From Pseudomonadota bacterium (lineage in GTDB: Bacteria > Pseudomonadota > Gammaproteobacteria > Steroidobacterales > Steroidobacteraceae): a DNA stretch of 54,707 bases. The first letter of the stretch is position 1. Each line of letters opens with the position of its first letter. Below the pieces are notes generated by a model. The model was given only the letters and a program-made list of their open reading frames with translations, did no database searches and was not told the DNA's origin. Shown here in pieces: positions 1 through 54,707 of the stretch. The stretch is from NCBI GenBank assembly GCA_021851405.1, contig JAJZDW010000025.1, positions 1 to 54,707 on the forward strand, given 5' to 3'. Made by a program: the position numbers and the translations under genes.

Positions 1-134
1 AACTCATCCGTGTGGCACACCCCGCTCGCCTTGATCTCCACCAGAACCTCCCCGGCCTTCGGCCCCTCAAGGTCCACGGTCACCACTTCAAGCGGCTTGC
101 CTGCTTCAAATGCAATGGCGGCTTTCGATTTCAT
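1..134 (-). CDS. adhC: S-(hydroxymethyl)glutathione / class III alcohol dehydrogenase, N-terminal part
   Basis: The first 44 residues are visible before the window edge cuts the gene. They read [14 protein letters not shown], then a [14 protein letters not shown] segment and GVCHTDE. This is the N-terminus of the zinc-dependent class III alcohol dehydrogenases, in which the Cys of GVCHTD is a catalytic-zinc ligand. Family members oxidise S-hydroxymethylglutathione in cytoplasmic formaldehyde detoxification and also long-chain alcohols. The ATG is at 132-134. The gene diverges from the sigma-54-type regulator at 361, and a TGT-N11-ACA palindrome lies between them. That arrangement suggests the neighbouring regulator controls it. 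The family call is firm; substrate preference cannot be judged from this fragment. Confidence 0.9.
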
Positions 135-243
135 GTTCGTGCTCGCGTATCAGATGGGCCGCAGCGGCAGGGGGCGCAGTCTACGCGGGCCGCAGCGACC
201 CACAGCGCTCCCCGGCGCTTCACGCACGCTCGCACCGCCGCAC

Positions 244-260
244 TGTCTCGTTTCGGAACA
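244..260. promoter_or_regulatory. Inverted-repeat operator TGTCTCG-TTT-CGGAACA
   Basis: An imperfect 17-bp palindrome with arms TGTCTCG and CGGAACA around TTT. It lies between the divergent adhC and the first Fis-type regulator. With one extra base on the right it agrees at 15 of 18 positions with the perfect palindrome at 11955-11971, upstream of the aldehyde dehydrogenase. Symmetry, location and recurrence suggest a binding site for one of the AcoR-like regulators; this is inference. Confidence 0.5.
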
Positions 261-360
261 CATTGGACCGGGGCTGTATCAAAGTCGGTCCTGAAAGGTT
301 GCACGGCGCCCCAACCGGCGCATAATTTGTCCTCGACGGATAAAATGGGGGGGGCTGGAT

Positions 361-2274
361 ATGCTGCGGGCCATCGACAATCGTCACCGCCACCCACAGG
401 GGGCACCGCGCAGAGCACTGCGGGTCGAGGATGCAGGCACCCCGGAGTACATCCGCCGCTCCTGGCTGCGCTGCCTCAACCAGTATCACCTCGACCCGAA
501 ATCCGAGCGCGAGCCGTACGTGCTAGCCCGCCAGGAGCGACTCGAGCGCAAGGAGCACAACCGCGATCTGCTCGCGCTCGCCGACGCCGAGATGGCTCAC
601 CTGTATCACCAGCTCGCCGGCTCCGGCTACTCGATCATTCTTACTGACCGCGACGGCGTACTGCTCGATTACTACGGCGATTTCAGCTTCCGCAACGCGG
701 CGTTTCGCACCGGTCTTGTCCTCGGTGCGATGTGGGACGAGGAGCACGGCGGCACCAACGGCATGGGCACCTGCCTGGTCGAGCGCACGCCGCTGATCGT
801 GCACCGCGATCAGCACTTCTTCTCGCGCAACAGCGGCCTGACCTGCTGTGCGGCGCCAATCTTCGATCACCGCGGCGAGCTGATCGCCGTGCTCGATGCG
901 TCCGGGGAATCCGATCGCGCTCAACAGCACACGCTGGTGCTGGTCAACATGGCTGCGCAGATGATCGAGAATCGCCTGTTCCTGCATCACTTCCGCGACG
1001 CCTTCGTGGTGCGCTTCCACAGCCGCCCGGAACTGCTCGGCACCTGGGGCGAGGGCATCATTGCACTCGACGCCAACGGCCTGATCAGCGCCCTTGACCG
1101 CAATGCGCTGTTCCAGCTCGGGCTGAAGTCCCCGGCGGAATTGCTCGGCTCGCCGCTCGAGCGGGTGTTCACGGTCTCGCTCAATGCGCTGCTGGCGCGC
1201 AGCCAACGCAAATCCTTCCACCCCCTGACGCTCTACGACGCTCACCACGGCGGGCGGATGTTCGCCATCGCCCAGGCGCCGCAGTCCAAGCGCGGCGGCA
1301 AGCCGCGCGGGCCGGGTTCGGCCGGGACCGAGGCGCTCGACCCGGACCGCGGGCCACTCGAGGAACTCGACTTCGGCGATCCAATCATGGCGCGCAACAT
1401 TCAGGCCACCCGACGGACGCTCACGCGCGACATCCCGATCCTGCTGATCGGGGAGTCGGGCACCGGCAAGGAATGCTTCGCGCGGGCGCTGCACGCCTCG
1501 AGCGAACGGGCCGAGAAGCCGTTCGTCGCCCTGCACTGCGGTGCGCTCGCGGACGGCGAGCCCGCCGGGGCGACGCTCACCGAGCAGATGCACTCGCGCG
1601 TCGTACAGGCCAACGGCGGCACGCTCTTTCTCGATGACGTCGGGGAGCTGCCGACGCCCCTGCAGGCTCAGGTCCTGCATCTGATCGAGGAACGGTCGCT
1701 GCCGGCGACCGCCGGCGCCGAGGCCGTTCGCATCGATGTGCAGCTGGTGAGCGCCACGCGCCGCGATCTGAACGAGCCGGTGCAGCGCGGGGCGTTGCGC
1801 GAGGACCTGTTCTACCGCTTGCAGGGCCTGGTATTGACACTGCCGACGCTGCGCGAGCGCAAGGACAAGGCGGCCGTGATCCGCCACATCTTCGCCCAGG
1901 AGAGCGCCGCGACGCCAGCGGTCAGCATGGGCGAGGACATGATCGATGCACTCAAGGCGTACAGCTGGCCCGGCAACATCCGCCAGCTGCGCAACGTGCT
2001 GCGCGGCATGATCGCGATGCGCTCGAACAATCAGCTCGACGCCGGCTGTCTACCGGCCGAATACGGCGCCGGTGAAGTCCATACCGAGGAAACGCTGAGC
2101 ACCGAGGCGCAGCGCCTCAATCCGCTCGAACGCGCCGAGCGCAGCGCGCTGCTGCACGAGATCGAGCTGTATCAGGGCAATCTCAGCCGCGTCGCACACT
2201 CCCTCGGCATCGGCCGCAATACTCTCTATCGCAACCTTCGCCGGCTGCACATCAGCCTGCCGGTGCGGCGCTGA
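361..2274 (+). CDS. AcoR-like Fis-family regulator lacking the GAFTGA loop
   Basis: A 637-residue regulator. A GAF-type sensor occupies roughly residues 70-210, followed by an AAA+ domain and a C-terminal Fis-type helix-turn-helix (about 605-630, GNLSRVAHSLGIGRNTLYR). Walker A (GESGTGKE, 364-371), Walker B (GGTLFLDDVGE, 419-429) and the WPGNIRQLRN motif (536-545) are present. The segment that should hold ESELFGY and GAFTGA, which contacts sigma-54, is shortened to about residues 395-417 and has no such motif. In the bacterial enhancer-binding family, loss of GAFTGA abolishes sigma-54 remodelling, so this protein may act at sigma-70 promoters or modulate its two complete paralogues nearby. It diverges from adhC, a likely target. 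Its 3' end overlaps the convergent regulator by 23 bp. The ATG follows a G-rich Shine-Dalgarno stretch. Confidence 0.87.
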   Translation: MLRAIDNRHRHPQGAPRRALRVEDAGTPEYIRRSWLRCLNQYHLDPKSEREPYVLARQERLERKEHNRDLLALADAEMAHLYHQLAGSGYSIILTDRDGVLLDYYGDFSFRNAAFRTGLVLGAMWDEEHGGTNGMGTCLVERTPLIVHRDQHFFSRNSGLTCCAAPIFDHRGELIAVLDASGESDRAQQHTLVLVNMAAQMIENRLFLHHFRDAFVVRFHSRPELLGTWGEGIIALDANGLISALDRNALFQLGLKSPAELLGSPLERVFTVSLNALLARSQRKSFHPLTLYDAHHGGRMFAIAQAPQSKRGGKPRGPGSAGTEALDPDRGPLEELDFGDPIMARNIQATRRTLTRDIPILLIGESGTGKECFARALHASSERAEKPFVALHCGALADGEPAGATLTEQMHSRVVQANGGTLFLDDVGELPTPLQAQVLHLIEERSLPATAGAEAVRIDVQLVSATRRDLNEPVQRGALREDLFYRLQGLVLTLPTLRERKDKAAVIRHIFAQESAATPAVSMGEDMIDALKAYSWPGNIRQLRNVLRGMIAMRSNNQLDAGCLPAEYGAGEVHTEETLSTEAQRLNPLERAERSALLHEIELYQGNLSRVAHSLGIGRNTLYRNLRRLHISLPVRR

Positions 2275-3340
2275 GACGCGCCGACTCGGCCGCCTCCCCG
2301 GCCCGCCAGGTCTGACGCTCGATGCCGTGCCGCTTCATTTTGCGGTACAGCGTGTTGCGGCTGACACCGAGCGCAACCGCCGCGCGGCTCATGTTGCCGC
2401 GGTTGACGTCGATCACGCGCAGCAGTGCGGCACGCTCCGCACTGCCTAACAGACCGGGACGGCGCGCCGGCGCCGCTGCGCTCGGCGCACCCCGGGCGGC
2501 GACGATCTGCGCCGGCAGGTCACATTGACGCACGACGCCGCCGTCACAGATGGCGATGGCCGTGCGGATGACATTGCGCAATTCTCGGATGTTTCCGGGC
2601 CAGGGATAGGCGAGTAAGCTCGCCAGAGCGTCCGGCTCGATGCGTCCCGCCTCGAGCCGCCACGCCGCGGGCAGTGCCGCCCGAATGACCTGCTCCTTGT
2701 CGGTGCGCACGCCGAGCGCCGGCAGTTCGAGCGTCAGGCCGTTGAGCCGGTAGTACAGGTCCTCCCGGAACGCCCCGCAGCGGATCATCTCGCGCAAGTT
2801 GCGGTGCGAGGCGGCGAACACGTGCAAGTCCACGGCACAGGCGCTGTCGCTGCCGAGCGGCAGGATCTGATGCTCCTCGAGCACGCGCAGCAGCCGGCTC
2901 TGCAGCGCCTGCGGCATGTCGCCGATTTCATCGAGGAACAGCGTACCACCGGAGGACTGCGCAATGCGCCCGCGCAACCCCTCGCGCCGCGCCCCGGTGA
3001 ACGCCCCGGAGCGATAGCCGAACAGTTCGCTCTCGATGAGCGTCTCGGGAATCGCCGCGCAGTTGACCGCGACGAATGGCCGGGCCGCGCGCCGGCTGAC
3101 CCGATGAATGGCCCGGGCGAATGCCTCCTTGCCGCAGCCGGTCGGCCCCTGGATCAGCACCGGGATGTCGGTATCGGCGATACGGTAGGCGCAGTGCACG
3201 TTGTGCAGCATCAGCGGGTCATCGCCCGCGAGCTCCTCCAGGCTGAACTCAGCGCCGCAGGGCGCAGGGTCCAAAACCATGCACTCGACGGATACGTCAC
3301 CGACGATCAGCCCCCGGGATTCATCTGTTGTGCCGATCAT
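2252..3340 (-). CDS. Sigma-54-dependent Fis-family activator without sensor domain
   Basis: A 362-residue enhancer-binding protein with almost no N-terminal sensory region. The AAA+ domain starts near residue 35 and shows Walker A GPTGCGKE (65-72), an intact GAFTGA (112-117), Walker B GGTLFLDEIGD (131-141) and WPGNIRELRN (247-256). A Fis-type helix-turn-helix lies at about 313-337 (GNMSRAAVALGVSRNTLYR). I prefer the ATG at 3340 (MIGTTDE), which has an AGGGGGCGAG ribosome site, over the upstream in-frame ATG at 3406, because that one falls inside a perfect palindrome. The gene diverges from the porin, whose upstream region carries a consensus -24/-12 promoter, so it is the likely porin activator. 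Missing sensory input implies control by abundance, a partner protein or a paralogue. Confidence in family is high, in target moderate. Confidence 0.88.
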   Translation of the reverse strand: MIGTTDESRGLIVGDVSVECMVLDPAPCGAEFSLEELAGDDPLMLHNVHCAYRIADTDIPVLIQGPTGCGKEAFARAIHRVSRRAARPFVAVNCAAIPETLIESELFGYRSGAFTGARREGLRGRIAQSSGGTLFLDEIGDMPQALQSRLLRVLEEHQILPLGSDSACAVDLHVFAASHRNLREMIRCGAFREDLYYRLNGLTLELPALGVRTDKEQVIRAALPAAWRLEAGRIEPDALASLLAYPWPGNIRELRNVIRTAIAICDGGVVRQCDLPAQIVAARGAPSAAAPARRPGLLGSAERAALLRVIDVNRGNMSRAAVALGVSRNTLYRKMKRHGIERQTWRAGEAAESARLSAAPAG

Positions 3341-3393
3341 ACGCTCGCCCCCTGCGCCGCCGCGGCGCTGCGTCATGTGTGTCATGTCCCAGC

Positions 3394-3406
3394 GTGACAG
3401 TGTCAC
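3394..3406. promoter_or_regulatory. Perfect palindrome GTGACA-G-TGTCAC
   Basis: A perfect 13-bp dyad located 54 bp upstream of the preferred start of the minus-strand regulator and about 225 bp upstream of the porin -24/-12 promoter. A wider TGTCA-N10-TGACA dyad overlaps it on the left (about 3380-3399). The position suits an enhancer site for the regulator, possibly serving both divergent genes. This role is inferred. Confidence 0.45.
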
Positions 3407-3630
3407 GGAACGAAGCAGGTTCGGGCCCGCACCCCGTCCATCGCCGCGCTAGTGTGCGCGCCGCGCCGCGCCCGCGACTCGCCCATGCGCGCGTCCAGCG
3501 CATTCCGCGGCGCCGGTTGTTCCGGAAGCGTGACAGGGTGTATCGATCGCCGCCGCCGGCCAGCGCGCGGCAGTGCGCTTGTGCCGTTTGGACGTATGCG
3601 CCGCGCAACGAGGCCGCCGGCGCACCGGCG

Positions 3631-3646
3631 TGGCACGGCGATTGCT
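3631..3646 (+). promoter_or_regulatory. Sigma-54 (-24/-12) promoter of the porin
   Basis: The sequence TGGCACG-GCGA-TTGCT matches the sigma-54 consensus TGGCACG-N4-TTGC exactly, including the 12-bp offset between GG and GC. It lies 44 bp upstream of the porin ATG. Three enhancer-binding-type regulators are encoded within 6 kb. Confidence 0.85.
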
Positions 3647-3689
3647 CTGCGCGGGAGTGACTCCAACGTATAACGCAGGGGGCTTTTCA

Positions 3690-4940
3690 ATGAGATTTCG
3701 CAATGCGAACGTCCTGGCCGCGGTCCTGTGCGCCGCACTCAGCGCGCCGGCAGCACACGCCATCAGCGTCAAGGCCGGAAAATGGAAGCTGTCATTCAAC
3801 GGCAACGTCAACGCGAATTACATCTATTCACAGTGCGAGAAGCACCCGAGCGTGGTGGCGGGCGGCCTCGCCTGCGTGGCGAGCAGCGGGTCCTCCTCGG
3901 TCTCGAACGGATTGCTGCCGGCAGCGCTGACGGTCAGCGGCTCGACTCTGCAGGACGGCTACCACATCGGCTTCACCTTCGGCCTGTACCCTGGAATCAG
4001 CACCAACGACGGCGGCAGCCCGAACCTGCAGGTCGGCAGCGGCAACTTCGGCCACACCGCCCTCGGCACCGCCGGACTCGACGTCCGTCAGGCATTCCTC
4101 ACGGTCGGCAACAAGCACTTCGGTACCATCATGGCGGGCCGCAACATCGGCCTGTTTGCCTCCGATGCGATCCTCAACGACATGACCCTGCTCGGAGTGG
4201 GCGCCGGCAACGGCAATTACGCCGCGCCGGCCAATACCTCGCTCGGCTCGATCGGGCTCGGCTACATCTACACCGATTGGCTCGCGCAGATCGACTACAC
4301 CACCCCGACGGTGCACGGTGCGAACGTGACGGTCGGGATCTTCGATCCGCTGAACACGCTCGGGCAGGTGCCGGCGAATCACTCCACGCCCGGATTCCAG
4401 GCCAAAGCGACCTACACACTAGGGGACCTGTACCTGTCGGCGAGCGGACTGTACCAGCGCCAGGCAATCGCCTGTTCCGACCCGTCGCTCAACGCCACGG
4501 CGTGCGTGATTGGCACGAACAACCTGCACTACAGCAGCGCCGCGTTCGACATCGGCGGCAAGTACACCGCCGGACCGTTTCAGATCATGAGCTGGTACTA
4601 CCGCGGCACCGGCGTCGGCACCACGGGCCTGTTCGTAAACTCGAACGACTCGCTCGGCCGCCCTCGCGCCTCCGAGGGGTTCATCGCACAGCTGACCTAT
4701 ACGTACGGCAAGACCAAGTACGGCATCAACTACGGGGAGAGCAAGCTCGATCCGACCGCGCTCGACCTGGCGAACGGTACGCTGGTCGAGATGAACAATA
4801 AGTGGACCGCGGGCATCTATCACCATCTGACCCACAACCTGCTCCTCGACGGGGAGTTCAGCCGGCTGCAGTCGACCAATGACATGGGTCAGAAGAACGC
4901 CAGCTGGAACATCAATGCCGGCCTGTTCCTGAGCTTCTGA
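3690..4940 (+). CDS. Outer-membrane porin-like beta-barrel protein
   Basis: A 416-residue exported protein. Residues 1-24 form a signal peptide (MRFRNANVLAAVLCAALSAPAAHA) and the mature chain is rich in Gly, Thr, Tyr and alternating hydrophobic residues. It ends in the Phe-terminated GLFLSF that targets outer-membrane barrels. The pattern (GKWKLSFNGNVNANYIYS, later LTYTYGKTKYGINYGESK) resembles Gram-negative porins. The likely role is diffusion of small solutes, perhaps alcohol substrates, into the periplasm where the PQQ dehydrogenase acts. The ATG follows AGGGGG. It is preceded by an exact sigma-54 promoter and followed by a strong hairpin, so it is probably monocistronic. Substrate specificity is not visible. 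Confidence 0.8.
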   Translation: MRFRNANVLAAVLCAALSAPAAHAISVKAGKWKLSFNGNVNANYIYSQCEKHPSVVAGGLACVASSGSSSVSNGLLPAALTVSGSTLQDGYHIGFTFGLYPGISTNDGGSPNLQVGSGNFGHTALGTAGLDVRQAFLTVGNKHFGTIMAGRNIGLFASDAILNDMTLLGVGAGNGNYAAPANTSLGSIGLGYIYTDWLAQIDYTTPTVHGANVTVGIFDPLNTLGQVPANHSTPGFQAKATYTLGDLYLSASGLYQRQAIACSDPSLNATACVIGTNNLHYSSAAFDIGGKYTAGPFQIMSWYYRGTGVGTTGLFVNSNDSLGRPRASEGFIAQLTYTYGKTKYGINYGESKLDPTALDLANGTLVEMNNKWTAGIYHHLTHNLLLDGEFSRLQSTNDMGQKNASWNINAGLFLSF

Positions 4941-4958
4941 CAGGCCGACAGTGCGCCG

Positions 4959-5007
4959 CCACTGGTCCGGAAACGGACCAGTGGCCGGTGTTTGCCCCCC
5001 TTTTTTT
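4959..5007 (+). terminator. Hairpin terminator after the porin
   Basis: CCACTGGTCCG (4959-4969) pairs perfectly with CGGACCAGTGG (4974-4984) around a GAAA tetraloop. A run of seven T follows at 5001-5007. The gap between stem and T-run is longer than in textbook terminators, but the hairpin lies directly after the porin stop. Confidence 0.65.
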
Positions 5008-5108
5008 GACTAAGCTCGGTACAATCCCCTCGGGTGAGGGGTACCGTGCACTTCCGGCGGCGCCCGCGTGGATCCCCGGACTCTGTCAGCGGAACGATAC
5101 GAACAGCC

Positions 5109-7277
5109 ATGTCATCCACACGCCGCCTGTCCCTCAGGCCCGGCCAAGGCCGGCCTGGCGCACGCACCGCCTGCCTCACCGCCGCCGCCGCTGCGGCTCT
5201 CGCGGCGAGCGGCTTCCCGGCACGCGCCGCGCCCGCACGGCGTCTGGCGGACATCGTAGTGACGGCCACCCGAATCGCGATGCCCGCGTTCGACGTGCCG
5301 GCCTCGATCACCAGCGTCTCGGGCGCCGAATTGCGCGACGACGCCCTCGGTATCAATCTCGCCGAGGGCGTGCGCTCGGTAGCCGGCCTGCTGGTGCGCA
5401 ACCAGTACGATTACGCCCAGGACCAGCAGGTGTCCATTCGCGGGATCGGCGCCGGCTCGGCGTTCGGCGTGCGCGGCGTGCGCATCTATCAGGACGGCAT
5501 CCCGCAGAGCGGACCCGATGGTCAGGGCCAGGTTTCGCAGTTCAACCTCGGCTCCGCGCAGCGCGTCGAGGTGCTGGAAGGGCCCTTCTCGGCCCTCTAC
5601 GGCAACTCCTCCGGCGGCGTGATCCAGATTTTCACCGCCTCGGGCAAGGCGCCCGGCTCGCTGCGCTTTGATCTGGGGTTCGGCAGCTTCGGCGCCGTGC
5701 GCGCCGGCGTCGATGCCAGCGACGCGGTCGGCAAGCTGCGCTACAACCTGAACTTCACGCACTTCTCTTGGCAGGGCTTTCGGCCCCAACAAAAGGCGCG
5801 CAGCGAATCCTTCAACGGCAAGGTGAACTACGCCCTCAGCGCGCGCAGCTCGCTCACGTTCGTCGCCAACGTGCTGTCGCGGCCCGATTCGCTCGACGCC
5901 CAGGGACTCACCGCCGCACAGTTCGCCGCCAACCCGGACCAGACCGGCGCCGGTGCCCTCGCCTTCCATACCCGCAAGACCCTCGATCAAGAAGAAGGCG
6001 GACTGATCTTCAAGCACGAGCTCGGTGCGCACCAGCAGCTGCGCCTGATGGGCTACTATGGCCACCGCAGTGTGCTCCAGTATCTGTCCATCCCCGTGGG
6101 CGCGCAGTTCGCCCCGGCGAGCTCCGGCGGCGTCGTCGATCTGCACCGCGACTTCGGCGGCGGCGATGCCCGCTGGAGCCTCAAGACCCACCTCGCCGGT
6201 CACGCACTCGCCTGGGTCGCAGGGGTGAGCTACGACACGCAGAACGAACAGCGACGCGGCTACAACAACTTCATCGGCCCGACGCTCGGCGTGCTGGGGG
6301 CGTTGCGGCGCAACGAAAACGACATCGCGCGCAACATCGATGAGTACACCCAAGCGAGCCTGTCGCTCTGGCGGCACTGGAGTCTCATGTTCGGCGTGCG
6401 CCACAGCGAAGTGAAGTTCATCACCCAGGACCACTTCATCACCCCGGGCAATGGCAATGATTCCGGCGGGGTGACCTACACGGCGACCTCACCGGTCGCC
6501 GGCGTGCTGTACGCGCCGCTGCACTGGCTGCACCTGTACGCCGCCTTCGGCCAGGGATTTCGCACACCGCTCGCCTCAGAGCTCGCCTACCAGCCCGACG
6601 GGGCCCCGGGCCTGAATTTCGCGCTGCGCCCGGCGCGCAGCAACAACGGGGAGATTGGCGCGAAAGTACGGCTCGGACGAACGCTCAATGCCTCCGTCGC
6701 CGCATTCCTCACTCACACCAACGACGAAATCGTCGTCGTCACCGACAGCGGTGGGCGCACCACCTATCAGAACGCCGGGCGGACGCGCCGCAGCGGCATG
6801 CAGGCCTCGCTCGCGTATCACTTCCTACCACTCTGGCACCTGCAGTTCGCCTACACCTACGTCGATGCGGTGTACATCGATGGATTTCGCACCTGCACCA
6901 CCGTGCCGTGCGCGGTCCCGACGCAGCTGATCCCGGCCGGCAACCGCCTGCCGGGCGTGCCGCGCAACAGCGCCTATGCGCGCCTCACCTGGGGGGGCCG
7001 GCGCGGCTGGCACACGAGCCTGAGCGGGCAGTACCTGGGGTCGATTCCGGCGAATGAAGCCAATACGGCCCGCGCCAGCGCGTACTCGGTGTTCAACGTC
7101 AGCGGCGGGTACCGCACGGCCCTCGGCTCGCAGCGCCTGGAGGTCTTCCTGCGGGTGAACAATCTGCTCAACCGGCGCTACGTCGCCGCGGTGATCGTCA
7201 ATCAGTCAAGCGGAGCGTACTTCGAGCCCGCGCCCGGCATCAACGTACTGGCCGGCGTAAATCTCACCTTACGCTGA
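5109..7277 (+). CDS. TonB-dependent outer-membrane receptor
   Basis: A 722-residue receptor. An Arg/Ala-rich export signal (about residues 1-42) leads into the plug domain with the TonB-box-like DIVVTATR. The plug continues through SVRGIGAGSAFGVRGVRIYQDGIP-type text to VEVLEGPFSALYGNSSGGVIQIFT. The remainder is beta-barrel and closes with EVFLRVNNLLNRRYVAAVIVNQ. It would import a scarce ligand across the outer membrane using TonB-ExbBD energy. Its place beside a PQQ dehydrogenase with a lanthanide-type metal site makes a rare-earth chelate or PQQ attractive ligands, but siderophore or vitamin uptake cannot be excluded. ATG 5109 is preferred to the in-frame ATG at 5034 because it gives a normal signal peptide. 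A small hairpin (5026-5041) sits in the leader. Its end overlaps the convergent regulator by 9 bp. Confidence 0.88.
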   Translation: MSSTRRLSLRPGQGRPGARTACLTAAAAAALAASGFPARAAPARRLADIVVTATRIAMPAFDVPASITSVSGAELRDDALGINLAEGVRSVAGLLVRNQYDYAQDQQVSIRGIGAGSAFGVRGVRIYQDGIPQSGPDGQGQVSQFNLGSAQRVEVLEGPFSALYGNSSGGVIQIFTASGKAPGSLRFDLGFGSFGAVRAGVDASDAVGKLRYNLNFTHFSWQGFRPQQKARSESFNGKVNYALSARSSLTFVANVLSRPDSLDAQGLTAAQFAANPDQTGAGALAFHTRKTLDQEEGGLIFKHELGAHQQLRLMGYYGHRSVLQYLSIPVGAQFAPASSGGVVDLHRDFGGGDARWSLKTHLAGHALAWVAGVSYDTQNEQRRGYNNFIGPTLGVLGALRRNENDIARNIDEYTQASLSLWRHWSLMFGVRHSEVKFITQDHFITPGNGNDSGGVTYTATSPVAGVLYAPLHWLHLYAAFGQGFRTPLASELAYQPDGAPGLNFALRPARSNNGEIGAKVRLGRTLNASVAAFLTHTNDEIVVVTDSGGRTTYQNAGRTRRSGMQASLAYHFLPLWHLQFAYTYVDAVYIDGFRTCTTVPCAVPTQLIPAGNRLPGVPRNSAYARLTWGGRRGWHTSLSGQYLGSIPANEANTARASAYSVFNVSGGYRTALGSQRLEVFLRVNNLLNRRYVAAVIVNQSSGAYFEPAPGINVLAGVNLTLR

Positions 7278-9173
7278 CTCCTGGGGCCGCAGCGCGCGAT
7301 AGATCGTGTTGCGTGAGACACCGAGCGACCGGGCGGCGGCCGAGACGTTGCCGCCGTTGCGTTCGAGTGCGGCGATCACCGCGCTCGAACGCAGGGACCT
7401 CAGATCGCCCGCATCGGCGCGCGGCCGACCAACGCCCTCGGACGGCAGGTCATCGAGAAAGTCCTCCGGCAGCTGCTGTGGGCCGACCCACCCCGACTCC
7501 TCGGCCATGATGCTTGCGGTACGCAGGACATTGGCGAATTGGCGGATGTTGCCCGGCCAGCGATAGCGGTGGAACGCAGCGAGCACCTCCGGCGCGAACT
7601 GCGGTACGGAGGGGCTCTGCTCGCACATGATTCGCGCCATGAGCGTCTCGAGGTCCGTCCGTTCACGCAGCGCCGGCAGCCGCACCGAGAGGCCATTGAG
7701 TCGGTAGTACAGATCCTCGCGAAACAGCCCACGGCGCATCATGTCCTTCAGATCGCGGTGAGTCGCGCAGATCACCGCGATGTCGACCGGTCGCTCGCGG
7801 TGCGCGCCGAGCGGCAGGACCGCCCGCTCCTGCAACACCCGCAGCAGACGGGTCTGCAGTGCGAGCGGCATGTCGCCGATCTCATCGAGGAACAGCGTCC
7901 CACCGTCCGCGAGGACGATCTTGCCAGGGTTCCCCCGGCGGCGCGCTCCGGTGAAGGCGCCCTCCTCGTACCCGAACAGCTCGGCCTCGATCAGCGACTC
8001 CGGGAACGAGGCGCAGTCGAGCGCAATGAACGGACCAGTGCGCCGTCCGGACTCGTTGTGGATCGCGTGCGCCAGCAGTTCCTTGCCGGTGCCGGTCTCA
8101 CCGAGAATGAGAATGGGAATTGCGTGGCCCTGGACCTTGCGGATCTTGCCAATGACCGCGGCGATGGCCGGATCCCCGGTGTCCAGATCCGCCAGCGTCG
8201 GCGCATGGCCGGACGGGACCTGTGCGTCGTGTCGCGGCGCCGGCACCGCGGTCACGGAGCGGCGGGCCGCGAGCGAATTCGGCTCGACGCGCGCCAGCAC
8301 CGCCTGCCCGGTACGCAGCGTCAGGCGCACCAGTGTCCCGGCCACACCGCGCCGCGCCAGCAGGGAAGGCACGTCGATCTCGAAGAGCGAATGAAGCGAG
8401 CACGCGGCGAGTTCCTCGGCGGCAAGGCCGAGGAGCGCGCGCGCATTGGCGTTGGCCGCGAGCATCCGGCCCGCCTCATCGAATGCCGCGATACCCTCGA
8501 GCAGCGTGCCGAGCAGCTCCGTTCGCGGATGAAAGTGGATCCGCAGACTCTGCCCGAATTCATCGACGAAGAGTTGATTCTCGATCATGTGCGTCGAGAT
8601 GCGCACCAGGCCCATGGTGTGCGGGTGATACCCTTCCTGGGGTCCGGACACATCGAGCGCACCGATCAGCTCACCGCGCGGCCCGTGGATCGGGCTGCAA
8701 GAACAGGTGAGAAAGCGATTGACCGTGAGGAAATGCTCACTGCCGTGCACCAGGGTGGCGCGCCGCTCGACCAGCGCCGTGCCAATCGCGTTGGTTCCCT
8801 TGCTGTCCTCCGACCAGAGCACTCCGGGCTTCAAGGCCACCTGCTCGGCCTTCTCGAGAAAGTCCCCGTCGCCGAGGGCATGCATGATCAGGCCGTGCTC
8901 ATCGGTCAGCAGAACCATGCTGTGGGTGTTGAGAATCTGCTGATGGAGCAACTCCATCACCGGCAGCGCATGCAGATACAGCGACCGATGCTGCTCGGCC
9001 AGCTCGCTCAGTGCGCGACGACTGAGCGCACTGTAGTCCGGACGCCAGCGCTCGCTCAAACCCGAGCGACGGACCCGCTCGTGCCACAGCGACACGACTT
9101 TGGAGCGCTCCGCGACGTTCAATTCGTCGGCCGCATGCAGCGCTGACTGCAGCGCAGCGGATTCGTCTCTCAT
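7269..9173 (-). CDS. AcoR-like sigma-54-dependent activator (GAF + AAA+ + Fis)
   Basis: A 634-residue full-length enhancer-binding protein. The N-terminal region carries a GAF-like sensor (about 70-205; HSMVLLTDEHG, GTNAIGTALVER, IHGPRGELIGALDVSG) and a PAS-like linker (about 218-300). The AAA+ core has Walker A GETGTGKE (358-365), GAFTGA (405-410) and Walker B GGTLFLDEIGD (424-434). The C-terminal Fis helix-turn-helix (GNVSAAARSLGVSRNTIYR) ends the chain. It has the domain plan of AcoR-type activators of acetoin and alcohol catabolism. It lies next to the cytochrome c and PQQ dehydrogenase genes, and exact sigma-54 promoters precede that dehydrogenase and the aldehyde dehydrogenase, so it is the leading candidate activator for them. 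Which ligand binds GAF is unknown. Confidence 0.9.
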   Translation of the reverse strand: MRDESAALQSALHAADELNVAERSKVVSLWHERVRRSGLSERWRPDYSALSRRALSELAEQHRSLYLHALPVMELLHQQILNTHSMVLLTDEHGLIMHALGDGDFLEKAEQVALKPGVLWSEDSKGTNAIGTALVERRATLVHGSEHFLTVNRFLTCSCSPIHGPRGELIGALDVSGPQEGYHPHTMGLVRISTHMIENQLFVDEFGQSLRIHFHPRTELLGTLLEGIAAFDEAGRMLAANANARALLGLAAEELAACSLHSLFEIDVPSLLARRGVAGTLVRLTLRTGQAVLARVEPNSLAARRSVTAVPAPRHDAQVPSGHAPTLADLDTGDPAIAAVIGKIRKVQGHAIPILILGETGTGKELLAHAIHNESGRRTGPFIALDCASFPESLIEAELFGYEEGAFTGARRRGNPGKIVLADGGTLFLDEIGDMPLALQTRLLRVLQERAVLPLGAHRERPVDIAVICATHRDLKDMMRRGLFREDLYYRLNGLSVRLPALRERTDLETLMARIMCEQSPSVPQFAPEVLAAFHRYRWPGNIRQFANVLRTASIMAEESGWVGPQQLPEDFLDDLPSEGVGRPRADAGDLRSLRSSAVIAALERNGGNVSAAARSLGVSRNTIYRALRPQESA

Positions 9174-9325
9174 CCCATCCCCCCCTCAGCGTACCCCAGG
9201 CACGACTGGCGGACTTTCTCTTATCACTACCCTAGCGCGATCGCGCGGCACGGTACATTACGGCATACCGAGATCCGCAGCGCCCCCCCGGGGGTGCCGT
9301 CACGAGGCGGGCCGCGCCGCCTGGG

Positions 9326-9883
9326 CTAGTCGGCGGGGGGATCGGTCCGTGCGCCGGGCAGGGCCCCGACGAGCGCCTCGCAGTGCGGCGAGGCCGCCGG
9401 CGCGCCCGAACGGGGTACCGAGGGCCGCGCCCCACAGCCCCCGCCCGCCCGCGCATGCCTCGTGGGCGGACGGGGGCCGTGATAGAGCAGCGGCACTGCG
9501 CTGGTGCTCGCCATCGAGTGGGTCAGCGCCGTCCTGCCGGCTGGAAAGCCGTTCTGCTGCAGCAGGAAGGACATGATGTCCACGTACTGCTTCGGGGTAA
9601 GGGACCCCGGCGCATAGGCCGGCATGTTCACCGAGAGGAACAGGTAGATGTCCCGGACCTTGTAGTTGGCCTTGGGCGAGGCGAAGATCGGCCCGCTCAA
9701 CGCCGGACCCACCAGCCCCTGCTCCTGCCTTCCATGGCACGCCGCACAATGGTGCTCATAGGCTCGATGTCCCGCGCGGGCCTGTGCCGCGGTATACAGC
9801 GCCGGCACCGCCGCCTCGCCGCGCGGGACTCCCCACGCGGCGAGGCTCAGAGACAACACGAGCAGCGCTCGAGACCGGCGCAT
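9326..9883 (-). CDS. Periplasmic c-type cytochrome, partner of the PQQ dehydrogenase
   Basis: A 185-residue protein with a signal peptide (MRRSRALLVLSLSLAAWGVPRGEA) and a single haem-binding CAACH motif. An axial Met is probably in NMPAYAPGSLT. The order CAACHGRQEQGLVGPALSG followed by MPAYAPGSLTPKQYVDIMSFLL is that of small class I cytochromes which accept electrons from periplasmic PQQ alcohol dehydrogenases. It lies 16 bp downstream of the dehydrogenase gene and is surely co-transcribed. ATG 9883 is chosen over 9919, which would overlap the upstream gene and spoil the signal sequence. The last 55 or so residues are Arg/Pro/Gly/Ala-rich without cytochrome character and may be a disordered tail or the result of a past frameshift. 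Confidence 0.83.
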   Translation of the reverse strand: MRRSRALLVLSLSLAAWGVPRGEAAVPALYTAAQARAGHRAYEHHCAACHGRQEQGLVGPALSGPIFASPKANYKVRDIYLFLSVNMPAYAPGSLTPKQYVDIMSFLLQQNGFPAGRTALTHSMASTSAVPLLYHGPRPPTRHARAGGGCGARPSVPRSGAPAASPHCEALVGALPGARTDPPAD

Positions 9884-9899
9884 CGACCGCGCGCCGCGC

Positions 9900-11609
9900 T
9901 CAACGCAGCGCAAAGACATACAAGTGCCCGCCGCGCGGAATGTTCTTCACGACCGGGACCATCTTGCCGCCCCAGATGGGCGTGCCGCCGCCCCAGCCGG
10001 CGAGAATCGCCACGTACTGCTTACCGTTCACCATGAAGGTCGACGGCGGCGCAATGACGCCGGAGGACAGCTGCGGGCTGCGCCACAGCACCGCACCGGT
10101 GCGCGCATCGAAGGCGTACAGATGCCCGCGGGCCGAGCCACTGAACACCACACCGCCGGCCGTGCTCATCGCGCCGGCATCCCACGGCAGGTCGCTCTCG
10201 TGATCCCAGACCTGACGACCGGTATCCAGATCGATGGCCTGCAACGCGCCCCAGTGATGGTCGGCCGGATCATGCACGACCTCGAAGCTCTCCCCGAGGT
10301 ACGGCAGACCGGGATGATAGAACGTGGGCGCACCCTTCATGGTCATGCAGGTGTGAATCGTTGGCACATACGCCAGGTGCGTCACCGGATCGACGGAAAT
10401 TGGCCACCAGTTCTTACCGCCGAGGAAGCTCGGGCAGGTGAACACTTGTTTGTTCATCGCCGGCCGCAGCGCATTGTTGGTGTAAGGCAAGCCGTTCTTG
10501 AAGCCCTCGACCGACGTCGCGCGTGTGAATTGTCGAGCATAGATCAACTTGCCGTTCACTCGATTGATGGCATAGAACCAGCCATTGCGATCGGCATGGA
10601 CGATGGCCCGGTAGGTCGTGCCGTGATAGCGCAGCGTCGTGATCACCGGAGTATTCACCCCGTCGTAGTCCCACGAATCATTCGGGGTGTACTGGTAGTA
10701 CCACTTGATCTTGCCGCTGCGCGGGTGCAGGGCGAGCAACGAGTCGGTGAACAGGTTGAGCCCTGGGCGCAGCTTCGCGAGCCACGGCGCAGGGTTGCCG
10801 ACGCCCCAGAAGAGCGTGTCGGTGCTCGGATCATAGGTGCCCGTGATCCAGGCCGAACCGCCGCCGTGCTTATACATGCCCTTCGGCCAAGTGTTCGCAC
10901 CGAGATGTCCGGGCGCGGGCGTCGTCCAGCGGCGCCACAGGAGCGCACCGGTCCTCGCATTCAGCGCCTGGATGAAATCGCGTGCACCGTATTCCCCGCC
11001 GGATTCCCCGACGATCACCATGCCTTTGAGGATCATCGGTGCGAGCGTCATCGCGTAGCCGACGTCGGCGGGCTTCAGTTGCCGCTGCCAGACCACCTTA
11101 CCGCTGATCGCATTCAGGGCGACGACATAGTTGTCGAGCGTCGCCATGTAGACGTCGTCGCCATAAAGCGCGACGCCGCGATTGACCACGTCGCAGCAGA
11201 CGGTCTTGAAGCCGACGCCCGGCATGGGCCGGACGTACTTCCACAGGACTTTGCCGGTCACGGCATTCAGCGCGATCAGATGATCCTTCGGAGTCGTGAT
11301 GAACATGTACTGTCCATTGACCATCGGCGTCGACTCGTAGCCCTGCTTCAGGTGACTTCGGTAGCTCCAGACCAAATGCAGATTCTTGACGGTGTGCGTG
11401 TTGATCTGCGTGAACGGCGCGAAGCTGTTGCCGGCGTAATCTCGCCGAAACATCAGCCAGCCGTTGTCCGTGGCGGCCGCCGCGAGCCGTGCATCAGTCA
11501 CGGTCGGATAGCCGCCGGCACGGGCGACGCCTGAGAACGCCAGCGCAACGAGTAGCCCCGCAGCGCTGGCGCGACGGACTCGATGCGACAGGGCATGGAT
11601 GGTCGTCAT
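9900..11609 (-). CDS. PQQ-dependent alcohol dehydrogenase with lanthanide-type metal site
   Basis: A 569-residue quinoprotein with an N-terminal signal peptide (cleavage near AGVARAGG) and an eight-bladed propeller rich in tryptophan-docking repeats (for example TGKVLWKY, SGKVVWQR, TGRQVWDH). The adjacent Cys138-Cys139 pair (TVCCDVVNRG) forms the vicinal disulphide typical of PQQ alcohol dehydrogenases. Metal and cofactor residues are visible as Glu206 (GGEYG), Asn272 (GNPAPW) and catalytic Asp314, with an additional Asp316 in SWDYDGVN. In methanol and alcohol dehydrogenases that extra Asp marks enzymes using lanthanides (XoxF/PedH type) instead of calcium. It would oxidise primary alcohols in the periplasm and pass electrons to the cytochrome encoded just downstream. 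ATG 11609 follows GGGGGAG; a sigma-54 promoter lies 80 bp upstream. Exact substrate unknown. Confidence 0.92.
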   Translation of the reverse strand: MTTIHALSHRVRRASAAGLLVALAFSGVARAGGYPTVTDARLAAAATDNGWLMFRRDYAGNSFAPFTQINTHTVKNLHLVWSYRSHLKQGYESTPMVNGQYMFITTPKDHLIALNAVTGKVLWKYVRPMPGVGFKTVCCDVVNRGVALYGDDVYMATLDNYVVALNAISGKVVWQRQLKPADVGYAMTLAPMILKGMVIVGESGGEYGARDFIQALNARTGALLWRRWTTPAPGHLGANTWPKGMYKHGGGSAWITGTYDPSTDTLFWGVGNPAPWLAKLRPGLNLFTDSLLALHPRSGKIKWYYQYTPNDSWDYDGVNTPVITTLRYHGTTYRAIVHADRNGWFYAINRVNGKLIYARQFTRATSVEGFKNGLPYTNNALRPAMNKQVFTCPSFLGGKNWWPISVDPVTHLAYVPTIHTCMTMKGAPTFYHPGLPYLGESFEVVHDPADHHWGALQAIDLDTGRQVWDHESDLPWDAGAMSTAGGVVFSGSARGHLYAFDARTGAVLWRSPQLSSGVIAPPSTFMVNGKQYVAILAGWGGGTPIWGGKMVPVVKNIPRGGHLYVFALR

Positions 11610-11688
11610 ATGAAATGCTCCCCCAATGTAATTGGCTGACGTGCGGCGGAATCGGCTCGCAAGCGTCACTCCACCTGATGGGCCCGAT

Positions 11689-11704
11689 TGCAAGGGCCAT
11701 GCCA
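11689..11704 (-). promoter_or_regulatory. Sigma-54 promoter of the PQQ dehydrogenase-cytochrome operon
   Basis: Read on the minus strand, TGGCATG-GCCC-TTGCA fits the sigma-54 consensus with exact spacing. The -12 element is 80 bp upstream of the dehydrogenase ATG. Confidence 0.82.
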
Positions 11705-11954
11705 CGGTGCGCCGCGCGCGGCTGCGGCTCTCTACAAGCCACCGCGCACACCCGTTGCAGACACCACACGCGATTCCCCGCCGCGTGGGTGCGAAGAGAT
11801 CCGCACCGATTCGGCGGCGAAAGATGTCGGACTCAGCCGTGCGAGATCCTTCCGAGCGTTAGATGCGACCCCCGGAACGAGCCCACCGCCTAGCCCGTGC
11901 GCCGCGGGCCACACTCACCGTGCCGCGCTGCGCTGCGCAGGAGGCCGGATGAGG

Positions 11955-11971
11955 TGTTCCGTTTTGGAACA
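11955..11971. promoter_or_regulatory. Perfect palindromic enhancer site TGTTCC-GTTTT-GGAACA
   Basis: A perfect inverted repeat with 6-bp arms and a 5-bp centre, 74 bp upstream of the aldehyde dehydrogenase -24 element. It lies about 250 bp from the divergent -24 element of the PQQ operon, so it could serve both. It shares its pattern with 244-260 beside adhC. A second dyad, GTTGCGCAAC, lies about 13 bp further right. Binding by the AcoR-like regulators is inferred. Confidence 0.65.
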
Positions 11972-12044
11972 CTCCGGCGTTGCGTTGCGCAACACGGCGC
12001 ACTCCGCAACGCGGCCGAAGCGATGTTTCGGGTGGCGCTTTGGA

Positions 12045-12060
12045 TGGCATGTGCCTTGCA
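12045..12060 (+). promoter_or_regulatory. Sigma-54 promoter of the aldehyde dehydrogenase
   Basis: TGGCATG-TGCC-TTGCA fits the sigma-54 consensus with exact spacing, 41 bp upstream of the aldehyde dehydrogenase ATG. The palindromic site at 11955-11971 sits at a normal enhancer distance. Confidence 0.85.
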
Positions 12061-12100
12061 GTAGGATTCTCCAGACCGAATCCACCGCGAGGCATCTTCC

Positions 12101-13621
12101 ATGTCCATCCAACCCAGCACCCATGGTCGCGTCAAGATTGCGCTCAAGGCGCGCTACGAGAACTACATCGGCGGCCGATGGGTCCCGCCGGTCAAGGGCG
12201 AGTACTTCACCAACCTCACACCCGTCACCGGGGCCGGCCTGTGCGAGATCGCGCGCTCGGGCGCCGCGGACATCGAGCTCGCGCTCGATGCGGCGCACCG
12301 GGCCCGGGCCGCCTGGGGCCAGACCTCCCCGGCCGAGCGCGCCCTGGTGCTGAACCGCATGGCCGATCGCATGCAAGAGAAGCTCGAGTACCTCGCCACC
12401 ATCGAGACCTGGGACAACGGCAAGCCGATCCGCGAGACGCTCGCGGCCGATCTGCCGCTGGCGATCGATCATCTGCGCTACTTCGCTGGCTGTATCCGTG
12501 CGCAGGAAGGAGCGCTCAGTCAGATCGACGAGGACACCGTCGCCTATCACTTCCACGAGCCCCTCGGGGTGGTCGGGCAGATCATTCCGTGGAACTTCCC
12601 GCTGTTGATGGCCACCTGGAAGCTCGCCCCGGCGCTCGCGGCCGGCAACTGCGTGGTGCTGAAGCCGGCCGAGCAGACGCCGCTGTCGATCCTACTGCTG
12701 CTCGAGCTGGTCGGGGATCTGCTGCCGCCCGGGGTGCTGAACGTGGTCAACGGCTTCGGCGTCGAGGCCGGCAAGCCGCTCGCCTCGAGCGCACGCATCG
12801 CCAAGATCGCCTTCACCGGAGAGACCACCACCGGCCGGCTGATCATGCAGTACGCGGCGCAAAATCTCATCCCAGTGACGCTCGAACTGGGCGGCAAGTC
12901 CCCGAACGTGTTCTTCGCAGACGTCTGCCGGGCGGACGATGATTTCTTCGACAAGGCCATCGAAGGCTTCGTCATGTTCGCGCTGAACCAGGGCGAGGTG
13001 TGCACCTGCCCGTCGCGGGCCCTGATCCAGGAGTCGATCTACCCGCAGTTCATGCAGCGGGCACTGCAGCGCGTCGCGCAGATCAAGCAGGGCGATCCGC
13101 TCGACCCGGCGACCATGGTCGGCGCCCAGGCCTCCGCGGAGCAGATGGAGAAGATCCTCACGTACCTCGAACTCGGCAAGCATGAAGGCGCCGAGTGTCT
13201 CGCCGGCGGACAGCGCACCCGGCTCGCAGGGCCCCTCGCCGAGGGATATTACATCCAGCCGACCGTCTTCAAGGGCCACAACCGCATGCGCATCTTCCAG
13301 GAGGAGATCTTCGGCCCCGTGGTGTCGGTCACGACCTTCAAGGACATGGACGAGGCGCTCGCCATCGCCAACGACACGCTGTACGGACTCGGCGCCGGCG
13401 TGTGGTCGCGCGAGGCGAACACCTGCTACCGCATGGGACGAGCCATCCAGGCCGGTCGTGTCTGGACCAACTGCTATCACGCCTACCCGGCGCATGCGGC
13501 CTTCGGCGGCTACAAGCACTCGGGGATCGGACGGGAGACCCACAAGATGATGCTCGAGCACTACCAGCAGACGAAGAACCTGCTGGTGAGCTACTCCCCG
13601 AAGGCACTCGGGTTCTTCTGA
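12101..13621 (+). CDS. exaC: NAD-dependent (acet)aldehyde dehydrogenase, ExaC/AldB type
   Basis: A 506-residue aldehyde dehydrogenase of normal family length. The NAD-binding region includes [10 protein letters not shown] and the substrate-side motif [12 protein letters not shown] holds the catalytic Glu. The nucleophile Cys lies in the family's [11 protein letters not shown] segment, and [12 protein letters not shown] closes the active-site region. The sequence follows the AldB/ExaC subgroup, which oxidises acetaldehyde and related aldehydes to acids. It is the second step after periplasmic alcohol oxidation, acting in the cytoplasm. A DUF779 gene follows within 9 bp, a conserved pairing for this subgroup. 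An exact sigma-54 promoter and a palindromic site lie upstream, matching the regulation of the divergent PQQ dehydrogenase. Confidence 0.93.
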
Positions 13622-13629
13622 GGCGCACC

Positions 13630-14010
13630 GTGACGAGCGCACGGGTCAGCGCCACCGCCGCGGCGCTCGAGCTGATCGGGCAGCTCGTGACGCGCCACGG
13701 TGCGCTGATGTTTCACCAGTCCGGGGGCTGCTGCGATGGCAGCGCCCCGATGTGCCTGGCACGTGGGGAGCTGCAGATCGGTGCGCAGGATGTGTACCTG
13801 GGGCAGATCGGCCAACAGCCCTTCTACATCGGCGCGGCGCAGTTCGAGTACTGGCGGCACACGCACCTGATCATCGACGTCGTGCCCGGTCGCGGCGGGA
13901 TGTTTTCCTTGGAAGGTCCCACCGGGATGCGCTTCATCACCCGCTCGCGTCTCTACACCCCGGAGGAGGAAGCCGCGCTGCCGCCCGTGCGGTGCGGGCC
14001 AGCCGGCTGA
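13630..14010 (+). CDS. DUF779 protein linked to aldehyde dehydrogenase
   Basis: A 126-residue protein of the DUF779 family. The hallmark is the Cys-rich FHQSGGCCDGSAPMC near residues 33-47, a plausible metal-binding site, followed by YIGAAQFEYWRHTHLIIDVV and GRGGMFSLEG. Members are found immediately behind ExaC/AldB aldehyde dehydrogenases; their biochemical role is not established. The start is a GTG eight bases after the dehydrogenase stop, with a GAGGCG ribosome site overlapping that stop, implying translational coupling and one transcript. No signal peptide is seen, so it should be cytoplasmic like its partner. Confidence 0.85.
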   Translation: MTSARVSATAAALELIGQLVTRHGALMFHQSGGCCDGSAPMCLARGELQIGAQDVYLGQIGQQPFYIGAAQFEYWRHTHLIIDVVPGRGGMFSLEGPTGMRFITRSRLYTPEEEAALPPVRCGPAG

Positions 14011-14042
14011 GCGGTGCCGGCCCGCCGCGGATTTCTGCAATA

Positions 14043-15290
14043 ATGGAGCCCATGGAGGGGTTCACGCTGCTGTTCATTCTGATCGTCGCGGGCGGCATGG
14101 CCCTTGAGCTGTGGCTCGCCACTCGGCAAAGCGCCGCGGCGCGCGCGCATCGCGATCAGGTGCCCGAGGCCTTCGTCGGCCAGGTCTCCCCAGAGGCCCA
14201 CCGTAAGGCGGCCGATTACACCGCCGCCAAGGTCCGCCTGGCCCGCATCGGCACCGTGCTCGATGCACTCCTGACGCTCGCTCTGACGGTCGGCGGCGGC
14301 ATCACCGCGCTCGATGCGCTGTGGATGCGGACCGGGGAATCCGAGTTGTGGCGCGGCACGGCCGTGATCGCCTCGGTGAGCGTGCTGGTGATGCTCGTCA
14401 ATCTGCCGCTATCGCTGTGGCGCACGTTCGTCCTCGAGGCACGCTTCGGCTTCAACCGCACGACGGTGCGGCTGTATCTGCTCGATGCGGTCAAGGGGAT
14501 CGTGCTCGCCGTCGTGCTCGGGGTGCCGGTGGTGCTCGCGGCGCTGTGGCTGATGGCGCGTGCCGGCAGCCTCTGGTGGCTGTGGGCGTTCGGCGGCTGG
14601 GTGGTGTTGACGCTGCTGCTCAGCTGGGCCTGGCCGGTGGTGATCGCACCGCTCTTCAACCGCTTCTCGCCTCTCGCCGATGCGGCGCTGAAGGCGCGCA
14701 TCGAGGCGCTGCTCGGGCGCTGCGGCTTCACCTCGAGCGGCGTGTTCGTGGTGGACGGCTCGCGCCGCTCAGCGCACGGCAACGCCTACTTCACCGGCTT
14801 CGGGCGTCACAAGCGCATCGTATTCTTCGATACGCTGCTCGAGCAGCTCGCGCCGGTCGAGATCGAGGCGGTGCTCGCTCACGAGCTCGGCCACTTCCGT
14901 CTGCACCATGTGCGGGCCGGACTCGCCGCCTCGATCGCCGTGATGTTCGCCGCGCTCGCGCTGCTCGGCTGGCTCGCCCGTCAGGCCGCGTTCTACCACG
15001 CCCTCGGAGTGGCGCAGCCCTCGGCGCACGCAGCCTTGCTGCTGTTCGCATTCGCCGCACCCGCGGTGCTGTATTTCGCAACGCCGCTGAGTGCGCTGTG
15101 GTCGCGCCGGCACGAATACGCCGCCGACCGCTTTGCCGGTGCGCATGCCGATGCGCACGCCCTCGCCAGCGCGCTGGTGAAGCTCTATGGCAACAACGCC
15201 AGCACGCTCACGCCCGACCCGCTCTACAGCGGGTTTCACGATTCGCACCCGCCGCCGCTCGCACGCATTGCACGCCTGAACGGCGTGTGA
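14043..15290 (+). CDS. M48 family membrane zinc protease (Ste24/CAAX type)
   Basis: A 415-residue membrane metalloprotease. An N-terminal hydrophobic helix, three or more further transmembrane stretches between about residues 70 and 205, and two more after the active site fit the Ste24 layout. The zinc motif HELGHFRLHH lies at about residue 280, and the third ligand is in RRHEYAADRFA near 355. In proteobacteria such enzymes degrade misfolded membrane proteins. Two closely spaced start codons (14043 and 14052) are possible; I took the first. It follows the aldehyde dehydrogenase block on the same strand with a 32-bp gap, but its function is not obviously linked. Confidence 0.9.
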   Translation: MEPMEGFTLLFILIVAGGMALELWLATRQSAAARAHRDQVPEAFVGQVSPEAHRKAADYTAAKVRLARIGTVLDALLTLALTVGGGITALDALWMRTGESELWRGTAVIASVSVLVMLVNLPLSLWRTFVLEARFGFNRTTVRLYLLDAVKGIVLAVVLGVPVVLAALWLMARAGSLWWLWAFGGWVVLTLLLSWAWPVVIAPLFNRFSPLADAALKARIEALLGRCGFTSSGVFVVDGSRRSAHGNAYFTGFGRHKRIVFFDTLLEQLAPVEIEAVLAHELGHFRLHHVRAGLAASIAVMFAALALLGWLARQAAFYHALGVAQPSAHAALLLFAFAAPAVLYFATPLSALWSRRHEYAADRFAGAHADAHALASALVKLYGNNASTLTPDPLYSGFHDSHPPPLARIARLNGV

Positions 15291-15449
15291 GGCGCGCGAG
15301 TCATCGACCTGCAACATCGGCCGGATAGACTGCGCTCGCCGTGAAGATCGCGGCACCGGCGATGACGCTGCGCGCGCCGGTGCCGAGCCCGCCGCGGCAG
15401 TGAAACGCCCGATGTCATCCCCAGCCTCACGCGGAGGCCCGAGCGAACG

Positions 15450-17280
15450 GTGCATAGCAACCCTGGCGTCCCGGACAGCGCGCCCCGCGCCCTGTTCGCG
15501 GTGAGCTCCCTCGGACTGGGTCACGCAACCCGCACGCTGGTCGTGATCCGCGAGTATCTGCGGCGCGGCTACCTCGTCACGGTCGTGTCCGCCGGCAACG
15601 CGCTCGCGTTTCTGCGCCTGGAACTGCAAGACGAGGCGGCCGTGCAGCTGTGCGAGATGCCCGATTACCCGCCGCTCGAGCGGGGCAGCGGCTGGCGGCT
15701 GTATGCATACCTCGCGCTCGATCTGTTCAGGACCTGGCGCGTGATCCGCCAGGAGCGGCGCACCGTGCACGCCCTGGCGCCGGACTACGACCTCATCTTC
15801 AGCGACGGCCGCTACGGCTTTTACAGCCGGGCCACGCCCTCGTTCATCCTGACTCACCAGATCGCCTTCCTGCCCCCACGCGGCCTGCGCGAGGCCTCCT
15901 GGCTCACCGGCCACATCAACATCGTGGCGCTGCGCCGCTTCGATTGCGTGTTCATCCCGGACTTTCCCTACCCGAGCGCGAACCTGGCCGGCAATCTGGC
16001 CCACTCGCACAACCTGCATCGCTGCCGGCACGCGTTCGTCGGCATCCTCTCCTCCTATCCGCAGCGCAGCGCGGTCGCCGACATCGACTATCTCTTCGTG
16101 ATCAGCGGTTACCTGCTCGAGCACAAAGACGCCTTCGTCCGCTCGCTGCTCAGCGAGGCAGCCGAGTTGCCCGGACGCAAGGTGTTCATCCTCGGCAACG
16201 CCGCCGCCGATAGCGCTCAGTACGCCGCGCTGCAGCGGGAGGATCTGACGATTCACGCAGTGGCGAGCGGCGCGCAGCGCCAGGAGCTGTTCAACCGCGC
16301 CCGCTGCGTGGTCACGCGAGCCGGCTACACCACGATCATGGACCTCATCGAGCACGGCAAGCGCGCGGTGCTCATCCCGACCCCGAACCAGACCGAGCAG
16401 GAATACCTCGCCTACCACCTGGCCAGCCGGGGCTACTTCGTCAGCCGCACCCAGGGTGCCCCGGATCTGCGCCTCGCCTTGCACGAGTGCACGCGCACCG
16501 CGCCGTTCGAGCCGCCGTGGCGCACGGCGGACTCGCTGCGCCGACTGTGCGAGGGGATTGCGCCGTTCGTGCACAAGAACTTCATCTCCGTGATCGTGCC
16601 GGCGCACAACGAGGAGACAGAACTCGCCGCGACGCTGCGCGCACTGCTGGCGCAGCGCTATCCGGTCGCGCGGATGGAGATCATCGTGGTCGAAAACGGC
16701 TCGGTTGACGCCACCACGCAGATCGCCCTCGGCGTCGCCGCCGAGCCGTCCGCCGCGGGCCGCATCCGCGTGCTGCGCAGCGAGCGGGGCGTCTCATTCG
16801 CCAAGAACGCCGGACTGCGGGCGCTCTCGGCCGAGTCGCAGTGGACCGTGTTCTGCGATGCCGATACCCGGCTCGGGCCGCACTTCCTGCATCAGCTGAA
16901 CACCTGGCTGAATCGACGCAGCGAAGCGGGCCTCGGTGTCGGCACCACCGCCGTTCGCCCCCACCCCGGTGAGCCGTTCTACGCACGCACGTGGTTCGCG
17001 CTCTACGATCTGATCCACCGCCTCACGCACAGCTCCTACTCGATCCAGATCGCCCGCACCTCGATCGCCCGCGGCGTCGGCTTTCACGAGACGCTGAACT
17101 TCGCCGAGGACCTCACCTTCATCCACGAGTGCCGCCGCTACGGGCGCTTTTTCTTTCTGCCCACGGACCAGGTGAGCACCTCGACGCGCCGGTTCGCCGC
17201 GCGCGGCTACCTGCGCCAGGGTCTGCGCTGGCTGTTCGAGGCACTCCTGCCGCTGCGCTGCAAGATCCACCGCGCCTACG

Positions 17281-17294
<14 letters not shown>
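15450..17294 (+). CDS. Two-domain glycosyltransferase: GT28/MurG-like fused to GT2
   Basis: A 614-residue fusion. The N-terminal part (about 10-370) resembles the GT-B MurG/UDP-GlcNAc transferase fold: glycine-rich FAVSSLGLGHATRT at the start, a CVVTRAGYTTIMDLIEHGKRAV segment and TPNQTEQEYLAYHL near the donor site. The C-terminal part (about 378-600) is a GT-A family 2 transferase with VIVPAHNEE, VVENGSVD and the metal-binding CDADTR motif. No transmembrane segment is obvious. Both halves likely act in sequence on a cell-surface glycan or glycolipid, but substrate and acceptor are unknown. The start is GTG 15450 behind GGAGG. The stop overlaps the DedA start by 14 bp, so the two genes are probably coupled. 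Confidence 0.8.
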
Positions 17295-19213
<1,919 letters not shown>

Positions 19214-20503
19214 TCAGGAATCCGGATGTTGTGTCTCGAGAATCTCGACCCCCGGGGTGCGCGCGAGCGCCAGCACCTCGGCATCGGGAAGTTGCACGGA
19301 CAGCTCGATCGAGCCGTCCTCGGCGGCGTGCTCGGCGCGCACCACCTTGGCGGCGTACAGGCTCGCGCGCAGCGCGCCGGCGCCCGGCGGCAGCCGCACG
19401 CGCGCATCCCGCGTGCTGCGCGCGAGCCGCTCGGCGAGCACGCTCGTGAGCAGCTCCATGCCCTCGCGCGCCTGCGCCGAAATCCACACCGCACTCGCCG
19501 CGCCCTGCGCGTCGCGCTCAACGCCCGCCGCGCGGCCCAGGCGATCGATCTTGTTGTAGAGCAGCACCTGCGGGATGTCCTGCGCGCCGATCTGCGCCAA
19601 CACGTCGTTGACCTGCGCGATGTGCTCGTCGCGGCGCGGATCACTCGCATCGACCACGTGGAGCAGCAAAGTCGCCTCGCGAGCCTCGGTCAGGGTCGAC
19701 TGGAAGGCCGCGACCAGCTCATGGGGCAGATCGCGGATGAACCCCACCGTGTCGGCCACGACCACCGGCGTCCCGCCCGGCAGCGCAATGCGGCGCACCG
19801 TCGGGTCGAGCGTCGCAAACAGCTGATCGGCGATGTACGTCTCGGAGCCCGTCAGCGCTCGAAACAGCGTGGACTTGCCCGCGTTGGTGTACCCGACGAG
19901 CGCCAGCGACGGCACCGGGATCTCGGCGCGCACGTGCCGGCCCGTCTCGCGCTGCTGGCGGATCTTCTCCAGCCGGCGGGTGAGCAGCCGCACGCGTTGG
20001 GCGATGAGCCGCCGATCGGTCTCGAGCTGCGTCTCGCCGGGACCGCGCATGCCGATACCGCCCTTCTGGCGCTCCAGGTGCGTCCAGCCCCGCACCAGGC
20101 GCGTGGCGATGTGGCGCAACTGTGCGAGCTCGACCTCGAGCTTGCCCTCGAAGCTGCGCGCCCGCTGCGCGAAGATGTCGAGGATCAGCCCGTTGCGGTC
20201 GAGCACACGGCGTCCGGTGAGCTTCTCCAGGTTGCGCTCCTGGCTCGGGGAGAGGGCGTGATCGATGAGGATCACCTCCGCGTCCCCGGCCTCGGCCGCC
20301 TGGCGCAGCTCCTCGGCCTTGCCGCTGCCGACGAAGAACCGTGGATCGGGCCGCTCGCGCCGCCCGGTCACCGTGCCGACCGGCTCGGTGCCCGCCGATC
20401 GGGCGAGCTGGCCGAATTCCGCCAGATCCTCCGGATCGACCGGCCCGCCGAAACCGACGCGCACCAAGAGTGCGCGCTCACCGGAACGCGGGCGTTCAAA
20501 CAC
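19214..20503 (-). CDS. hflX: GTPase HflX, ribosome-associated
   Basis: A 429-residue GTPase. The N-terminal HflX domain contains FFVGSGKAEEL and IDHALSPSQERNLEK. The middle has the basic QKGGIGMRGPGETQLETDRR region, and the G domain has GYTNAGKST (G1), DTVGFIRDLP (G3) and YNKIDRL (G4, NKxD). HflX splits stalled or heat-damaged ribosomes. It sits between hfq and purA as in other gammaproteobacteria, on one probable transcript. The gap to hfq is 42 bp. Confidence 0.95.
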   Translation of the reverse strand: MFERPRSGERALLVRVGFGGPVDPEDLAEFGQLARSAGTEPVGTVTGRRERPDPRFFVGSGKAEELRQAAEAGDAEVILIDHALSPSQERNLEKLTGRRVLDRNGLILDIFAQRARSFEGKLEVELAQLRHIATRLVRGWTHLERQKGGIGMRGPGETQLETDRRLIAQRVRLLTRRLEKIRQQRETGRHVRAEIPVPSLALVGYTNAGKSTLFRALTGSETYIADQLFATLDPTVRRIALPGGTPVVVADTVGFIRDLPHELVAAFQSTLTEAREATLLLHVVDASDPRRDEHIAQVNDVLAQIGAQDIPQVLLYNKIDRLGRAAGVERDAQGAASAVWISAQAREGMELLTSVLAERLARSTRDARVRLPPGAGALRASLYAAKVVRAEHAAEDGSIELSVQLPDAEVLALARTPGVEILETQHPDS

Positions 20504-20545
20504 GATTCAGTTCCCGGCCTGTGCGCGCGCGTGCGCGTGCGCAGC

Positions 20546-20797
20546 TCACTCGGCGGCAATCTCCACTGCACCCTCTTCGTCGGAGGACAGGCGCACGTTG
20601 CGCGCCGGCACCACCGTGGAAATGGCGTGTTTGTAGACCATTTGGCTGACGCTGTTCTTCAGCAGTACGACGAACTGGTCGAACGAGTCGATCTGGCCCT
20701 GCAGCTTGATGCCATTCACCAGATAGATCGACACGGGGACCCGTTCTTTACGCAGTGCGTTCAGGAAGGGATCTTGGAGCGACTGGCCTTTGGCCAT
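20546..20797 (-). CDS. hfq: RNA chaperone Hfq
   Basis: An 83-residue Sm-like protein. [20 protein letters not shown] opens the Sm1 region, and the Sm2 signature Tyr-Lys-His-Ala is present. The C-terminal tail is short and acidic ([13 protein letters not shown]), unlike the long Escherichia tail. Hfq forms a hexamer that pairs small RNAs with mRNAs. The ATG at 20797 has a TAAGGAG ribosome site; the longer in-frame reading upstream is not coding. A 143-bp gap to miaA may hold its own promoter. Confidence 0.97.
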
Positions 20798-20940
20798 CGG
20801 GTTCTCCTTATTCTCACAGATTGTAATTTTTGGGCGTTTAGGGATCGCCGGGGCGACCCTACGGGGAGTGATGCAAGCACCTGCGTTCACAGCAGGCTGA
20901 AGCGATACGGACGCTCAATATTATCATCACGCGTCGTGTT

Positions 20941-21891
20941 TCACAGCGCGAGCGCCTCGATGCGTTGCCGGACGTCGCGAATCCACGACAGCGCATGCGC
21001 CTCGGGATCGAGCCACTCGGCAAAGCCCTCCGAGCGCATCCAGGTGAACTGCCGCTTGGCCAACTGGCGGGTCGCGGCAATGGCCCGCTGAACTGCCTCG
21101 GCCCGGCCGTAGTCACCCGCCAGATGGCCCCACAGCTGCCGATAGCCGACCGAGCGCATGGCCGCGTGCGTGGCCGTCAGATCCCCCCGCGCATAGAGCG
21201 CGCGCACTTCCTCGAGCAGACCGGCATCCATCATCGCCTCGAAGCGCTCGGCGAGCCTGCGGTGCAGCACCGCGCGCAGCGGCGGTGCGAGCGCCCAGCT
21301 CCACACCGTCATGCCCTGTAGGGGCGGCTCGGTCCGTCCGTGCAGGTCCGAGAGGCGCTCGCCGGTGAGCCGGCAGACCTCGAGCGCCCGCTGGATGCGC
21401 TGCGCGTCGTTCGGATTGATCCGCGCCGCGGCCGCCGGATCGAGCCCGGCGAGCTCGGCATGCAGCGCCGGCCACCCCTCGCGCGCGGCGCGCGCGTCGA
21501 ACGCCCTGCGCAGCTCCGGGGACGCCTGCGGCAGCGGCGCCAGACCGTGGAGCAGCGCGCGCAGGTACAGCATCGTGCCGCCGACCAGCAGCGGGATGTG
21601 CCCGCGGGCCTGGATGAGGTGGATGGCGGTGAGCGCGTCGGTCACGAACCGGCCGGCGGAGTATCCCTCCGTCGGGTCGCAGACATCGATCAGGTGATGG
21701 GGGATCCGCGCCCTGAGCGCTAACGAAGGCTTTGCCGTACCGATGTCCATCCCCCGGTACACCTGCGCCGAATCGACACTGACCAGCTCCACCGGCGCCT
21801 CTTCGGCCAGACGCTCGGCCCATCCGCTCTTGCCGCTGCCGGTCGGTCCGGTGAGGATCAGGACCGGCCGCGCCGTGCCCGGCGCGCTCAT
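20941..21891 (-). CDS. miaA: tRNA dimethylallyltransferase
   Basis: A 316-residue enzyme that prenylates A37 of tRNAs reading codons that begin with U. The P-loop GPTGSGKS is near residue 14, with SVDSAQVYRGMDIGTAKP, PHHLIDVCDP and GGTMLYLRALLHG following, all family signatures. Its ATG overlaps the mutL stop (ATGA at 21888-21891 read on the minus strand), showing translational coupling. The 3' part contains the RQLAKRQFTWMR motif that contacts tRNA. Confidence 0.96.
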   Translation of the reverse strand: MSAPGTARPVLILTGPTGSGKSGWAERLAEEAPVELVSVDSAQVYRGMDIGTAKPSLALRARIPHHLIDVCDPTEGYSAGRFVTDALTAIHLIQARGHIPLLVGGTMLYLRALLHGLAPLPQASPELRRAFDARAAREGWPALHAELAGLDPAAAARINPNDAQRIQRALEVCRLTGERLSDLHGRTEPPLQGMTVWSWALAPPLRAVLHRRLAERFEAMMDAGLLEEVRALYARGDLTATHAAMRSVGYRQLWGHLAGDYGRAEAVQRAIAATRQLAKRQFTWMRSEGFAEWLDPEAHALSWIRDVRQRIEALAL

Positions 21892-23669
21892 CAGCGGCCC
21901 CGCAGAAAGAGCTGATCGAGCTCGCGCAGCGTCAGGCGCGTCCAGGTCGGCCGGCCGTGATTGCATTGATTGGCCCGATCGGTGCGCTCCATCTGCCGCA
22001 ACAGCGCGTCCATCTCGGCCAGGGTGAGCCGGCGCCGGGCGTGAATGGCCGTACGGCAGGCGAGCGTGCCGAGAAACCGATCATCGAGGGCATCGAAATG
22101 GTCGCCCGGATCGTCCCGGCCGAGGTCCTCGGCCATCGACTGCACGATGCGCACCACCTCGGCGCCGGCCAGCAGCGCCGGCACCCGCCGCAGCGCGAGC
22201 CGACTCGGCCCGAGCGCCTCCAGCTCGAAGCCAGCCGCCTCCCACAGACTGCGCTGCGCCAGCAGCCGCTCCAGATCGACGGGCTTCAGTTCGACCACCA
22301 GCGGCTCGAGCAACTGCTGGGCCGCGGGCGGACCGGTGCCGCGGGCTGCCTTGAATTGCTCGTAGAGCACTCGCTCGTGCGCCGCATGCATATCGACGAC
22401 GATCAGCCCCTCGGCGGTTTGCGCCAGGATGTAGATGCCGTGCAGCTGCGCCAGCGCCACCCCGAGGGGCGGCTCACCGGCGCAGCCAGCCCCCTCGGCC
22501 CCCTGGGGTGCTGGGCGATCGCGCACGGCAGCTGCGAGCGCCCAGTCGCCGTGCGGGTGCGTGGCGGGCGCGGGGTGCGGTGCGCCGAACTCGAAGTGAC
22601 CGCTCGTGCGCGCCGGTGAGGCCATCGGCGCGCCGGCCCCGATGAGCGGCGCGGCCGGCACCGCCGGCGCGGCAGCCGACTCCGGCCGGGTCGCGGCGAG
22701 CGAGCGCTCCAGAGTGCGCATCACGAATGCGTGGATCTGCCGGCTGTCGCGGAAGCGCACCTCGAGCTTGGCCGGGTGGGCGTTGACGTCGACCAGCCGC
22801 GGATCGAGGGTCAGGTAGAGCACATAACTCGGGTGACGGCCGTGATAGAGCACGTCCCGATACGCCAGCCGTGCGGCGCTCATCAGCAGCTTGTCGCGCA
22901 CCGGGCGGCCGTTGACGAACCAGTACTGCTGGTCCGGTTGGGCCCGCGCGGTCGTCGGCAGCCCGATCCAGCCGGTGAGTTGAACCGGACCGGCGGCATG
23001 ATCGACCTCGAGGGTGCTCTCGAGGAACTCCCGACCGAGCAGCTGGGCGATGCGCGCGGCAGGCGCACCCGCCGGTGCATCGATCAGCACACGCTCCCCG
23101 GCGCGCAAGCGCAGCGTCACGTCCGGGCGCGAGAGCGCGAGCCGCTCCAGCAGCCGCGCGATGTGGCCGAGTTCGGTCGCAGCGGTGCGCAGGAACTTGC
23201 GCCGCGCCGGCACGTTGTAGAACAGATCGCGCATCTCGATGGTGGTGCCGGGGGGCTGCGCGGCCGGACGCACCGCCCCCATCGAGCCGCCCTCGACGAG
23301 GATCTCCGTGCCGTGCGCCGCGTCGGCCGTTCGCGAGGCGATCCGCAGCCGCGCCACCGAGCCGATCGAGGGCAGCGCCTCGCCCCGAAACCCCAGCGTC
23401 CCGATCGCCTCGAGATCCTCGAGCGAGGCGATCTTGCTCGTCGCGTGGCGCGTCAGAGCGAGCGGCAGAGCCTGCGGCTCGATCCCGCAGCCATCGTCGC
23501 GCACCCGCACCAGGCCCACCCCGCCCTGCTCCACATCCACCTCGATGCGCCGCGCTCCGGCATCGAGGCTGTTCTCGATGAGTTCCTTCACGACCGACGC
23601 GGGCCGCTCGATGACCTCACCGGCGGCGATCTGATCGACCAATTCGTTGGGCAGGACGCGGATGGGCAT
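21891..23669 (-). CDS. mutL: DNA mismatch repair protein MutL with endonuclease motif
   Basis: A 592-residue MutL. The GHKL ATPase region shows ENSLDAGARRIEV, RDDGCGIEP and GFRGEALPSI. The C-terminal dimerisation domain carries DMHAAHERVLYE, matching the DQHA-x2-E-x4-E endonuclease motif, and the accessory CNHGRPTW. Escherichia MutL lacks this nuclease site and depends on MutH; proteins with it nick DNA themselves. A Pro/Ala-rich linker joins the halves (about 330-400). The gene starts the mutL-miaA-hfq-hflX-purA run. In many relatives amiB lies directly upstream, but here an amino-acid exporter does. Confidence 0.96.
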   Translation of the reverse strand: MPIRVLPNELVDQIAAGEVIERPASVVKELIENSLDAGARRIEVDVEQGGVGLVRVRDDGCGIEPQALPLALTRHATSKIASLEDLEAIGTLGFRGEALPSIGSVARLRIASRTADAAHGTEILVEGGSMGAVRPAAQPPGTTIEMRDLFYNVPARRKFLRTAATELGHIARLLERLALSRPDVTLRLRAGERVLIDAPAGAPAARIAQLLGREFLESTLEVDHAAGPVQLTGWIGLPTTARAQPDQQYWFVNGRPVRDKLLMSAARLAYRDVLYHGRHPSYVLYLTLDPRLVDVNAHPAKLEVRFRDSRQIHAFVMRTLERSLAATRPESAAAPAVPAAPLIGAGAPMASPARTSGHFEFGAPHPAPATHPHGDWALAAAVRDRPAPQGAEGAGCAGEPPLGVALAQLHGIYILAQTAEGLIVVDMHAAHERVLYEQFKAARGTGPPAAQQLLEPLVVELKPVDLERLLAQRSLWEAAGFELEALGPSRLALRRVPALLAGAEVVRIVQSMAEDLGRDDPGDHFDALDDRFLGTLACRTAIHARRRLTLAEMDALLRQMERTDRANQCNHGRPTWTRLTLRELDQLFLRGR

Positions 23670-23748
23670 GGGGGCTTGGGAGGGCGGTTCGCACGGCCGT
23701 TCGGCCGTAAAGACTAGCAGGCTTGGCGCGGCCCCGGACAGTGCCCAC

Positions 23749-24378
23749 TCACCCGTGCACGAGCCTCAGCAGCAGAGCGCCCGCCACGCTCCACATGACC
23801 CGCGCGATCACGGCATCCAGCACTCGCCAGGCCTGCGGACGGGCGAACAGCGGGGCGAGCCGGCGGGCGCCGAATCCCAGAGTGACGAACCAGCCGAGGC
23901 TCGCGCTGCACGAGCCGGCCAGAAATGCCCCGCGCAGCGCACTGGGCTGCTGCGCGCCCACCGATCCGACCAACAGTACGGTATCCAGATACACGTGCGG
24001 GTTCAGCAACGACACGGCGAGCGTCTGGGTCAGGGCCTGACGCGCCCCTCGCGGGCTCCCGCTCGTCACGGCGAGCGCCGAAGTTCCCGACCGGGCCCGG
24101 CGCGCCGCGGCCAGCCCGTACCACCCGAGGAACCCCGCACCGGCGAGGGCCACGCCATCGAGGGCCCAGGGCGTGCGACCGAGCGCGCTCGCAACGCCGC
24201 TGACCCCTATGGCCATCAGCATCGCATCGAGCAGCACGCACACCGCAACCACCAGGCGCACGTGCGAGCGCGCCAACCCCTGGCGCAGCACGAAGGCATT
24301 CTGGGCCCCGATCGCGATGATCAGCGAGATCCCGAGGGACAGACCGGTGGCGTAGGCGCGAAGGGATCCTGCGAACAT
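23749..24378 (-). CDS. argO: LysE/ArgO-family amino-acid exporter
   Basis: A 209-residue membrane protein with five to six hydrophobic helices. The LysE-family start (GLSLGISLIIAIGAQNAFVLRQGL) and the conserved SLLNPHVYLDTVLLVG, with its Asn-Pro-His in the membrane, are clear. Members export arginine or lysine. The ATG at 24378 avoids an unlikely cytoplasmic extension and I prefer it to 24414. It diverges from an ArgP-type LysR regulator 90 bp away, the standard argP-argO arrangement, so arginine or lysine probably induces it. Confidence 0.88.
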   Translation of the reverse strand: MFAGSLRAYATGLSLGISLIIAIGAQNAFVLRQGLARSHVRLVVAVCVLLDAMLMAIGVSGVASALGRTPWALDGVALAGAGFLGWYGLAAARRARSGTSALAVTSGSPRGARQALTQTLAVSLLNPHVYLDTVLLVGSVGAQQPSALRGAFLAGSCSASLGWFVTLGFGARRLAPLFARPQAWRVLDAVIARVMWSVAGALLLRLVHG

Positions 24379-24468
24379 GTCGCCAGTGTCGGTGGACCGC
24401 AGCGCTTCGACCAACGACCTTTGCTAATCTTGCGTAAGTTTCTCTAAGGTCTGCTGCGGGGCAACTCC

Positions 24469-25368
24469 ATGCTGGACGAGACGCTGCTCGCGGCCCTCGC
24501 GGCGGTCGCCCGCGAGGGCAGCTTCGAGCGCGCCGCGCGATTACTGCACGTCACGCCCTCGGCGGTCTCGCAGCGCGTGCGGCTGCTGGAGGAACGTGTG
24601 GGCGCCACGCTCATGGTGCGCGGACGCCCGTGCGTCGCCACGGAAGTGGGCGCCCGCCTCTGCCGCCATGCCGAACTGATCTCGGTATTGGAAGCGGAAT
24701 TGCGCCGCGAGCTGCCGACGCTGCCGCGGGAATCGATCGACGCCCCGCACGCCAACCTGCGCATCGCCGTGAATGCGGACAGCCTCGGCACGTGGTTCAT
24801 CGGTGCGATGAAGGACTTCGCGGCCCATCACGGCACGCTGCTCAGCCTGACGCTGGATGACGAGGAACACACCGCAGAGTGGCTGCGGCGCGGCCAGGTG
24901 CTGGCGGCGGTGACCGCACTGCGCGCACCCGTGCAGGGGTGCCGCAGCCGCCGGCTCGGCGCGCTGCGTTACGTCGCGACCGCCAGCGCGAATTTCGTCC
25001 AGCGCTGGTTCCCCGAGGGCGTGACGGCGGACGCTCTGGCCAAGGCGCCGAGCCTGGTGTTCGACCGCAATGACCGCTTGCAGGAACGGTGGGCGCATCG
25101 GCAGGTGCATCGCGACGTGCCGCTGCCCGCTCACCGACTACCGTCGACCGGAGCGTTTCTCGACGCCGCGCTGGCGGGACTCGGATGGGGCATGAATCCG
25201 CTGGCGATGGCGCGCGCGCACCTGCAGTCCGGCGCATTGGTCGAGCTGGCCGCCGGCACGGCGCTCGACGTTGCGCTCTACTGGCAGGTGACTCGATTGG
25301 AGGTGCCCGTGCTGGCGCAACTGACCGAGAGCGTCATTCGCGCGGCCCGGACACTCGAACCCGCGTAA
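24469..25368 (+). CDS. argP: ArgP/IciA-type LysR regulator
   Basis: A 299-residue LysR regulator. The winged helix-turn-helix spans about residues 3-60 (VAREGSFERAARLLHVTPSAVSQRVRLLEERVG). The ligand domain has ArgP-like text such as IAVNADSLGTWFIGAM, and GAFLDAALAGLGWGMNPLAMA. ArgP activates the argO exporter in response to arginine and lysine. The divergent exporter supports the call. AT-rich sequence between the genes (about 24419-24450) contains TTGCGTAAG-type T-N11-A text expected for a LysR site, though I cannot delimit one site with confidence. Confidence 0.88.
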   Translation: MLDETLLAALAAVAREGSFERAARLLHVTPSAVSQRVRLLEERVGATLMVRGRPCVATEVGARLCRHAELISVLEAELRRELPTLPRESIDAPHANLRIAVNADSLGTWFIGAMKDFAAHHGTLLSLTLDDEEHTAEWLRRGQVLAAVTALRAPVQGCRSRRLGALRYVATASANFVQRWFPEGVTADALAKAPSLVFDRNDRLQERWAHRQVHRDVPLPAHRLPSTGAFLDAALAGLGWGMNPLAMARAHLQSGALVELAAGTALDVALYWQVTRLEVPVLAQLTESVIRAARTLEPA

Positions 25369-25373
25369 ACGAC

Positions 25374-25409
25374 GCGGCCGGGCCGGAACGCTTGTTCCGG
25401 CCCGGCCGC
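25374..25409. terminator. Perfect 16-bp hairpin between argP and fusA
   Basis: The arms at 25374-25389 and 25394-25409 (starting GCGGCCGGGCC) are exactly complementary around GCTT. It lies 5 bp after the regulator stop and 30 bp before the convergent EF-G stop, so it can end both transcripts. No T-run follows on either strand. Confidence 0.6.
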
Positions 25410-25439
25410 AGGGTTCGACAGACCCGAGGGCCTCGGGCC

Positions 25440-27596
25440 TCAGGCGTTCGCCGCCGCCTTCGCCTCACTCACCGCGGCGATCACCTCGTCCGCCACATTC
25501 TTCGGCACCGGTTCGTAGTGCGAGAATTCCATGGTGTACGAGGCGCGACCACTGGTCATCGAGCGCAGCTGACCGATGTACCCGAACATCTCCGACAGCG
25601 GCACGGTGGCCACGACCGCGATGTTGGCACCGCGTTCGAGCTGGTCCTGAATCATGCCGCGGCGACGGTTCATGTCGCCGATGACATCGCCCAGATAGTC
25701 CCCCGGGGTCACCGTCTCGACCTTCATCACCGGCTCGAGCAGGATCGGGCCCGCCTTGCGCATCGCTTCGCGGAAGCAGGCCTTGGCGGCGATTTCGAAG
25801 GTCAGTGCGTTCGAGTCGACATCGTGGTAGCTGCCGTCCGTCAACGTGGCACGGAAGTCCACGGTCGGGAAGTGCGCGAGCACGCCATCTTCCTTCTGCA
25901 GCTTCAATCCCTTCTCCACCGCCGGCACGTACTCACGCGGCACCGAGCCGCCCGAGGTCGAATCGACGAATTCGAACCCCTGGCTGCGCTCAAGCGGCTC
26001 GAACGTGATCCACACTTCGGCGAACTGACCGGAACCGCCGGTCTGCTTCTTGTGCACGTACTGCTCGTCGACCTTGCGCGTAATGGTCTCGCGGTAGGCG
26101 ACCTGCGGCTCGCCCATGGTGCCCTCGACGTTGAATTCCGTGCGCATCCGATCGAGCGTCACCTCCAGGTGCAGCTCGCCCATGCCGCGCAGAATCGTCT
26201 GGCCCGTCTCGCGATCGGTCTCCAGATGCAGCGAAGGATCGGCGCGAACCATCTTCGCCAGGGCTGCACCGAACTTCTCCTGATCGCCCTTGACCTTCGG
26301 CTGCACCGACACGCTGATCACCGGATCGGGGAAGCGCATGCGCTCGAGGATCACCGGATTGGCGGCGTCACAGAGCGTGTCGCCGGTCTCCGTTTCCTGC
26401 ATGGAGACGAGCGCGATGATGTCACCGGCGCGCGCCTCTTCGATCGGGTTGGCCTCCTTGGCGAACATCTCGACCATGCGGCCGATCTTCTCGCGCTTGC
26501 CGCGCGTGGTGTTCAGCACCGAGGCACCCCGGGTGAGCACGCCGGAGTACACGCGCACGAACGTCAGGGCGCCGTACGCATCGTTGATGACCTTGAACGC
26601 CAGCCCGCTGAACGGCTCGTCATCCGAGCACTTGCGCTCGCCAGTGACGTTACCGTCCTCGTCCAGCGTCTTGATGGCCGAGACGTCGGTCGGCGCCGGC
26701 ATGTAATCGATGACGGCGTCCAGGACCTGCTGAACGCCCTTGTTCTTGTACGAGGAGCCGCACAGCACCGGGTTGAACGCCCCCGTCACGGTGCCGATGC
26801 GCAGACACTTGCGCAGCACTTCGGCCGACGGCGCGTGACCGTCCTCGATGTACTTGTGCATCGCCTCGTCGTCCATCTCGAGGCAGGTGTCGATCAGCTC
26901 CGTACGGTACTTCTCCACATCGGCGAGGATCTTGCGATCCGTCGGCACGTGGATATCGAGCTGATCGGCCAGATCCGGCGTGACCTCGAGCGTCTGCCAC
27001 TCGGCGTCCTTGTCGTCCGAGCTCCACACCAGGGCCTTCATCTCGACCAGATCGATCATGCCCTTGAAGTTGTCTTCAGAGCCGATCGGGATCTGCACCG
27101 GCAGCGGGCGCGCGCCGAGACGCTTCTTGATCATGTCGACGCAGCGCGTGAAGCTCGCACCGCTGCGATCCATCTTGTTGACGTAGCAGACGCGCGGCAC
27201 GCCGTAGTTGTCCGCCAGACGCCAGTTGGTCTCGGACTGCGGCTCCACGCCAGCGACGCCATCGAACACCACTACGGCGCCGTCCAGTACGCGCAGGGAG
27301 CGATTCACCTCGATGGTGAAATCGACGTGCCCCGGGGTATCGATCAGGTTGATCTTCTTCCCGCGCCAGAAGCAGGACACCGCGGCGCTTTGAATCGTGA
27401 TGCCACGCTTCTGCTCCTGCTCGAGGTAGTCCGTCGTGGTCGAGGTCTTCAGATCCTTGGTGTCATGGATGTCGATGATGGTGTGCTTGCGCCCCGTGTA
27501 ATACAGGATGCGCTCCGTCGTCGTCGTTTTGCCGGCATCGACGTGGGCGATGATGCCGATGTTGCGGATATCAGAAAGCGCGGTTGTGCGAGGCAT
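25440..27596 (-). CDS. fusA: Translation elongation factor G, stand-alone copy
   Basis: A 718-residue EF-G. The GTPase motifs are [15 protein letters not shown] (G1), DTPGHVDF (G3) and NKMD (G4); domains II-V follow, with [14 protein letters not shown] and [22 protein letters not shown] drives tRNA-mRNA translocation and, with RRF, ribosome recycling. The switch I stretch after the G1 motif ([21 protein letters not shown]) differs from the EVHDGAATMDWMEQEQERG of the common str-operon enzyme. This gene is also isolated from rpsL, rpsG and tuf. It may be a second, specialised EF-G, or the sole copy relocated. A minus-strand TTGAAC...TATACC pair (27762-27788, 15-bp spacer) is a weak promoter candidate. 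Confidence 0.92.
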
Positions 27597-28361
27597 GGCA
27601 AGTTTCCGTATCGAATTTTCGGTTCACACTGTCGAGCAGCCGGGCGAACGGGCCCGGCACATTCTGTCCAAAATGGTCTGCGCTGAAGAGAGCAGCGCCC
27701 TCCTCGATCCCCATACCTGGTCTGGGTACATCCGGGACTCGAGGGCAGAAGGGGCCGGCATGGTATAGATATCGCATCAAAAGTTCAATTGCGTCGTGCT
27801 CGCCTGCGGACGGGTACGGGCCGGTGATCGCCCCCCGGGGCGGTCCGCCGCAGCGCTCCCATGCGCGACCAGAGATTGCTAATTTTACGCCCTGAAACAA
27901 TCGTCTAAACCAATTTCGCCCGCCTGTCGCGGCGCACCTGGCGCCCCTCCATCGCAAGGGAGCGAAGCGGAGTCTGAAGCGTCTCGGTGAGGGACTGACG
28001 ACGTCGAGCGAGGTCCGCCGCTCCGTTCGGTCTGCTCCCGGTCCTGCTGACGGCCGGGAAACTGGATGAATGCACAGGTCCCATCGCCCGTGCACCGGCG
28101 ATGGGACCGGACGTAACGCGCGACCCGCCGCGCAGCCTCGGTCCGGCCACCGCGATGCGCGATGCGCGCGCGAGGGGCTGGCGGATCGAAGTCACCCGTG
28201 TGCTGTTATGAACCTCGTGACGCAGAGCGGAGTCTGGGCTTTAAAAAAGCACGAGGTCTGGCGGTGCGCACGCTAGGCGAACGTCAGGTCCGAGCGGACG
28301 AAACAGAGTAGAGTGTGGCGTGAAATGCCATTTTGAAAAGTGACGCGACCGAGGAGTCTCA
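27597..28361. other. Long intergenic region with a perfect 12-bp hairpin
   Basis: No open reading frame here has convincing protein character. The notable structure is GGTCCCATCGCC (28077-28088) pairing exactly with GGCGATGGGACC (28097-28108) around CGTGCACC. An AT-rich patch at about 27862-27915 and TTTAAAAAAG near 28240 could contain promoters for the flanking genes. The length and the hairpin leave room for a small RNA, which I cannot prove. Confidence 0.4.
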
Positions 28362-28538
28362 GTGCCGAAACCGAACTATCGCCTGGCCAAGAAGCAGAAG
28401 GAACAAAGCAGGGCTGCACGCCAGCTCGAGAAGCAGCAACGCCGGGCCGCCCGCGCCACCAGCCCCACCGAGAGTGCCGCACCGTCGCAGGATCCGGCCG
28501 CGGGTCCCGCTGACCCGACGCCCATGAGCGGCGCATGA
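28362..28538 (+). CDS. Small Lys/Arg/Gln-rich conserved-type protein
   Basis: A 58-residue protein starting at GTG 28362 with a GAGGAG ribosome site. It reads VPKPNYRLAKKQKEQSRAAR, then QLEKQQRRAARA and a Pro/Ala-rich tail. The strongly basic, helical N-terminal half suggests nucleic acid or ribosome binding, but I recognise no named family. Its TGA overlaps the ATG of the next gene (ATGA), so the two are translated together and probably function together. Confidence 0.6.
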   Translation: MPKPNYRLAKKQKEQSRAARQLEKQQRRAARATSPTESAAPSQDPAAGPADPTPMSGA

Positions 28539-28939
28539 AGCTGGCGAACACTCGCGCAACGCCCACGAGTCAAGACCGCGCCGCACAGCTGCGGCGCGAC
28601 CAGGAAGCCGCTCCCAAGTTGCGCACCCTGTTCCCCATGGTGGAACAGCTGCACTTTGATCTGCGCTTCGAGGGTGGCGGGTCCAGCACGCCCGTCCCGC
28701 AATCGCGCATCCTGCACCCGCCGGCGCGCGCCCATTTCACCTTCCCGTGCCCCTACAGCGACTGCAACGGCGGTTTCGACCTGGCCGCAAACGTGGACAC
28801 GGCCATCGCCAGCCCCTCGCGGCGGATCGAGGGCGTCATGGAGTGCCCGGGCATGCGCGGCGGCGATTCCGGATCTAAGGTACCGTGCGGTCTGCGCCTT
28901 CGTTTCACCCTGATGGCCGTTTGTTCGCCATCGCGCTGA
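28535..28939 (+). CDS. Uncharacterised protein with four-cysteine zinc-ribbon-like core
   Basis: A 134-residue protein of unknown function. After a polar N-terminus, residues 65-124 contain FPCPYSDCNGGFDL, then VMECPGMRGG and KVPCGLRLRF. The pattern Cys-x4-Cys ... Cys ... Cys looks like a small metal-binding fold. It is coupled by ATGA to the small basic protein upstream. A basic partner and a Cys-rich body would suit an RNA- or ribosome-associated pair, but this is only inference. The next gene converges 6 bp away. Confidence 0.65.
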   Translation: MKLANTRATPTSQDRAAQLRRDQEAAPKLRTLFPMVEQLHFDLRFEGGGSSTPVPQSRILHPPARAHFTFPCPYSDCNGGFDLAANVDTAIASPSRRIEGVMECPGMRGGDSGSKVPCGLRLRFTLMAVCSPSR

Positions 28940-28945
28940 TGAGTG

Positions 28946-29371
28946 TTATTTGCGCCGGCGCGCGCTGGTTTCCACGGCCGCAGCCTGCGGCCGCGTGAAA
29001 TCGATCGCGAAGCGATCGCCATCGAAGTCTGCCACCTTGCCGATCAGATCAGGACGGACGAAATAGCCGCCCGCCTTGCCCGTCTTCTGCCGCTGCTCAA
29101 ACGTGACCACCATCCGGACCGGCAAATCGCCCTCGCGCGCGCGGGTCAGATGTTCACCCAGTGTTTTGAGCACTCCGGCGCCGGCCTGCGCGGCGGATAT
29201 GCTGGTCTCGTAGCGCAAAACCCCGGACGAGGGGTGCGAAAAATGCGCTTGGCGGCAATTGATCACCAACGCGCCGTCGTTCGCCATCGCGGAGAGGCTG
29301 CCGAATCGGCTGGTCGGCTTGGCGCCGAACTTGCCGAACGCGTCAAATAGAGAAAGGTTCATCACGCGCAT
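28946..29371 (-). CDS. Hypothetical protein
   Basis: A 141-residue protein I cannot name. It begins MRVMNLSLFDAFGKFGAKPTS and has mixed alpha/beta composition, including ALVINCRQAHFSH, VVTFEQRQKTGKAGGYFVRPD and DGDRFAIDFTRP, with a basic tail. The ATG at 29371 has AGGAG at close distance; ATG 29362 is an alternative. No signal peptide or membrane segment is seen. Balanced amino-acid composition and the ribosome site argue that it is real. Confidence 0.65.
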   Translation of the reverse strand: MRVMNLSLFDAFGKFGAKPTSRFGSLSAMANDGALVINCRQAHFSHPSSGVLRYETSISAAQAGAGVLKTLGEHLTRAREGDLPVRMVVTFEQRQKTGKAGGYFVRPDLIGKVADFDGDRFAIDFTRPQAAAVETSARRRK

Positions 29372-29930
29372 CGGCTCCTGAGTTTGATCCGTTGGAAGAA
29401 TGCCCGAATCGACCGTCGCACCCGTGGGCCGGGTGGGCCGGCCGGCTCAAATCCGTCGTCTTGACGTGCCGCGCCGTCCCGTACGACGGCCAACCCGACT
29501 CGGATGAAGACGGCGGCAGCTAGGGGCGCAGGCAATACCGGCCGGACTTCCCGCCAAAGTCCGCCCCCTTATCTTGTCGCACAACATCGTCGTGATGGCC
29601 GGGTGCGATTGACGAGCACCCGCTCGGGACGGCTCGTGTATCGGCGCCGTCGCGCGCGAACGAGTAGAACCAGCATGCGCGCACCGCAACGCCGACGCAA
29701 GCGAGAACTCGTGGCGACGCCGAGCGCGGCGCATAAAAGTTTGGCAGCTTGGCTGCGATCCTGTAGCCTGTCAGGCGGCTCGTATCTTTTCGGCTTGTCT
29801 GCCTTGGCGTCACGCGCTGCTCTGCGGCGCGCCCCACCTGCCAATGTCTGCCACCCGCGCAAAGCTCCGCGAACCACGTCGCAGGAGATGCCTGCGGCTC
29901 AACACCCGTTATTCTCAAGAGTATCTCGCA
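29372..29930. other. Intergenic region without recognised gene
   Basis: About 560 bp lie between the divergent hypothetical gene and the RRM gene. Reading frames through it are rich in Arg, Ser and Pro and look like non-coding GC-rich shadows. AT-richer text at 29737-29800 (CATAAAAGTTTGGCAGC) may hold promoter elements for the RRM gene, and the stretch could form a long 5' leader as seen for some cold-inducible RRM genes; neither is proven. Confidence 0.35.
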
Positions 29931-30227
29931 GTGACCAAACTTTACGTTGGAAATCTCCCCTTCACGGCCACCGAAGAAGCCGTAAATGCTCTGTTCTCAC
30001 AGCATGGGACGGTCGAGAGAGTCTCCATGATCACCGACCGCGAGACGGGTCGACCGCGCGGCTTCGCGTTCGTCGAGATGCCCAACGCCGATGCGGCGCG
30101 CGCGATGCAGACGCTCAATGGGGCGGACTTTGATGGCCGCCCGCTGCGGGTCAACGAGGCGCAGGATCGCGAGCGTTCGGGCGGTGGTGGCAACCGCGGC
30201 GGCGGCGGCGGCGCGCGGCGCTACTGA
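29931..30227 (+). CDS. RRM-type RNA-binding protein with Gly-rich tail
   Basis: A 98-residue protein with one complete RNA-recognition motif. RNP2 is LYVGNL (4-9) and RNP1 is RGFAFVEM (43-50). It ends in a short Gly/Arg tail (GGGGNRGGGGGARRY). Bacterial and cyanobacterial relatives are small single-stranded RNA-binding proteins, often cold-induced. Start is GTG 29931, exactly where the RRM fold begins. The ribosome site is weak. A perfect 19-bp hairpin follows the stop by 9 bp. Confidence 0.9.
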   Translation: MTKLYVGNLPFTATEEAVNALFSQHGTVERVSMITDRETGRPRGFAFVEMPNADAARAMQTLNGADFDGRPLRVNEAQDRERSGGGGNRGGGGGARRY

Positions 30228-30236
30228 GTTTTGCCC

Positions 30237-30277
30237 ATTGCAGCCGCCCCGGCCGTGACGGCCGGGGCGGCTGCAAT
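30237..30277. terminator. Perfect 19-bp hairpin after the RRM gene
   Basis: ATTGCAGCCGCCCCGGCCG (30237-30255) pairs perfectly with 30259-30277 across a TGA loop. This is unusually long for a terminator and lacks a following T-run. It may also stabilise the 3' end of the mRNA or be the target of a binding protein. Confidence 0.6.
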
Positions 30278-30304
30278 GAATATCGTTGCTGCGAGGTCCG
30301 TGCC

Positions 30305-30568
30305 ATGGCGTGGCGCAAGACGGGACGGTACCGTCCCGCGGAAGAAATTCTGGTGATGACGTGCGACGTCTGCGAACGCGACGTCGGCTTCGAAGACGGA
30401 CGGCGCCCGAACGAGCACTTTCGGTTGAGCCGCCACCCCAATCGGGGCTCACTCGATGACCAGGAGGCGCCCGTCATCATTTGCTCACGCGACTGTCTGC
30501 GCGCATTCGCCACCCAGGTGACCGGCCCGGACCGCACCGCCTCGCCGAAGAACAGCGGCAGCGACTGA
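30305..30568 (+). CDS. Small Cys-rich protein with treble-clef-like CxxC pairs
   Basis: An 87-residue protein of unknown family. MTCDVCERDVGFEDGRRP provides a first Cys-x2-Cys pair and VIICSRDCLRAFATQV a second Cys-x3-Cys pair, with His residues between (NEHFRLSRHP). This spacing suggests one zinc ion bound by a treble-clef or FCS-type finger, perhaps with RNA or protein contacts. It begins 27 bp after the RRM hairpin on the same strand. The start codon ATG 30305 has no strong ribosome site. Confidence 0.6.
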   Translation: MAWRKTGRYRPAEEILVMTCDVCERDVGFEDGRRPNEHFRLSRHPNRGSLDDQEAPVIICSRDCLRAFATQVTGPDRTASPKNSGSD

Positions 30569-30646
30569 GTGCGGCGCACTGAGAGTCCGCGCTCGCCGGC
30601 GGGCTTGCTCGAGAGGCCCGTCCACCTGCCCCGATCCGTCACGCCC

Positions 30647-31102
30647 ATGAGCGAGTACGAATTCACCGTCTCTTTGCGGATTCGCCATCCGACACTCGAT
30701 CCGCACACGATCAGCGCAGCGCTCGGCATCGAGCCGCAGCATGCGTGGCGGGTCGGCGAGCCGCGCCGTGACGATGCCGGCGCGCTTCTCGGCGGATCGC
30801 ATCGCGACAGCTACTGGATGGGACGGTTGATGAGCGAACCGCAGCTTTCCGGCGACGGGGTCACGGTCGAATCCGTGATCTCCAAGACGCTCAATCACCT
30901 GCGTCGCGCGCAACCGTTCCTGAAGCAACTGAGCGACGACGGCGGCGTGGCGGAATTGCTGGTCAGCCTGTTTGCGCGCGAGATGTTCAGAATCGAACTG
31001 CCGCCGGATGAGGTCGCCGCGCTCGGCACGCTGCGCTTGGCGATCGCCCTCGACGTTCATCCCCACTCCCCGTTCAGCGCACCGGCGTCGAGACCGAATT
31101 GA
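30647..31102 (+). CDS. DUF4279 family protein
   Basis: A 151-residue protein that fits the DUF4279 pattern: EFTVSLRIRHPTLDPHTISAALGIEP, then AWRVGEPR, HRDSYWMGRL and a C-terminal beta-rich segment. DUF4279 members have no settled role; some lie in polymorphic toxin immunity contexts, but no toxin gene is visible beside this one. The ATG at 30647 gives the family start, while the longer in-frame reading from 30569 adds implausible Arg/Pro-rich text. Confidence 0.7.
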   Translation: MSEYEFTVSLRIRHPTLDPHTISAALGIEPQHAWRVGEPRRDDAGALLGGSHRDSYWMGRLMSEPQLSGDGVTVESVISKTLNHLRRAQPFLKQLSDDGGVAELLVSLFAREMFRIELPPDEVAALGTLRLAIALDVHPHSPFSAPASRPN

Positions 31103-31293
31103 CGCCCGCCCGGCCGGCAGACTGCACCATGCTCAGATTCGCCAAGCGACCCGCAGGGACTGCGCCCACCGGCGGCGCGGCTCTCTCGCCTGCACCGGCG
31201 CGCGCAGCGCCGCCGCGACTGCCCCACGGCATCCTCGCCGCGCGGATGCCGAGTGCGCGCGCGCTTGGCGTGTTGAACGTTCGAGCGCGCTGA

Positions 31294-31659
31294 GTGATCA
31301 CGCTCACGTTTTGGGAACTGAGCAACGAGTCGATGACTTTCGTGCGTGGCGCCTATTTCAGGATTTGCGCCGATGCGACGCTGCGCGGACCCGACAACGC
31401 CATCGCGGCCCGCTATACCGGCGGCCTCTGGCAGGTCGCGCGCCGCAACCACAGAGTGCTCGAGTGCCGCGCCGCGCTGTACCTGCGCGTGACCGGCGCG
31501 GACGGCCAACGCAAGAGCATCGGCCCGTTCGAGGGCCTCAAGGTCACGGGCGGGGATCTCTTCTCCAATGATCTCTATCTGGGCACGCACGCGCCGAAGG
31601 AATCCCGCCGGCCGCAGGCGCCCGTCTGGAGTGAGATTGCACTCCTGACCGACGTGTGA
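31294..31659 (+). CDS. Hypothetical protein, beta-rich
   Basis: A 121-residue protein starting at GTG 31294, or at ATG 31333 (MTFVRGAYFRICADATLRG). It has balanced composition with alternating hydrophobic residues (GGLWQVARRNHRVLECRAAL) and a GGDLFSNDLYLGTHAP segment near the end. I recognise no family. The shorter start is credible because the first 13 residues add little. It lies on the same strand as the DUF4279 gene after a 190-bp stretch with no gene. Confidence 0.55.
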   Translation: MITLTFWELSNESMTFVRGAYFRICADATLRGPDNAIAARYTGGLWQVARRNHRVLECRAALYLRVTGADGQRKSIGPFEGLKVTGGDLFSNDLYLGTHAPKESRRPQAPVWSEIALLTDV

Positions 31660-31756
31660 CCGAGGCGAACCTCTCGCCGCGGGACGCTCCTCTGGAGCGG
31701 TCGGCTGGCACGTCTCACCGAACCGGGGACCGCGCCTAGGAGCCGCGACGAGCGCC

Positions 31757-32977
31757 TCAGTGCGCGGTGCGCGCCACGAGCATGCGCAGTCGAGCCGCAC
31801 GTTCCTCGGCGAACAGCGTGCCAGCCGGCGGATGGTTGCGGAAATACGCCAGGATCCCGCCGAAGATCGCATCAGCGATGCGCTTCTGGTACCAGGGCTG
31901 GCGCAATTTGGCCGCTTGCCGAGGATCCGACATGAAATCCGTCTCGACCAGCATCGAGGGAATGGTGGGCGACTTCAGCACCACGAACGCCGCCTGCTGC
32001 ACCGTCATTTTGTTCACGGGCACCGACCGGTCGAGCGCGAGCAGGACGTCGTGGGCCGCCACCACGCTGTGCGCGATGGTGGTGGTCTGAGAGAGATTCA
32101 ACAGCACGGTGGCCAGCGTGTGCGATTTGTTACGCAGACGGACCCCGGCGAGATCATCGGAGGCGTTTTCCCGGGCCGCGAGAATGCGCGCCGCTTCGTT
32201 CGAGGCGCCATGCAGCGACAGGATGTACACCTGAGCGCCCTCGACGTTCGGATCATCACAGTCGTTGACGTGAATCGAAACGAACAGATCGGCATGATCG
32301 CGGCGCGCAATGCGCATGCGGTCGCGGAGCGTCAGGTAGACGTCGCTGTCGCGCGTCAGGGTCGCACGCATCCCGCGCTGCTGATCGATGCGCTGCGCGA
32401 GCAGCCTGCCGATGGCGAGCGTGATGGTCTTTTCCATCATGCCGTGCGGCCCGATGGTGCCCGAATCGATGCCGCCGTGGCCCGGATCGACGGTGACGAT
32501 GATGTCGCGTCCGTCATCGATCGGTCCCAACCGGGTGCGGATGGCACGCGGGGGCCCGACGGCTCGGTGCGGCGCGAGTGGGCCGAAGCCGTGCAGTTCG
32601 ATGAGCAGTTCCCGCCCGGTGCGCGTCGGGCGCAACCAGACCAGGCGCATGTGGGCCGCCGAGCCGGTGATGAACACCAGGCGCAGTGCGCCGTTGGGCT
32701 GCAGGCCCATGCGCACCCCGCGCACCCAGCCTCGCGTCTGCGGCAGACGCAGCCCGGCGCCGGCGCGCGTGCCGAGCAGGTCGATGACCTCCCGGTCCGG
32801 GTTCGTCAACCGGAAATAATGGGCCTGCGTGAAGCCGCCGAGTTCGAGCCGCACGGTGGCGGCCTGGGGCGCATTCGACACCCACAGCCGATCCAAATGG
32901 TCGACCCCGGCGTGCGCCGCGCCGGTGGCGACGACGCCCAGCGTCGCAATGCAGATGTAAAATACCTTCCTGATCAT
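31757..32977 (-). CDS. amiB: N-acetylmuramoyl-L-alanine amidase
   Basis: A 406-residue periplasmic amidase. A signal peptide (MIRKVFYICIATLGVVATGAAHA) leads to an AMIN domain (about 25-140) that targets the septum, then an Amidase_3 zinc domain (about 158-385). The zinc motifs are visible as VTVDPGHGGIDSGTIG and FVSIHVND; catalytic Glu is expected in MLVETDFMSDP. It cuts peptide stems from glycan strands during daughter-cell separation. The C-terminal LysM domain found in some relatives is absent. It is the last gene of the nnr-tsaE-amiB set, 51 bp after tsaE. Confidence 0.93.
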   Translation of the reverse strand: MIRKVFYICIATLGVVATGAAHAGVDHLDRLWVSNAPQAATVRLELGGFTQAHYFRLTNPDREVIDLLGTRAGAGLRLPQTRGWVRGVRMGLQPNGALRLVFITGSAAHMRLVWLRPTRTGRELLIELHGFGPLAPHRAVGPPRAIRTRLGPIDDGRDIIVTVDPGHGGIDSGTIGPHGMMEKTITLAIGRLLAQRIDQQRGMRATLTRDSDVYLTLRDRMRIARRDHADLFVSIHVNDCDDPNVEGAQVYILSLHGASNEAARILAARENASDDLAGVRLRNKSHTLATVLLNLSQTTTIAHSVVAAHDVLLALDRSVPVNKMTVQQAAFVVLKSPTIPSMLVETDFMSDPRQAAKLRQPWYQKRIADAIFGGILAYFRNHPPAGTLFAEERAARLRMLVARTAH

Positions 32978-33028
32978 AAGGTTCGCGGCATTCGTTGAGG
33001 CGTAATCTACGAGCCGCGCGCCCTCATT

Positions 33029-33502
33029 TCAACTCGAATTGCGCGCGGAGCGCGCCCACCAAGCCTCACCTGCAGCGGTGCCGTACGTGACCGCGGCCTC
33101 GTGCCCGGCCCCGAGGACGCTGAGTGCCACGGTCACATCGGGCGGCGGCAGGACACCTTCGGCCCGCTGCGGCCACTCGATGAGCCACAGACATCCGGGC
33201 AGGGCCCACGCCTCGAGCCCTAGGTGCTCGAACTCCTCGGGCGCACGCAGGCGGTACAGATCCAGGTGCGCCACCGTCTGCCCCTCGAGCGGATACAACT
33301 GCACCAGCGAGTAGGTGGGACTGCGAACCGGGCCGGTGACACCGCACGCGCGCAAAAACCCCTGCGCCAGCGTCGTTTTGCCCGCGCCCAGATCGCCGCA
33401 CAAATACAGCACCGCGAGTGGCGCGCGCCCGTCGGGCCGCGCGCGCGCCAGGCGCGCGCCCAGCGCTTCGGTATCCGCCGCGCTGTTCAGAAATTCACGC
33501 AG
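33029..33502 (-). CDS. tsaE: tRNA threonylcarbamoyladenosine biosynthesis ATPase TsaE
   Basis: A 157-residue ATPase needed with TsaB, TsaC and TsaD for the t6A modification of ANN-decoding tRNAs. Walker A GDLGAGKTTLAQGF, SPTYSLVQLYP and the HLDLYRL motif are typical. No ATG, GTG or TTG lies in frame near the expected start. A CTG at 33502 has GAGGAG eight bases upstream and gives a protein of normal length (LREFLNSAADTEALG), so I infer a CTG start. The coding region overlaps the nnr end by 16 bp, consistent with coupled translation. Confidence 0.9.
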   Translation of the reverse strand: MREFLNSAADTEALGARLARARPDGRAPLAVLYLCGDLGAGKTTLAQGFLRACGVTGPVRSPTYSLVQLYPLEGQTVAHLDLYRLRAPEEFEHLGLEAWALPGCLWLIEWPQRAEGVLPPPDVTVALSVLGAGHEAAVTYGTAAGEAWWARSARNSS

Positions 33503-34968
33503 TGGCGCAACTCCTCGATCAGATCCCCGGCGAGCAGCCCGCGCTGCCCGCCGCGCGCCGCGGCATCTCCGGCCCGCGCGTGGGCGAGCACCCCGGCGCG
33601 CGCAGCGCGCCACGGGTCGCGGCACTGAGCGAGGATCCCCGCGATCAGTCCGGTGAGGACATCGCCCATCCCGGGACTGGCCATGCCGGGATTGCCCGGC
33701 TCGCACACGGCCGGCACGGTCCCCAGGCGGCCCACCAACGTCCCGGCGCCCTTCAGCGCCACCACCCCGCCATAGCGGACGAGCAACGCCTCGAGGGCGC
33801 CGAGCCGGTCGCTCTGGACCTGCGCGGTGCTCGTGGCGAGCAGGCGCGCGGCCTCACCCGGATGCGGCGTCAGAACCCACCCTGAGGCCGGTGCGCCGCG
33901 CGGCGCGCCCGCGAGCAGGTTCAGCGCATCCGCATCGACCACGAGCGGCTTACCGCAGTCGAGCGCCGCCTCGAACGCCGCGCGCGCCCAGGCGTCCTGT
34001 CCGAGCCCGGGTCCGACAGCCACCAGATCACAGCGCGCGGCGAGAGTCCGCACCGTCTCGGGTTGCTCCAGCGGCACGCACATCAATTCGGGGCGCCCGC
34101 TCACGACGGCCGCCAGGTTCTGCGGTGCGACCGCGACCGTGACCCTTCCGGCGCCGGCGCGCAGACAGGCCTCCCCGGCGAGCCGCGCCGCTCCGGGCAT
34201 GCCCGGACCGCCGCCGACGATCAGCACCTGACCGAAATCCCCTTTGTGCGCCCCGCGGGCGCGGCGCGGCAGCGCCCGCTCCAGATCGGCCTGTACCAGC
34301 CGCTCGAGGCGCGCCGTCGGCACTTCGGACAGCCGGCCGGTGAGTCCGAGGCCATCGAACACCAGCGCGCCACAATGCTCGGGTCCCTCCCCGAGCAGCA
34401 GCCCGGTCTTCAGCGCCACGAACGTCACCGTACACTCGGCCCGCACCGCCTCCCCGAGCGGCAGGCCGCGGTCGGCATCGAGACCGGAGGGCACATCGAG
34501 CGCGAGGATCGGCCGGCCGCTGGCATTGAGGGCACGGATGGCCTGCGCCAGATCCGCGCGCACCGCGCCGGAAAGCCCGGTGCCGAGCAGCGCATCGACC
34601 AGCACCTCGTTCTCCCGCAGCGCCTGCGCCGCGAACGGCTCGATCGTCCCGCCGGCCGCACGCCAGGCCGCGCAGGCCTCGAGCGCCTCCCCCCGCAGAC
34701 GCTGCGGTGGACTCGCCGCGAGCACGGTGACGGCACAGCCGGCGGCGCGCGCCAGCCGCGCCAGCACGTAGCCGTCGCCGGCGTTGTTTCCCGGGCCGCA
34801 CACCACCGTGATCCGCCCCGCTCCCGGCCAGCGCTCGCGCAACGCGCGCAGCGCCGCCTCGCCGGCCCGCTCCATCAGCGCGTAGCCGGTGAGGCCCAGC
34901 TGCGCGATCGCGGCGCGATCCATGGCGCGCACCTGGGCCGAGGTATACAGCGAGACGGGCAGCGACAT
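33487..34968 (-). CDS. nnr: Bifunctional NAD(P)H-hydrate repair enzyme
   Basis: A 493-residue fusion of YjeF epimerase (about 1-205) and ADP-dependent dehydratase (about 215-490). The epimerase part has VVCGPGNNAGDGYVLARL and LDVPSGLDADRG. The dehydratase part has HKGDFGQVLIVGGGPGMPGA, VDADALNLLAG, TPHPGEAARLL and GMASPGMGDVLTGLIA. It repairs damaged (hydrated) nicotinamide cofactors. ATG 34968 (MSLPVSLYTSAQVRAMD) is the family start. It heads the nnr-tsaE-amiB operon and diverges from queG by only 31 bp. Confidence 0.95.
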   Translation of the reverse strand: MSLPVSLYTSAQVRAMDRAAIAQLGLTGYALMERAGEAALRALRERWPGAGRITVVCGPGNNAGDGYVLARLARAAGCAVTVLAASPPQRLRGEALEACAAWRAAGGTIEPFAAQALRENEVLVDALLGTGLSGAVRADLAQAIRALNASGRPILALDVPSGLDADRGLPLGEAVRAECTVTFVALKTGLLLGEGPEHCGALVFDGLGLTGRLSEVPTARLERLVQADLERALPRRARGAHKGDFGQVLIVGGGPGMPGAARLAGEACLRAGAGRVTVAVAPQNLAAVVSGRPELMCVPLEQPETVRTLAARCDLVAVGPGLGQDAWARAAFEAALDCGKPLVVDADALNLLAGAPRGAPASGWVLTPHPGEAARLLATSTAQVQSDRLGALEALLVRYGGVVALKGAGTLVGRLGTVPAVCEPGNPGMASPGMGDVLTGLIAGILAQCRDPWRAARAGVLAHARAGDAAARGGQRGLLAGDLIEELRHCVNF

Positions 34969-34999
34969 GGGCTTGATTATACTGGCCCCTGAGGCCCCC
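34969..34999. promoter_or_regulatory. Compact divergent promoter region nnr/queG
   Basis: The 31-bp gap contains TATAAT-type text in both directions: GATTATACTGG on the plus strand and CAGTATAATC on the minus strand (about 34973-34984). The overlapping -10 elements suggest short or leaderless transcripts and mutual competition. No clear -35 elements are seen. Confidence 0.4.
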
Positions 35000-36064
35000 A
35001 TGAGCGAACACATCCCCCCGCCCGAGGTTCTGAGGCGCGAACTCGCCGAGCGCGCGCGCGCACTCGGCTTCACTCGCCTCGGCATTGCCGGGGTGGAGTT
35101 GGCCGAGGACGAGCGCCACCTGGTGCGCTGGCTCGAGGCGGGCATGCACGGGCACATGCATTACATGCAGCGTCACGGCACGCTGCGCAGCCGGCCCGCC
35201 GAACTGCTGCCCGGCGCGCTGCGCGTCATCAGCGTGCGTATGGATTACTGGCCGGCCGACGCCGCGCCCGCCGCGGCGGTGCTCGCCGATCCACTCACCG
35301 GCTACGTGTCCCGCTATGCGCTCGGGCGCGACTATCACAAGGTGATGCGTGCGGCGCTGGCGCGGCTCGCCCGTGAGTTCGCCGCGCAGATCGGTCCGTT
35401 CGGCTACCGAGTCTGTGTCGACAGCGCACCGGTTCTGGAGAAGGCGCTCGCCCGCGATGCCGGTCTCGGCTGGATTGGCAAACACACCAACCTGATCGCA
35501 CGCGAGGCCGGTTCGTGGTTCTTTCTCGGCGAGATCCTCACCGACCTGCCGCTACCGCTCGATGCTCCCACGAGCGCGCACTGCGGCTCGTGCTCGGCTT
35601 GCATCGAGGCCTGTCCGACCGCGGCCATCGTCGCGCCCTACCGGCTCGATGCACGTCGCTGCATCTCATACTTGACCATCGAACTCGACGGACCGATTCC
35701 GCCGCAGCTGCGCGCCGCGATCGGCAACCGCATTTACGGCTGCGACGACTGCCAGCTGGTCTGTCCGTGGAACAAGTTCGCGCGCACCGCCTCGCACCCG
35801 GACTTCAAGGTCCGCCACGCGCTCGATGCGCCGCAGCTCACGGCACTGTTTGCCTGGAGCGAGGCGCAGTTCGAGGCGCGCATGCAGGGCTCCGCCATCT
35901 ACCGCATCGGCTACGAGCGCTGGTCGCGCAACATCGCGGTGGCGCTCGGCAACGCCCCGCCCGATGCCGAGGTACGCCGTGCGCTGCTGGCGCGGCGCGA
36001 GCATGCCTCGGCATTGCTGCGCGAGCACATCGACTGGGCGCTGCAGCGCCAGAGTCGCCCCTAG
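35000..36064 (+). CDS. queG: Epoxyqueuosine reductase
   Basis: A 354-residue enzyme that reduces epoxyqueuosine to queuosine in tRNA, using cobalamin and two [4Fe-4S] clusters. The clusters appear as CGSCSACIEACP (about 193-204) and CDDCQLVCPWN (about 248-258). The N-terminal cobalamin-binding region includes MDYWPADAA and SRYALGRDYHKV, and DSAPVLEKALARDAGLGWIGK is conserved in the family. The ATG at 35000 is preferred to an earlier in-frame ATG inside nnr. It overlaps the convergent panC stop by 4 bp. Confidence 0.95.
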   Translation: MSEHIPPPEVLRRELAERARALGFTRLGIAGVELAEDERHLVRWLEAGMHGHMHYMQRHGTLRSRPAELLPGALRVISVRMDYWPADAAPAAAVLADPLTGYVSRYALGRDYHKVMRAALARLAREFAAQIGPFGYRVCVDSAPVLEKALARDAGLGWIGKHTNLIAREAGSWFFLGEILTDLPLPLDAPTSAHCGSCSACIEACPTAAIVAPYRLDARRCISYLTIELDGPIPPQLRAAIGNRIYGCDDCQLVCPWNKFARTASHPDFKVRHALDAPQLTALFAWSEAQFEARMQGSAIYRIGYERWSRNIAVALGNAPPDAEVRRALLARREHASALLREHIDWALQRQSRP

Positions 36065-36909
36065 CGCTCAACCTGCACGTTGTCGATCAGGCGCGCTTTG
36101 CCGAGGTGAGCGGCGGTCAGCACCACCCAGTGCCGGGTGTCGGCCTGCGGCGGACCCAGATCGGCGGCCCGTTTGACCGCGAAGTAATCGGGACGGAACC
36201 CCTGCTGGGTCAGCGCGCGCAGCCCGTCGCGCTCGATCGCCGCGACATCAAGGTCGCCAACGGCCAGATGCGCTGCCGCCTCGCGCAGCGCCCGGTGGAT
36301 CGCCGGGGCCCGAGCGCGCTCGTCATCGGTCAGGTACTGGTTGCGTGAACTCAGGGCGAGTCCGTCGGCATCGCGTACCGTCGCCGCCGCGACGATCTGC
36401 ACCGGCATGCACAGCTCACTCACCATGCGCCGGATCAGCGTCAGCTGTTGGAAATCCTTCTCGCCAAACACCGCCGCATCGGGCGCGACGATGTGCAGCA
36501 GCTTGCAGACGATGGTCGTGACGCCCTGGAAATGCCCCGGGCGAAACTCCCCGCAGAGGATGTCGGAGAGCCCCGGCACCTCGACGCGTGTCGCCGCTGC
36601 GGAGCCGTTCGGATACATCTGCGCGACCTCCGGCATGAACATCAGGTCGCAGCCGGCATCGCTCAACATTCGCTCGTCGCGCTCGGGCGTGCGCGGGTAG
36701 TGCGCGAAGTCCTCGTTCGGACCGAACTGCATCGGGTTGACGAAGATGCTGGCGACGAAGCGCTTGCCGTGGGCACGGGCCGCCTCGAGCAGGCTCATGT
36801 GCCCGGCGTGCAGATTGCCCATGGTCGGCACGAACACCACGCGCTCACCGGCCCGGCGCCATTCGCGCACGGCCTCGCGCACCTCGGCGATGCGAGTCAC
36901 GTTGCGCAT
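36061..36909 (-). CDS. panC: Pantothenate synthetase
   Basis: A 282-residue enzyme joining pantoate to beta-alanine with ATP. The HIGH-type motif is NLHAGHMSLL, and FVNPMQFGPNEDFAHYPRT, FGEKDFQQL and LSSRNQYL are family markers of the ATP and pantoate sites. It sits 4 bp after panB on one transcript with the deoxynucleoside kinase, folK and pcnB. Confidence 0.96.
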   Translation of the reverse strand: MRNVTRIAEVREAVREWRRAGERVVFVPTMGNLHAGHMSLLEAARAHGKRFVASIFVNPMQFGPNEDFAHYPRTPERDERMLSDAGCDLMFMPEVAQMYPNGSAAATRVEVPGLSDILCGEFRPGHFQGVTTIVCKLLHIVAPDAAVFGEKDFQQLTLIRRMVSELCMPVQIVAAATVRDADGLALSSRNQYLTDDERARAPAIHRALREAAAHLAVGDLDVAAIERDGLRALTQQGFRPDYFAVKRAADLGPPQADTRHWVVLTAAHLGKARLIDNVQVER

Positions 36910-36913
36910 GGGC

Positions 36914-37741
36914 TTAGAAGCAGTGCTCGGCAGCCGGATAGGCGCGCTCGCGCACGGCAGCGACGTAGCGCTTGATGGCCTCGAGGTTGTCCCCGGCGCC
37001 GGCCATGAAATTGCGCACGAAGCGCGGTTTGCGCCCGGTGGTGATGTCCAGAATGTCGTACAGCACGAGAATCTGGCCGTCGGTGTCGGGCCCGGCGCCG
37101 ATCCCGATCACCGGCACCGCAAGCGCCGCGGTGATCTGCATCCCGAGCGCCGCCGGAATGCACTCGAGCAGCACCACGTCGGCACCGGCCGACTCGAGCC
37201 GCTTGGCGTCCTCGATCAGCTGGTGCGCGGCGGCGTCCTCGCGGCCCTGCACGCGAAATCCGCCCGTCTTGTGCACCGACTGTGGCTTCAGCCCGAGGTG
37301 TGCGCACACCGCGATGTCGTGGCTGGCGAGAAACTCCACGATCTCCACCTGCCCGCCGCCGCTTTCGAGCTTGACCATCTTCGCCCCGCCCTCCTGCATC
37401 AGCCGCACTGCGTTCTCCAGTGCCCGCTCCTTGGTCGGATAGCTCATGAAGGGCAGATCGGTGATGAGAAACGGCCGGTGCAGGCCGCGGGCGACCGCGG
37501 CGCTGTGGTAGACCATCTGGTCCATGGTCACCGGCACCGTGGTATCGCGGCCCTGGATCACCATACCGAGAGAATCACCCACCAGCACCACATCGACGTC
37601 GGCGGCATCGAGCAGGACGGCGAAGCTCGCGTCGTAGCAGGTCAGACTCACGATTTTCTCGCCCTGAGCCTTCATGCGCGCCAGCGTGGCGAGCGTGACG
37701 GGCGGGCGGTCCGAATCGCGCAGCTGCAGATGCGTATACAT
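36914..37741 (-). CDS. panB: 3-methyl-2-oxobutanoate hydroxymethyltransferase
   Basis: A 275-residue enzyme making ketopantoate from alpha-ketoisovalerate and methylene-tetrahydrofolate, upstream of panC in coenzyme A synthesis. DSLGMVIQGRDTTVPVTMD, KLESGGGQ and the catalytic Glu region VVLLECIPAALG are visible. Length is normal. It follows the deoxynucleoside kinase by 12 bp. A panE or panD gene is not in the window. Confidence 0.96.
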   Translation of the reverse strand: MYTHLQLRDSDRPPVTLATLARMKAQGEKIVSLTCYDASFAVLLDAADVDVVLVGDSLGMVIQGRDTTVPVTMDQMVYHSAAVARGLHRPFLITDLPFMSYPTKERALENAVRLMQEGGAKMVKLESGGGQVEIVEFLASHDIAVCAHLGLKPQSVHKTGGFRVQGREDAAAHQLIEDAKRLESAGADVVLLECIPAALGMQITAALAVPVIGIGAGPDTDGQILVLYDILDITTGRKPRFVRNFMAGAGDNLEAIKRYVAAVRERAYPAAEHCF

Positions 37742-37753
37742 CGCCTTAGTCTA

Positions 37754-38428
37754 CTAAATCGCCCGCGCACCCATCGGGTTGTAGTACAGCCGCCCGCGTT
37801 TCATGCGGCGAATCGCCGCGAACAGCTCGTCGTAATCGGTCGGGTTGTTCACCGGATCGATGCCCGCGGCATTCACGATCAGCAGCGGGGCTGCCTCGTA
37901 TTCATGGAAGAAGCGCGCGTACGCCTCATTCAGGCGCACCAGATACTCGCGGTCGATGTACTGCTCGTAGCCGATGGCGCGCCGTGCAATGCGCTCCAGG
38001 AGCACATCCACGGGGGCCTGCAGATAGACCACCAGATCCGGCTTCGGCGCCTGGATGTCGAGGCGGCCGCTCACCTGCTCGTAGAGCGCAAACTCCGCAT
38101 CATCGAGGGTGACGCGGGCGAACAACCGGTCCTTCTCCCAGAGGTAATCCGCAACGCGCACCGCGGCGAACAGGTCCTTCTGGTTCAGAGCCGAGAGCTG
38201 CTGCCAGCGCTGGAACAGGAAGTGCAGTTGCGTCGGCAGCGCCCCGGCGCGCGGGTTCTTGTAGAACCGCTCGAGGAAGGGATTGGCCGGGGCGTCCTCG
38301 AGCACCGGCTGGGCGGCGAGGCTCTGGGCGAGCATCCGCGCCAGGGTGCTCTTGCCGACGCCGATCGGACCCTCCACCACGATGTACTGGTGATCGGCGG
38401 CGGGCTTCGGTTCAGTTGCGGCGGGCAT
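37754..38428 (-). CDS. Deoxynucleoside (deoxyadenosine/deoxycytidine-type) kinase
   Basis: A 224-residue kinase of the dNK family. The P-loop is VEGPIGVGKSTLARML, with ERFYKNP, a DRLFARVTLDDAEFALYEQ segment and the lid-type RIARRAIGYEQYIDREYL. It phosphorylates deoxynucleosides for salvage. Placement among panB, folK and pcnB is a recurrent gammaproteobacterial arrangement. Substrate range (dA, dG or dC) is not predictable from motifs alone. Confidence 0.88.
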   Translation of the reverse strand: MPAATEPKPAADHQYIVVEGPIGVGKSTLARMLAQSLAAQPVLEDAPANPFLERFYKNPRAGALPTQLHFLFQRWQQLSALNQKDLFAAVRVADYLWEKDRLFARVTLDDAEFALYEQVSGRLDIQAPKPDLVVYLQAPVDVLLERIARRAIGYEQYIDREYLVRLNEAYARFFHEYEAAPLLIVNAAGIDPVNNPTDYDELFAAIRRMKRGRLYYNPMGARAI

Positions 38429-38434
38429 GGGGTT

Positions 38435-38935
38435 TCATTGTTCTCGATCAATTCGCCACAGCCCCTCGGGCGCAAGGCGCGTCTTGAGCTCGGACACCCG
38501 GCCGAGCCCGGGCACGTCGAGGTCCGGGGCAATATCCGCCAGAGGATACAGAACGAAATTGCGCTCCACTATACCGGCGTGCGGCAGCGTCAGCGTCCCC
38601 TGCGCGCGGCGCTCGCGGCCGAGGACGAGCAGATCGAGATCGATCCGCCGCGGCCCCCAGCGCGGTCCATCGCGGCGTCGGCCGAGCGCGACCTCCGTGG
38701 CGAGCAGCGCCTGAAGCAGCGCCTCGGGCTCGAGCCGCGTCAGCAGCCCCGCAACGGCATTGACGAAATCCGGCTGGGCCACAGGACCCATCGGACGCGA
38801 CCCGTACAGCGGCGAGCGCAGGATGGCGCGCGTGTCCGGCAGCGCCCCGAGGCGCTCGAAGGCCCCGAGCACCTGCCGCTCGGGATCCTCGAGATTGCTG
38901 CCCAGGCCGACGTAGGCCGGCCGCCACTGCGGCAC
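38435..38935 (-). CDS. folK: 2-amino-4-hydroxy-6-hydroxymethyldihydropteridine pyrophosphokinase
   Basis: A 166-residue HPPK that transfers pyrophosphate from ATP to the pterin in folate synthesis. GLGSNLEDPERQV starts the fold, and the signature GPRRIDLDLLVLG with its two metal-binding Asp residues is intact. LYGSRPMGPVAQPDFVNAV lies between. It sits 15 bp behind pcnB and 6 bp before the kinase gene. Confidence 0.95.
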   Translation of the reverse strand: MPQWRPAYVGLGSNLEDPERQVLGAFERLGALPDTRAILRSPLYGSRPMGPVAQPDFVNAVAGLLTRLEPEALLQALLATEVALGRRRDGPRWGPRRIDLDLLVLGRERRAQGTLTLPHAGIVERNFVLYPLADIAPDLDVPGLGRVSELKTRLAPEGLWRIDREQ

Positions 38936-38950
38936 CGGGCGAGCCCCCCC

Positions 38951-40465
38951 TCAGCCGGCGCCCGGTGCGCCGCGGCGCCGTCCGCCGCGGCGCCGGCGGC
39001 TCTTCTGCCCGGGGCTGCGCTCGGCGCCACCGCTGGCGATCGCATCGGCCATCGGCCCCTGGTCGGCTTCCGGAGCGGCCTGCAGATCGGTCCACCACTG
39101 GGCCCGTTCGGGGTTGGCCAGACCGAACTCGGCACGCAGCAGCAGCAGGTCGTAGCCGGCGCGAAAGCGCGGATGGCCGAGCAGGCGCAGCGCACGCCGG
39201 CCCCGGGGATGCTCGAGCCGCGGCTGCAGAGCGAACATCTCGCGCAGCCCGAGCGAGAAGCGCTTGGGGATGGACAGGTGCCGCTGGGCATCGCGCACCG
39301 CCTGGTCGCAGGCGTCGAGGATCGCCGCAAGCTCGTGCCAGCGCGAGGGCGGCATAGCCTCGATCAACGCCGCGATCGGGCCGTAGAGCAGCAGCGCGAG
39401 CAGGAACGTCGGGGTCACGGAGCGGCCCGCCTTGACGCGCGCATCGGTGTTCTCCAGGCCCCGAATCAGCAGTTGCTCGACCAGGCTGCCCGGATGGGCT
39501 GCAAGGTAGGCCTCGGTGCTCGGCAGCAGCGCGGCGAGCAGACCGCGGCGGCGCAGCACCGGAAGACTGCGTGCACCGTGGCCGGTCAGGAACAGCTTCA
39601 GCATTTCATCGAACAGGCGCGCCGGTGGCACGCCACCGAGCAGAGAGCGCAGCCGCTCGATCGGTTCGGCACTGGCCGGATCGAGTTGGAAGCCAAGCTT
39701 CGCCTCGAAGCGCGCCGCGCGCAGCATGCGCACCGGGTCCTCCCGATAGCGCGTCTCCGGATCCCCGATCAGCCGCAGCCGCCGGGCCGCGATGTCCTCG
39801 GCACCGCCGGTGTAATCCCAGATCGAGAAGTCGGCGATGTTGTAGTAGAGCGCATTCGCCGTGAAATCCCGGCGCCACACGTCATCATCCACCGTGCCGT
39901 AGATGTTGTCGCGCAGGATCCGCCCGGTCGCATCGAACATGCGCTCGGTGTCGGCATCGCCGAGTGTCTCCCGGGCGCTGTGTTCAGCCTCGAAGCGCGC
40001 CGCGCGCGCCTCGGTGACCGGCCCGCCCTGATCGATCAGATCGGTCTCGTCGCCGTCGAGTTCGGCCTCTTCGGCCTCCTCCTCATCCTCCTCATCCTCG
40101 ATCGGCTCCTCCCCCGGTTCCGGTGCACTCGAGGCACGAAACGTCGCAACCTCGATGATCTCCGGGCCGAAGAAGACGTGCGCGAGACGGAACCGTCGAC
40201 CGATGAGGCGGCAGTTGCGAAACAGGCGCTTGACCTGCTCCGGCAATGCATCGGTGGCGACATCGAAGTCCTTCGGCTCCAAGCCGATCAGCAGGTCGCG
40301 CACGCAGCCGCCGACTAAGAAGGCTTGGAAGCCCCCGTCGCGCAGTCGGTACAGCACCCGCAAGGCATTCGGAGAGATGTGGGCACGAGAAACGATGTGC
40401 TCGGCCCGGGGAATCACCCGGGGCGGCTGAGCGGGCGCTGTGGGGCGCGGGTCGGAAGAATTCAA
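38951..40465 (-). CDS. pcnB: Poly(A) polymerase I with acidic insertion
   Basis: A poly(A) polymerase of about 504 residues that tags RNA 3' ends for decay. The nucleotidyltransferase core has FLVGGCVRDLLIG, the two Asp of PKDFDVATDA, and RNCRLIGRRFRLAHVFFGPEIIEVATFR. Between that strand and the conserved LRDNIYGTVDDDVWRRDFTANALYY lies an insertion of roughly 50-60 residues, rich in Glu and Asp (EEPIEDEEDEEEAEEAELDG). The C-terminus ends in a basic Arg-rich tail. No ATG fits: reading starts inside the adjacent tRNA gene. TTG 40465 or GTG 40417 are possible, and I give the TTG. The Escherichia gene also uses a weak non-AUG start. Confidence 0.9.
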   Translation of the reverse strand: MNSSDPRPTAPAQPPRVIPRAEHIVSRAHISPNALRVLYRLRDGGFQAFLVGGCVRDLLIGLEPKDFDVATDALPEQVKRLFRNCRLIGRRFRLAHVFFGPEIIEVATFRASSAPEPGEEPIEDEEDEEEAEEAELDGDETDLIDQGGPVTEARAARFEAEHSARETLGDADTERMFDATGRILRDNIYGTVDDDVWRRDFTANALYYNIADFSIWDYTGGAEDIAARRLRLIGDPETRYREDPVRMLRAARFEAKLGFQLDPASAEPIERLRSLLGGVPPARLFDEMLKLFLTGHGARSLPVLRRRGLLAALLPSTEAYLAAHPGSLVEQLLIRGLENTDARVKAGRSVTPTFLLALLLYGPIAALIEAMPPSRWHELAAILDACDQAVRDAQRHLSIPKRFSLGLREMFALQPRLEHPRGRRALRLLGHPRFRAGYDLLLLRAEFGLANPERAQWWTDLQAAPEADQGPMADAIASGGAERSPGQKSRRRRGGRRRGAPGAG

Positions 40466-40484
40466 TTCAGTCTGCGCTTTCTGC

Positions 40485-40512
40485 TTGAGGAAACATTCAG
40501 GATACCTATAAT
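40485..40512 (+). promoter_or_regulatory. Sigma-70 promoter of tRNA-Glu overlapping a minus-strand -10
   Basis: TTGAGG (40485-40490) and TATAAT (40507-40512) with a 16-bp spacer precede the tRNA by 28 bp. The same AT-rich patch reads TATTAT on the minus strand (40508-40513), a candidate -10 for pcnB, giving overlapping divergent promoters. Confidence 0.65.
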
Positions 40513-40540
40513 ACCGCGCTCCTGGCTCAGGTCCCGCAGC

Positions 40541-40616
40541 GCTCCCTTCGTCTAGAGGCCCAGGACATAGCCCTCTCAAGGCTGTAACACGGGTTCGAAT
40601 CCCGTAGGGAGCGCCA
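40541..40616 (+). tRNA. tRNA-Glu (anticodon CTC)
   Basis: A 76-nt gene including the encoded CCA. The acceptor stem GCTCCCT pairs with AGGGAGC. The D arm follows the TCGTCTAGAGGCCCAGGACA pattern of bacterial tRNA-Glu. The anticodon loop CTCTCAA has anticodon CTC, reading GAG codons. The T arm is ACGGGTTCGAATCCCGT. Strong homology to tRNA-Glu identity elements is seen. Confidence 0.95.
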
Positions 40617-40641
40617 ATAAATCAAGAAGTTGCGAATGCTA

Positions 40642-40673
40642 CCGACGATGCCTGAGGTCGTCGGAGAATTTTT
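40642..40673 (+). terminator. Rho-independent terminator of tRNA-Glu
   Basis: CCGACGA (40642-40648) pairs with TCGTCGG (40658-40664), followed by AGAA and five T. It lies 26 bp past the CCA end. Confidence 0.75.
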
Positions 40674-40705
40674 CGCACGGGCCGCTTCGGACCGCTTCCC
40701 CGGGG

Positions 40706-41617
40706 TCACGATCGCCGCATCCACACGGAATCCGATCGATTGACTTCCTTCATGTAATCGACGAAGGCCCGCACAGCCGGAGCCAGTTCGCGCCGCGAGG
40801 GGAAGACCAAATTCACCTCGACGGAGGCGACCGACCATTGCGGAAAAAGGTGCACCAACCGCCCCGCGGCAATTTCAGGCCCACAGAGGTACCCCGTCAG
40901 GATGCCCAGGCCCGCACCATTCATGACGAGCCGATGAATCGTCAGCGCCTCGTTGACCGAGACGCGCGGTGTCTTCTCGAGGCGGGTCGTCTCCTGCCCA
41001 CGGGAGAAGACCCACGGCCTGATGCGACCCTCCGGTGACGGCATGTCGATGGTGTCGTGGCGCGAGAGCTCCTCGAAGGACTGCGGTGTTCCGCGCCGTT
41101 CCAGATACCCGGGGGTGGCACAGAGATAGCGGTGCATCTCGCCGAGCTTCACGGCGATCAAGCCGGAATCCGGCAGCGGGCCGAGGCGAACCGCGACGTC
41201 GATGGCCTCACCGACGAGGTCCGCCGTGCGACTTTCCAGATCGAGCGCGATGTCGATGTCAGGATAGCGCAGCAGGAAGTCGGGCAGTTGCGCGGCCAGG
41301 ACGTTGACGCCAAACCCTATCCCCGCGCTGACCCTGAGCACCCCCCGGGGTTGTCCCGAGAGTCCCCCCACATAGGCCAAAGTCTCGTTGAGCGCGCGAG
41401 TGATCTGCGCGCTTCGTTCGAGCAGGGCTTGACCGGTGTGCGTCAGGACCACCTCGCGGGTGGTGCGCTGAAACAAGCGAGTGCCGAGTTCAGCCTCGAG
41501 TCTCGCGATCGAGCGGCTCACGTTGGACTTCGGCATTCCCAGGGCCCGCCCCGCGGCCGTAAAGCTCTTGAGGGCGGCGACTCGTTCGAACACGCGAAAG
41601 CGATTGAGATCGAGCAC
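40706..41617 (-). CDS. LysR-family regulator
   Basis: A 303-residue LysR regulator. The helix-turn-helix is at about residues 15-55 (SFTAAGRALGMPKSNVSRSIARLEAELG) and the periplasmic-binding-like effector domain follows (FGVNVLAAQLPDFLLRYPDIDIAL). It belongs to the broad CrgA/DmlR-like group that often controls a divergent oxidoreductase. The divergent gene here is a decayed NmrA-type reductase (41739-41931), so the regulator may have lost its original target. Its effector is unknown. Confidence 0.88.
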   Translation of the reverse strand: MLDLNRFRVFERVAALKSFTAAGRALGMPKSNVSRSIARLEAELGTRLFQRTTREVVLTHTGQALLERSAQITRALNETLAYVGGLSGQPRGVLRVSAGIGFGVNVLAAQLPDFLLRYPDIDIALDLESRTADLVGEAIDVAVRLGPLPDSGLIAVKLGEMHRYLCATPGYLERRGTPQSFEELSRHDTIDMPSPEGRIRPWVFSRGQETTRLEKTPRVSVNEALTIHRLVMNGAGLGILTGYLCGPEIAAGRLVHLFPQWSVASVEVNLVFPSRRELAPAVRAFVDYMKEVNRSDSVWMRRS

Positions 41618-41738
41618 GACTCAATTGTTGCAGTTCATGGCACAGTCTGTCCAGCGATCGAGACCCAGGAGGGGCGAGCTGATGCACTATATTGATTTCA
41701 CGGCCTGCGATCGCGCCGACCGAAAGGAAATTGAACCA

Positions 41739-41931
41739 ATGGACGAGACAATTCTGGCCGTGGGAGCCCACGGCAAGTTCGCCGGCGTGGTCATTCCGGA
41801 GCTCGCCCGACGCGGCGCAACGGTGCGCGGACGGGTCCGCAGTCCTGCGCATGCCCCCGCGGTGCGCGCCGAGAACACTGCGCGCCTTCTTCGAGGAGCA
41901 GGCGGCTCGCAACCCCGGAAGCGCATCATGA
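41739..41931 (+). pseudogene. NmrA-like NAD(P)-binding oxidoreductase remnant
   Basis: The start is intact: GGAAA ribosome site, ATG 41739 and MDETILAVGAHGKFAGVVIPEL, with the Gly-x2-Gly-x2-Gly dinucleotide loop of NmrA/atypical SDR proteins. After about 45 residues the frame decays into Arg/Pro-rich text. In another frame TLRAFFEEQAARNPGSAS to a stop at about 41931 resembles a typical NmrA C-terminus. This suggests a large internal deletion joining the two ends out of frame. The stretch 41932-42150 holds no gene I can support. Confidence 0.5.
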
Positions 41932-42150
41932 AAGCCGACCCAGCCGTCGCCCTGAACACCCGCAGATCCGAGGGCCGCTGCCCGTCGCGCCGACGGCCAT
42001 GGGCCGAGCGTCGCGCATGTGTTCCAGGCCCACGCGGCGCCACTTCACGCGCGGCGTGAAGCTCTGGAGCACATCGGGGAGTCCTTGCCGCCGCCCCCTC
42101 GCCCGCCCAGCCCCCGCCCATCGTGTCATTGCAACTCACGGAGACCCCCC

Positions 42151-42534
42151 ATGACCCGCATTCTCTTTGTCGGCCAGAAGCCCGAAACCGTCGATTTCAC
42201 AGACCCGTCCCTGCCGCCCGGCTTCAACGCCCCGATGATCCACGCGGGCATCGCCATCGCGCTCGAGCAGATCAAGGCTCGCGGCTGGGAGGGCGACACC
42301 TGCATGATCACGCCGGACGAGGCCGGCCGCGCCATGCTTCAGAAGGCGCTTAAGGCCACGGCCTACGATTGCGTGGTGATTGGTGGTGGCCTCAGACTTC
42401 CACCGAAAAGCCTCCCGCTGTTCGAGATGGTGGTGAACGTGGTTCACAGGGCGGCGCCAGCGGCGGCCATTGCATTCAACACCAAACCGGAAAATACCGC
42501 GGAGGCGGCTGCCCGCCAACTCCAGGCCGTTTGA
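42151..42534 (+). CDS. Uncharacterised protein with alpha/beta fold
   Basis: A 127-residue protein starting MTRILFVGQKPETVDFTDP and containing DCVVIGGGLRLPPKSLPLFE, then VVHRAAPAAAIAFNTKPENT. The order of beta-strand and helix text and the GGG loop look like a small Rossmann-like or response-receiver-like fold. I recall no characterised relative. ATG 42151 has GGAG eight bases upstream. It lies downstream of the NmrA remnant on the same strand and may have shared its regulator. Confidence 0.7.
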   Translation: MTRILFVGQKPETVDFTDPSLPPGFNAPMIHAGIAIALEQIKARGWEGDTCMITPDEAGRAMLQKALKATAYDCVVIGGGLRLPPKSLPLFEMVVNVVHRAAPAAAIAFNTKPENTAEAAARQLQAV

Positions 42535-42820
42535 GGGCATTGCGCCGGAGCGCTTCCACACCGCACCGTGATCGCGAGGAAAGGCGCGAGCATCGCCCGG
42601 CATGTCGGCCGTCGCGCCGTCGCAAAACTCGATGCCGAGCCCGACCGAACGGCACTGCGGGCGGCCGGCCGCACCGGCGTGCGAGAGCACTGCGCTCGCA
42701 CGCCGGCAGCACCTGAGGGGCGCACCCGTGCGGCCACGAAACTCCTGGCGGCCGGCGTGGTCGAATCTGCGAGCCGGACTCCCTCCGGAGCCGGTCGCTT
42801 CAAGCTTCAAGGAGGTGTCT

Positions 42821-43345
42821 ATGCGTAAGAAAGTGCTTGCCGTAGCCCTTGCGGGCATCGCCCTGCCGGTGCTCGCATTGGCAGCGCAACCGATGTTCAT
42901 CCGCGTCGGCTCACGCACGGTCCCCCTGCGGGAGGTCGTGCAAGTGGTACGCACTGCCGCCGGGCCGATCCGTGTGCACACCTGGCGGTGGCGCGGGCCG
43001 AACGGCGCAGCCATGGTTCAGGTCTCCGAGACCCGCAGCGCAGGTGCGCCGATGCCCCCCTGGGTCCTGGCGCAGTTCGATGCGCTGCAGGCGCAGATGC
43101 AGCAGATGCGACTCATCGAAACCGCGCTCAGCGGGCCGATGGTGCCGCTGTGGCCGGGGCCGGTGATGTTCGGCCGGCTGCTGCCGCTGCCCGGACGGGG
43201 CGTACCGCTCGAGGTCCGCTTCCTGCAGCCGGTGATCCCGCTACAGGCCATCCGCGCGCCGACGCGGGTCATCGTCCTGCTGCCCAGAGTGGCCGTGCCG
43301 CGTGCCGCTGCGCCCCCGGTCCATCATCGCGGGCATCTGGTCTGA
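42821..43345 (+). CDS. Small exported protein of unknown function
   Basis: A 174-residue protein with a signal peptide (MRKKVLAVALAGIALPVLALAA) and excellent ribosome site AAGGAGG. The mature part is rich in Pro, Val, Arg and Gln; examples are FDALQAQMQQMRLIE and PLWPGPVMFGRLLPLP. No known domain, lipobox or membrane anchor is seen. It should be periplasmic. The 286 bp upstream (42535-42820) show no convincing gene. Confidence 0.7.
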   Translation: MRKKVLAVALAGIALPVLALAAQPMFIRVGSRTVPLREVVQVVRTAAGPIRVHTWRWRGPNGAAMVQVSETRSAGAPMPPWVLAQFDALQAQMQQMRLIETALSGPMVPLWPGPVMFGRLLPLPGRGVPLEVRFLQPVIPLQAIRAPTRVIVLLPRVAVPRAAAPPVHHRGHLV

Positions 43346-43543
43346 TCCATCCCGGATCCCGCAGGCGCGGCAGGGGCATCTGCGGCCCCTCCCGCGCCTG
43401 CGGCAGTGACGGACCGCCGCGCCCTGGGCGAGGAGCGCCGCGAAGCCCCAGCGCGAGCTTACGTCCCCGCGCGACACCGGTGCGCAACCGCCGCCGCTTC
43501 GCTAGCATGTCCGTCCATCGCATTTCTGACTGAGACCGAGCCG

Positions 43544-43723
43544 ATGAAGATCGTCTCACTGCTGAAAAATGTCGCCCTCGGCGCATCCGCCGGCGTTGCG
43601 GTACTCACCGCGCTGCCGCTGTTCGGCGCCGTAGGTACGCTCACCACCGCGGGCGCAGTGGTCGGTTCGCTGGTCGGTGGAATGGCAGGCGCACTCGACA
43701 GCATGCGCACTCAGCGCCGCTGA
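43544..43723 (+). CDS. Small Gly/Ala-rich membrane protein
   Basis: A 59-residue protein. MKIVSLLKNVALGASAGVAVL begins a hydrophobic helix, and GAVVGSLVGGMAGALDSM forms a glycine-zipper-like second helix. It ends in TQRR. Such small hydrophobic hairpins insert in the inner membrane; function unknown. The ribosome site is weak, so confidence is moderate. It converges on the nucleotidyltransferase with a 15-bp gap. Confidence 0.6.
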   Translation: MKIVSLLKNVALGASAGVAVLTALPLFGAVGTLTTAGAVVGSLVGGMAGALDSMRTQRR

Positions 43724-43738
43724 CCCCCACTCGCCGCG

Positions 43739-44722
43739 TTAGGCGCCGGCGGCGCCCTGCAGCCTGTGCAACCGGTGATGCTGCGCGGCGAGGCTCAGGA
43801 AGGCGACGCCGGAGCGCAGACGCGCACCGCTCTGCGGCTGCGGCACACGGCGCAGCACATCGGCGACCCGCTGCGGTGTGCCAAGATCACTCCAACCGCA
43901 CTTCGGCACCGCGATGACGCGAAACGCACTCTCCTGTCCGGCGACAATGTCGCGGGAAAAGTCCACCGTGGGCAGCTGCTCGTACGCTGCGGCGACCGCG
44001 TGCGCCTGCGGGTGTTCGCAATCGGCGGCCACGGCCGCCTCCATCGCCGCCACGACGGAGCCGATCCGGGCTCGGAACAGCTCAAGCAGCGCCTGAGCGC
44101 CGGCGACCACGATGAATGCATTCCAGAGCGCACCGCCGCCGATCAGCTCGCGCGCCTCAGCGAACGGCGGCTTCTCGACGAAGCGCAGAACGCGCAATGC
44201 CCCGCGCGCATCGCGCTCACCGGGCACGATGTAGCCGAGCTCAGGATCGACCTCCTCCGGCTCGATGCCCAGCAGCAGCGCCTGCTGTGTGCGTCTCGGC
44301 AGCTGCGCGAGCGCCGCCACCAGCGATTCGGCGAGGACCGACTCGTGCTGCACCAGATGATCGGAGGGCAGCAGCACCACTCGGGCTTCTGGATCGCGCC
44401 GCAAAATGTACAGCAGTGGCAACAGGATGCCGACCGCGGTGCCGCAGTTGCGCGGCTGCACGATGATGTTCCCTGGCGGCAACGGCGCAAGCGCATCTTG
44501 CCACCAGCGGCGATGGTGCACCGCGACCACCGCGCACGTGAATGCCTCGTCCGTGAGCGTTTGCGCACGCCGCAGGGCCTCATGCAACAGTGGCGGCCCA
44601 TCGAATAGCGAGCAGAACTGCTTCGGAACGGCGGTTCCTGACGGTGCGGTGGTGAGGGATTTCAGACGGCTGCCTTCGCCCGCCGCCAATACCAGTGCCC
44701 ACACATTGCCTTCTGCCGCCAT
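43739..44722 (-). CDS. Mannose-1-phosphate guanylyltransferase-like nucleotidyltransferase
   Basis: A 327-residue GT-A-type nucleotidyltransferase. The signature LVLAAGEGSRLKSLT and the VPKQFCSL variant of the nucleotide loop are at the N-terminus; VLLPSDHLVQHE and RFVEKPPFAEA follow. It most resembles GDP-mannose pyrophosphorylases, which supply GDP-mannose for surface polysaccharides, but it lacks the isomerase domain of bifunctional ManC. The C-terminal 30 residues are His/Arg/Ala-rich and look degenerate. No other sugar-nucleotide genes adjoin it. Confidence 0.78.
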   Translation of the reverse strand: MAAEGNVWALVLAAGEGSRLKSLTTAPSGTAVPKQFCSLFDGPPLLHEALRRAQTLTDEAFTCAVVAVHHRRWWQDALAPLPPGNIIVQPRNCGTAVGILLPLLYILRRDPEARVVLLPSDHLVQHESVLAESLVAALAQLPRRTQQALLLGIEPEEVDPELGYIVPGERDARGALRVLRFVEKPPFAEARELIGGGALWNAFIVVAGAQALLELFRARIGSVVAAMEAAVAADCEHPQAHAVAAAYEQLPTVDFSRDIVAGQESAFRVIAVPKCGWSDLGTPQRVADVLRRVPQPQSGARLRSGVAFLSLAAQHHRLHRLQGAAGA

Positions 44723-44954
44723 GACACCCGCTCCTGGTGATTTGACTGTCGGGGTGTATGCCGCAGCACACGACCCGAGCAGTGCACGATCGTCCTCTAT
44801 GTTGAGTCACCCGGGCATCGTGGGTTCCCGTAGCGCCGCAAAAAAAAATTCCCAAGCGACATCTGTCCCGAAGAAGAGCGCATGATCGCGCGGCGGGATG
44901 TCAATTTGATTTCAATCGTTTGGCGCCTTCTCGGCGCCGATCGTGCAGCGCGCA

Positions 44955-45566
44955 TCAGGAGCGGTGCGATGCATCGGGAGCGGTCGGCGGCGCAACGGCC
45001 CCGCCTTCCTGTCGGTGCGCGGCGACGCTCGCCAGCGCCGGATGCGCGTGCTCCATTCGGACCGTTACCTTGATCGCGGCCAAGCGCCGATACAGGCGCC
45101 GCTGTCGATATAAGGGGATCCAACCGTACACGAGCGTTTCCACCGGCCGCCACAAGGCCAGCCAGGCCAGAATGATGAGCCCCTCATCGAGCAGCCGCGA
45201 CAGACCGTGCGCGGCAACGCGTGAGAGGATACCGCGTGCGCTCATGCTGAGCAGAAAAATCGCCAGCCCGCCGAGCAACGCAAATTCACCGAGACGCAGC
45301 TGTTCGCGCAGACGCAGGGCCGTCGAGTGCGCCATGCGCGTGTAGTAATGCTCCAAGGCCGGCTGCAGATCGGCCGCCAGGTCCGCGCCTTCGCTCGCGT
45401 GCACGTGCAGGTGCCACTGCGCGACGGCCCGGTTCTCGCGAAACTCCTCCTCGATGAAGGCCGCGGCATCCACATCCAGATCGCGATCCCAGAACGGTGA
45501 AGCATCGAGGGAATTGAACATCTGCGCCAGATCGCGCACGCGCACGTTCACCGTGGCCGCACTCAC
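44955..45566 (-). CDS. Hypothetical membrane protein with paired C-terminal helices
   Basis: A protein of about 203 residues from GTG 45566; an ATG at 45656 would add 30 residues of less protein-like text. The N-terminal half is hydrophilic ([21 protein letters not shown]) with a long amphipathic stretch. Two hydrophobic helices lie at [18 protein letters not shown] and [18 protein letters not shown], then a basic segment and a disordered tail. It resembles a widespread but uncharacterised membrane-associated family. It diverges from the groEL paralogue. Confidence 0.68.
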
Positions 45567-45773
45567 GGCGTGCGCTGCAGGATGGGACTTGTTGAATGCG
45601 GACACTGCGCAGACCTTCGGCTGCGGACACCTCTGCGGCCCGCGGCGCTTCCGCAACCGTCGCGCACCGCGCCGATCCCCGGAATGCGCACTAGTACGGA
45701 TGGTCGCGCGCCGACCGCGTGCCTAGGCTCGATGCGGCGCAGATGCGCGGCAGGCGCTTTCGGAGTGTGCCCG

Positions 45774-47393
45774 ATGACGGCCAAGCAAGTGTTATTCCGC
45801 TCCGCGGCACGCGAGAAGATCCTGCGTGGCACCACGCAACTGGCCGATGCCGTGCGCATCACGCTCGGACCGAAATCCAAATCGGTGCTGATTCAGAAGA
45901 AATGGGGCGCACCGATCGTGTGCAACGACGGGGTGACCATCGCGAAGGAGATGGAGCTCGAGGATCCTGAGGAGAACCTCGGCGCACAGATGCTGCGCCA
46001 GGCGGCGGAGAAGACCGGCGAGCGGGTCGGAGACGGAACCAGCACCGCAACGCTGCTCGCGCAGACGATCTACGCCGAAGGGGTGCGCAACGTGGCCGCC
46101 GGCGCGAGCGCGATCGACCTGAAGCGCGGCCTGGATCGGGCGCTCGCCGCAGCCGTCGATGCGCTGCAGCACATGGCCAAGCCCTTGGAGCATCGCCAGG
46201 AGCGCGTGCAGGTGGCAACGATCTCGGCGCACAACGATGCGACCATCGGCGAATTGGTCGCCGATGCGATGGAAAGGGTCGGCGGCGACGGCGTCATCAC
46301 CGTGGAGGAGTCCAAGACCATCGAGACGTCGCTCGAGGTGCTCGAAGGAATGCAGTTCGATCGAGGCTATCTCTCGCCCTACTTCGTCACCGATCCGTCG
46401 AGCATGCAAGCCGTGCTCGAGGATGCGTACATCCTGATGTGCGACCGCAAGCTCACGGTGCTGAAGGACCTGCTCACGCTGCTCGAGCAGGTCGCCAAGA
46501 CCGCGCGCCCCATCCTGGTGCTGGCGGAAGACATTGAAGGCGAGGCGCTCGCCACCCTGATCGTCAACCAGGTCAGAGCGGTACTGAAGAGCTGTGCGGT
46601 CAAGGCGCCCGGGTTCGGCGATCGACGCAAGGCGCTGCTCGCCGACATCGCAACGCTGACCGGCGGTGAGGTGGTGTCCGAGGAACTCGGACTCAAACTG
46701 CAAGACACGAAACTCACGCAGCTCGGCCGGGCACGGCGGATCGTGATCGACAAGGACACCACCACGCTCATCGGCGGGGCCGGCGAGAAAGTGCGCATCG
46801 AGGCACGCATCGCCATGCTGCGCAAGGAAATCGAGGATGCGTCCAGCGATTATGACCGCGAGAAGCTCAAGGAGCGGCTCGCCAAGCTCGCCGGCGGCGT
46901 GGCGGTGATCAAGGTCGGGGCACCTTCGGAATCCGAAATGAAGGCCCGCAAGGAAGCGCTCGATGATGCGATCAGTTCCACCAAGGCCGCGGTGGCCGAG
47001 GGCATCGTGCCCGGCGGCGGACTGGCGCTGCTGCGCTGCACCAGCGCGGTGCTCGCGGCTGAATCGGCGTGCACCGGAGATGAACGCACCGGCGTGCAGA
47101 TCCTGCGCCGCGCGCTGGAGGCGCCGGCGCGCCAGATCGCTGAGAACTCGGCGGCCGATGGCGGCGTGGTGGTCGACCGGATGCTCCAAGGCAATGCGAA
47201 CATCGGCTTCGACGCCGCCGGCAACCGCTTCGTCGACCTGTATCAAGCCGGCATCGTCGATCCGGTGAAAGTGGTACGCACTGCACTGGAGAATGCCGTG
47301 TCGGTCGCAAGCGTGCTGCTGCTGACCGAAGCGACCCTGACCGAGCGTGCGGACAAGGCGGCCGAAGCGGCGCCGGCGAGCGAGCCGTTCTGA
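45774..47393 (+). CDS. groEL: Chaperonin GroEL paralogue, without groES
   Basis: A 539-residue Hsp60. ATP-site motifs are NDGVTIAKE and [13 protein letters not shown], and the essential Asp region is [21 protein letters not shown]. The apical and equatorial domains are complete. No groES lies upstream or downstream, and the usual Gly-Gly-Met C-terminal repeat is replaced by [14 protein letters not shown]. The N-terminus is [19 protein letters not shown] instead of MAAKDVKFGNDARVKM. Together these mark a second, probably specialised chaperonin. No CIRCE element (TTAGCACTC-N9-GAGTGCTAA) is visible upstream. Confidence 0.94.
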
Positions 47394-47473
47394 TCACCCT
47401 GCGCGCCATTGCCGTTGCCGCCGGTCCGGCGGCTCGCGGATAATACCGACGCACCCCGATCTGGAGGATCCCC

Positions 47474-48151
47474 TTGCACCGCCGCGAAGTGAGTTTCCTG
47501 TTCGACCTCGACGGCACGCTCGTCGACAGCGTGTACCAGCATGTCCTGGCGTGGCAGCAGGCGCTGCATGCCGCCGGGATCGAACTGTCGGTGTGGCGCA
47601 TCCACCGCCGGATCGGCATGAGCGGCGGACTGTTCACCGAGATGCTCTTGCGCGAGGTGTCCGTGCAGATCACCCCCGATCTGCTCGAGACGCTGCAGCG
47701 CCATCACGCCGAGGCCTACGCCCGCCTCGTACCCTGGGTGCGCCCGTTGCCGGGCGCGACCGAATTGCTGGCGTATCTGACCCAAGCGAAGCACCCCTGG
47801 GCGATCGCCACCAGCGGGCGCATGATTTCCGCGCAGCACAATCTGCGCGCACTCGGCATCGACCCGGCGGTGGCGACGGTCGTCACCCGCGATGACGTCG
47901 TACACGCCAAGCCCGACCCGGACTTATTCATTGCCGCCGCCGAGCGCCTCGGCACCGACATCCACTCCGCGGTGATCATCGGCGACAGCATCTGGGACAT
48001 GCTCGCCGCCCGCCGCGCGCACGGCCTCGGCGTCGGGCTGCTCTCCGGCGGCTATGGCCAGGATGAACTCGAGCGCAGCGGCGCGATACGCGTCTATGAG
48101 GATCCGGCCGACATGCTGCGCCACATCGATGAGGTCGGCGGGCGAGTCTAG
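47474..48151 (+). CDS. HAD-superfamily phosphatase, phosphoglycolate/beta-phosphoglucomutase-like
   Basis: A 225-residue haloacid-dehalogenase hydrolase. Motif I is LFDLDGTLVDSVYQH (nucleophile Asp), motif II is in ATSGRM, motif III Lys is in VVHAKPDPDLFI and motif IV is IGDSIWDMLAAR. An alpha-helical cap lies between. It probably hydrolyses a small phosphorylated sugar or phosphoglycolate. The start is TTG 47474 six bases after GGAGG. It follows groEL by 80 bp on the same strand and may be co-transcribed; specificity unknown. Confidence 0.88.
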   Translation: MHRREVSFLFDLDGTLVDSVYQHVLAWQQALHAAGIELSVWRIHRRIGMSGGLFTEMLLREVSVQITPDLLETLQRHHAEAYARLVPWVRPLPGATELLAYLTQAKHPWAIATSGRMISAQHNLRALGIDPAVATVVTRDDVVHAKPDPDLFIAAAERLGTDIHSAVIIGDSIWDMLAARRAHGLGVGLLSGGYGQDELERSGAIRVYEDPADMLRHIDEVGGRV

Positions 48152-48393
48152 GGCGAGTTTCCACTGAATGGCTTCGCGGTTCTCGCCACCGGGCGCGCGC
48201 ATGGAGCACAGCGCCATCCGCCATGGTCGCCCCCGTACAGCGACGCTCCGATGCGATCCCGTGCATGCAGGCGCTTCATGCGCTCCCACAGCACACCATC
48301 GCACGAGTTCGGCGGCGTTGAACGGATCACCTCACGCCACCGAGCCCCGATCGGTATCGCCGCGCTCCATTCGTCGCGCGTCGCTGCACTCAT
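48148..48393 (-). CDS. Possible small hypothetical protein
   Basis: An 81-residue reading frame, MSAATRDEWSAAIPIGARW, then REVIRSTPPNSCDGVLWERM and a less convincing Arg/Pro/Cys tail. The first 55 residues have protein-like composition with an amphipathic pattern. It overlaps the HAD stop by 4 bp and has no clear ribosome site. It could be real, or the 5' remnant of a longer gene. Confidence 0.35.
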   Translation of the reverse strand: MSAATRDEWSAAIPIGARWREVIRSTPPNSCDGVLWERMKRLHARDRIGASLYGGDHGGWRCAPCARPVARTAKPFSGNSP

Positions 48394-48750
48394 GACGAGC
48401 GCCGAGCGCCCTCACACGACTCATTCCGCTGCAGGAGACCGGAACGCGCGATCAGAATCCACGCCGCTCGCCGGCGCCGCGCGAATGCCCTGAAGTGTGA
48501 TTCGGAGAGGCCCGATGGCACCCTGCAGCCCTTCTTCCTATCGCCGCACTCCACGAACCGCAACGCCGAAACTCCCGCCCGGCAGCGACTGCGGTGGTTC
48601 CCGGCTCGCGGACCGCGAGAAACGACACCTCATCACCGCCGGATCACACCTCCTGCAGTAGCCGTCCATTCGTATCTGCAGTATCTTTTGCGCACGCGAG
48701 GCCCGCCCAGCCGCCGTGCATCTCAAGGGAATTACGCCCTGATCAGCCAT
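48394..48750. other. Intergenic region before the TPR gene
   Basis: No reading frame looks like a protein. Base composition shifts towards AT near 48700, the left edge of the differently composed TPR gene. GAGACCGG and AGGAATT-like patches occur but no clear promoter or repeat. Confidence 0.3.
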
Positions 48751-51147
48751 ATGAGAAAACAGCAGACTCCACTCGACCACGCACGCCAACTGCACCAGTC
48801 TGGACGGACACAGGAAGCGATCGATCTCTATGCGAAACTTTTACGGCAACAGCCGAAAAACCATCAGCTGTGCCTTTTATTGGGCATCGCGTACTTTCAA
48901 ACCGGCAAGTTCGACAAGAGCGTTGATTTTTTACAACGATTTCTCGCCATCAGTCCGAAAACCCCATCCGCTCTGTGCCTTCTCGGCGGGTCCCTCAATG
49001 CACTGAATCGCCCACAGGACGCGCTGTCACACTTCGATCATGCGCTTCTGATCACGCCAGACTATCCAGAAGCACTCAATGATCGCGGCATTTGTCTCAT
49101 GAAACTCAAGCGTCCCGACGAAGCTCTGGTCAGTTACGACAAGGCCATTCGCCTCAATCCTGGATGTGCTGAGATCCACAACAATAGGGGCGCACTGCTT
49201 TATGAAATGAAGCGCCCAAACGAAGCCGTGGCGAGCTTCGATCAAGCCTTGACCATAAAACCCGACTATGCCGAGGCGCTCAACAACCGCGGAACCGCTT
49301 TGAGAGAACTCAAACGCCTCGAGGACGCTCTGGCCAGTTACGAAAAAGCCCTGGCCCTCAAGCCCGATTATGCCGAGGCACTCAACAACCGCGGGACCGC
49401 ACTGAGAGAACTCAAACGCCTTGAGGACGCTCTGGCCAGTTACGAACAAGCCCTGGCCCTCAATCCCGATTATACCGAGGCGCTCAACAACCGCGGAGCC
49501 GTGTTGAGAGAACTCAAGCGCCTCGAGGACGCTCTGGCCAGTTACGAACAGGCCCTCGCCCTCAATCCAGATTACGTCGACGCCCTCAGCAACCGAGGCG
49601 TCGTCCTTTGCGAGTTGAATTTACCGCAGGACGCTCTGGCGAGCTTCGCGCGTGCGTTGGCCCTTAAACCCGATTATGCCGAGGCACTCAACAACCGTGG
49701 AATCGCCTTGAGAGGACTGAAGCGCCTCGAAGACGCTCTGGCCAGTTACGAACAAGCCCTGACCCTCAATCCCGAGTACGCCGAGGCCCTCAACAACCGA
49801 GGTGTAGTCCTCTATGAGTTAAAATTGCCGCAGGAAGCCCTGCCGAGCTTCGAGCGTGCGTTGGCCCTTAAACCCGATTATGCCGAGGCACTCAATAACC
49901 GCGGATCCGCCTTCAGAGAACTCAAACGCCCCGAGGATGCACTCGCCAGTTACGACCAGGCCCTGGCTCTCAAGCCCGATTACGTCGAGGCACTCAATAA
50001 CCGTGGCGCCGCACTTGTCGACGTGAATCGCCCGGAGGAGTCTCTGGCATGCTTCGCCCAGGCCCTGGAGATCAAGCCAAATTATGCTGACGCGTACAAC
50101 AGCCGGGGTTTCGCGCTTCATAATTTGAATCGTCTTAAGGAAGCCTTGGAGGATTACGACCACGCCCTGTCCTTGAATCCGAATTATGCCGACGCGCACT
50201 GGAACAAATCACTGCTATTGCTCCTAATGGGAAAATTCCCTGAAGGGTGGTCGCTTTACGAGTGGCGTCTCAGGCGAGAGGTCACGAGTCAACACTATCG
50301 TAACTTTTCACAACCCTCGTGGCGAGGAGATCCGGGAATTCGCGGCCAGCGATTACTGATCCAGAGCGAACAAGGCCTCGGCGATGTCGTGCAATTCTGC
50401 CGCTACTTGCCCCAGATCAAGGCAATGGGTGCCGAAATTGTCCTCGAAGTTCCGGAGGCACTGGTTTCCCTTACTTCTACGATTCAATGCCCAATAACTG
50501 TTGTCCCCAAAGGCGCCCCTTTGCCGGATTTTGACGCTCACTGCCCGATCATGAGCCTGCCATATGCTCTCGGTACGACACTGGAGACGATTCCTCGGAA
50601 AATTCCCTATCTGTTTAGCGACCAGCGAAAAGTGTCCCAATGGCAGCACAGACTCGGTCGTAAAGATAGGGTACGGGTCGGACTGGTCTGGTCGGGCTCA
50701 GAGACACTGGCGAACGATAAAAATCGCAGCATCCGGCTCGATACGTTGTTACCTATCCTGATCCCGTCGATTGAATGGCATTCGCTGCAAAAATTTTGTC
50801 GACAGAATGATATTCCGACGCTGAACCAGCACCCGGAAATCAAGCAACACCAGGACGATCTGCAGGACTTCGCCGACACGGCGGCCCTCATCGAGTGCTT
50901 GGATTTGGTCATTTCCGTCGACACGAGTGTCGCCCATGTAGCAGGCGCCATTGGCAAGCCGGTCTGGCTCTTACTGCCGTATCACCCGGATTTTCGATGG
51001 ATGTTGAATCGCGAGGACTCCCCGTGGTATCCCACCGCGACTCTCTTTAGGCAACCTGAGAAGGGCAACTGGCAGAGCGTTGTCAATCAAGTACTCCGTG
51101 CAGTTGAACAATTCGGCAAAGAAGAGGGAAATTTGAGCGTAAATTGA
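48751..51147 (+). CDS. TPR-repeat protein with C-terminal GT9/heptosyltransferase-like domain
   Basis: A 798-residue protein. About fourteen tetratricopeptide repeats of 34 residues occupy residues 8-510; a typical unit reads AEALNNRGTALRELKRLEDA-type text ending in PDY. The C-terminal 290 residues contain IQSEQGLGDVVQFCRYLP, RVRVGLVWSGSETLANDKNR and VISVDTSVAHVAGAIGKPVW, the donor-site signatures of glycosyltransferase family 9/heptosyltransferase-like folds. Such fusions are thought to glycosylate proteins or surface glycans, with the TPR superhelix binding the acceptor. The gene has visibly lower GC and different codon use from its neighbours, a sign of transfer. ATG 48751 lacks a strong ribosome site. 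Confidence 0.87.
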   Translation: MRKQQTPLDHARQLHQSGRTQEAIDLYAKLLRQQPKNHQLCLLLGIAYFQTGKFDKSVDFLQRFLAISPKTPSALCLLGGSLNALNRPQDALSHFDHALLITPDYPEALNDRGICLMKLKRPDEALVSYDKAIRLNPGCAEIHNNRGALLYEMKRPNEAVASFDQALTIKPDYAEALNNRGTALRELKRLEDALASYEKALALKPDYAEALNNRGTALRELKRLEDALASYEQALALNPDYTEALNNRGAVLRELKRLEDALASYEQALALNPDYVDALSNRGVVLCELNLPQDALASFARALALKPDYAEALNNRGIALRGLKRLEDALASYEQALTLNPEYAEALNNRGVVLYELKLPQEALPSFERALALKPDYAEALNNRGSAFRELKRPEDALASYDQALALKPDYVEALNNRGAALVDVNRPEESLACFAQALEIKPNYADAYNSRGFALHNLNRLKEALEDYDHALSLNPNYADAHWNKSLLLLLMGKFPEGWSLYEWRLRREVTSQHYRNFSQPSWRGDPGIRGQRLLIQSEQGLGDVVQFCRYLPQIKAMGAEIVLEVPEALVSLTSTIQCPITVVPKGAPLPDFDAHCPIMSLPYALGTTLETIPRKIPYLFSDQRKVSQWQHRLGRKDRVRVGLVWSGSETLANDKNRSIRLDTLLPILIPSIEWHSLQKFCRQNDIPTLNQHPEIKQHQDDLQDFADTAALIECLDLVISVDTSVAHVAGAIGKPVWLLLPYHPDFRWMLNREDSPWYPTATLFRQPEKGNWQSVVNQVLRAVEQFGKEEGNLSVN
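49270..50187 (+). repeat. Tandem 102-bp repeats inside the TPR gene
   Basis: Nine consecutive 102-bp units begin at 49270, 49372, 49474, 49576, 49678, 49780, 49882, 49984 and 50086. Each encodes one TPR. The first three are nearly identical at the DNA level, and alternate units recur (those starting at 49576 and 49780 share the LPQ-type helix). This indicates recent expansion by unequal recombination. Confidence 0.8.
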
Positions 51148-51423
51148 GTTTTGGCTCCGCCGCTTGAGCACGGCCATCCTATCTGATGGGCAGAGGCAGG
51201 CTTTTGATCGCGTTCGATGATGGACAGGGCCCGAGGTCCATCACTGATGTTGATCGTTCCTCCGGCCTTTTCCGCCTTTCGATCTCTATATCGTCTTCGG
51301 TCCGCGCGACCGCGAAGCGGTCGTGCGGCCTGACCGGCCACAGGCCGGGCAGAAGCTCTGGTAGGAAGCGCGGGAGGGTCGCGGGGACCCGATCGCCCTG
51401 ATGGGCAGAGCAGGATCCCCGTC
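51148..51423. other. Intergenic region bordering the intron
   Basis: No supported gene. CTGATGGGCAGAG occurs as a direct repeat at 51183-51195 and 51398-51410, each followed by CAGG after zero or one base. A minus-strand reading frame to 51179 (PATLPRFLPELLPGLWPVRP) has some protein character, but it runs into the intron and lacks a start. The area looks like remnants of earlier insertions. Confidence 0.35.
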
Positions 51424-51448
51424 GGGGCTCTTGATATACAAGAGCCCC
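51424..51448. terminator. Hairpin next to the intron 3' end
   Basis: GGGGCTCTTG (51424-51433) pairs perfectly with CAAGAGCCCC (51439-51448) around ATATA. The right base is 8 bp from the predicted intron end. Terminator-like hairpins are known insertion landmarks for some group II introns. No T-run follows. Confidence 0.5.
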
Positions 51449-51494
51449 TCGGGGGGGTGAGTAGGCCGGGGGAGTCGCACCCCCAGCCTCTCGC

Positions 51495-51528
51495 AGAACC
51501 GTACGTGACACTCTCGCGTCATACGGCT
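51495..51528 (-). ncRNA. Group II intron domain V
   Basis: A 34-nt hairpin. GAGCCGTAT pairs with ACGTACGGTTC, including the usual mispairs, and the top stem GACGCGAGAGTGTC carries a GNRA-type GAGA loop. This catalytic core overlaps the last 10 bp of the reverse-transcriptase gene. Confidence 0.85.
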
Positions 51529-52781
51529 CCCATCGTCCGAACCGGGACTCTTCCAAAAGCGAGCCAATGGATGAACAGCCGAGGAACTCGGCGGACCATC
51601 TTCGTCAGCCAGCGGCGGCTACGGCGCACAGAACACGCGAGTTTGCGGTATTTGCGCCGGGCCCAGCGAAGAAGCTGTTGATCGAAGTGATCAAAGACTC
51701 TGCGCATCGCCGACTTGTAGAAGTGACCATAGTAGGTCAGCCATCCTCTCAATGTGGCATTGTATCGCGTGGCCAGCTCGTTCAAGCTGACGGGGGTTTG
51801 TCTCGGGAGACGCCACTCACGGATCGTCCGTTGCATCCGCTGGGTCGCTGCTGCACTCACCGCAGGCAGGAAGCTCGTCCAAGCTTTCCCGTTGCGGGCC
51901 TTGGTCCGGCGCGGACGGAACGTATACCCCAGGAACGTAAACTGTATCCGGGGATACAACCCGCGTCGGCTCCCGTCCTTGCAATACACCACTCCGGATT
52001 TCTCCGGATGCATCTGCAGCTTGCACTCCTGCAACCGCCGGTCGATGGCTGCCAGCAGCGCCTCCGCCTCGTTTTTGCTTCGGCAGTGCGCGACCGCATC
52101 ATCACAGTAGCGGGCGAATGGATTACGCGGGCGTTCCCGCTGCATCCACGCGTCAAAGCAGTAGTGCATGAACAGATTCATCAAGGCTGGACCGATCACT
52201 GAGCCTTGCGGCACGCCCTTGGTGCGTTGGACGGTCTGCCCGTCCGGACTCACCGCAGACGCTGTCAGCCATCGTTCGATGTACAGTAGTGCCCAAGGGT
52301 CCTTTACGTGCTTGCTGATCGCCGTTCGCAGCAGATCCCAGTCGAGTTCATCGAACGCACGACGGATGTCGAACTCGACACACCAGTCATACTTCCAGCA
52401 TCGCTCCCGGGTCACAGCCACCGCATCCGCGGCCGATTTATTGGGCCGATACCCGTACGAGTCTGGATGAAAGAGCGTTTCCAGCTCTCCTTCGATTCTC
52501 GCCTTGACGACCTGCTGCGCGATTCTGTCAGCGACAGTGGGTACTCCCAAGGTTCTAACTCCGCCCTGTCTCTTCGGTATCTGCACTTGCTTGACCGGCG
52601 GAGGGAAGTAACTCCCCGAGGCCAGTCGGTTCCATAGCTTGTGCAGATTCCTGCTCAGGTCCGCCTCGAACATCTCAACGCTTTCATTGTCGATGCCCGC
52701 TGCGCCCCGATTGGCTTTCACGTGCCAGTACGCCTCCAATACCCTCCTTTTGGATATGTCGAACGGCTTGGTCGACGTCAT
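51519..52781 (-). CDS. ltrA: Group II intron reverse transcriptase/maturase
   Basis: A 420-residue intron-encoded protein. Reverse-transcriptase motifs are FDIRRAFDELDW (137-148), GVPQGSVIGPALMNL (189-203) and the active-site YCDD (225-228), with Cys in place of the usual Ala. Domain X follows (SLNELATRYNATLRGWLTYYGHFYKSAM), and a basic C-terminal tail replaces the HNH endonuclease, which is absent. The protein splices its own intron and primes insertion into DNA. The ATG at 52781 begins MTSTKPFDISKRRVLEA. The reading frame is intact, so the element could be active. Confidence 0.94.
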   Translation of the reverse strand: MTSTKPFDISKRRVLEAYWHVKANRGAAGIDNESVEMFEADLSRNLHKLWNRLASGSYFPPPVKQVQIPKRQGGVRTLGVPTVADRIAQQVVKARIEGELETLFHPDSYGYRPNKSAADAVAVTRERCWKYDWCVEFDIRRAFDELDWDLLRTAISKHVKDPWALLYIERWLTASAVSPDGQTVQRTKGVPQGSVIGPALMNLFMHYCFDAWMQRERPRNPFARYCDDAVAHCRSKNEAEALLAAIDRRLQECKLQMHPEKSGVVYCKDGSRRGLYPRIQFTFLGYTFRPRRTKARNGKAWTSFLPAVSAAATQRMQRTIREWRLPRQTPVSLNELATRYNATLRGWLTYYGHFYKSAMRRVFDHFDQQLLRWARRKYRKLACSVRRSRRWLTKMVRRVPRLFIHWLAFGRVPVRTMGAV

Positions 52782-53362
52782 ACGCTCATCCTCGTTTTCC
52801 GAGTTGGCCTATAACTCCGACCGGACGACGCCACCGCTTTGCTCCACGTCCATTACAGACGCTTCGACGCTCGTATCGGCAGCTCCGCCGCTGACTGGTG
52901 CATCGGTATTCCTCCTCATGGTTTTCACCACTTGTCGTTTTCCTACGTGTATCACCAGTCAGTCTTCGCGCGTTCCGTAGTAGAGCCTATGAGTTGGGCT
53001 CAGGCCGCCTCTACACCGGCTGCCGCTGGGTCGATAAGCAGATCTTTCCCCCAGCTCATCCCGTGAGGGAGACTCTCCCACGGTTTCGACAGCAGCTAAA
53101 ACTTTCGATGCGTCATCGGACGGTTTGCTCTCGCTCCTCTTCCCAACTCTTACCTGCCGACCTGCTCGGCCGACTTTTCGACAGTCGTTCACCACCATGA
53201 CCTTTTGGATCACAGCAGCACTGCCTGGTTTGGAGCCAGCTTCTGCACGCGGACTCCGAGGGGCCCACCCTCATCTGCTACTACGGCATTGAAAGCCCGA
53301 TCCGTCGCAGCTCCCATTCGCGTCACACAGTCTCCGGTTACCACACCTGAGAGACTCAACCA

Positions 53363-53914
53363 GTGTACGTCAGCGTTCTGAACGATCCTGCGTTTTTCCG
53401 CCTTCTCACCCAGATTGACGCGCAGCTCGCCGCCGAGGCTCGCCAGCGGCGCTGCCCCGGGTGTGCAGGGCCTCTGCACGTGGCGGATTTTCCCCGTAAA
53501 CCCCGCGGTTGCCCGGCTTCGGTGCGCCAGGAGTATTCCCGGCGGCTGAGCTTTACCTGCGGGCGGTGCGAGGCGCGCATGACGCCCGCCTCGGTGCGCT
53601 TCCTCGGCCGGCGGGTATACGTGGCGGTGATGCTGATGCTGGCCTCGCCTCCGGCAGGAGGCTCGGCAGGTGCGCTCGCGCATCTGATGACCGTGCCGGT
53701 GCGCACGGTGAGCCGATGGCGGCGCTGGTGGCAGGAGGACTTCCAGCGAACAGCCTTCTGGCGGTCAGTACGCGAACGCTTCGTGCCACCGGTGCCCGCC
53801 GAGGCATTGCCGCGCAGTTTGCTCGCGCGGTTCCGGGGGGCGAGCGCTCATGAACAGCTGCTCCAGCTACTGCGCTTTGTCTGCCCCCTGAGCACCGCCG
53901 CGATGATCAAGTAA
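53363..53914 (+). CDS. Insertion-sequence accessory protein with zinc ribbon
   Basis: A 183-residue protein starting at GTG 53363 (VYVSVLNDPAFFRLLTQIDAQ). It has two Cys-x2-Cys pairs (CPGCAG and CGRCEA) around a basic FPRKPRG segment, then TPASVRFLGRRVYVAVMLML and a helix-turn-helix-like VPVRTVSRWRRWWQ. I have seen this gene type directly ahead of a DDE transposase, as here; it may guide transposition. Its 5' flank is the intron edge, so the original start could lie upstream and have been displaced. Confidence 0.65.
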   Translation: MYVSVLNDPAFFRLLTQIDAQLAAEARQRRCPGCAGPLHVADFPRKPRGCPASVRQEYSRRLSFTCGRCEARMTPASVRFLGRRVYVAVMLMLASPPAGGSAGALAHLMTVPVRTVSRWRRWWQEDFQRTAFWRSVRERFVPPVPAEALPRSLLARFRGASAHEQLLQLLRFVCPLSTAAMIK

Positions 53915-54037
53915 ATCGAGGGCCGCGCTCGCGCGGCCGCCCTCCCGCAGAGGATGCCGGTAGCGCACCCGGACGGGCGCCCCATAGCCTGTGCGCATCA
54001 AGAACAACGCGGTCTTCCCGCTGTTTGGAGGCGTGCA

Positions 54038-54646
54038 GTGAGTTGCGACGACGATCCGCTCAAGCGCGATCGATGGGCCCGGCTGCGCTTTGCGATCATA
54101 GGGCCATTGCTCGCCGCCCCTCCCGCACCGGGGGAGCTGCAGGCGGCCTTGAGCCAGCTCGCCGCGCGCCCCTGGCGCCATCCGCTGACCGGACTCGAAG
54201 TGCGCTTTGGCGCCTCCACCCTCGAGCGCTGGTATTACGCGGCGCGCACCGTCGCCGATCCGATGGCGGTGTTGCGCAACCAGATCCGCAGCGACCTCGG
54301 CTCCTTCCCCAGCGTCTGCGCCGAGGCGGCCGAGGCGCTGCGCGCTCAGTACGCCTCGCACCCCGGCTGGACCGCACAGTTGCACCACGACAACCTGCGC
54401 GTGGTGCTGGCCGCCGCCTCAGCGCCCGTGGCGTGTCCGTCCTACCCGAGCGTCCGGCGGTACCTGAAGGCCCACGGCCTGACCCGCAAGCGACTCGTGC
54501 GCCGCGGCGCCGATCAGATCCTGCGCGCCAGCGCCGTGCTCACCGAGCGCGAGATCCGCAGCTACGAGGTCGAGTACGTCCGAAAGCGTGTGGCCGTGGC
54601 CCATGGATTGGCATCTCGCGCGAGGAGGATGATGAGCTCGTCGTAG
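54038..54646 (+). pseudogene. Transposase, 5' part only, catalytic domain lost
   Basis: Starts at GTG 54038 behind GGAGG. It reads VSCDDDPLKRDRWARLRFAI, with a helix-turn-helix region including LTGLEVRFGASTLERWYYAA and PSYPSVRRYLKAHGLTRKRL. Up to about residue 188 (SYEVEYV) it follows an integrase/DDE-type transposase. It then changes to an Arg/Ser-rich tail and stops; the DDE catalytic domain is missing. Another frame holds WPMDWHLARGG, which may be the start of the lost domain after a frameshift. The next 60 bp to the window end show no coding continuation. Confidence 0.6.
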
Positions 54647-54707
54647 TGAGAGCGAGCGGGTGTAGGGCAGATGGCGAGGATCAGAGCAGAAGGTGGCGGG
54701 CGGCGGG

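Follow-up and report, generated by a model that had tools for sequence, protein, structure and literature searches.

Three predicted sigma-54 promoters and two likely activator branches at an alcohol-oxidation locus of an uncultured Steroidobacteraceae bacterium

The window analysed here is a stretch of 54,707 nucleotides, and its first 14.1 kb hold three regulator genes of the enhancer-binding type among genes for transport and for alcohol and aldehyde oxidation. The contig end truncates frmA, which encodes a class III alcohol/S-(hydroxymethyl)glutathione dehydrogenase and of which only the 5′ end remains (3–134, minus strand); an orthologue (L116:14376–15560) scores 617 bits against TIGR02818, above the cut-off of 544. 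Divergent from frmA lies EBP1 (361–2274, plus strand), with a GAF domain, an AAA domain that lacks the GAFTGA loop and a helix-turn-helix (HTH) domain. EBP2 (2252–3406, minus strand) consists of an AAA domain with GAFTGA and an HTH, with no recognised sensor domain, and EBP3 (7269–9173, minus strand) combines a GAF domain (weak PAS), an AAA domain with GAFTGA and a Fis-type HTH. EBP2 and EBP3 have the AAA domain, GAFTGA loop and Fis-type HTH expected of bacterial enhancer-binding proteins (bEBPs). Three genes of the enhancer-binding type within 9 kb had been claimed in a preliminary description of this DNA, and they are indeed there, although their span of 361–9173 reaches partly beyond the coordinates it gave.

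The porin gene (3690–4940, plus strand) itself has no Pfam, NCBIfam or PDB match; homologues that bear PF13609 or the name porin mark its product as an outer membrane porin of the Porin_4 type. A strong hairpin with a run of T behind it (4945–5012, plus strand; −34.5 kcal/mol, z −6.3, equalled by none of 200 shuffles), missed by a pattern scan, lies 3′ of it and is a probable terminator parting the next gene from the porin transcript. This gene (5109–7277, plus strand) encodes a TonB-dependent receptor that matches PqqU (PDB 9c4o) with 508.8 bits, the next family reaching 50.7. The published PqqU signature (aromatic 99, R304 and R365) recurs as F119, R320 and R382, with K290 for PqqU K274 and R550 for R536, as compared in the window receptor only. 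Since it scores 641.9 bits against the NCBIfam equivalog NF041535, whose cut-off is 1200, we call the receptor PqqU-type and not a certified PqqU.

The gene for a PedH-like periplasmic PQQ-dependent alcohol dehydrogenase (9900–11609, minus strand) scores 554 bits against TIGR03075 (cut-off 480), and its best PDB matches are the PedH entries 6zcw and 6zcv. Lanthanide-dependent PQQ alcohol dehydrogenases are marked by an extra Asp (WD-x-D). The metal-site motif is WDYDG in the window enzyme and in 5/5 relatives looked at, compared with WDFDG in PedH and WDFSG in ExaA, so that the extra Asp of the PedH/ExaF type stands two residues past the catalytic Asp; the enzyme is probably lanthanide-dependent. 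Downstream of the dehydrogenase gene and overlapping it is a cytochrome c gene (9326–9919, minus strand; PF13442), which adjoins it in relatives too and whose product is the likely electron acceptor. On the other side, an aldehyde dehydrogenase of the ExaC family (12101–13621, plus strand; NF050026 949.5 bits, cut-off 900) matches ExaC in PDB entry 9koi with 809 bits and, best of all, 9fm9 with 921 bits. The DUF779 gene behind it (13630–14010, plus strand; PF05610, 154.8 bits) is probably cotranscribed with it, because the gap is only 8 bp.

These functions fit the uptake, periplasmic oxidation and aldehyde oxidation that the preliminary description had proposed. That account mentioned neither the receptor of the PqqU type, nor the active site of the lanthanide type, nor the lack of pqqC/pqqE: in the genome, which is 97.4% complete, pqqC was not found and pqqE gave no hit above the cut-off, with pqqA, B, D and F outside the search. 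The bacterium seems to import its PQQ cofactor rather than make it. Five relatives (G028, G029, G006, G003 and G049) have a PqqU-type receptor together with pqqC and pqqE; possession of the receptor is thus not strictly coupled to the loss of PQQ synthesis.

A sigma-54 −24/−12 element precedes the porin gene (3631–3646, plus strand; TGGCACGGCGATTGCT), the PQQ dehydrogenase gene (11689–11704, minus strand; TGGCATGGCCCTTGCA) and the aldehyde dehydrogenase gene (12045–12060, plus strand; TGGCATGTGCCTTGCA), at distances of 56–95 bp from the gene. All three read TGGCAY and TTGC with five bases between, and the positions and spacing reported earlier are correct. Porin transcription would start near 3657. 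To call the elements exact consensus matches was slightly generous: TGGCAC stands only in the porin element, the elements of the dehydrogenase genes read TGGCAT, and none has a pyrimidine ahead of TGG. Both C and T are usual at the last position of TGGCAY, and the −24 consensus is often written with a preceding pyrimidine. The stricter pattern YTGGCAYGN4TTGCW had three matches elsewhere in the genome and none at the three locus sites.

The host carries rpoN (PF04552, 224.7 bits, G000:C48:76202–76672). TGGCAY-N5-TTGC occurs in the window only at the three locus sites, and at the density seen across the genome a single-strand stretch of 350 bp would hold about 0.0005 matches. In the genome, TGGCAY-N5-TTGCW gave 11 matches in 3.52 Mb, three of them the locus sites, only about twice the five in a reversed control. 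Six of the remaining eight overlap an open reading frame of at least 100 aa. The pattern also lies 71 bp upstream of a type IV pilin gene and 28 bp upstream of a gene for a PEP-CTERM protein, and a Pfam search of the reading frames chosen at two other matches (L090 and L091) yielded nothing. Sites with up to two mismatches to TGGCACN5TTGC number 45 in the window, fewer than in shuffles (mean 63.6). The argument for the promoters therefore draws on matches that are nearly exact, on where they sit and on their conservation.

The element of the PQQ dehydrogenase gene is exact in 12/12 relatives with at least 71% identity, with no exact copy in L070 (63%) or in five loci with at most 46% (L054–L058). 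That of the aldehyde dehydrogenase gene is exact in each of the 11 relatives whose identity is 84% or more; below this it is exact in L126 (75%), has one mismatch in L166 and L167, and has no exact copy in L070 (77%), which is more distantly related and has these genes in a single run. Contigs that repeat those of L043–L053 (L059–L062, L064–L069 and L071) were not double-counted. At the porin gene the element is exact in 19 of 20 loci having the porin 5′ end (55–96% identity; two loci each from genomes G008 and G024), with one mismatch in L117. None of the nine fixed bases varies at any of the three elements in the alignments; of the other columns, 107/485 (22.1%) are invariant in the intergenic alignment (seven sequences, including the nearly identical L044 and L045) and 36/341 (10.6%) in the porin-upstream alignment, whose 17 loci were picked for having the exact element. 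The same mask is equally invariant at four other positions of the intergenic alignment and at none of the porin-upstream alignment. The earlier judgement that three such matches at these spots are unlikely by chance holds; a chance origin was rejected on rarity, placement and invariance of the fixed bases. More broadly, one could suppose that the elements are accidental or some other conserved DNA signal and that transcription of the genes starts at sigma-70 promoters, as the twofold genome excess and the lack of excess among looser matches might suggest, but the placement, the invariance at all three promoters and the absence of sigma-70-like sites from the first 14.1 kb make this very improbable.

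The three regulators had been taken as one sigma-54 set, to which EBP1 probably does not belong. GAFTGA is missing from EBP1 in 23/23 loci of 21 genomes and present in 11/11 distant homologues (38–43% identity). EBP1 is divergent from frmA in all 20 loci whose EBP1 5′ side is on the contig, and a scan of 10 of the 14 full frmA loci found no exact sigma-54 element, with one mismatch in L142. Several of the 11 distant-homologue loci have a one-mismatch element in or near the target genes; there is none at L161 and L163, and stray ones also occur elsewhere in these stretches. A role as sigma-54 activator was rejected on the loss of the loop and the lack of an exact element toward frmA, and EBP1 is probably no such activator. 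A dyad upstream of EBP1 (244–260, TGTCTCGTTTCGGAACA) has the form TGTCYCGWTTCGGAACA in 9/9 aligned orthologues. The sigma-70 scan, which covered 1–14100 and found no promoter-like site, does not favour EBP1 acting at promoters of the sigma-70 type.

GAFTGA is kept in 16/16 EBP2 loci, and EBP2 is the likely activator of the porin gene. The porin gene has two candidate operators. The palindrome GTGACAGTGTCAC (3394–3406) sits at the EBP2 5′ end, where autoregulation is possible, the EBP2 start codon being uncertain; the second site, TGTTCC-N6-GTGACA-N3-TGT (3518–3541), lies about 100 bp upstream of the −24 element. Of 17 tabulated porin loci with EBP2, 16 have GTGACA at −99 to −103; neither of two loci without EBP2 has it. 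EBP2 and porin genes that diverge from an interval with a sigma-54 element recur in G038, G050, G010, G035, G055, G031 and G039, and no dehydrogenase cluster was seen in the stretches of these genomes that were examined.

EBP3 is the likely activator of the dehydrogenase genes. Between their two promoters lie the 6-5-6 dyad TGTTCCGTTTTGGAACA (11955–11971) and, near it, a second dyad, CGTTGCGTTGCGCAACA (11978–11994). The former is the sole exact TGTTSC-N5-GSAACA in the genome; matches with one mismatch number 18 elsewhere, against 5 in the control, and among four inspected (L085–L088) only L085 is near the start of a TonB receptor gene. A TGT-N11-ACA beginning with TGTTCC lies within 150 bp upstream of the aldehyde dehydrogenase site in 10/13 loci; no dyad of the TGTTCC type was seen at the aldehyde dehydrogenase promoters of L149 and L126. 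In the window and in L043 the PQQ dehydrogenase promoter has no dyad of its own nearby, only the shared one at least 267 bp off. EBP3 accompanies the aldehyde dehydrogenase gene and a TGTTCC dyad without the PQQ dehydrogenase in L116 and L117, and the PQQ dehydrogenase without the aldehyde dehydrogenase in L049–L053.

A single operator for all three promoters was rejected, the porin gene going with the GTGACA type and the dehydrogenase genes sharing the TGTTSC-N5-GSAACA type. The idea of one system under one control is not supported: the porin gene has its own operator and EBP2, the dehydrogenase genes another type with EBP3. EBP3 could still drive all three promoters, with EBP2 redundant or a modulator, an option that we consider unlikely. 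Neighbouring genes do share one promoter type, porin operator 2 starts with TGTTCCGGAA, which resembles half of an EBP3-type dyad, and three loci (L162, L164 and L165) hold a porin gene (46–49% identity) and a PQQ dehydrogenase gene in one run downstream of one sigma-54 element. Moreover, L149 and L151 keep the porin element although EBP2 is missing, which calls for a different activator in them, and their genomes do encode EBP3. Yet the TGTTSC-N5-GSAACA dyad stands at the porin gene in none of the 17 tabulated EBP2-bearing loci, and EBP2 and the porin gene lie apart from dehydrogenase genes in several genomes.

EBP1 and EBP2 have undergone reciprocal loss, the one a sensor without the loop and the other a loop without the sensor, and in the clade of the window they are adjacent and convergent. 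Across 58 genomes both are present in 20, in ten of which they are on different contigs, EBP2 only in two, EBP1 only in two and neither in 34 (Fisher 2.6e-11, from a hand-compiled table and not corrected for descent). It is conceivable that they form mixed rings driving the porin promoter, and would thereby couple an alcohol or formaldehyde signal to this promoter, perhaps to the whole locus; both the rings and the coupling strike us as quite unlikely, given that EBP1 consistently faces frmA, that it lies before the porin gene in two genomes without EBP2 and that shared descent could produce the co-occurrence.

We therefore favour, with a probability of roughly 70%, an inducible alcohol-oxidation locus with three genuine sigma-54 promoters, two activator branches, EBP1 outside sigma-54 control, and PQQ scavenging. 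In this scheme the pairing of regulators with operators, the inducer, transcript starts, metal, substrate and direction of flow are what we infer from the DNA. EBP3 would presumably sense alcohol, aldehyde or a related signal, bind dyads of the TGTTSC-N5-GSAACA type and drive the divergent promoters of the PQQ dehydrogenase–cytochrome c genes and the ExaC-type aldehyde dehydrogenase–DUF779 genes. EBP2 would bind GTGACA-type sites and drive the porin gene; as it has no recognised sensor, its activity would have to be set by its level or by a partner. EBP1, having lost the sigma-54 loop, would most likely control its own gene and frmA, acting at promoters of the sigma-70 type. The porin would admit small alcohols, which the probably lanthanide-dependent enzyme would oxidise in the periplasm using PQQ that the PqqU-type receptor brings in; ExaC would then oxidise the resulting aldehyde. 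The genes and sites analysed here do not point to nitrogen control as such; the nitrogen link made earlier goes back to the old name of the sigma factor.

The locus is a new variation on an established theme, with precedents in Azospirillum exaA and the ped/exa clusters, and we found no published account of it in the open-licence literature. Azospirillum exaA, which likewise encodes a PQQ alcohol dehydrogenase, was reportedly placed under sigma-54 by Singh and colleagues in 2017; the locus described here differs in its two GAFTGA-bearing bEBPs, operators of two types, a −24/−12 element at the porin gene as well and a PqqU-type receptor, with pqqC/pqqE not found. In PMC12826043, the proteins raised with RpoE6 include members of a single cluster (a cytochrome c, aldehyde dehydrogenase and DUF779 proteins) as well as PqqC, PqqD and PqqE. 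The ped cluster of Pseudomonas putida and the exa cluster of P. aeruginosa (PMC12997753) comprise the same alcohol-oxidation gene set as here (porin, lanthanide-dependent PedH, PedI/ExaC and cytochrome c), but they are described there under two-component and AgmR-type control, unlike the bEBPs and conserved −24/−12 promoters found here. In Thauera butanivorans, PMC8899819 describes an alcohol-responsive bEBP, BmoR, which when bound upstream switches the sigma-54 promoter PBMO; the locus here would share this mode of control, but the target of BmoR is a butane monooxygenase. Escherichia coli PqqU is a TonB receptor with PQQ-binding residues, and scavenging without synthesis is described as common (PMC12124388); here the receptor gene lies among the genes for alcohol dehydrogenation. 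Some bEBPs that lack GAFTGA, Caulobacter NtrC among them, are reported to act at sigma-70 promoters (PMC10274813). EBP1 shares with NtrC a bEBP architecture without the sigma-54 loop but has a GAF domain instead of a receiver and faces frmA, and it would serve promoters of the sigma-70 type in the scheme favoured here.

Overall, the locus of this uncultured bacterium brings together PQQ scavenging, regulation by sigma-54 and the oxidation of alcohols by a probably lanthanide-dependent enzyme, subjects that are usually studied separately. As the enzyme is kept and regulated, pqqC/pqqE were not found and a PqqU-type receptor gene lies in the locus, the bacterium is predicted to depend on the PQQ of its neighbours. 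Moreover, the locus and its relatives offer a natural series of bEBPs minus the sensor or the sigma-54 loop, with operators and promoters changed to match, which would make the evolution of such activators testable.

All three sigma-54 −24/−12 elements that the preliminary description had placed upstream of the porin (3631-3646, plus strand), PQQ dehydrogenase (11689-11704, minus strand) and aldehyde dehydrogenase (12045-12060, plus strand) genes were found in place. Our search of the whole genome (3.52 Mb, 76 contigs) gave 11 matches to TGGCAY-N5-TTGCW versus 5 for the reversed control, and three of the 11 are these elements; the rpoN gene is also present. At the observed density, 0.0005 matches to TGGCAY-N5-TTGC(W) are expected per 350 bp on one strand, and the window holds no TGGCAY-N5-TTGC beyond the three sites. 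With looser matching the window was not enriched (45 matches versus a mean of 63.6 in shuffles). Among the eight other genome matches, one exact element lies 71 bp upstream of a type IV pilin gene (L092) and another 28 bp upstream of a PEP-CTERM/PA14 protein gene (L089); six of the eight overlap ORFs of 100 aa or more.

The elements are conserved among relatives. Upstream of the PQQ dehydrogenase gene the element is exact in all 12 relatives with an orthologue of at least 71% identity (11 genus genomes and locus L063), and none was found in the examined stretches of the more distant L070 (63%) or L054-L058 (46% or less). The aldehyde dehydrogenase element is exact in 11/11 relatives with at least 84% identity and in L126 (75%), has one mismatch in L166 and L167, and is absent in its exact form from L070 (77%). 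Of 20 porin loci containing the 5′ end of the gene, 19 carry the exact element, the remaining one (L117) having one mismatch, and the exact element also precedes three more distant porins (46-49%; L162, L164, L165). None of the nine fixed bases varies at any of the three sites, versus invariance in 22.1% of other columns in the intergenic alignment and 10.6% in the porin-upstream alignment, whose sequences were selected for possessing the element.

The porin and the two dehydrogenase genes appear to go with different regulators and operators. Within the window clade EBP2 and the porin gene are divergent, as they are in G038, G050, G010, G035, G055, G031 and G039, in whose examined stretches neither the PQQ dehydrogenase nor the aldehyde dehydrogenase of the cluster was found. 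The porin upstream region contains GTGACAGTGTCAC and TGTTCC-N6-GTGACA-N3-TGT elements; GTGACA lies at −99 to −103 in 16/17 tabulated porin loci (missing in L158) and in neither of two porin loci from genomes without EBP2. In L149 and L151, from G003 and G049, where no EBP2 orthologue was found, an EBP1 lacking the sigma-54 contact loop GAFTGA lies directly upstream of a porin with a sigma-54 element. A porin is again combined with a PQQ dehydrogenase, but arranged differently, in L162, L164 and L165, where the distant porin gene and that of a second PQQ dehydrogenase run in one direction behind one exact element, adjoined by a GAFTGA-bearing EBP1 homologue.

EBP3 accompanies the aldehyde dehydrogenase in L116 and L117, with no PQQ dehydrogenase between them, and the PQQ dehydrogenase and cytochrome c in L049-L053. 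TGTTSC-N5-GSAACA has a single exact match in the genome, a dyad sited between the promoters of the two dehydrogenases. At the aldehyde dehydrogenase, 10/13 loci have a TGTTCC-type dyad no more than 150 bp from the element; at the PQQ dehydrogenase, 6/13 have one of TGTTGC type at −111 to −115 relative to the element. The window's PQQ dehydrogenase has the shared dyad only, 267 bp away. At the five distant loci, TGTTCC-N5-GGAACG or a weaker form accompanies the PQQ dehydrogenase element. L070, which carries the dyad TGTCGCAACTTGCGACA and lacks an exact sigma-54 element, has co-directional aldehyde dehydrogenase, porin, PQQ dehydrogenase, cytochrome c and DUF779 genes with a divergent EBP3 homologue. 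Elsewhere in the genome, a one-mismatch EBP3-type dyad, TGTTCCATTTCGGCACA, sits shortly before the start of a TonB receptor gene and, in the opposite direction, of a HisKA_3 kinase gene (L085:4440-4456, contig C30).

GAFTGA is absent from EBP1 in 23/23 loci from 21 genomes (at least 63% identity) and present in 11/11 homologues at 38-43% identity. frmA is divergent from EBP1 in all 20 loci with the EBP1 5′ side on the contig. An exact sigma-54 element was found in 0/10 frmA upstream regions scanned, one having a one-mismatch form; the frmA genes of L153, L154 and L160, beside GAFTGA-bearing homologues, have TGGCACGCGGAATGC. In the EBP1 promoter region, a TGTCYCGWTTCGGAACA dyad and a CATAAT box are kept in nine orthologues; a sigma-70 scan listed nothing there. 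We read this as EBP1 having probably moved to sigma-70-type regulation, which PMC10274813 reports for other GAFTGA-less bEBPs. The window begins with the start of frmA (1-134) and contig C4 with its end, followed by a second PQQ dehydrogenase with WDYDG (L159, C4:1-9000); the true locus therefore extends past the window. Towards the other end of the window, the Rfam models RF01999 and RF00029 match the two ends of a group II intron (51456-53272, minus strand), with a 420-aa ORF (51519-52781) between them.

The locus encodes an ExaC-type aldehyde dehydrogenase above the curated cut-off, DUF779, a PQQ dehydrogenase of the methanol/ethanol family, cytochrome c, a TonB receptor and three bEBP-type regulators. 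The window porin itself has no family match; many of its listed homologues carry PF13609 or are named porin, and several are labelled Steroidobacteraceae. The best PDB match of the PQQ dehydrogenase is PedH (391.7 bits), with which it has the WD-x-D-G motif in common, ExaA having WDFSG; the lanthanide-type WDYDG occurs in 6/6 orthologues examined, the window's included. The receptor scores 508.8 bits against PqqU, the E. coli PQQ receptor (next PDB family, 50.7), and has the three signature residues (aromatic, Arg, Arg) and two less conserved ones given in PMC12124388, which also describes PqqU scavenging of PQQ as widespread; it falls below the NCBIfam PqqU cut-off. No separate sigma-54 element was found for the receptor gene, which a strong hairpin with a T run separates from the porin gene. 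The gap between the two genes is 168 bp in the window; L116 has a HisKA_3 histidine kinase gene there (7521-8876). In this genome pqqC was not found (present in 37/58 genus genomes) and pqqE was not above the cut-off (above it in 6/16 genomes queried). Both are missing in the cluster carriers G023, G008, G024, G020 and G041, and both are present in the carrier G028. Since G029, G006, G003 and G049 have a PqqU-type receptor and both genes, such receptors are not confined to genomes without PQQ synthesis.

In Azospirillum, a PQQ alcohol dehydrogenase is reported to be under sigma-54 control. In the ped cluster, porin, PedH and ExaC/PedI form one set (PMC12997753), and BmoR is an example of an alcohol-sensing bEBP (PMC8899819). 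Relative to the Azospirillum, ped, BmoR and PqqU precedents, the combination in the window, with a pair each of activators and operators, is a variant.
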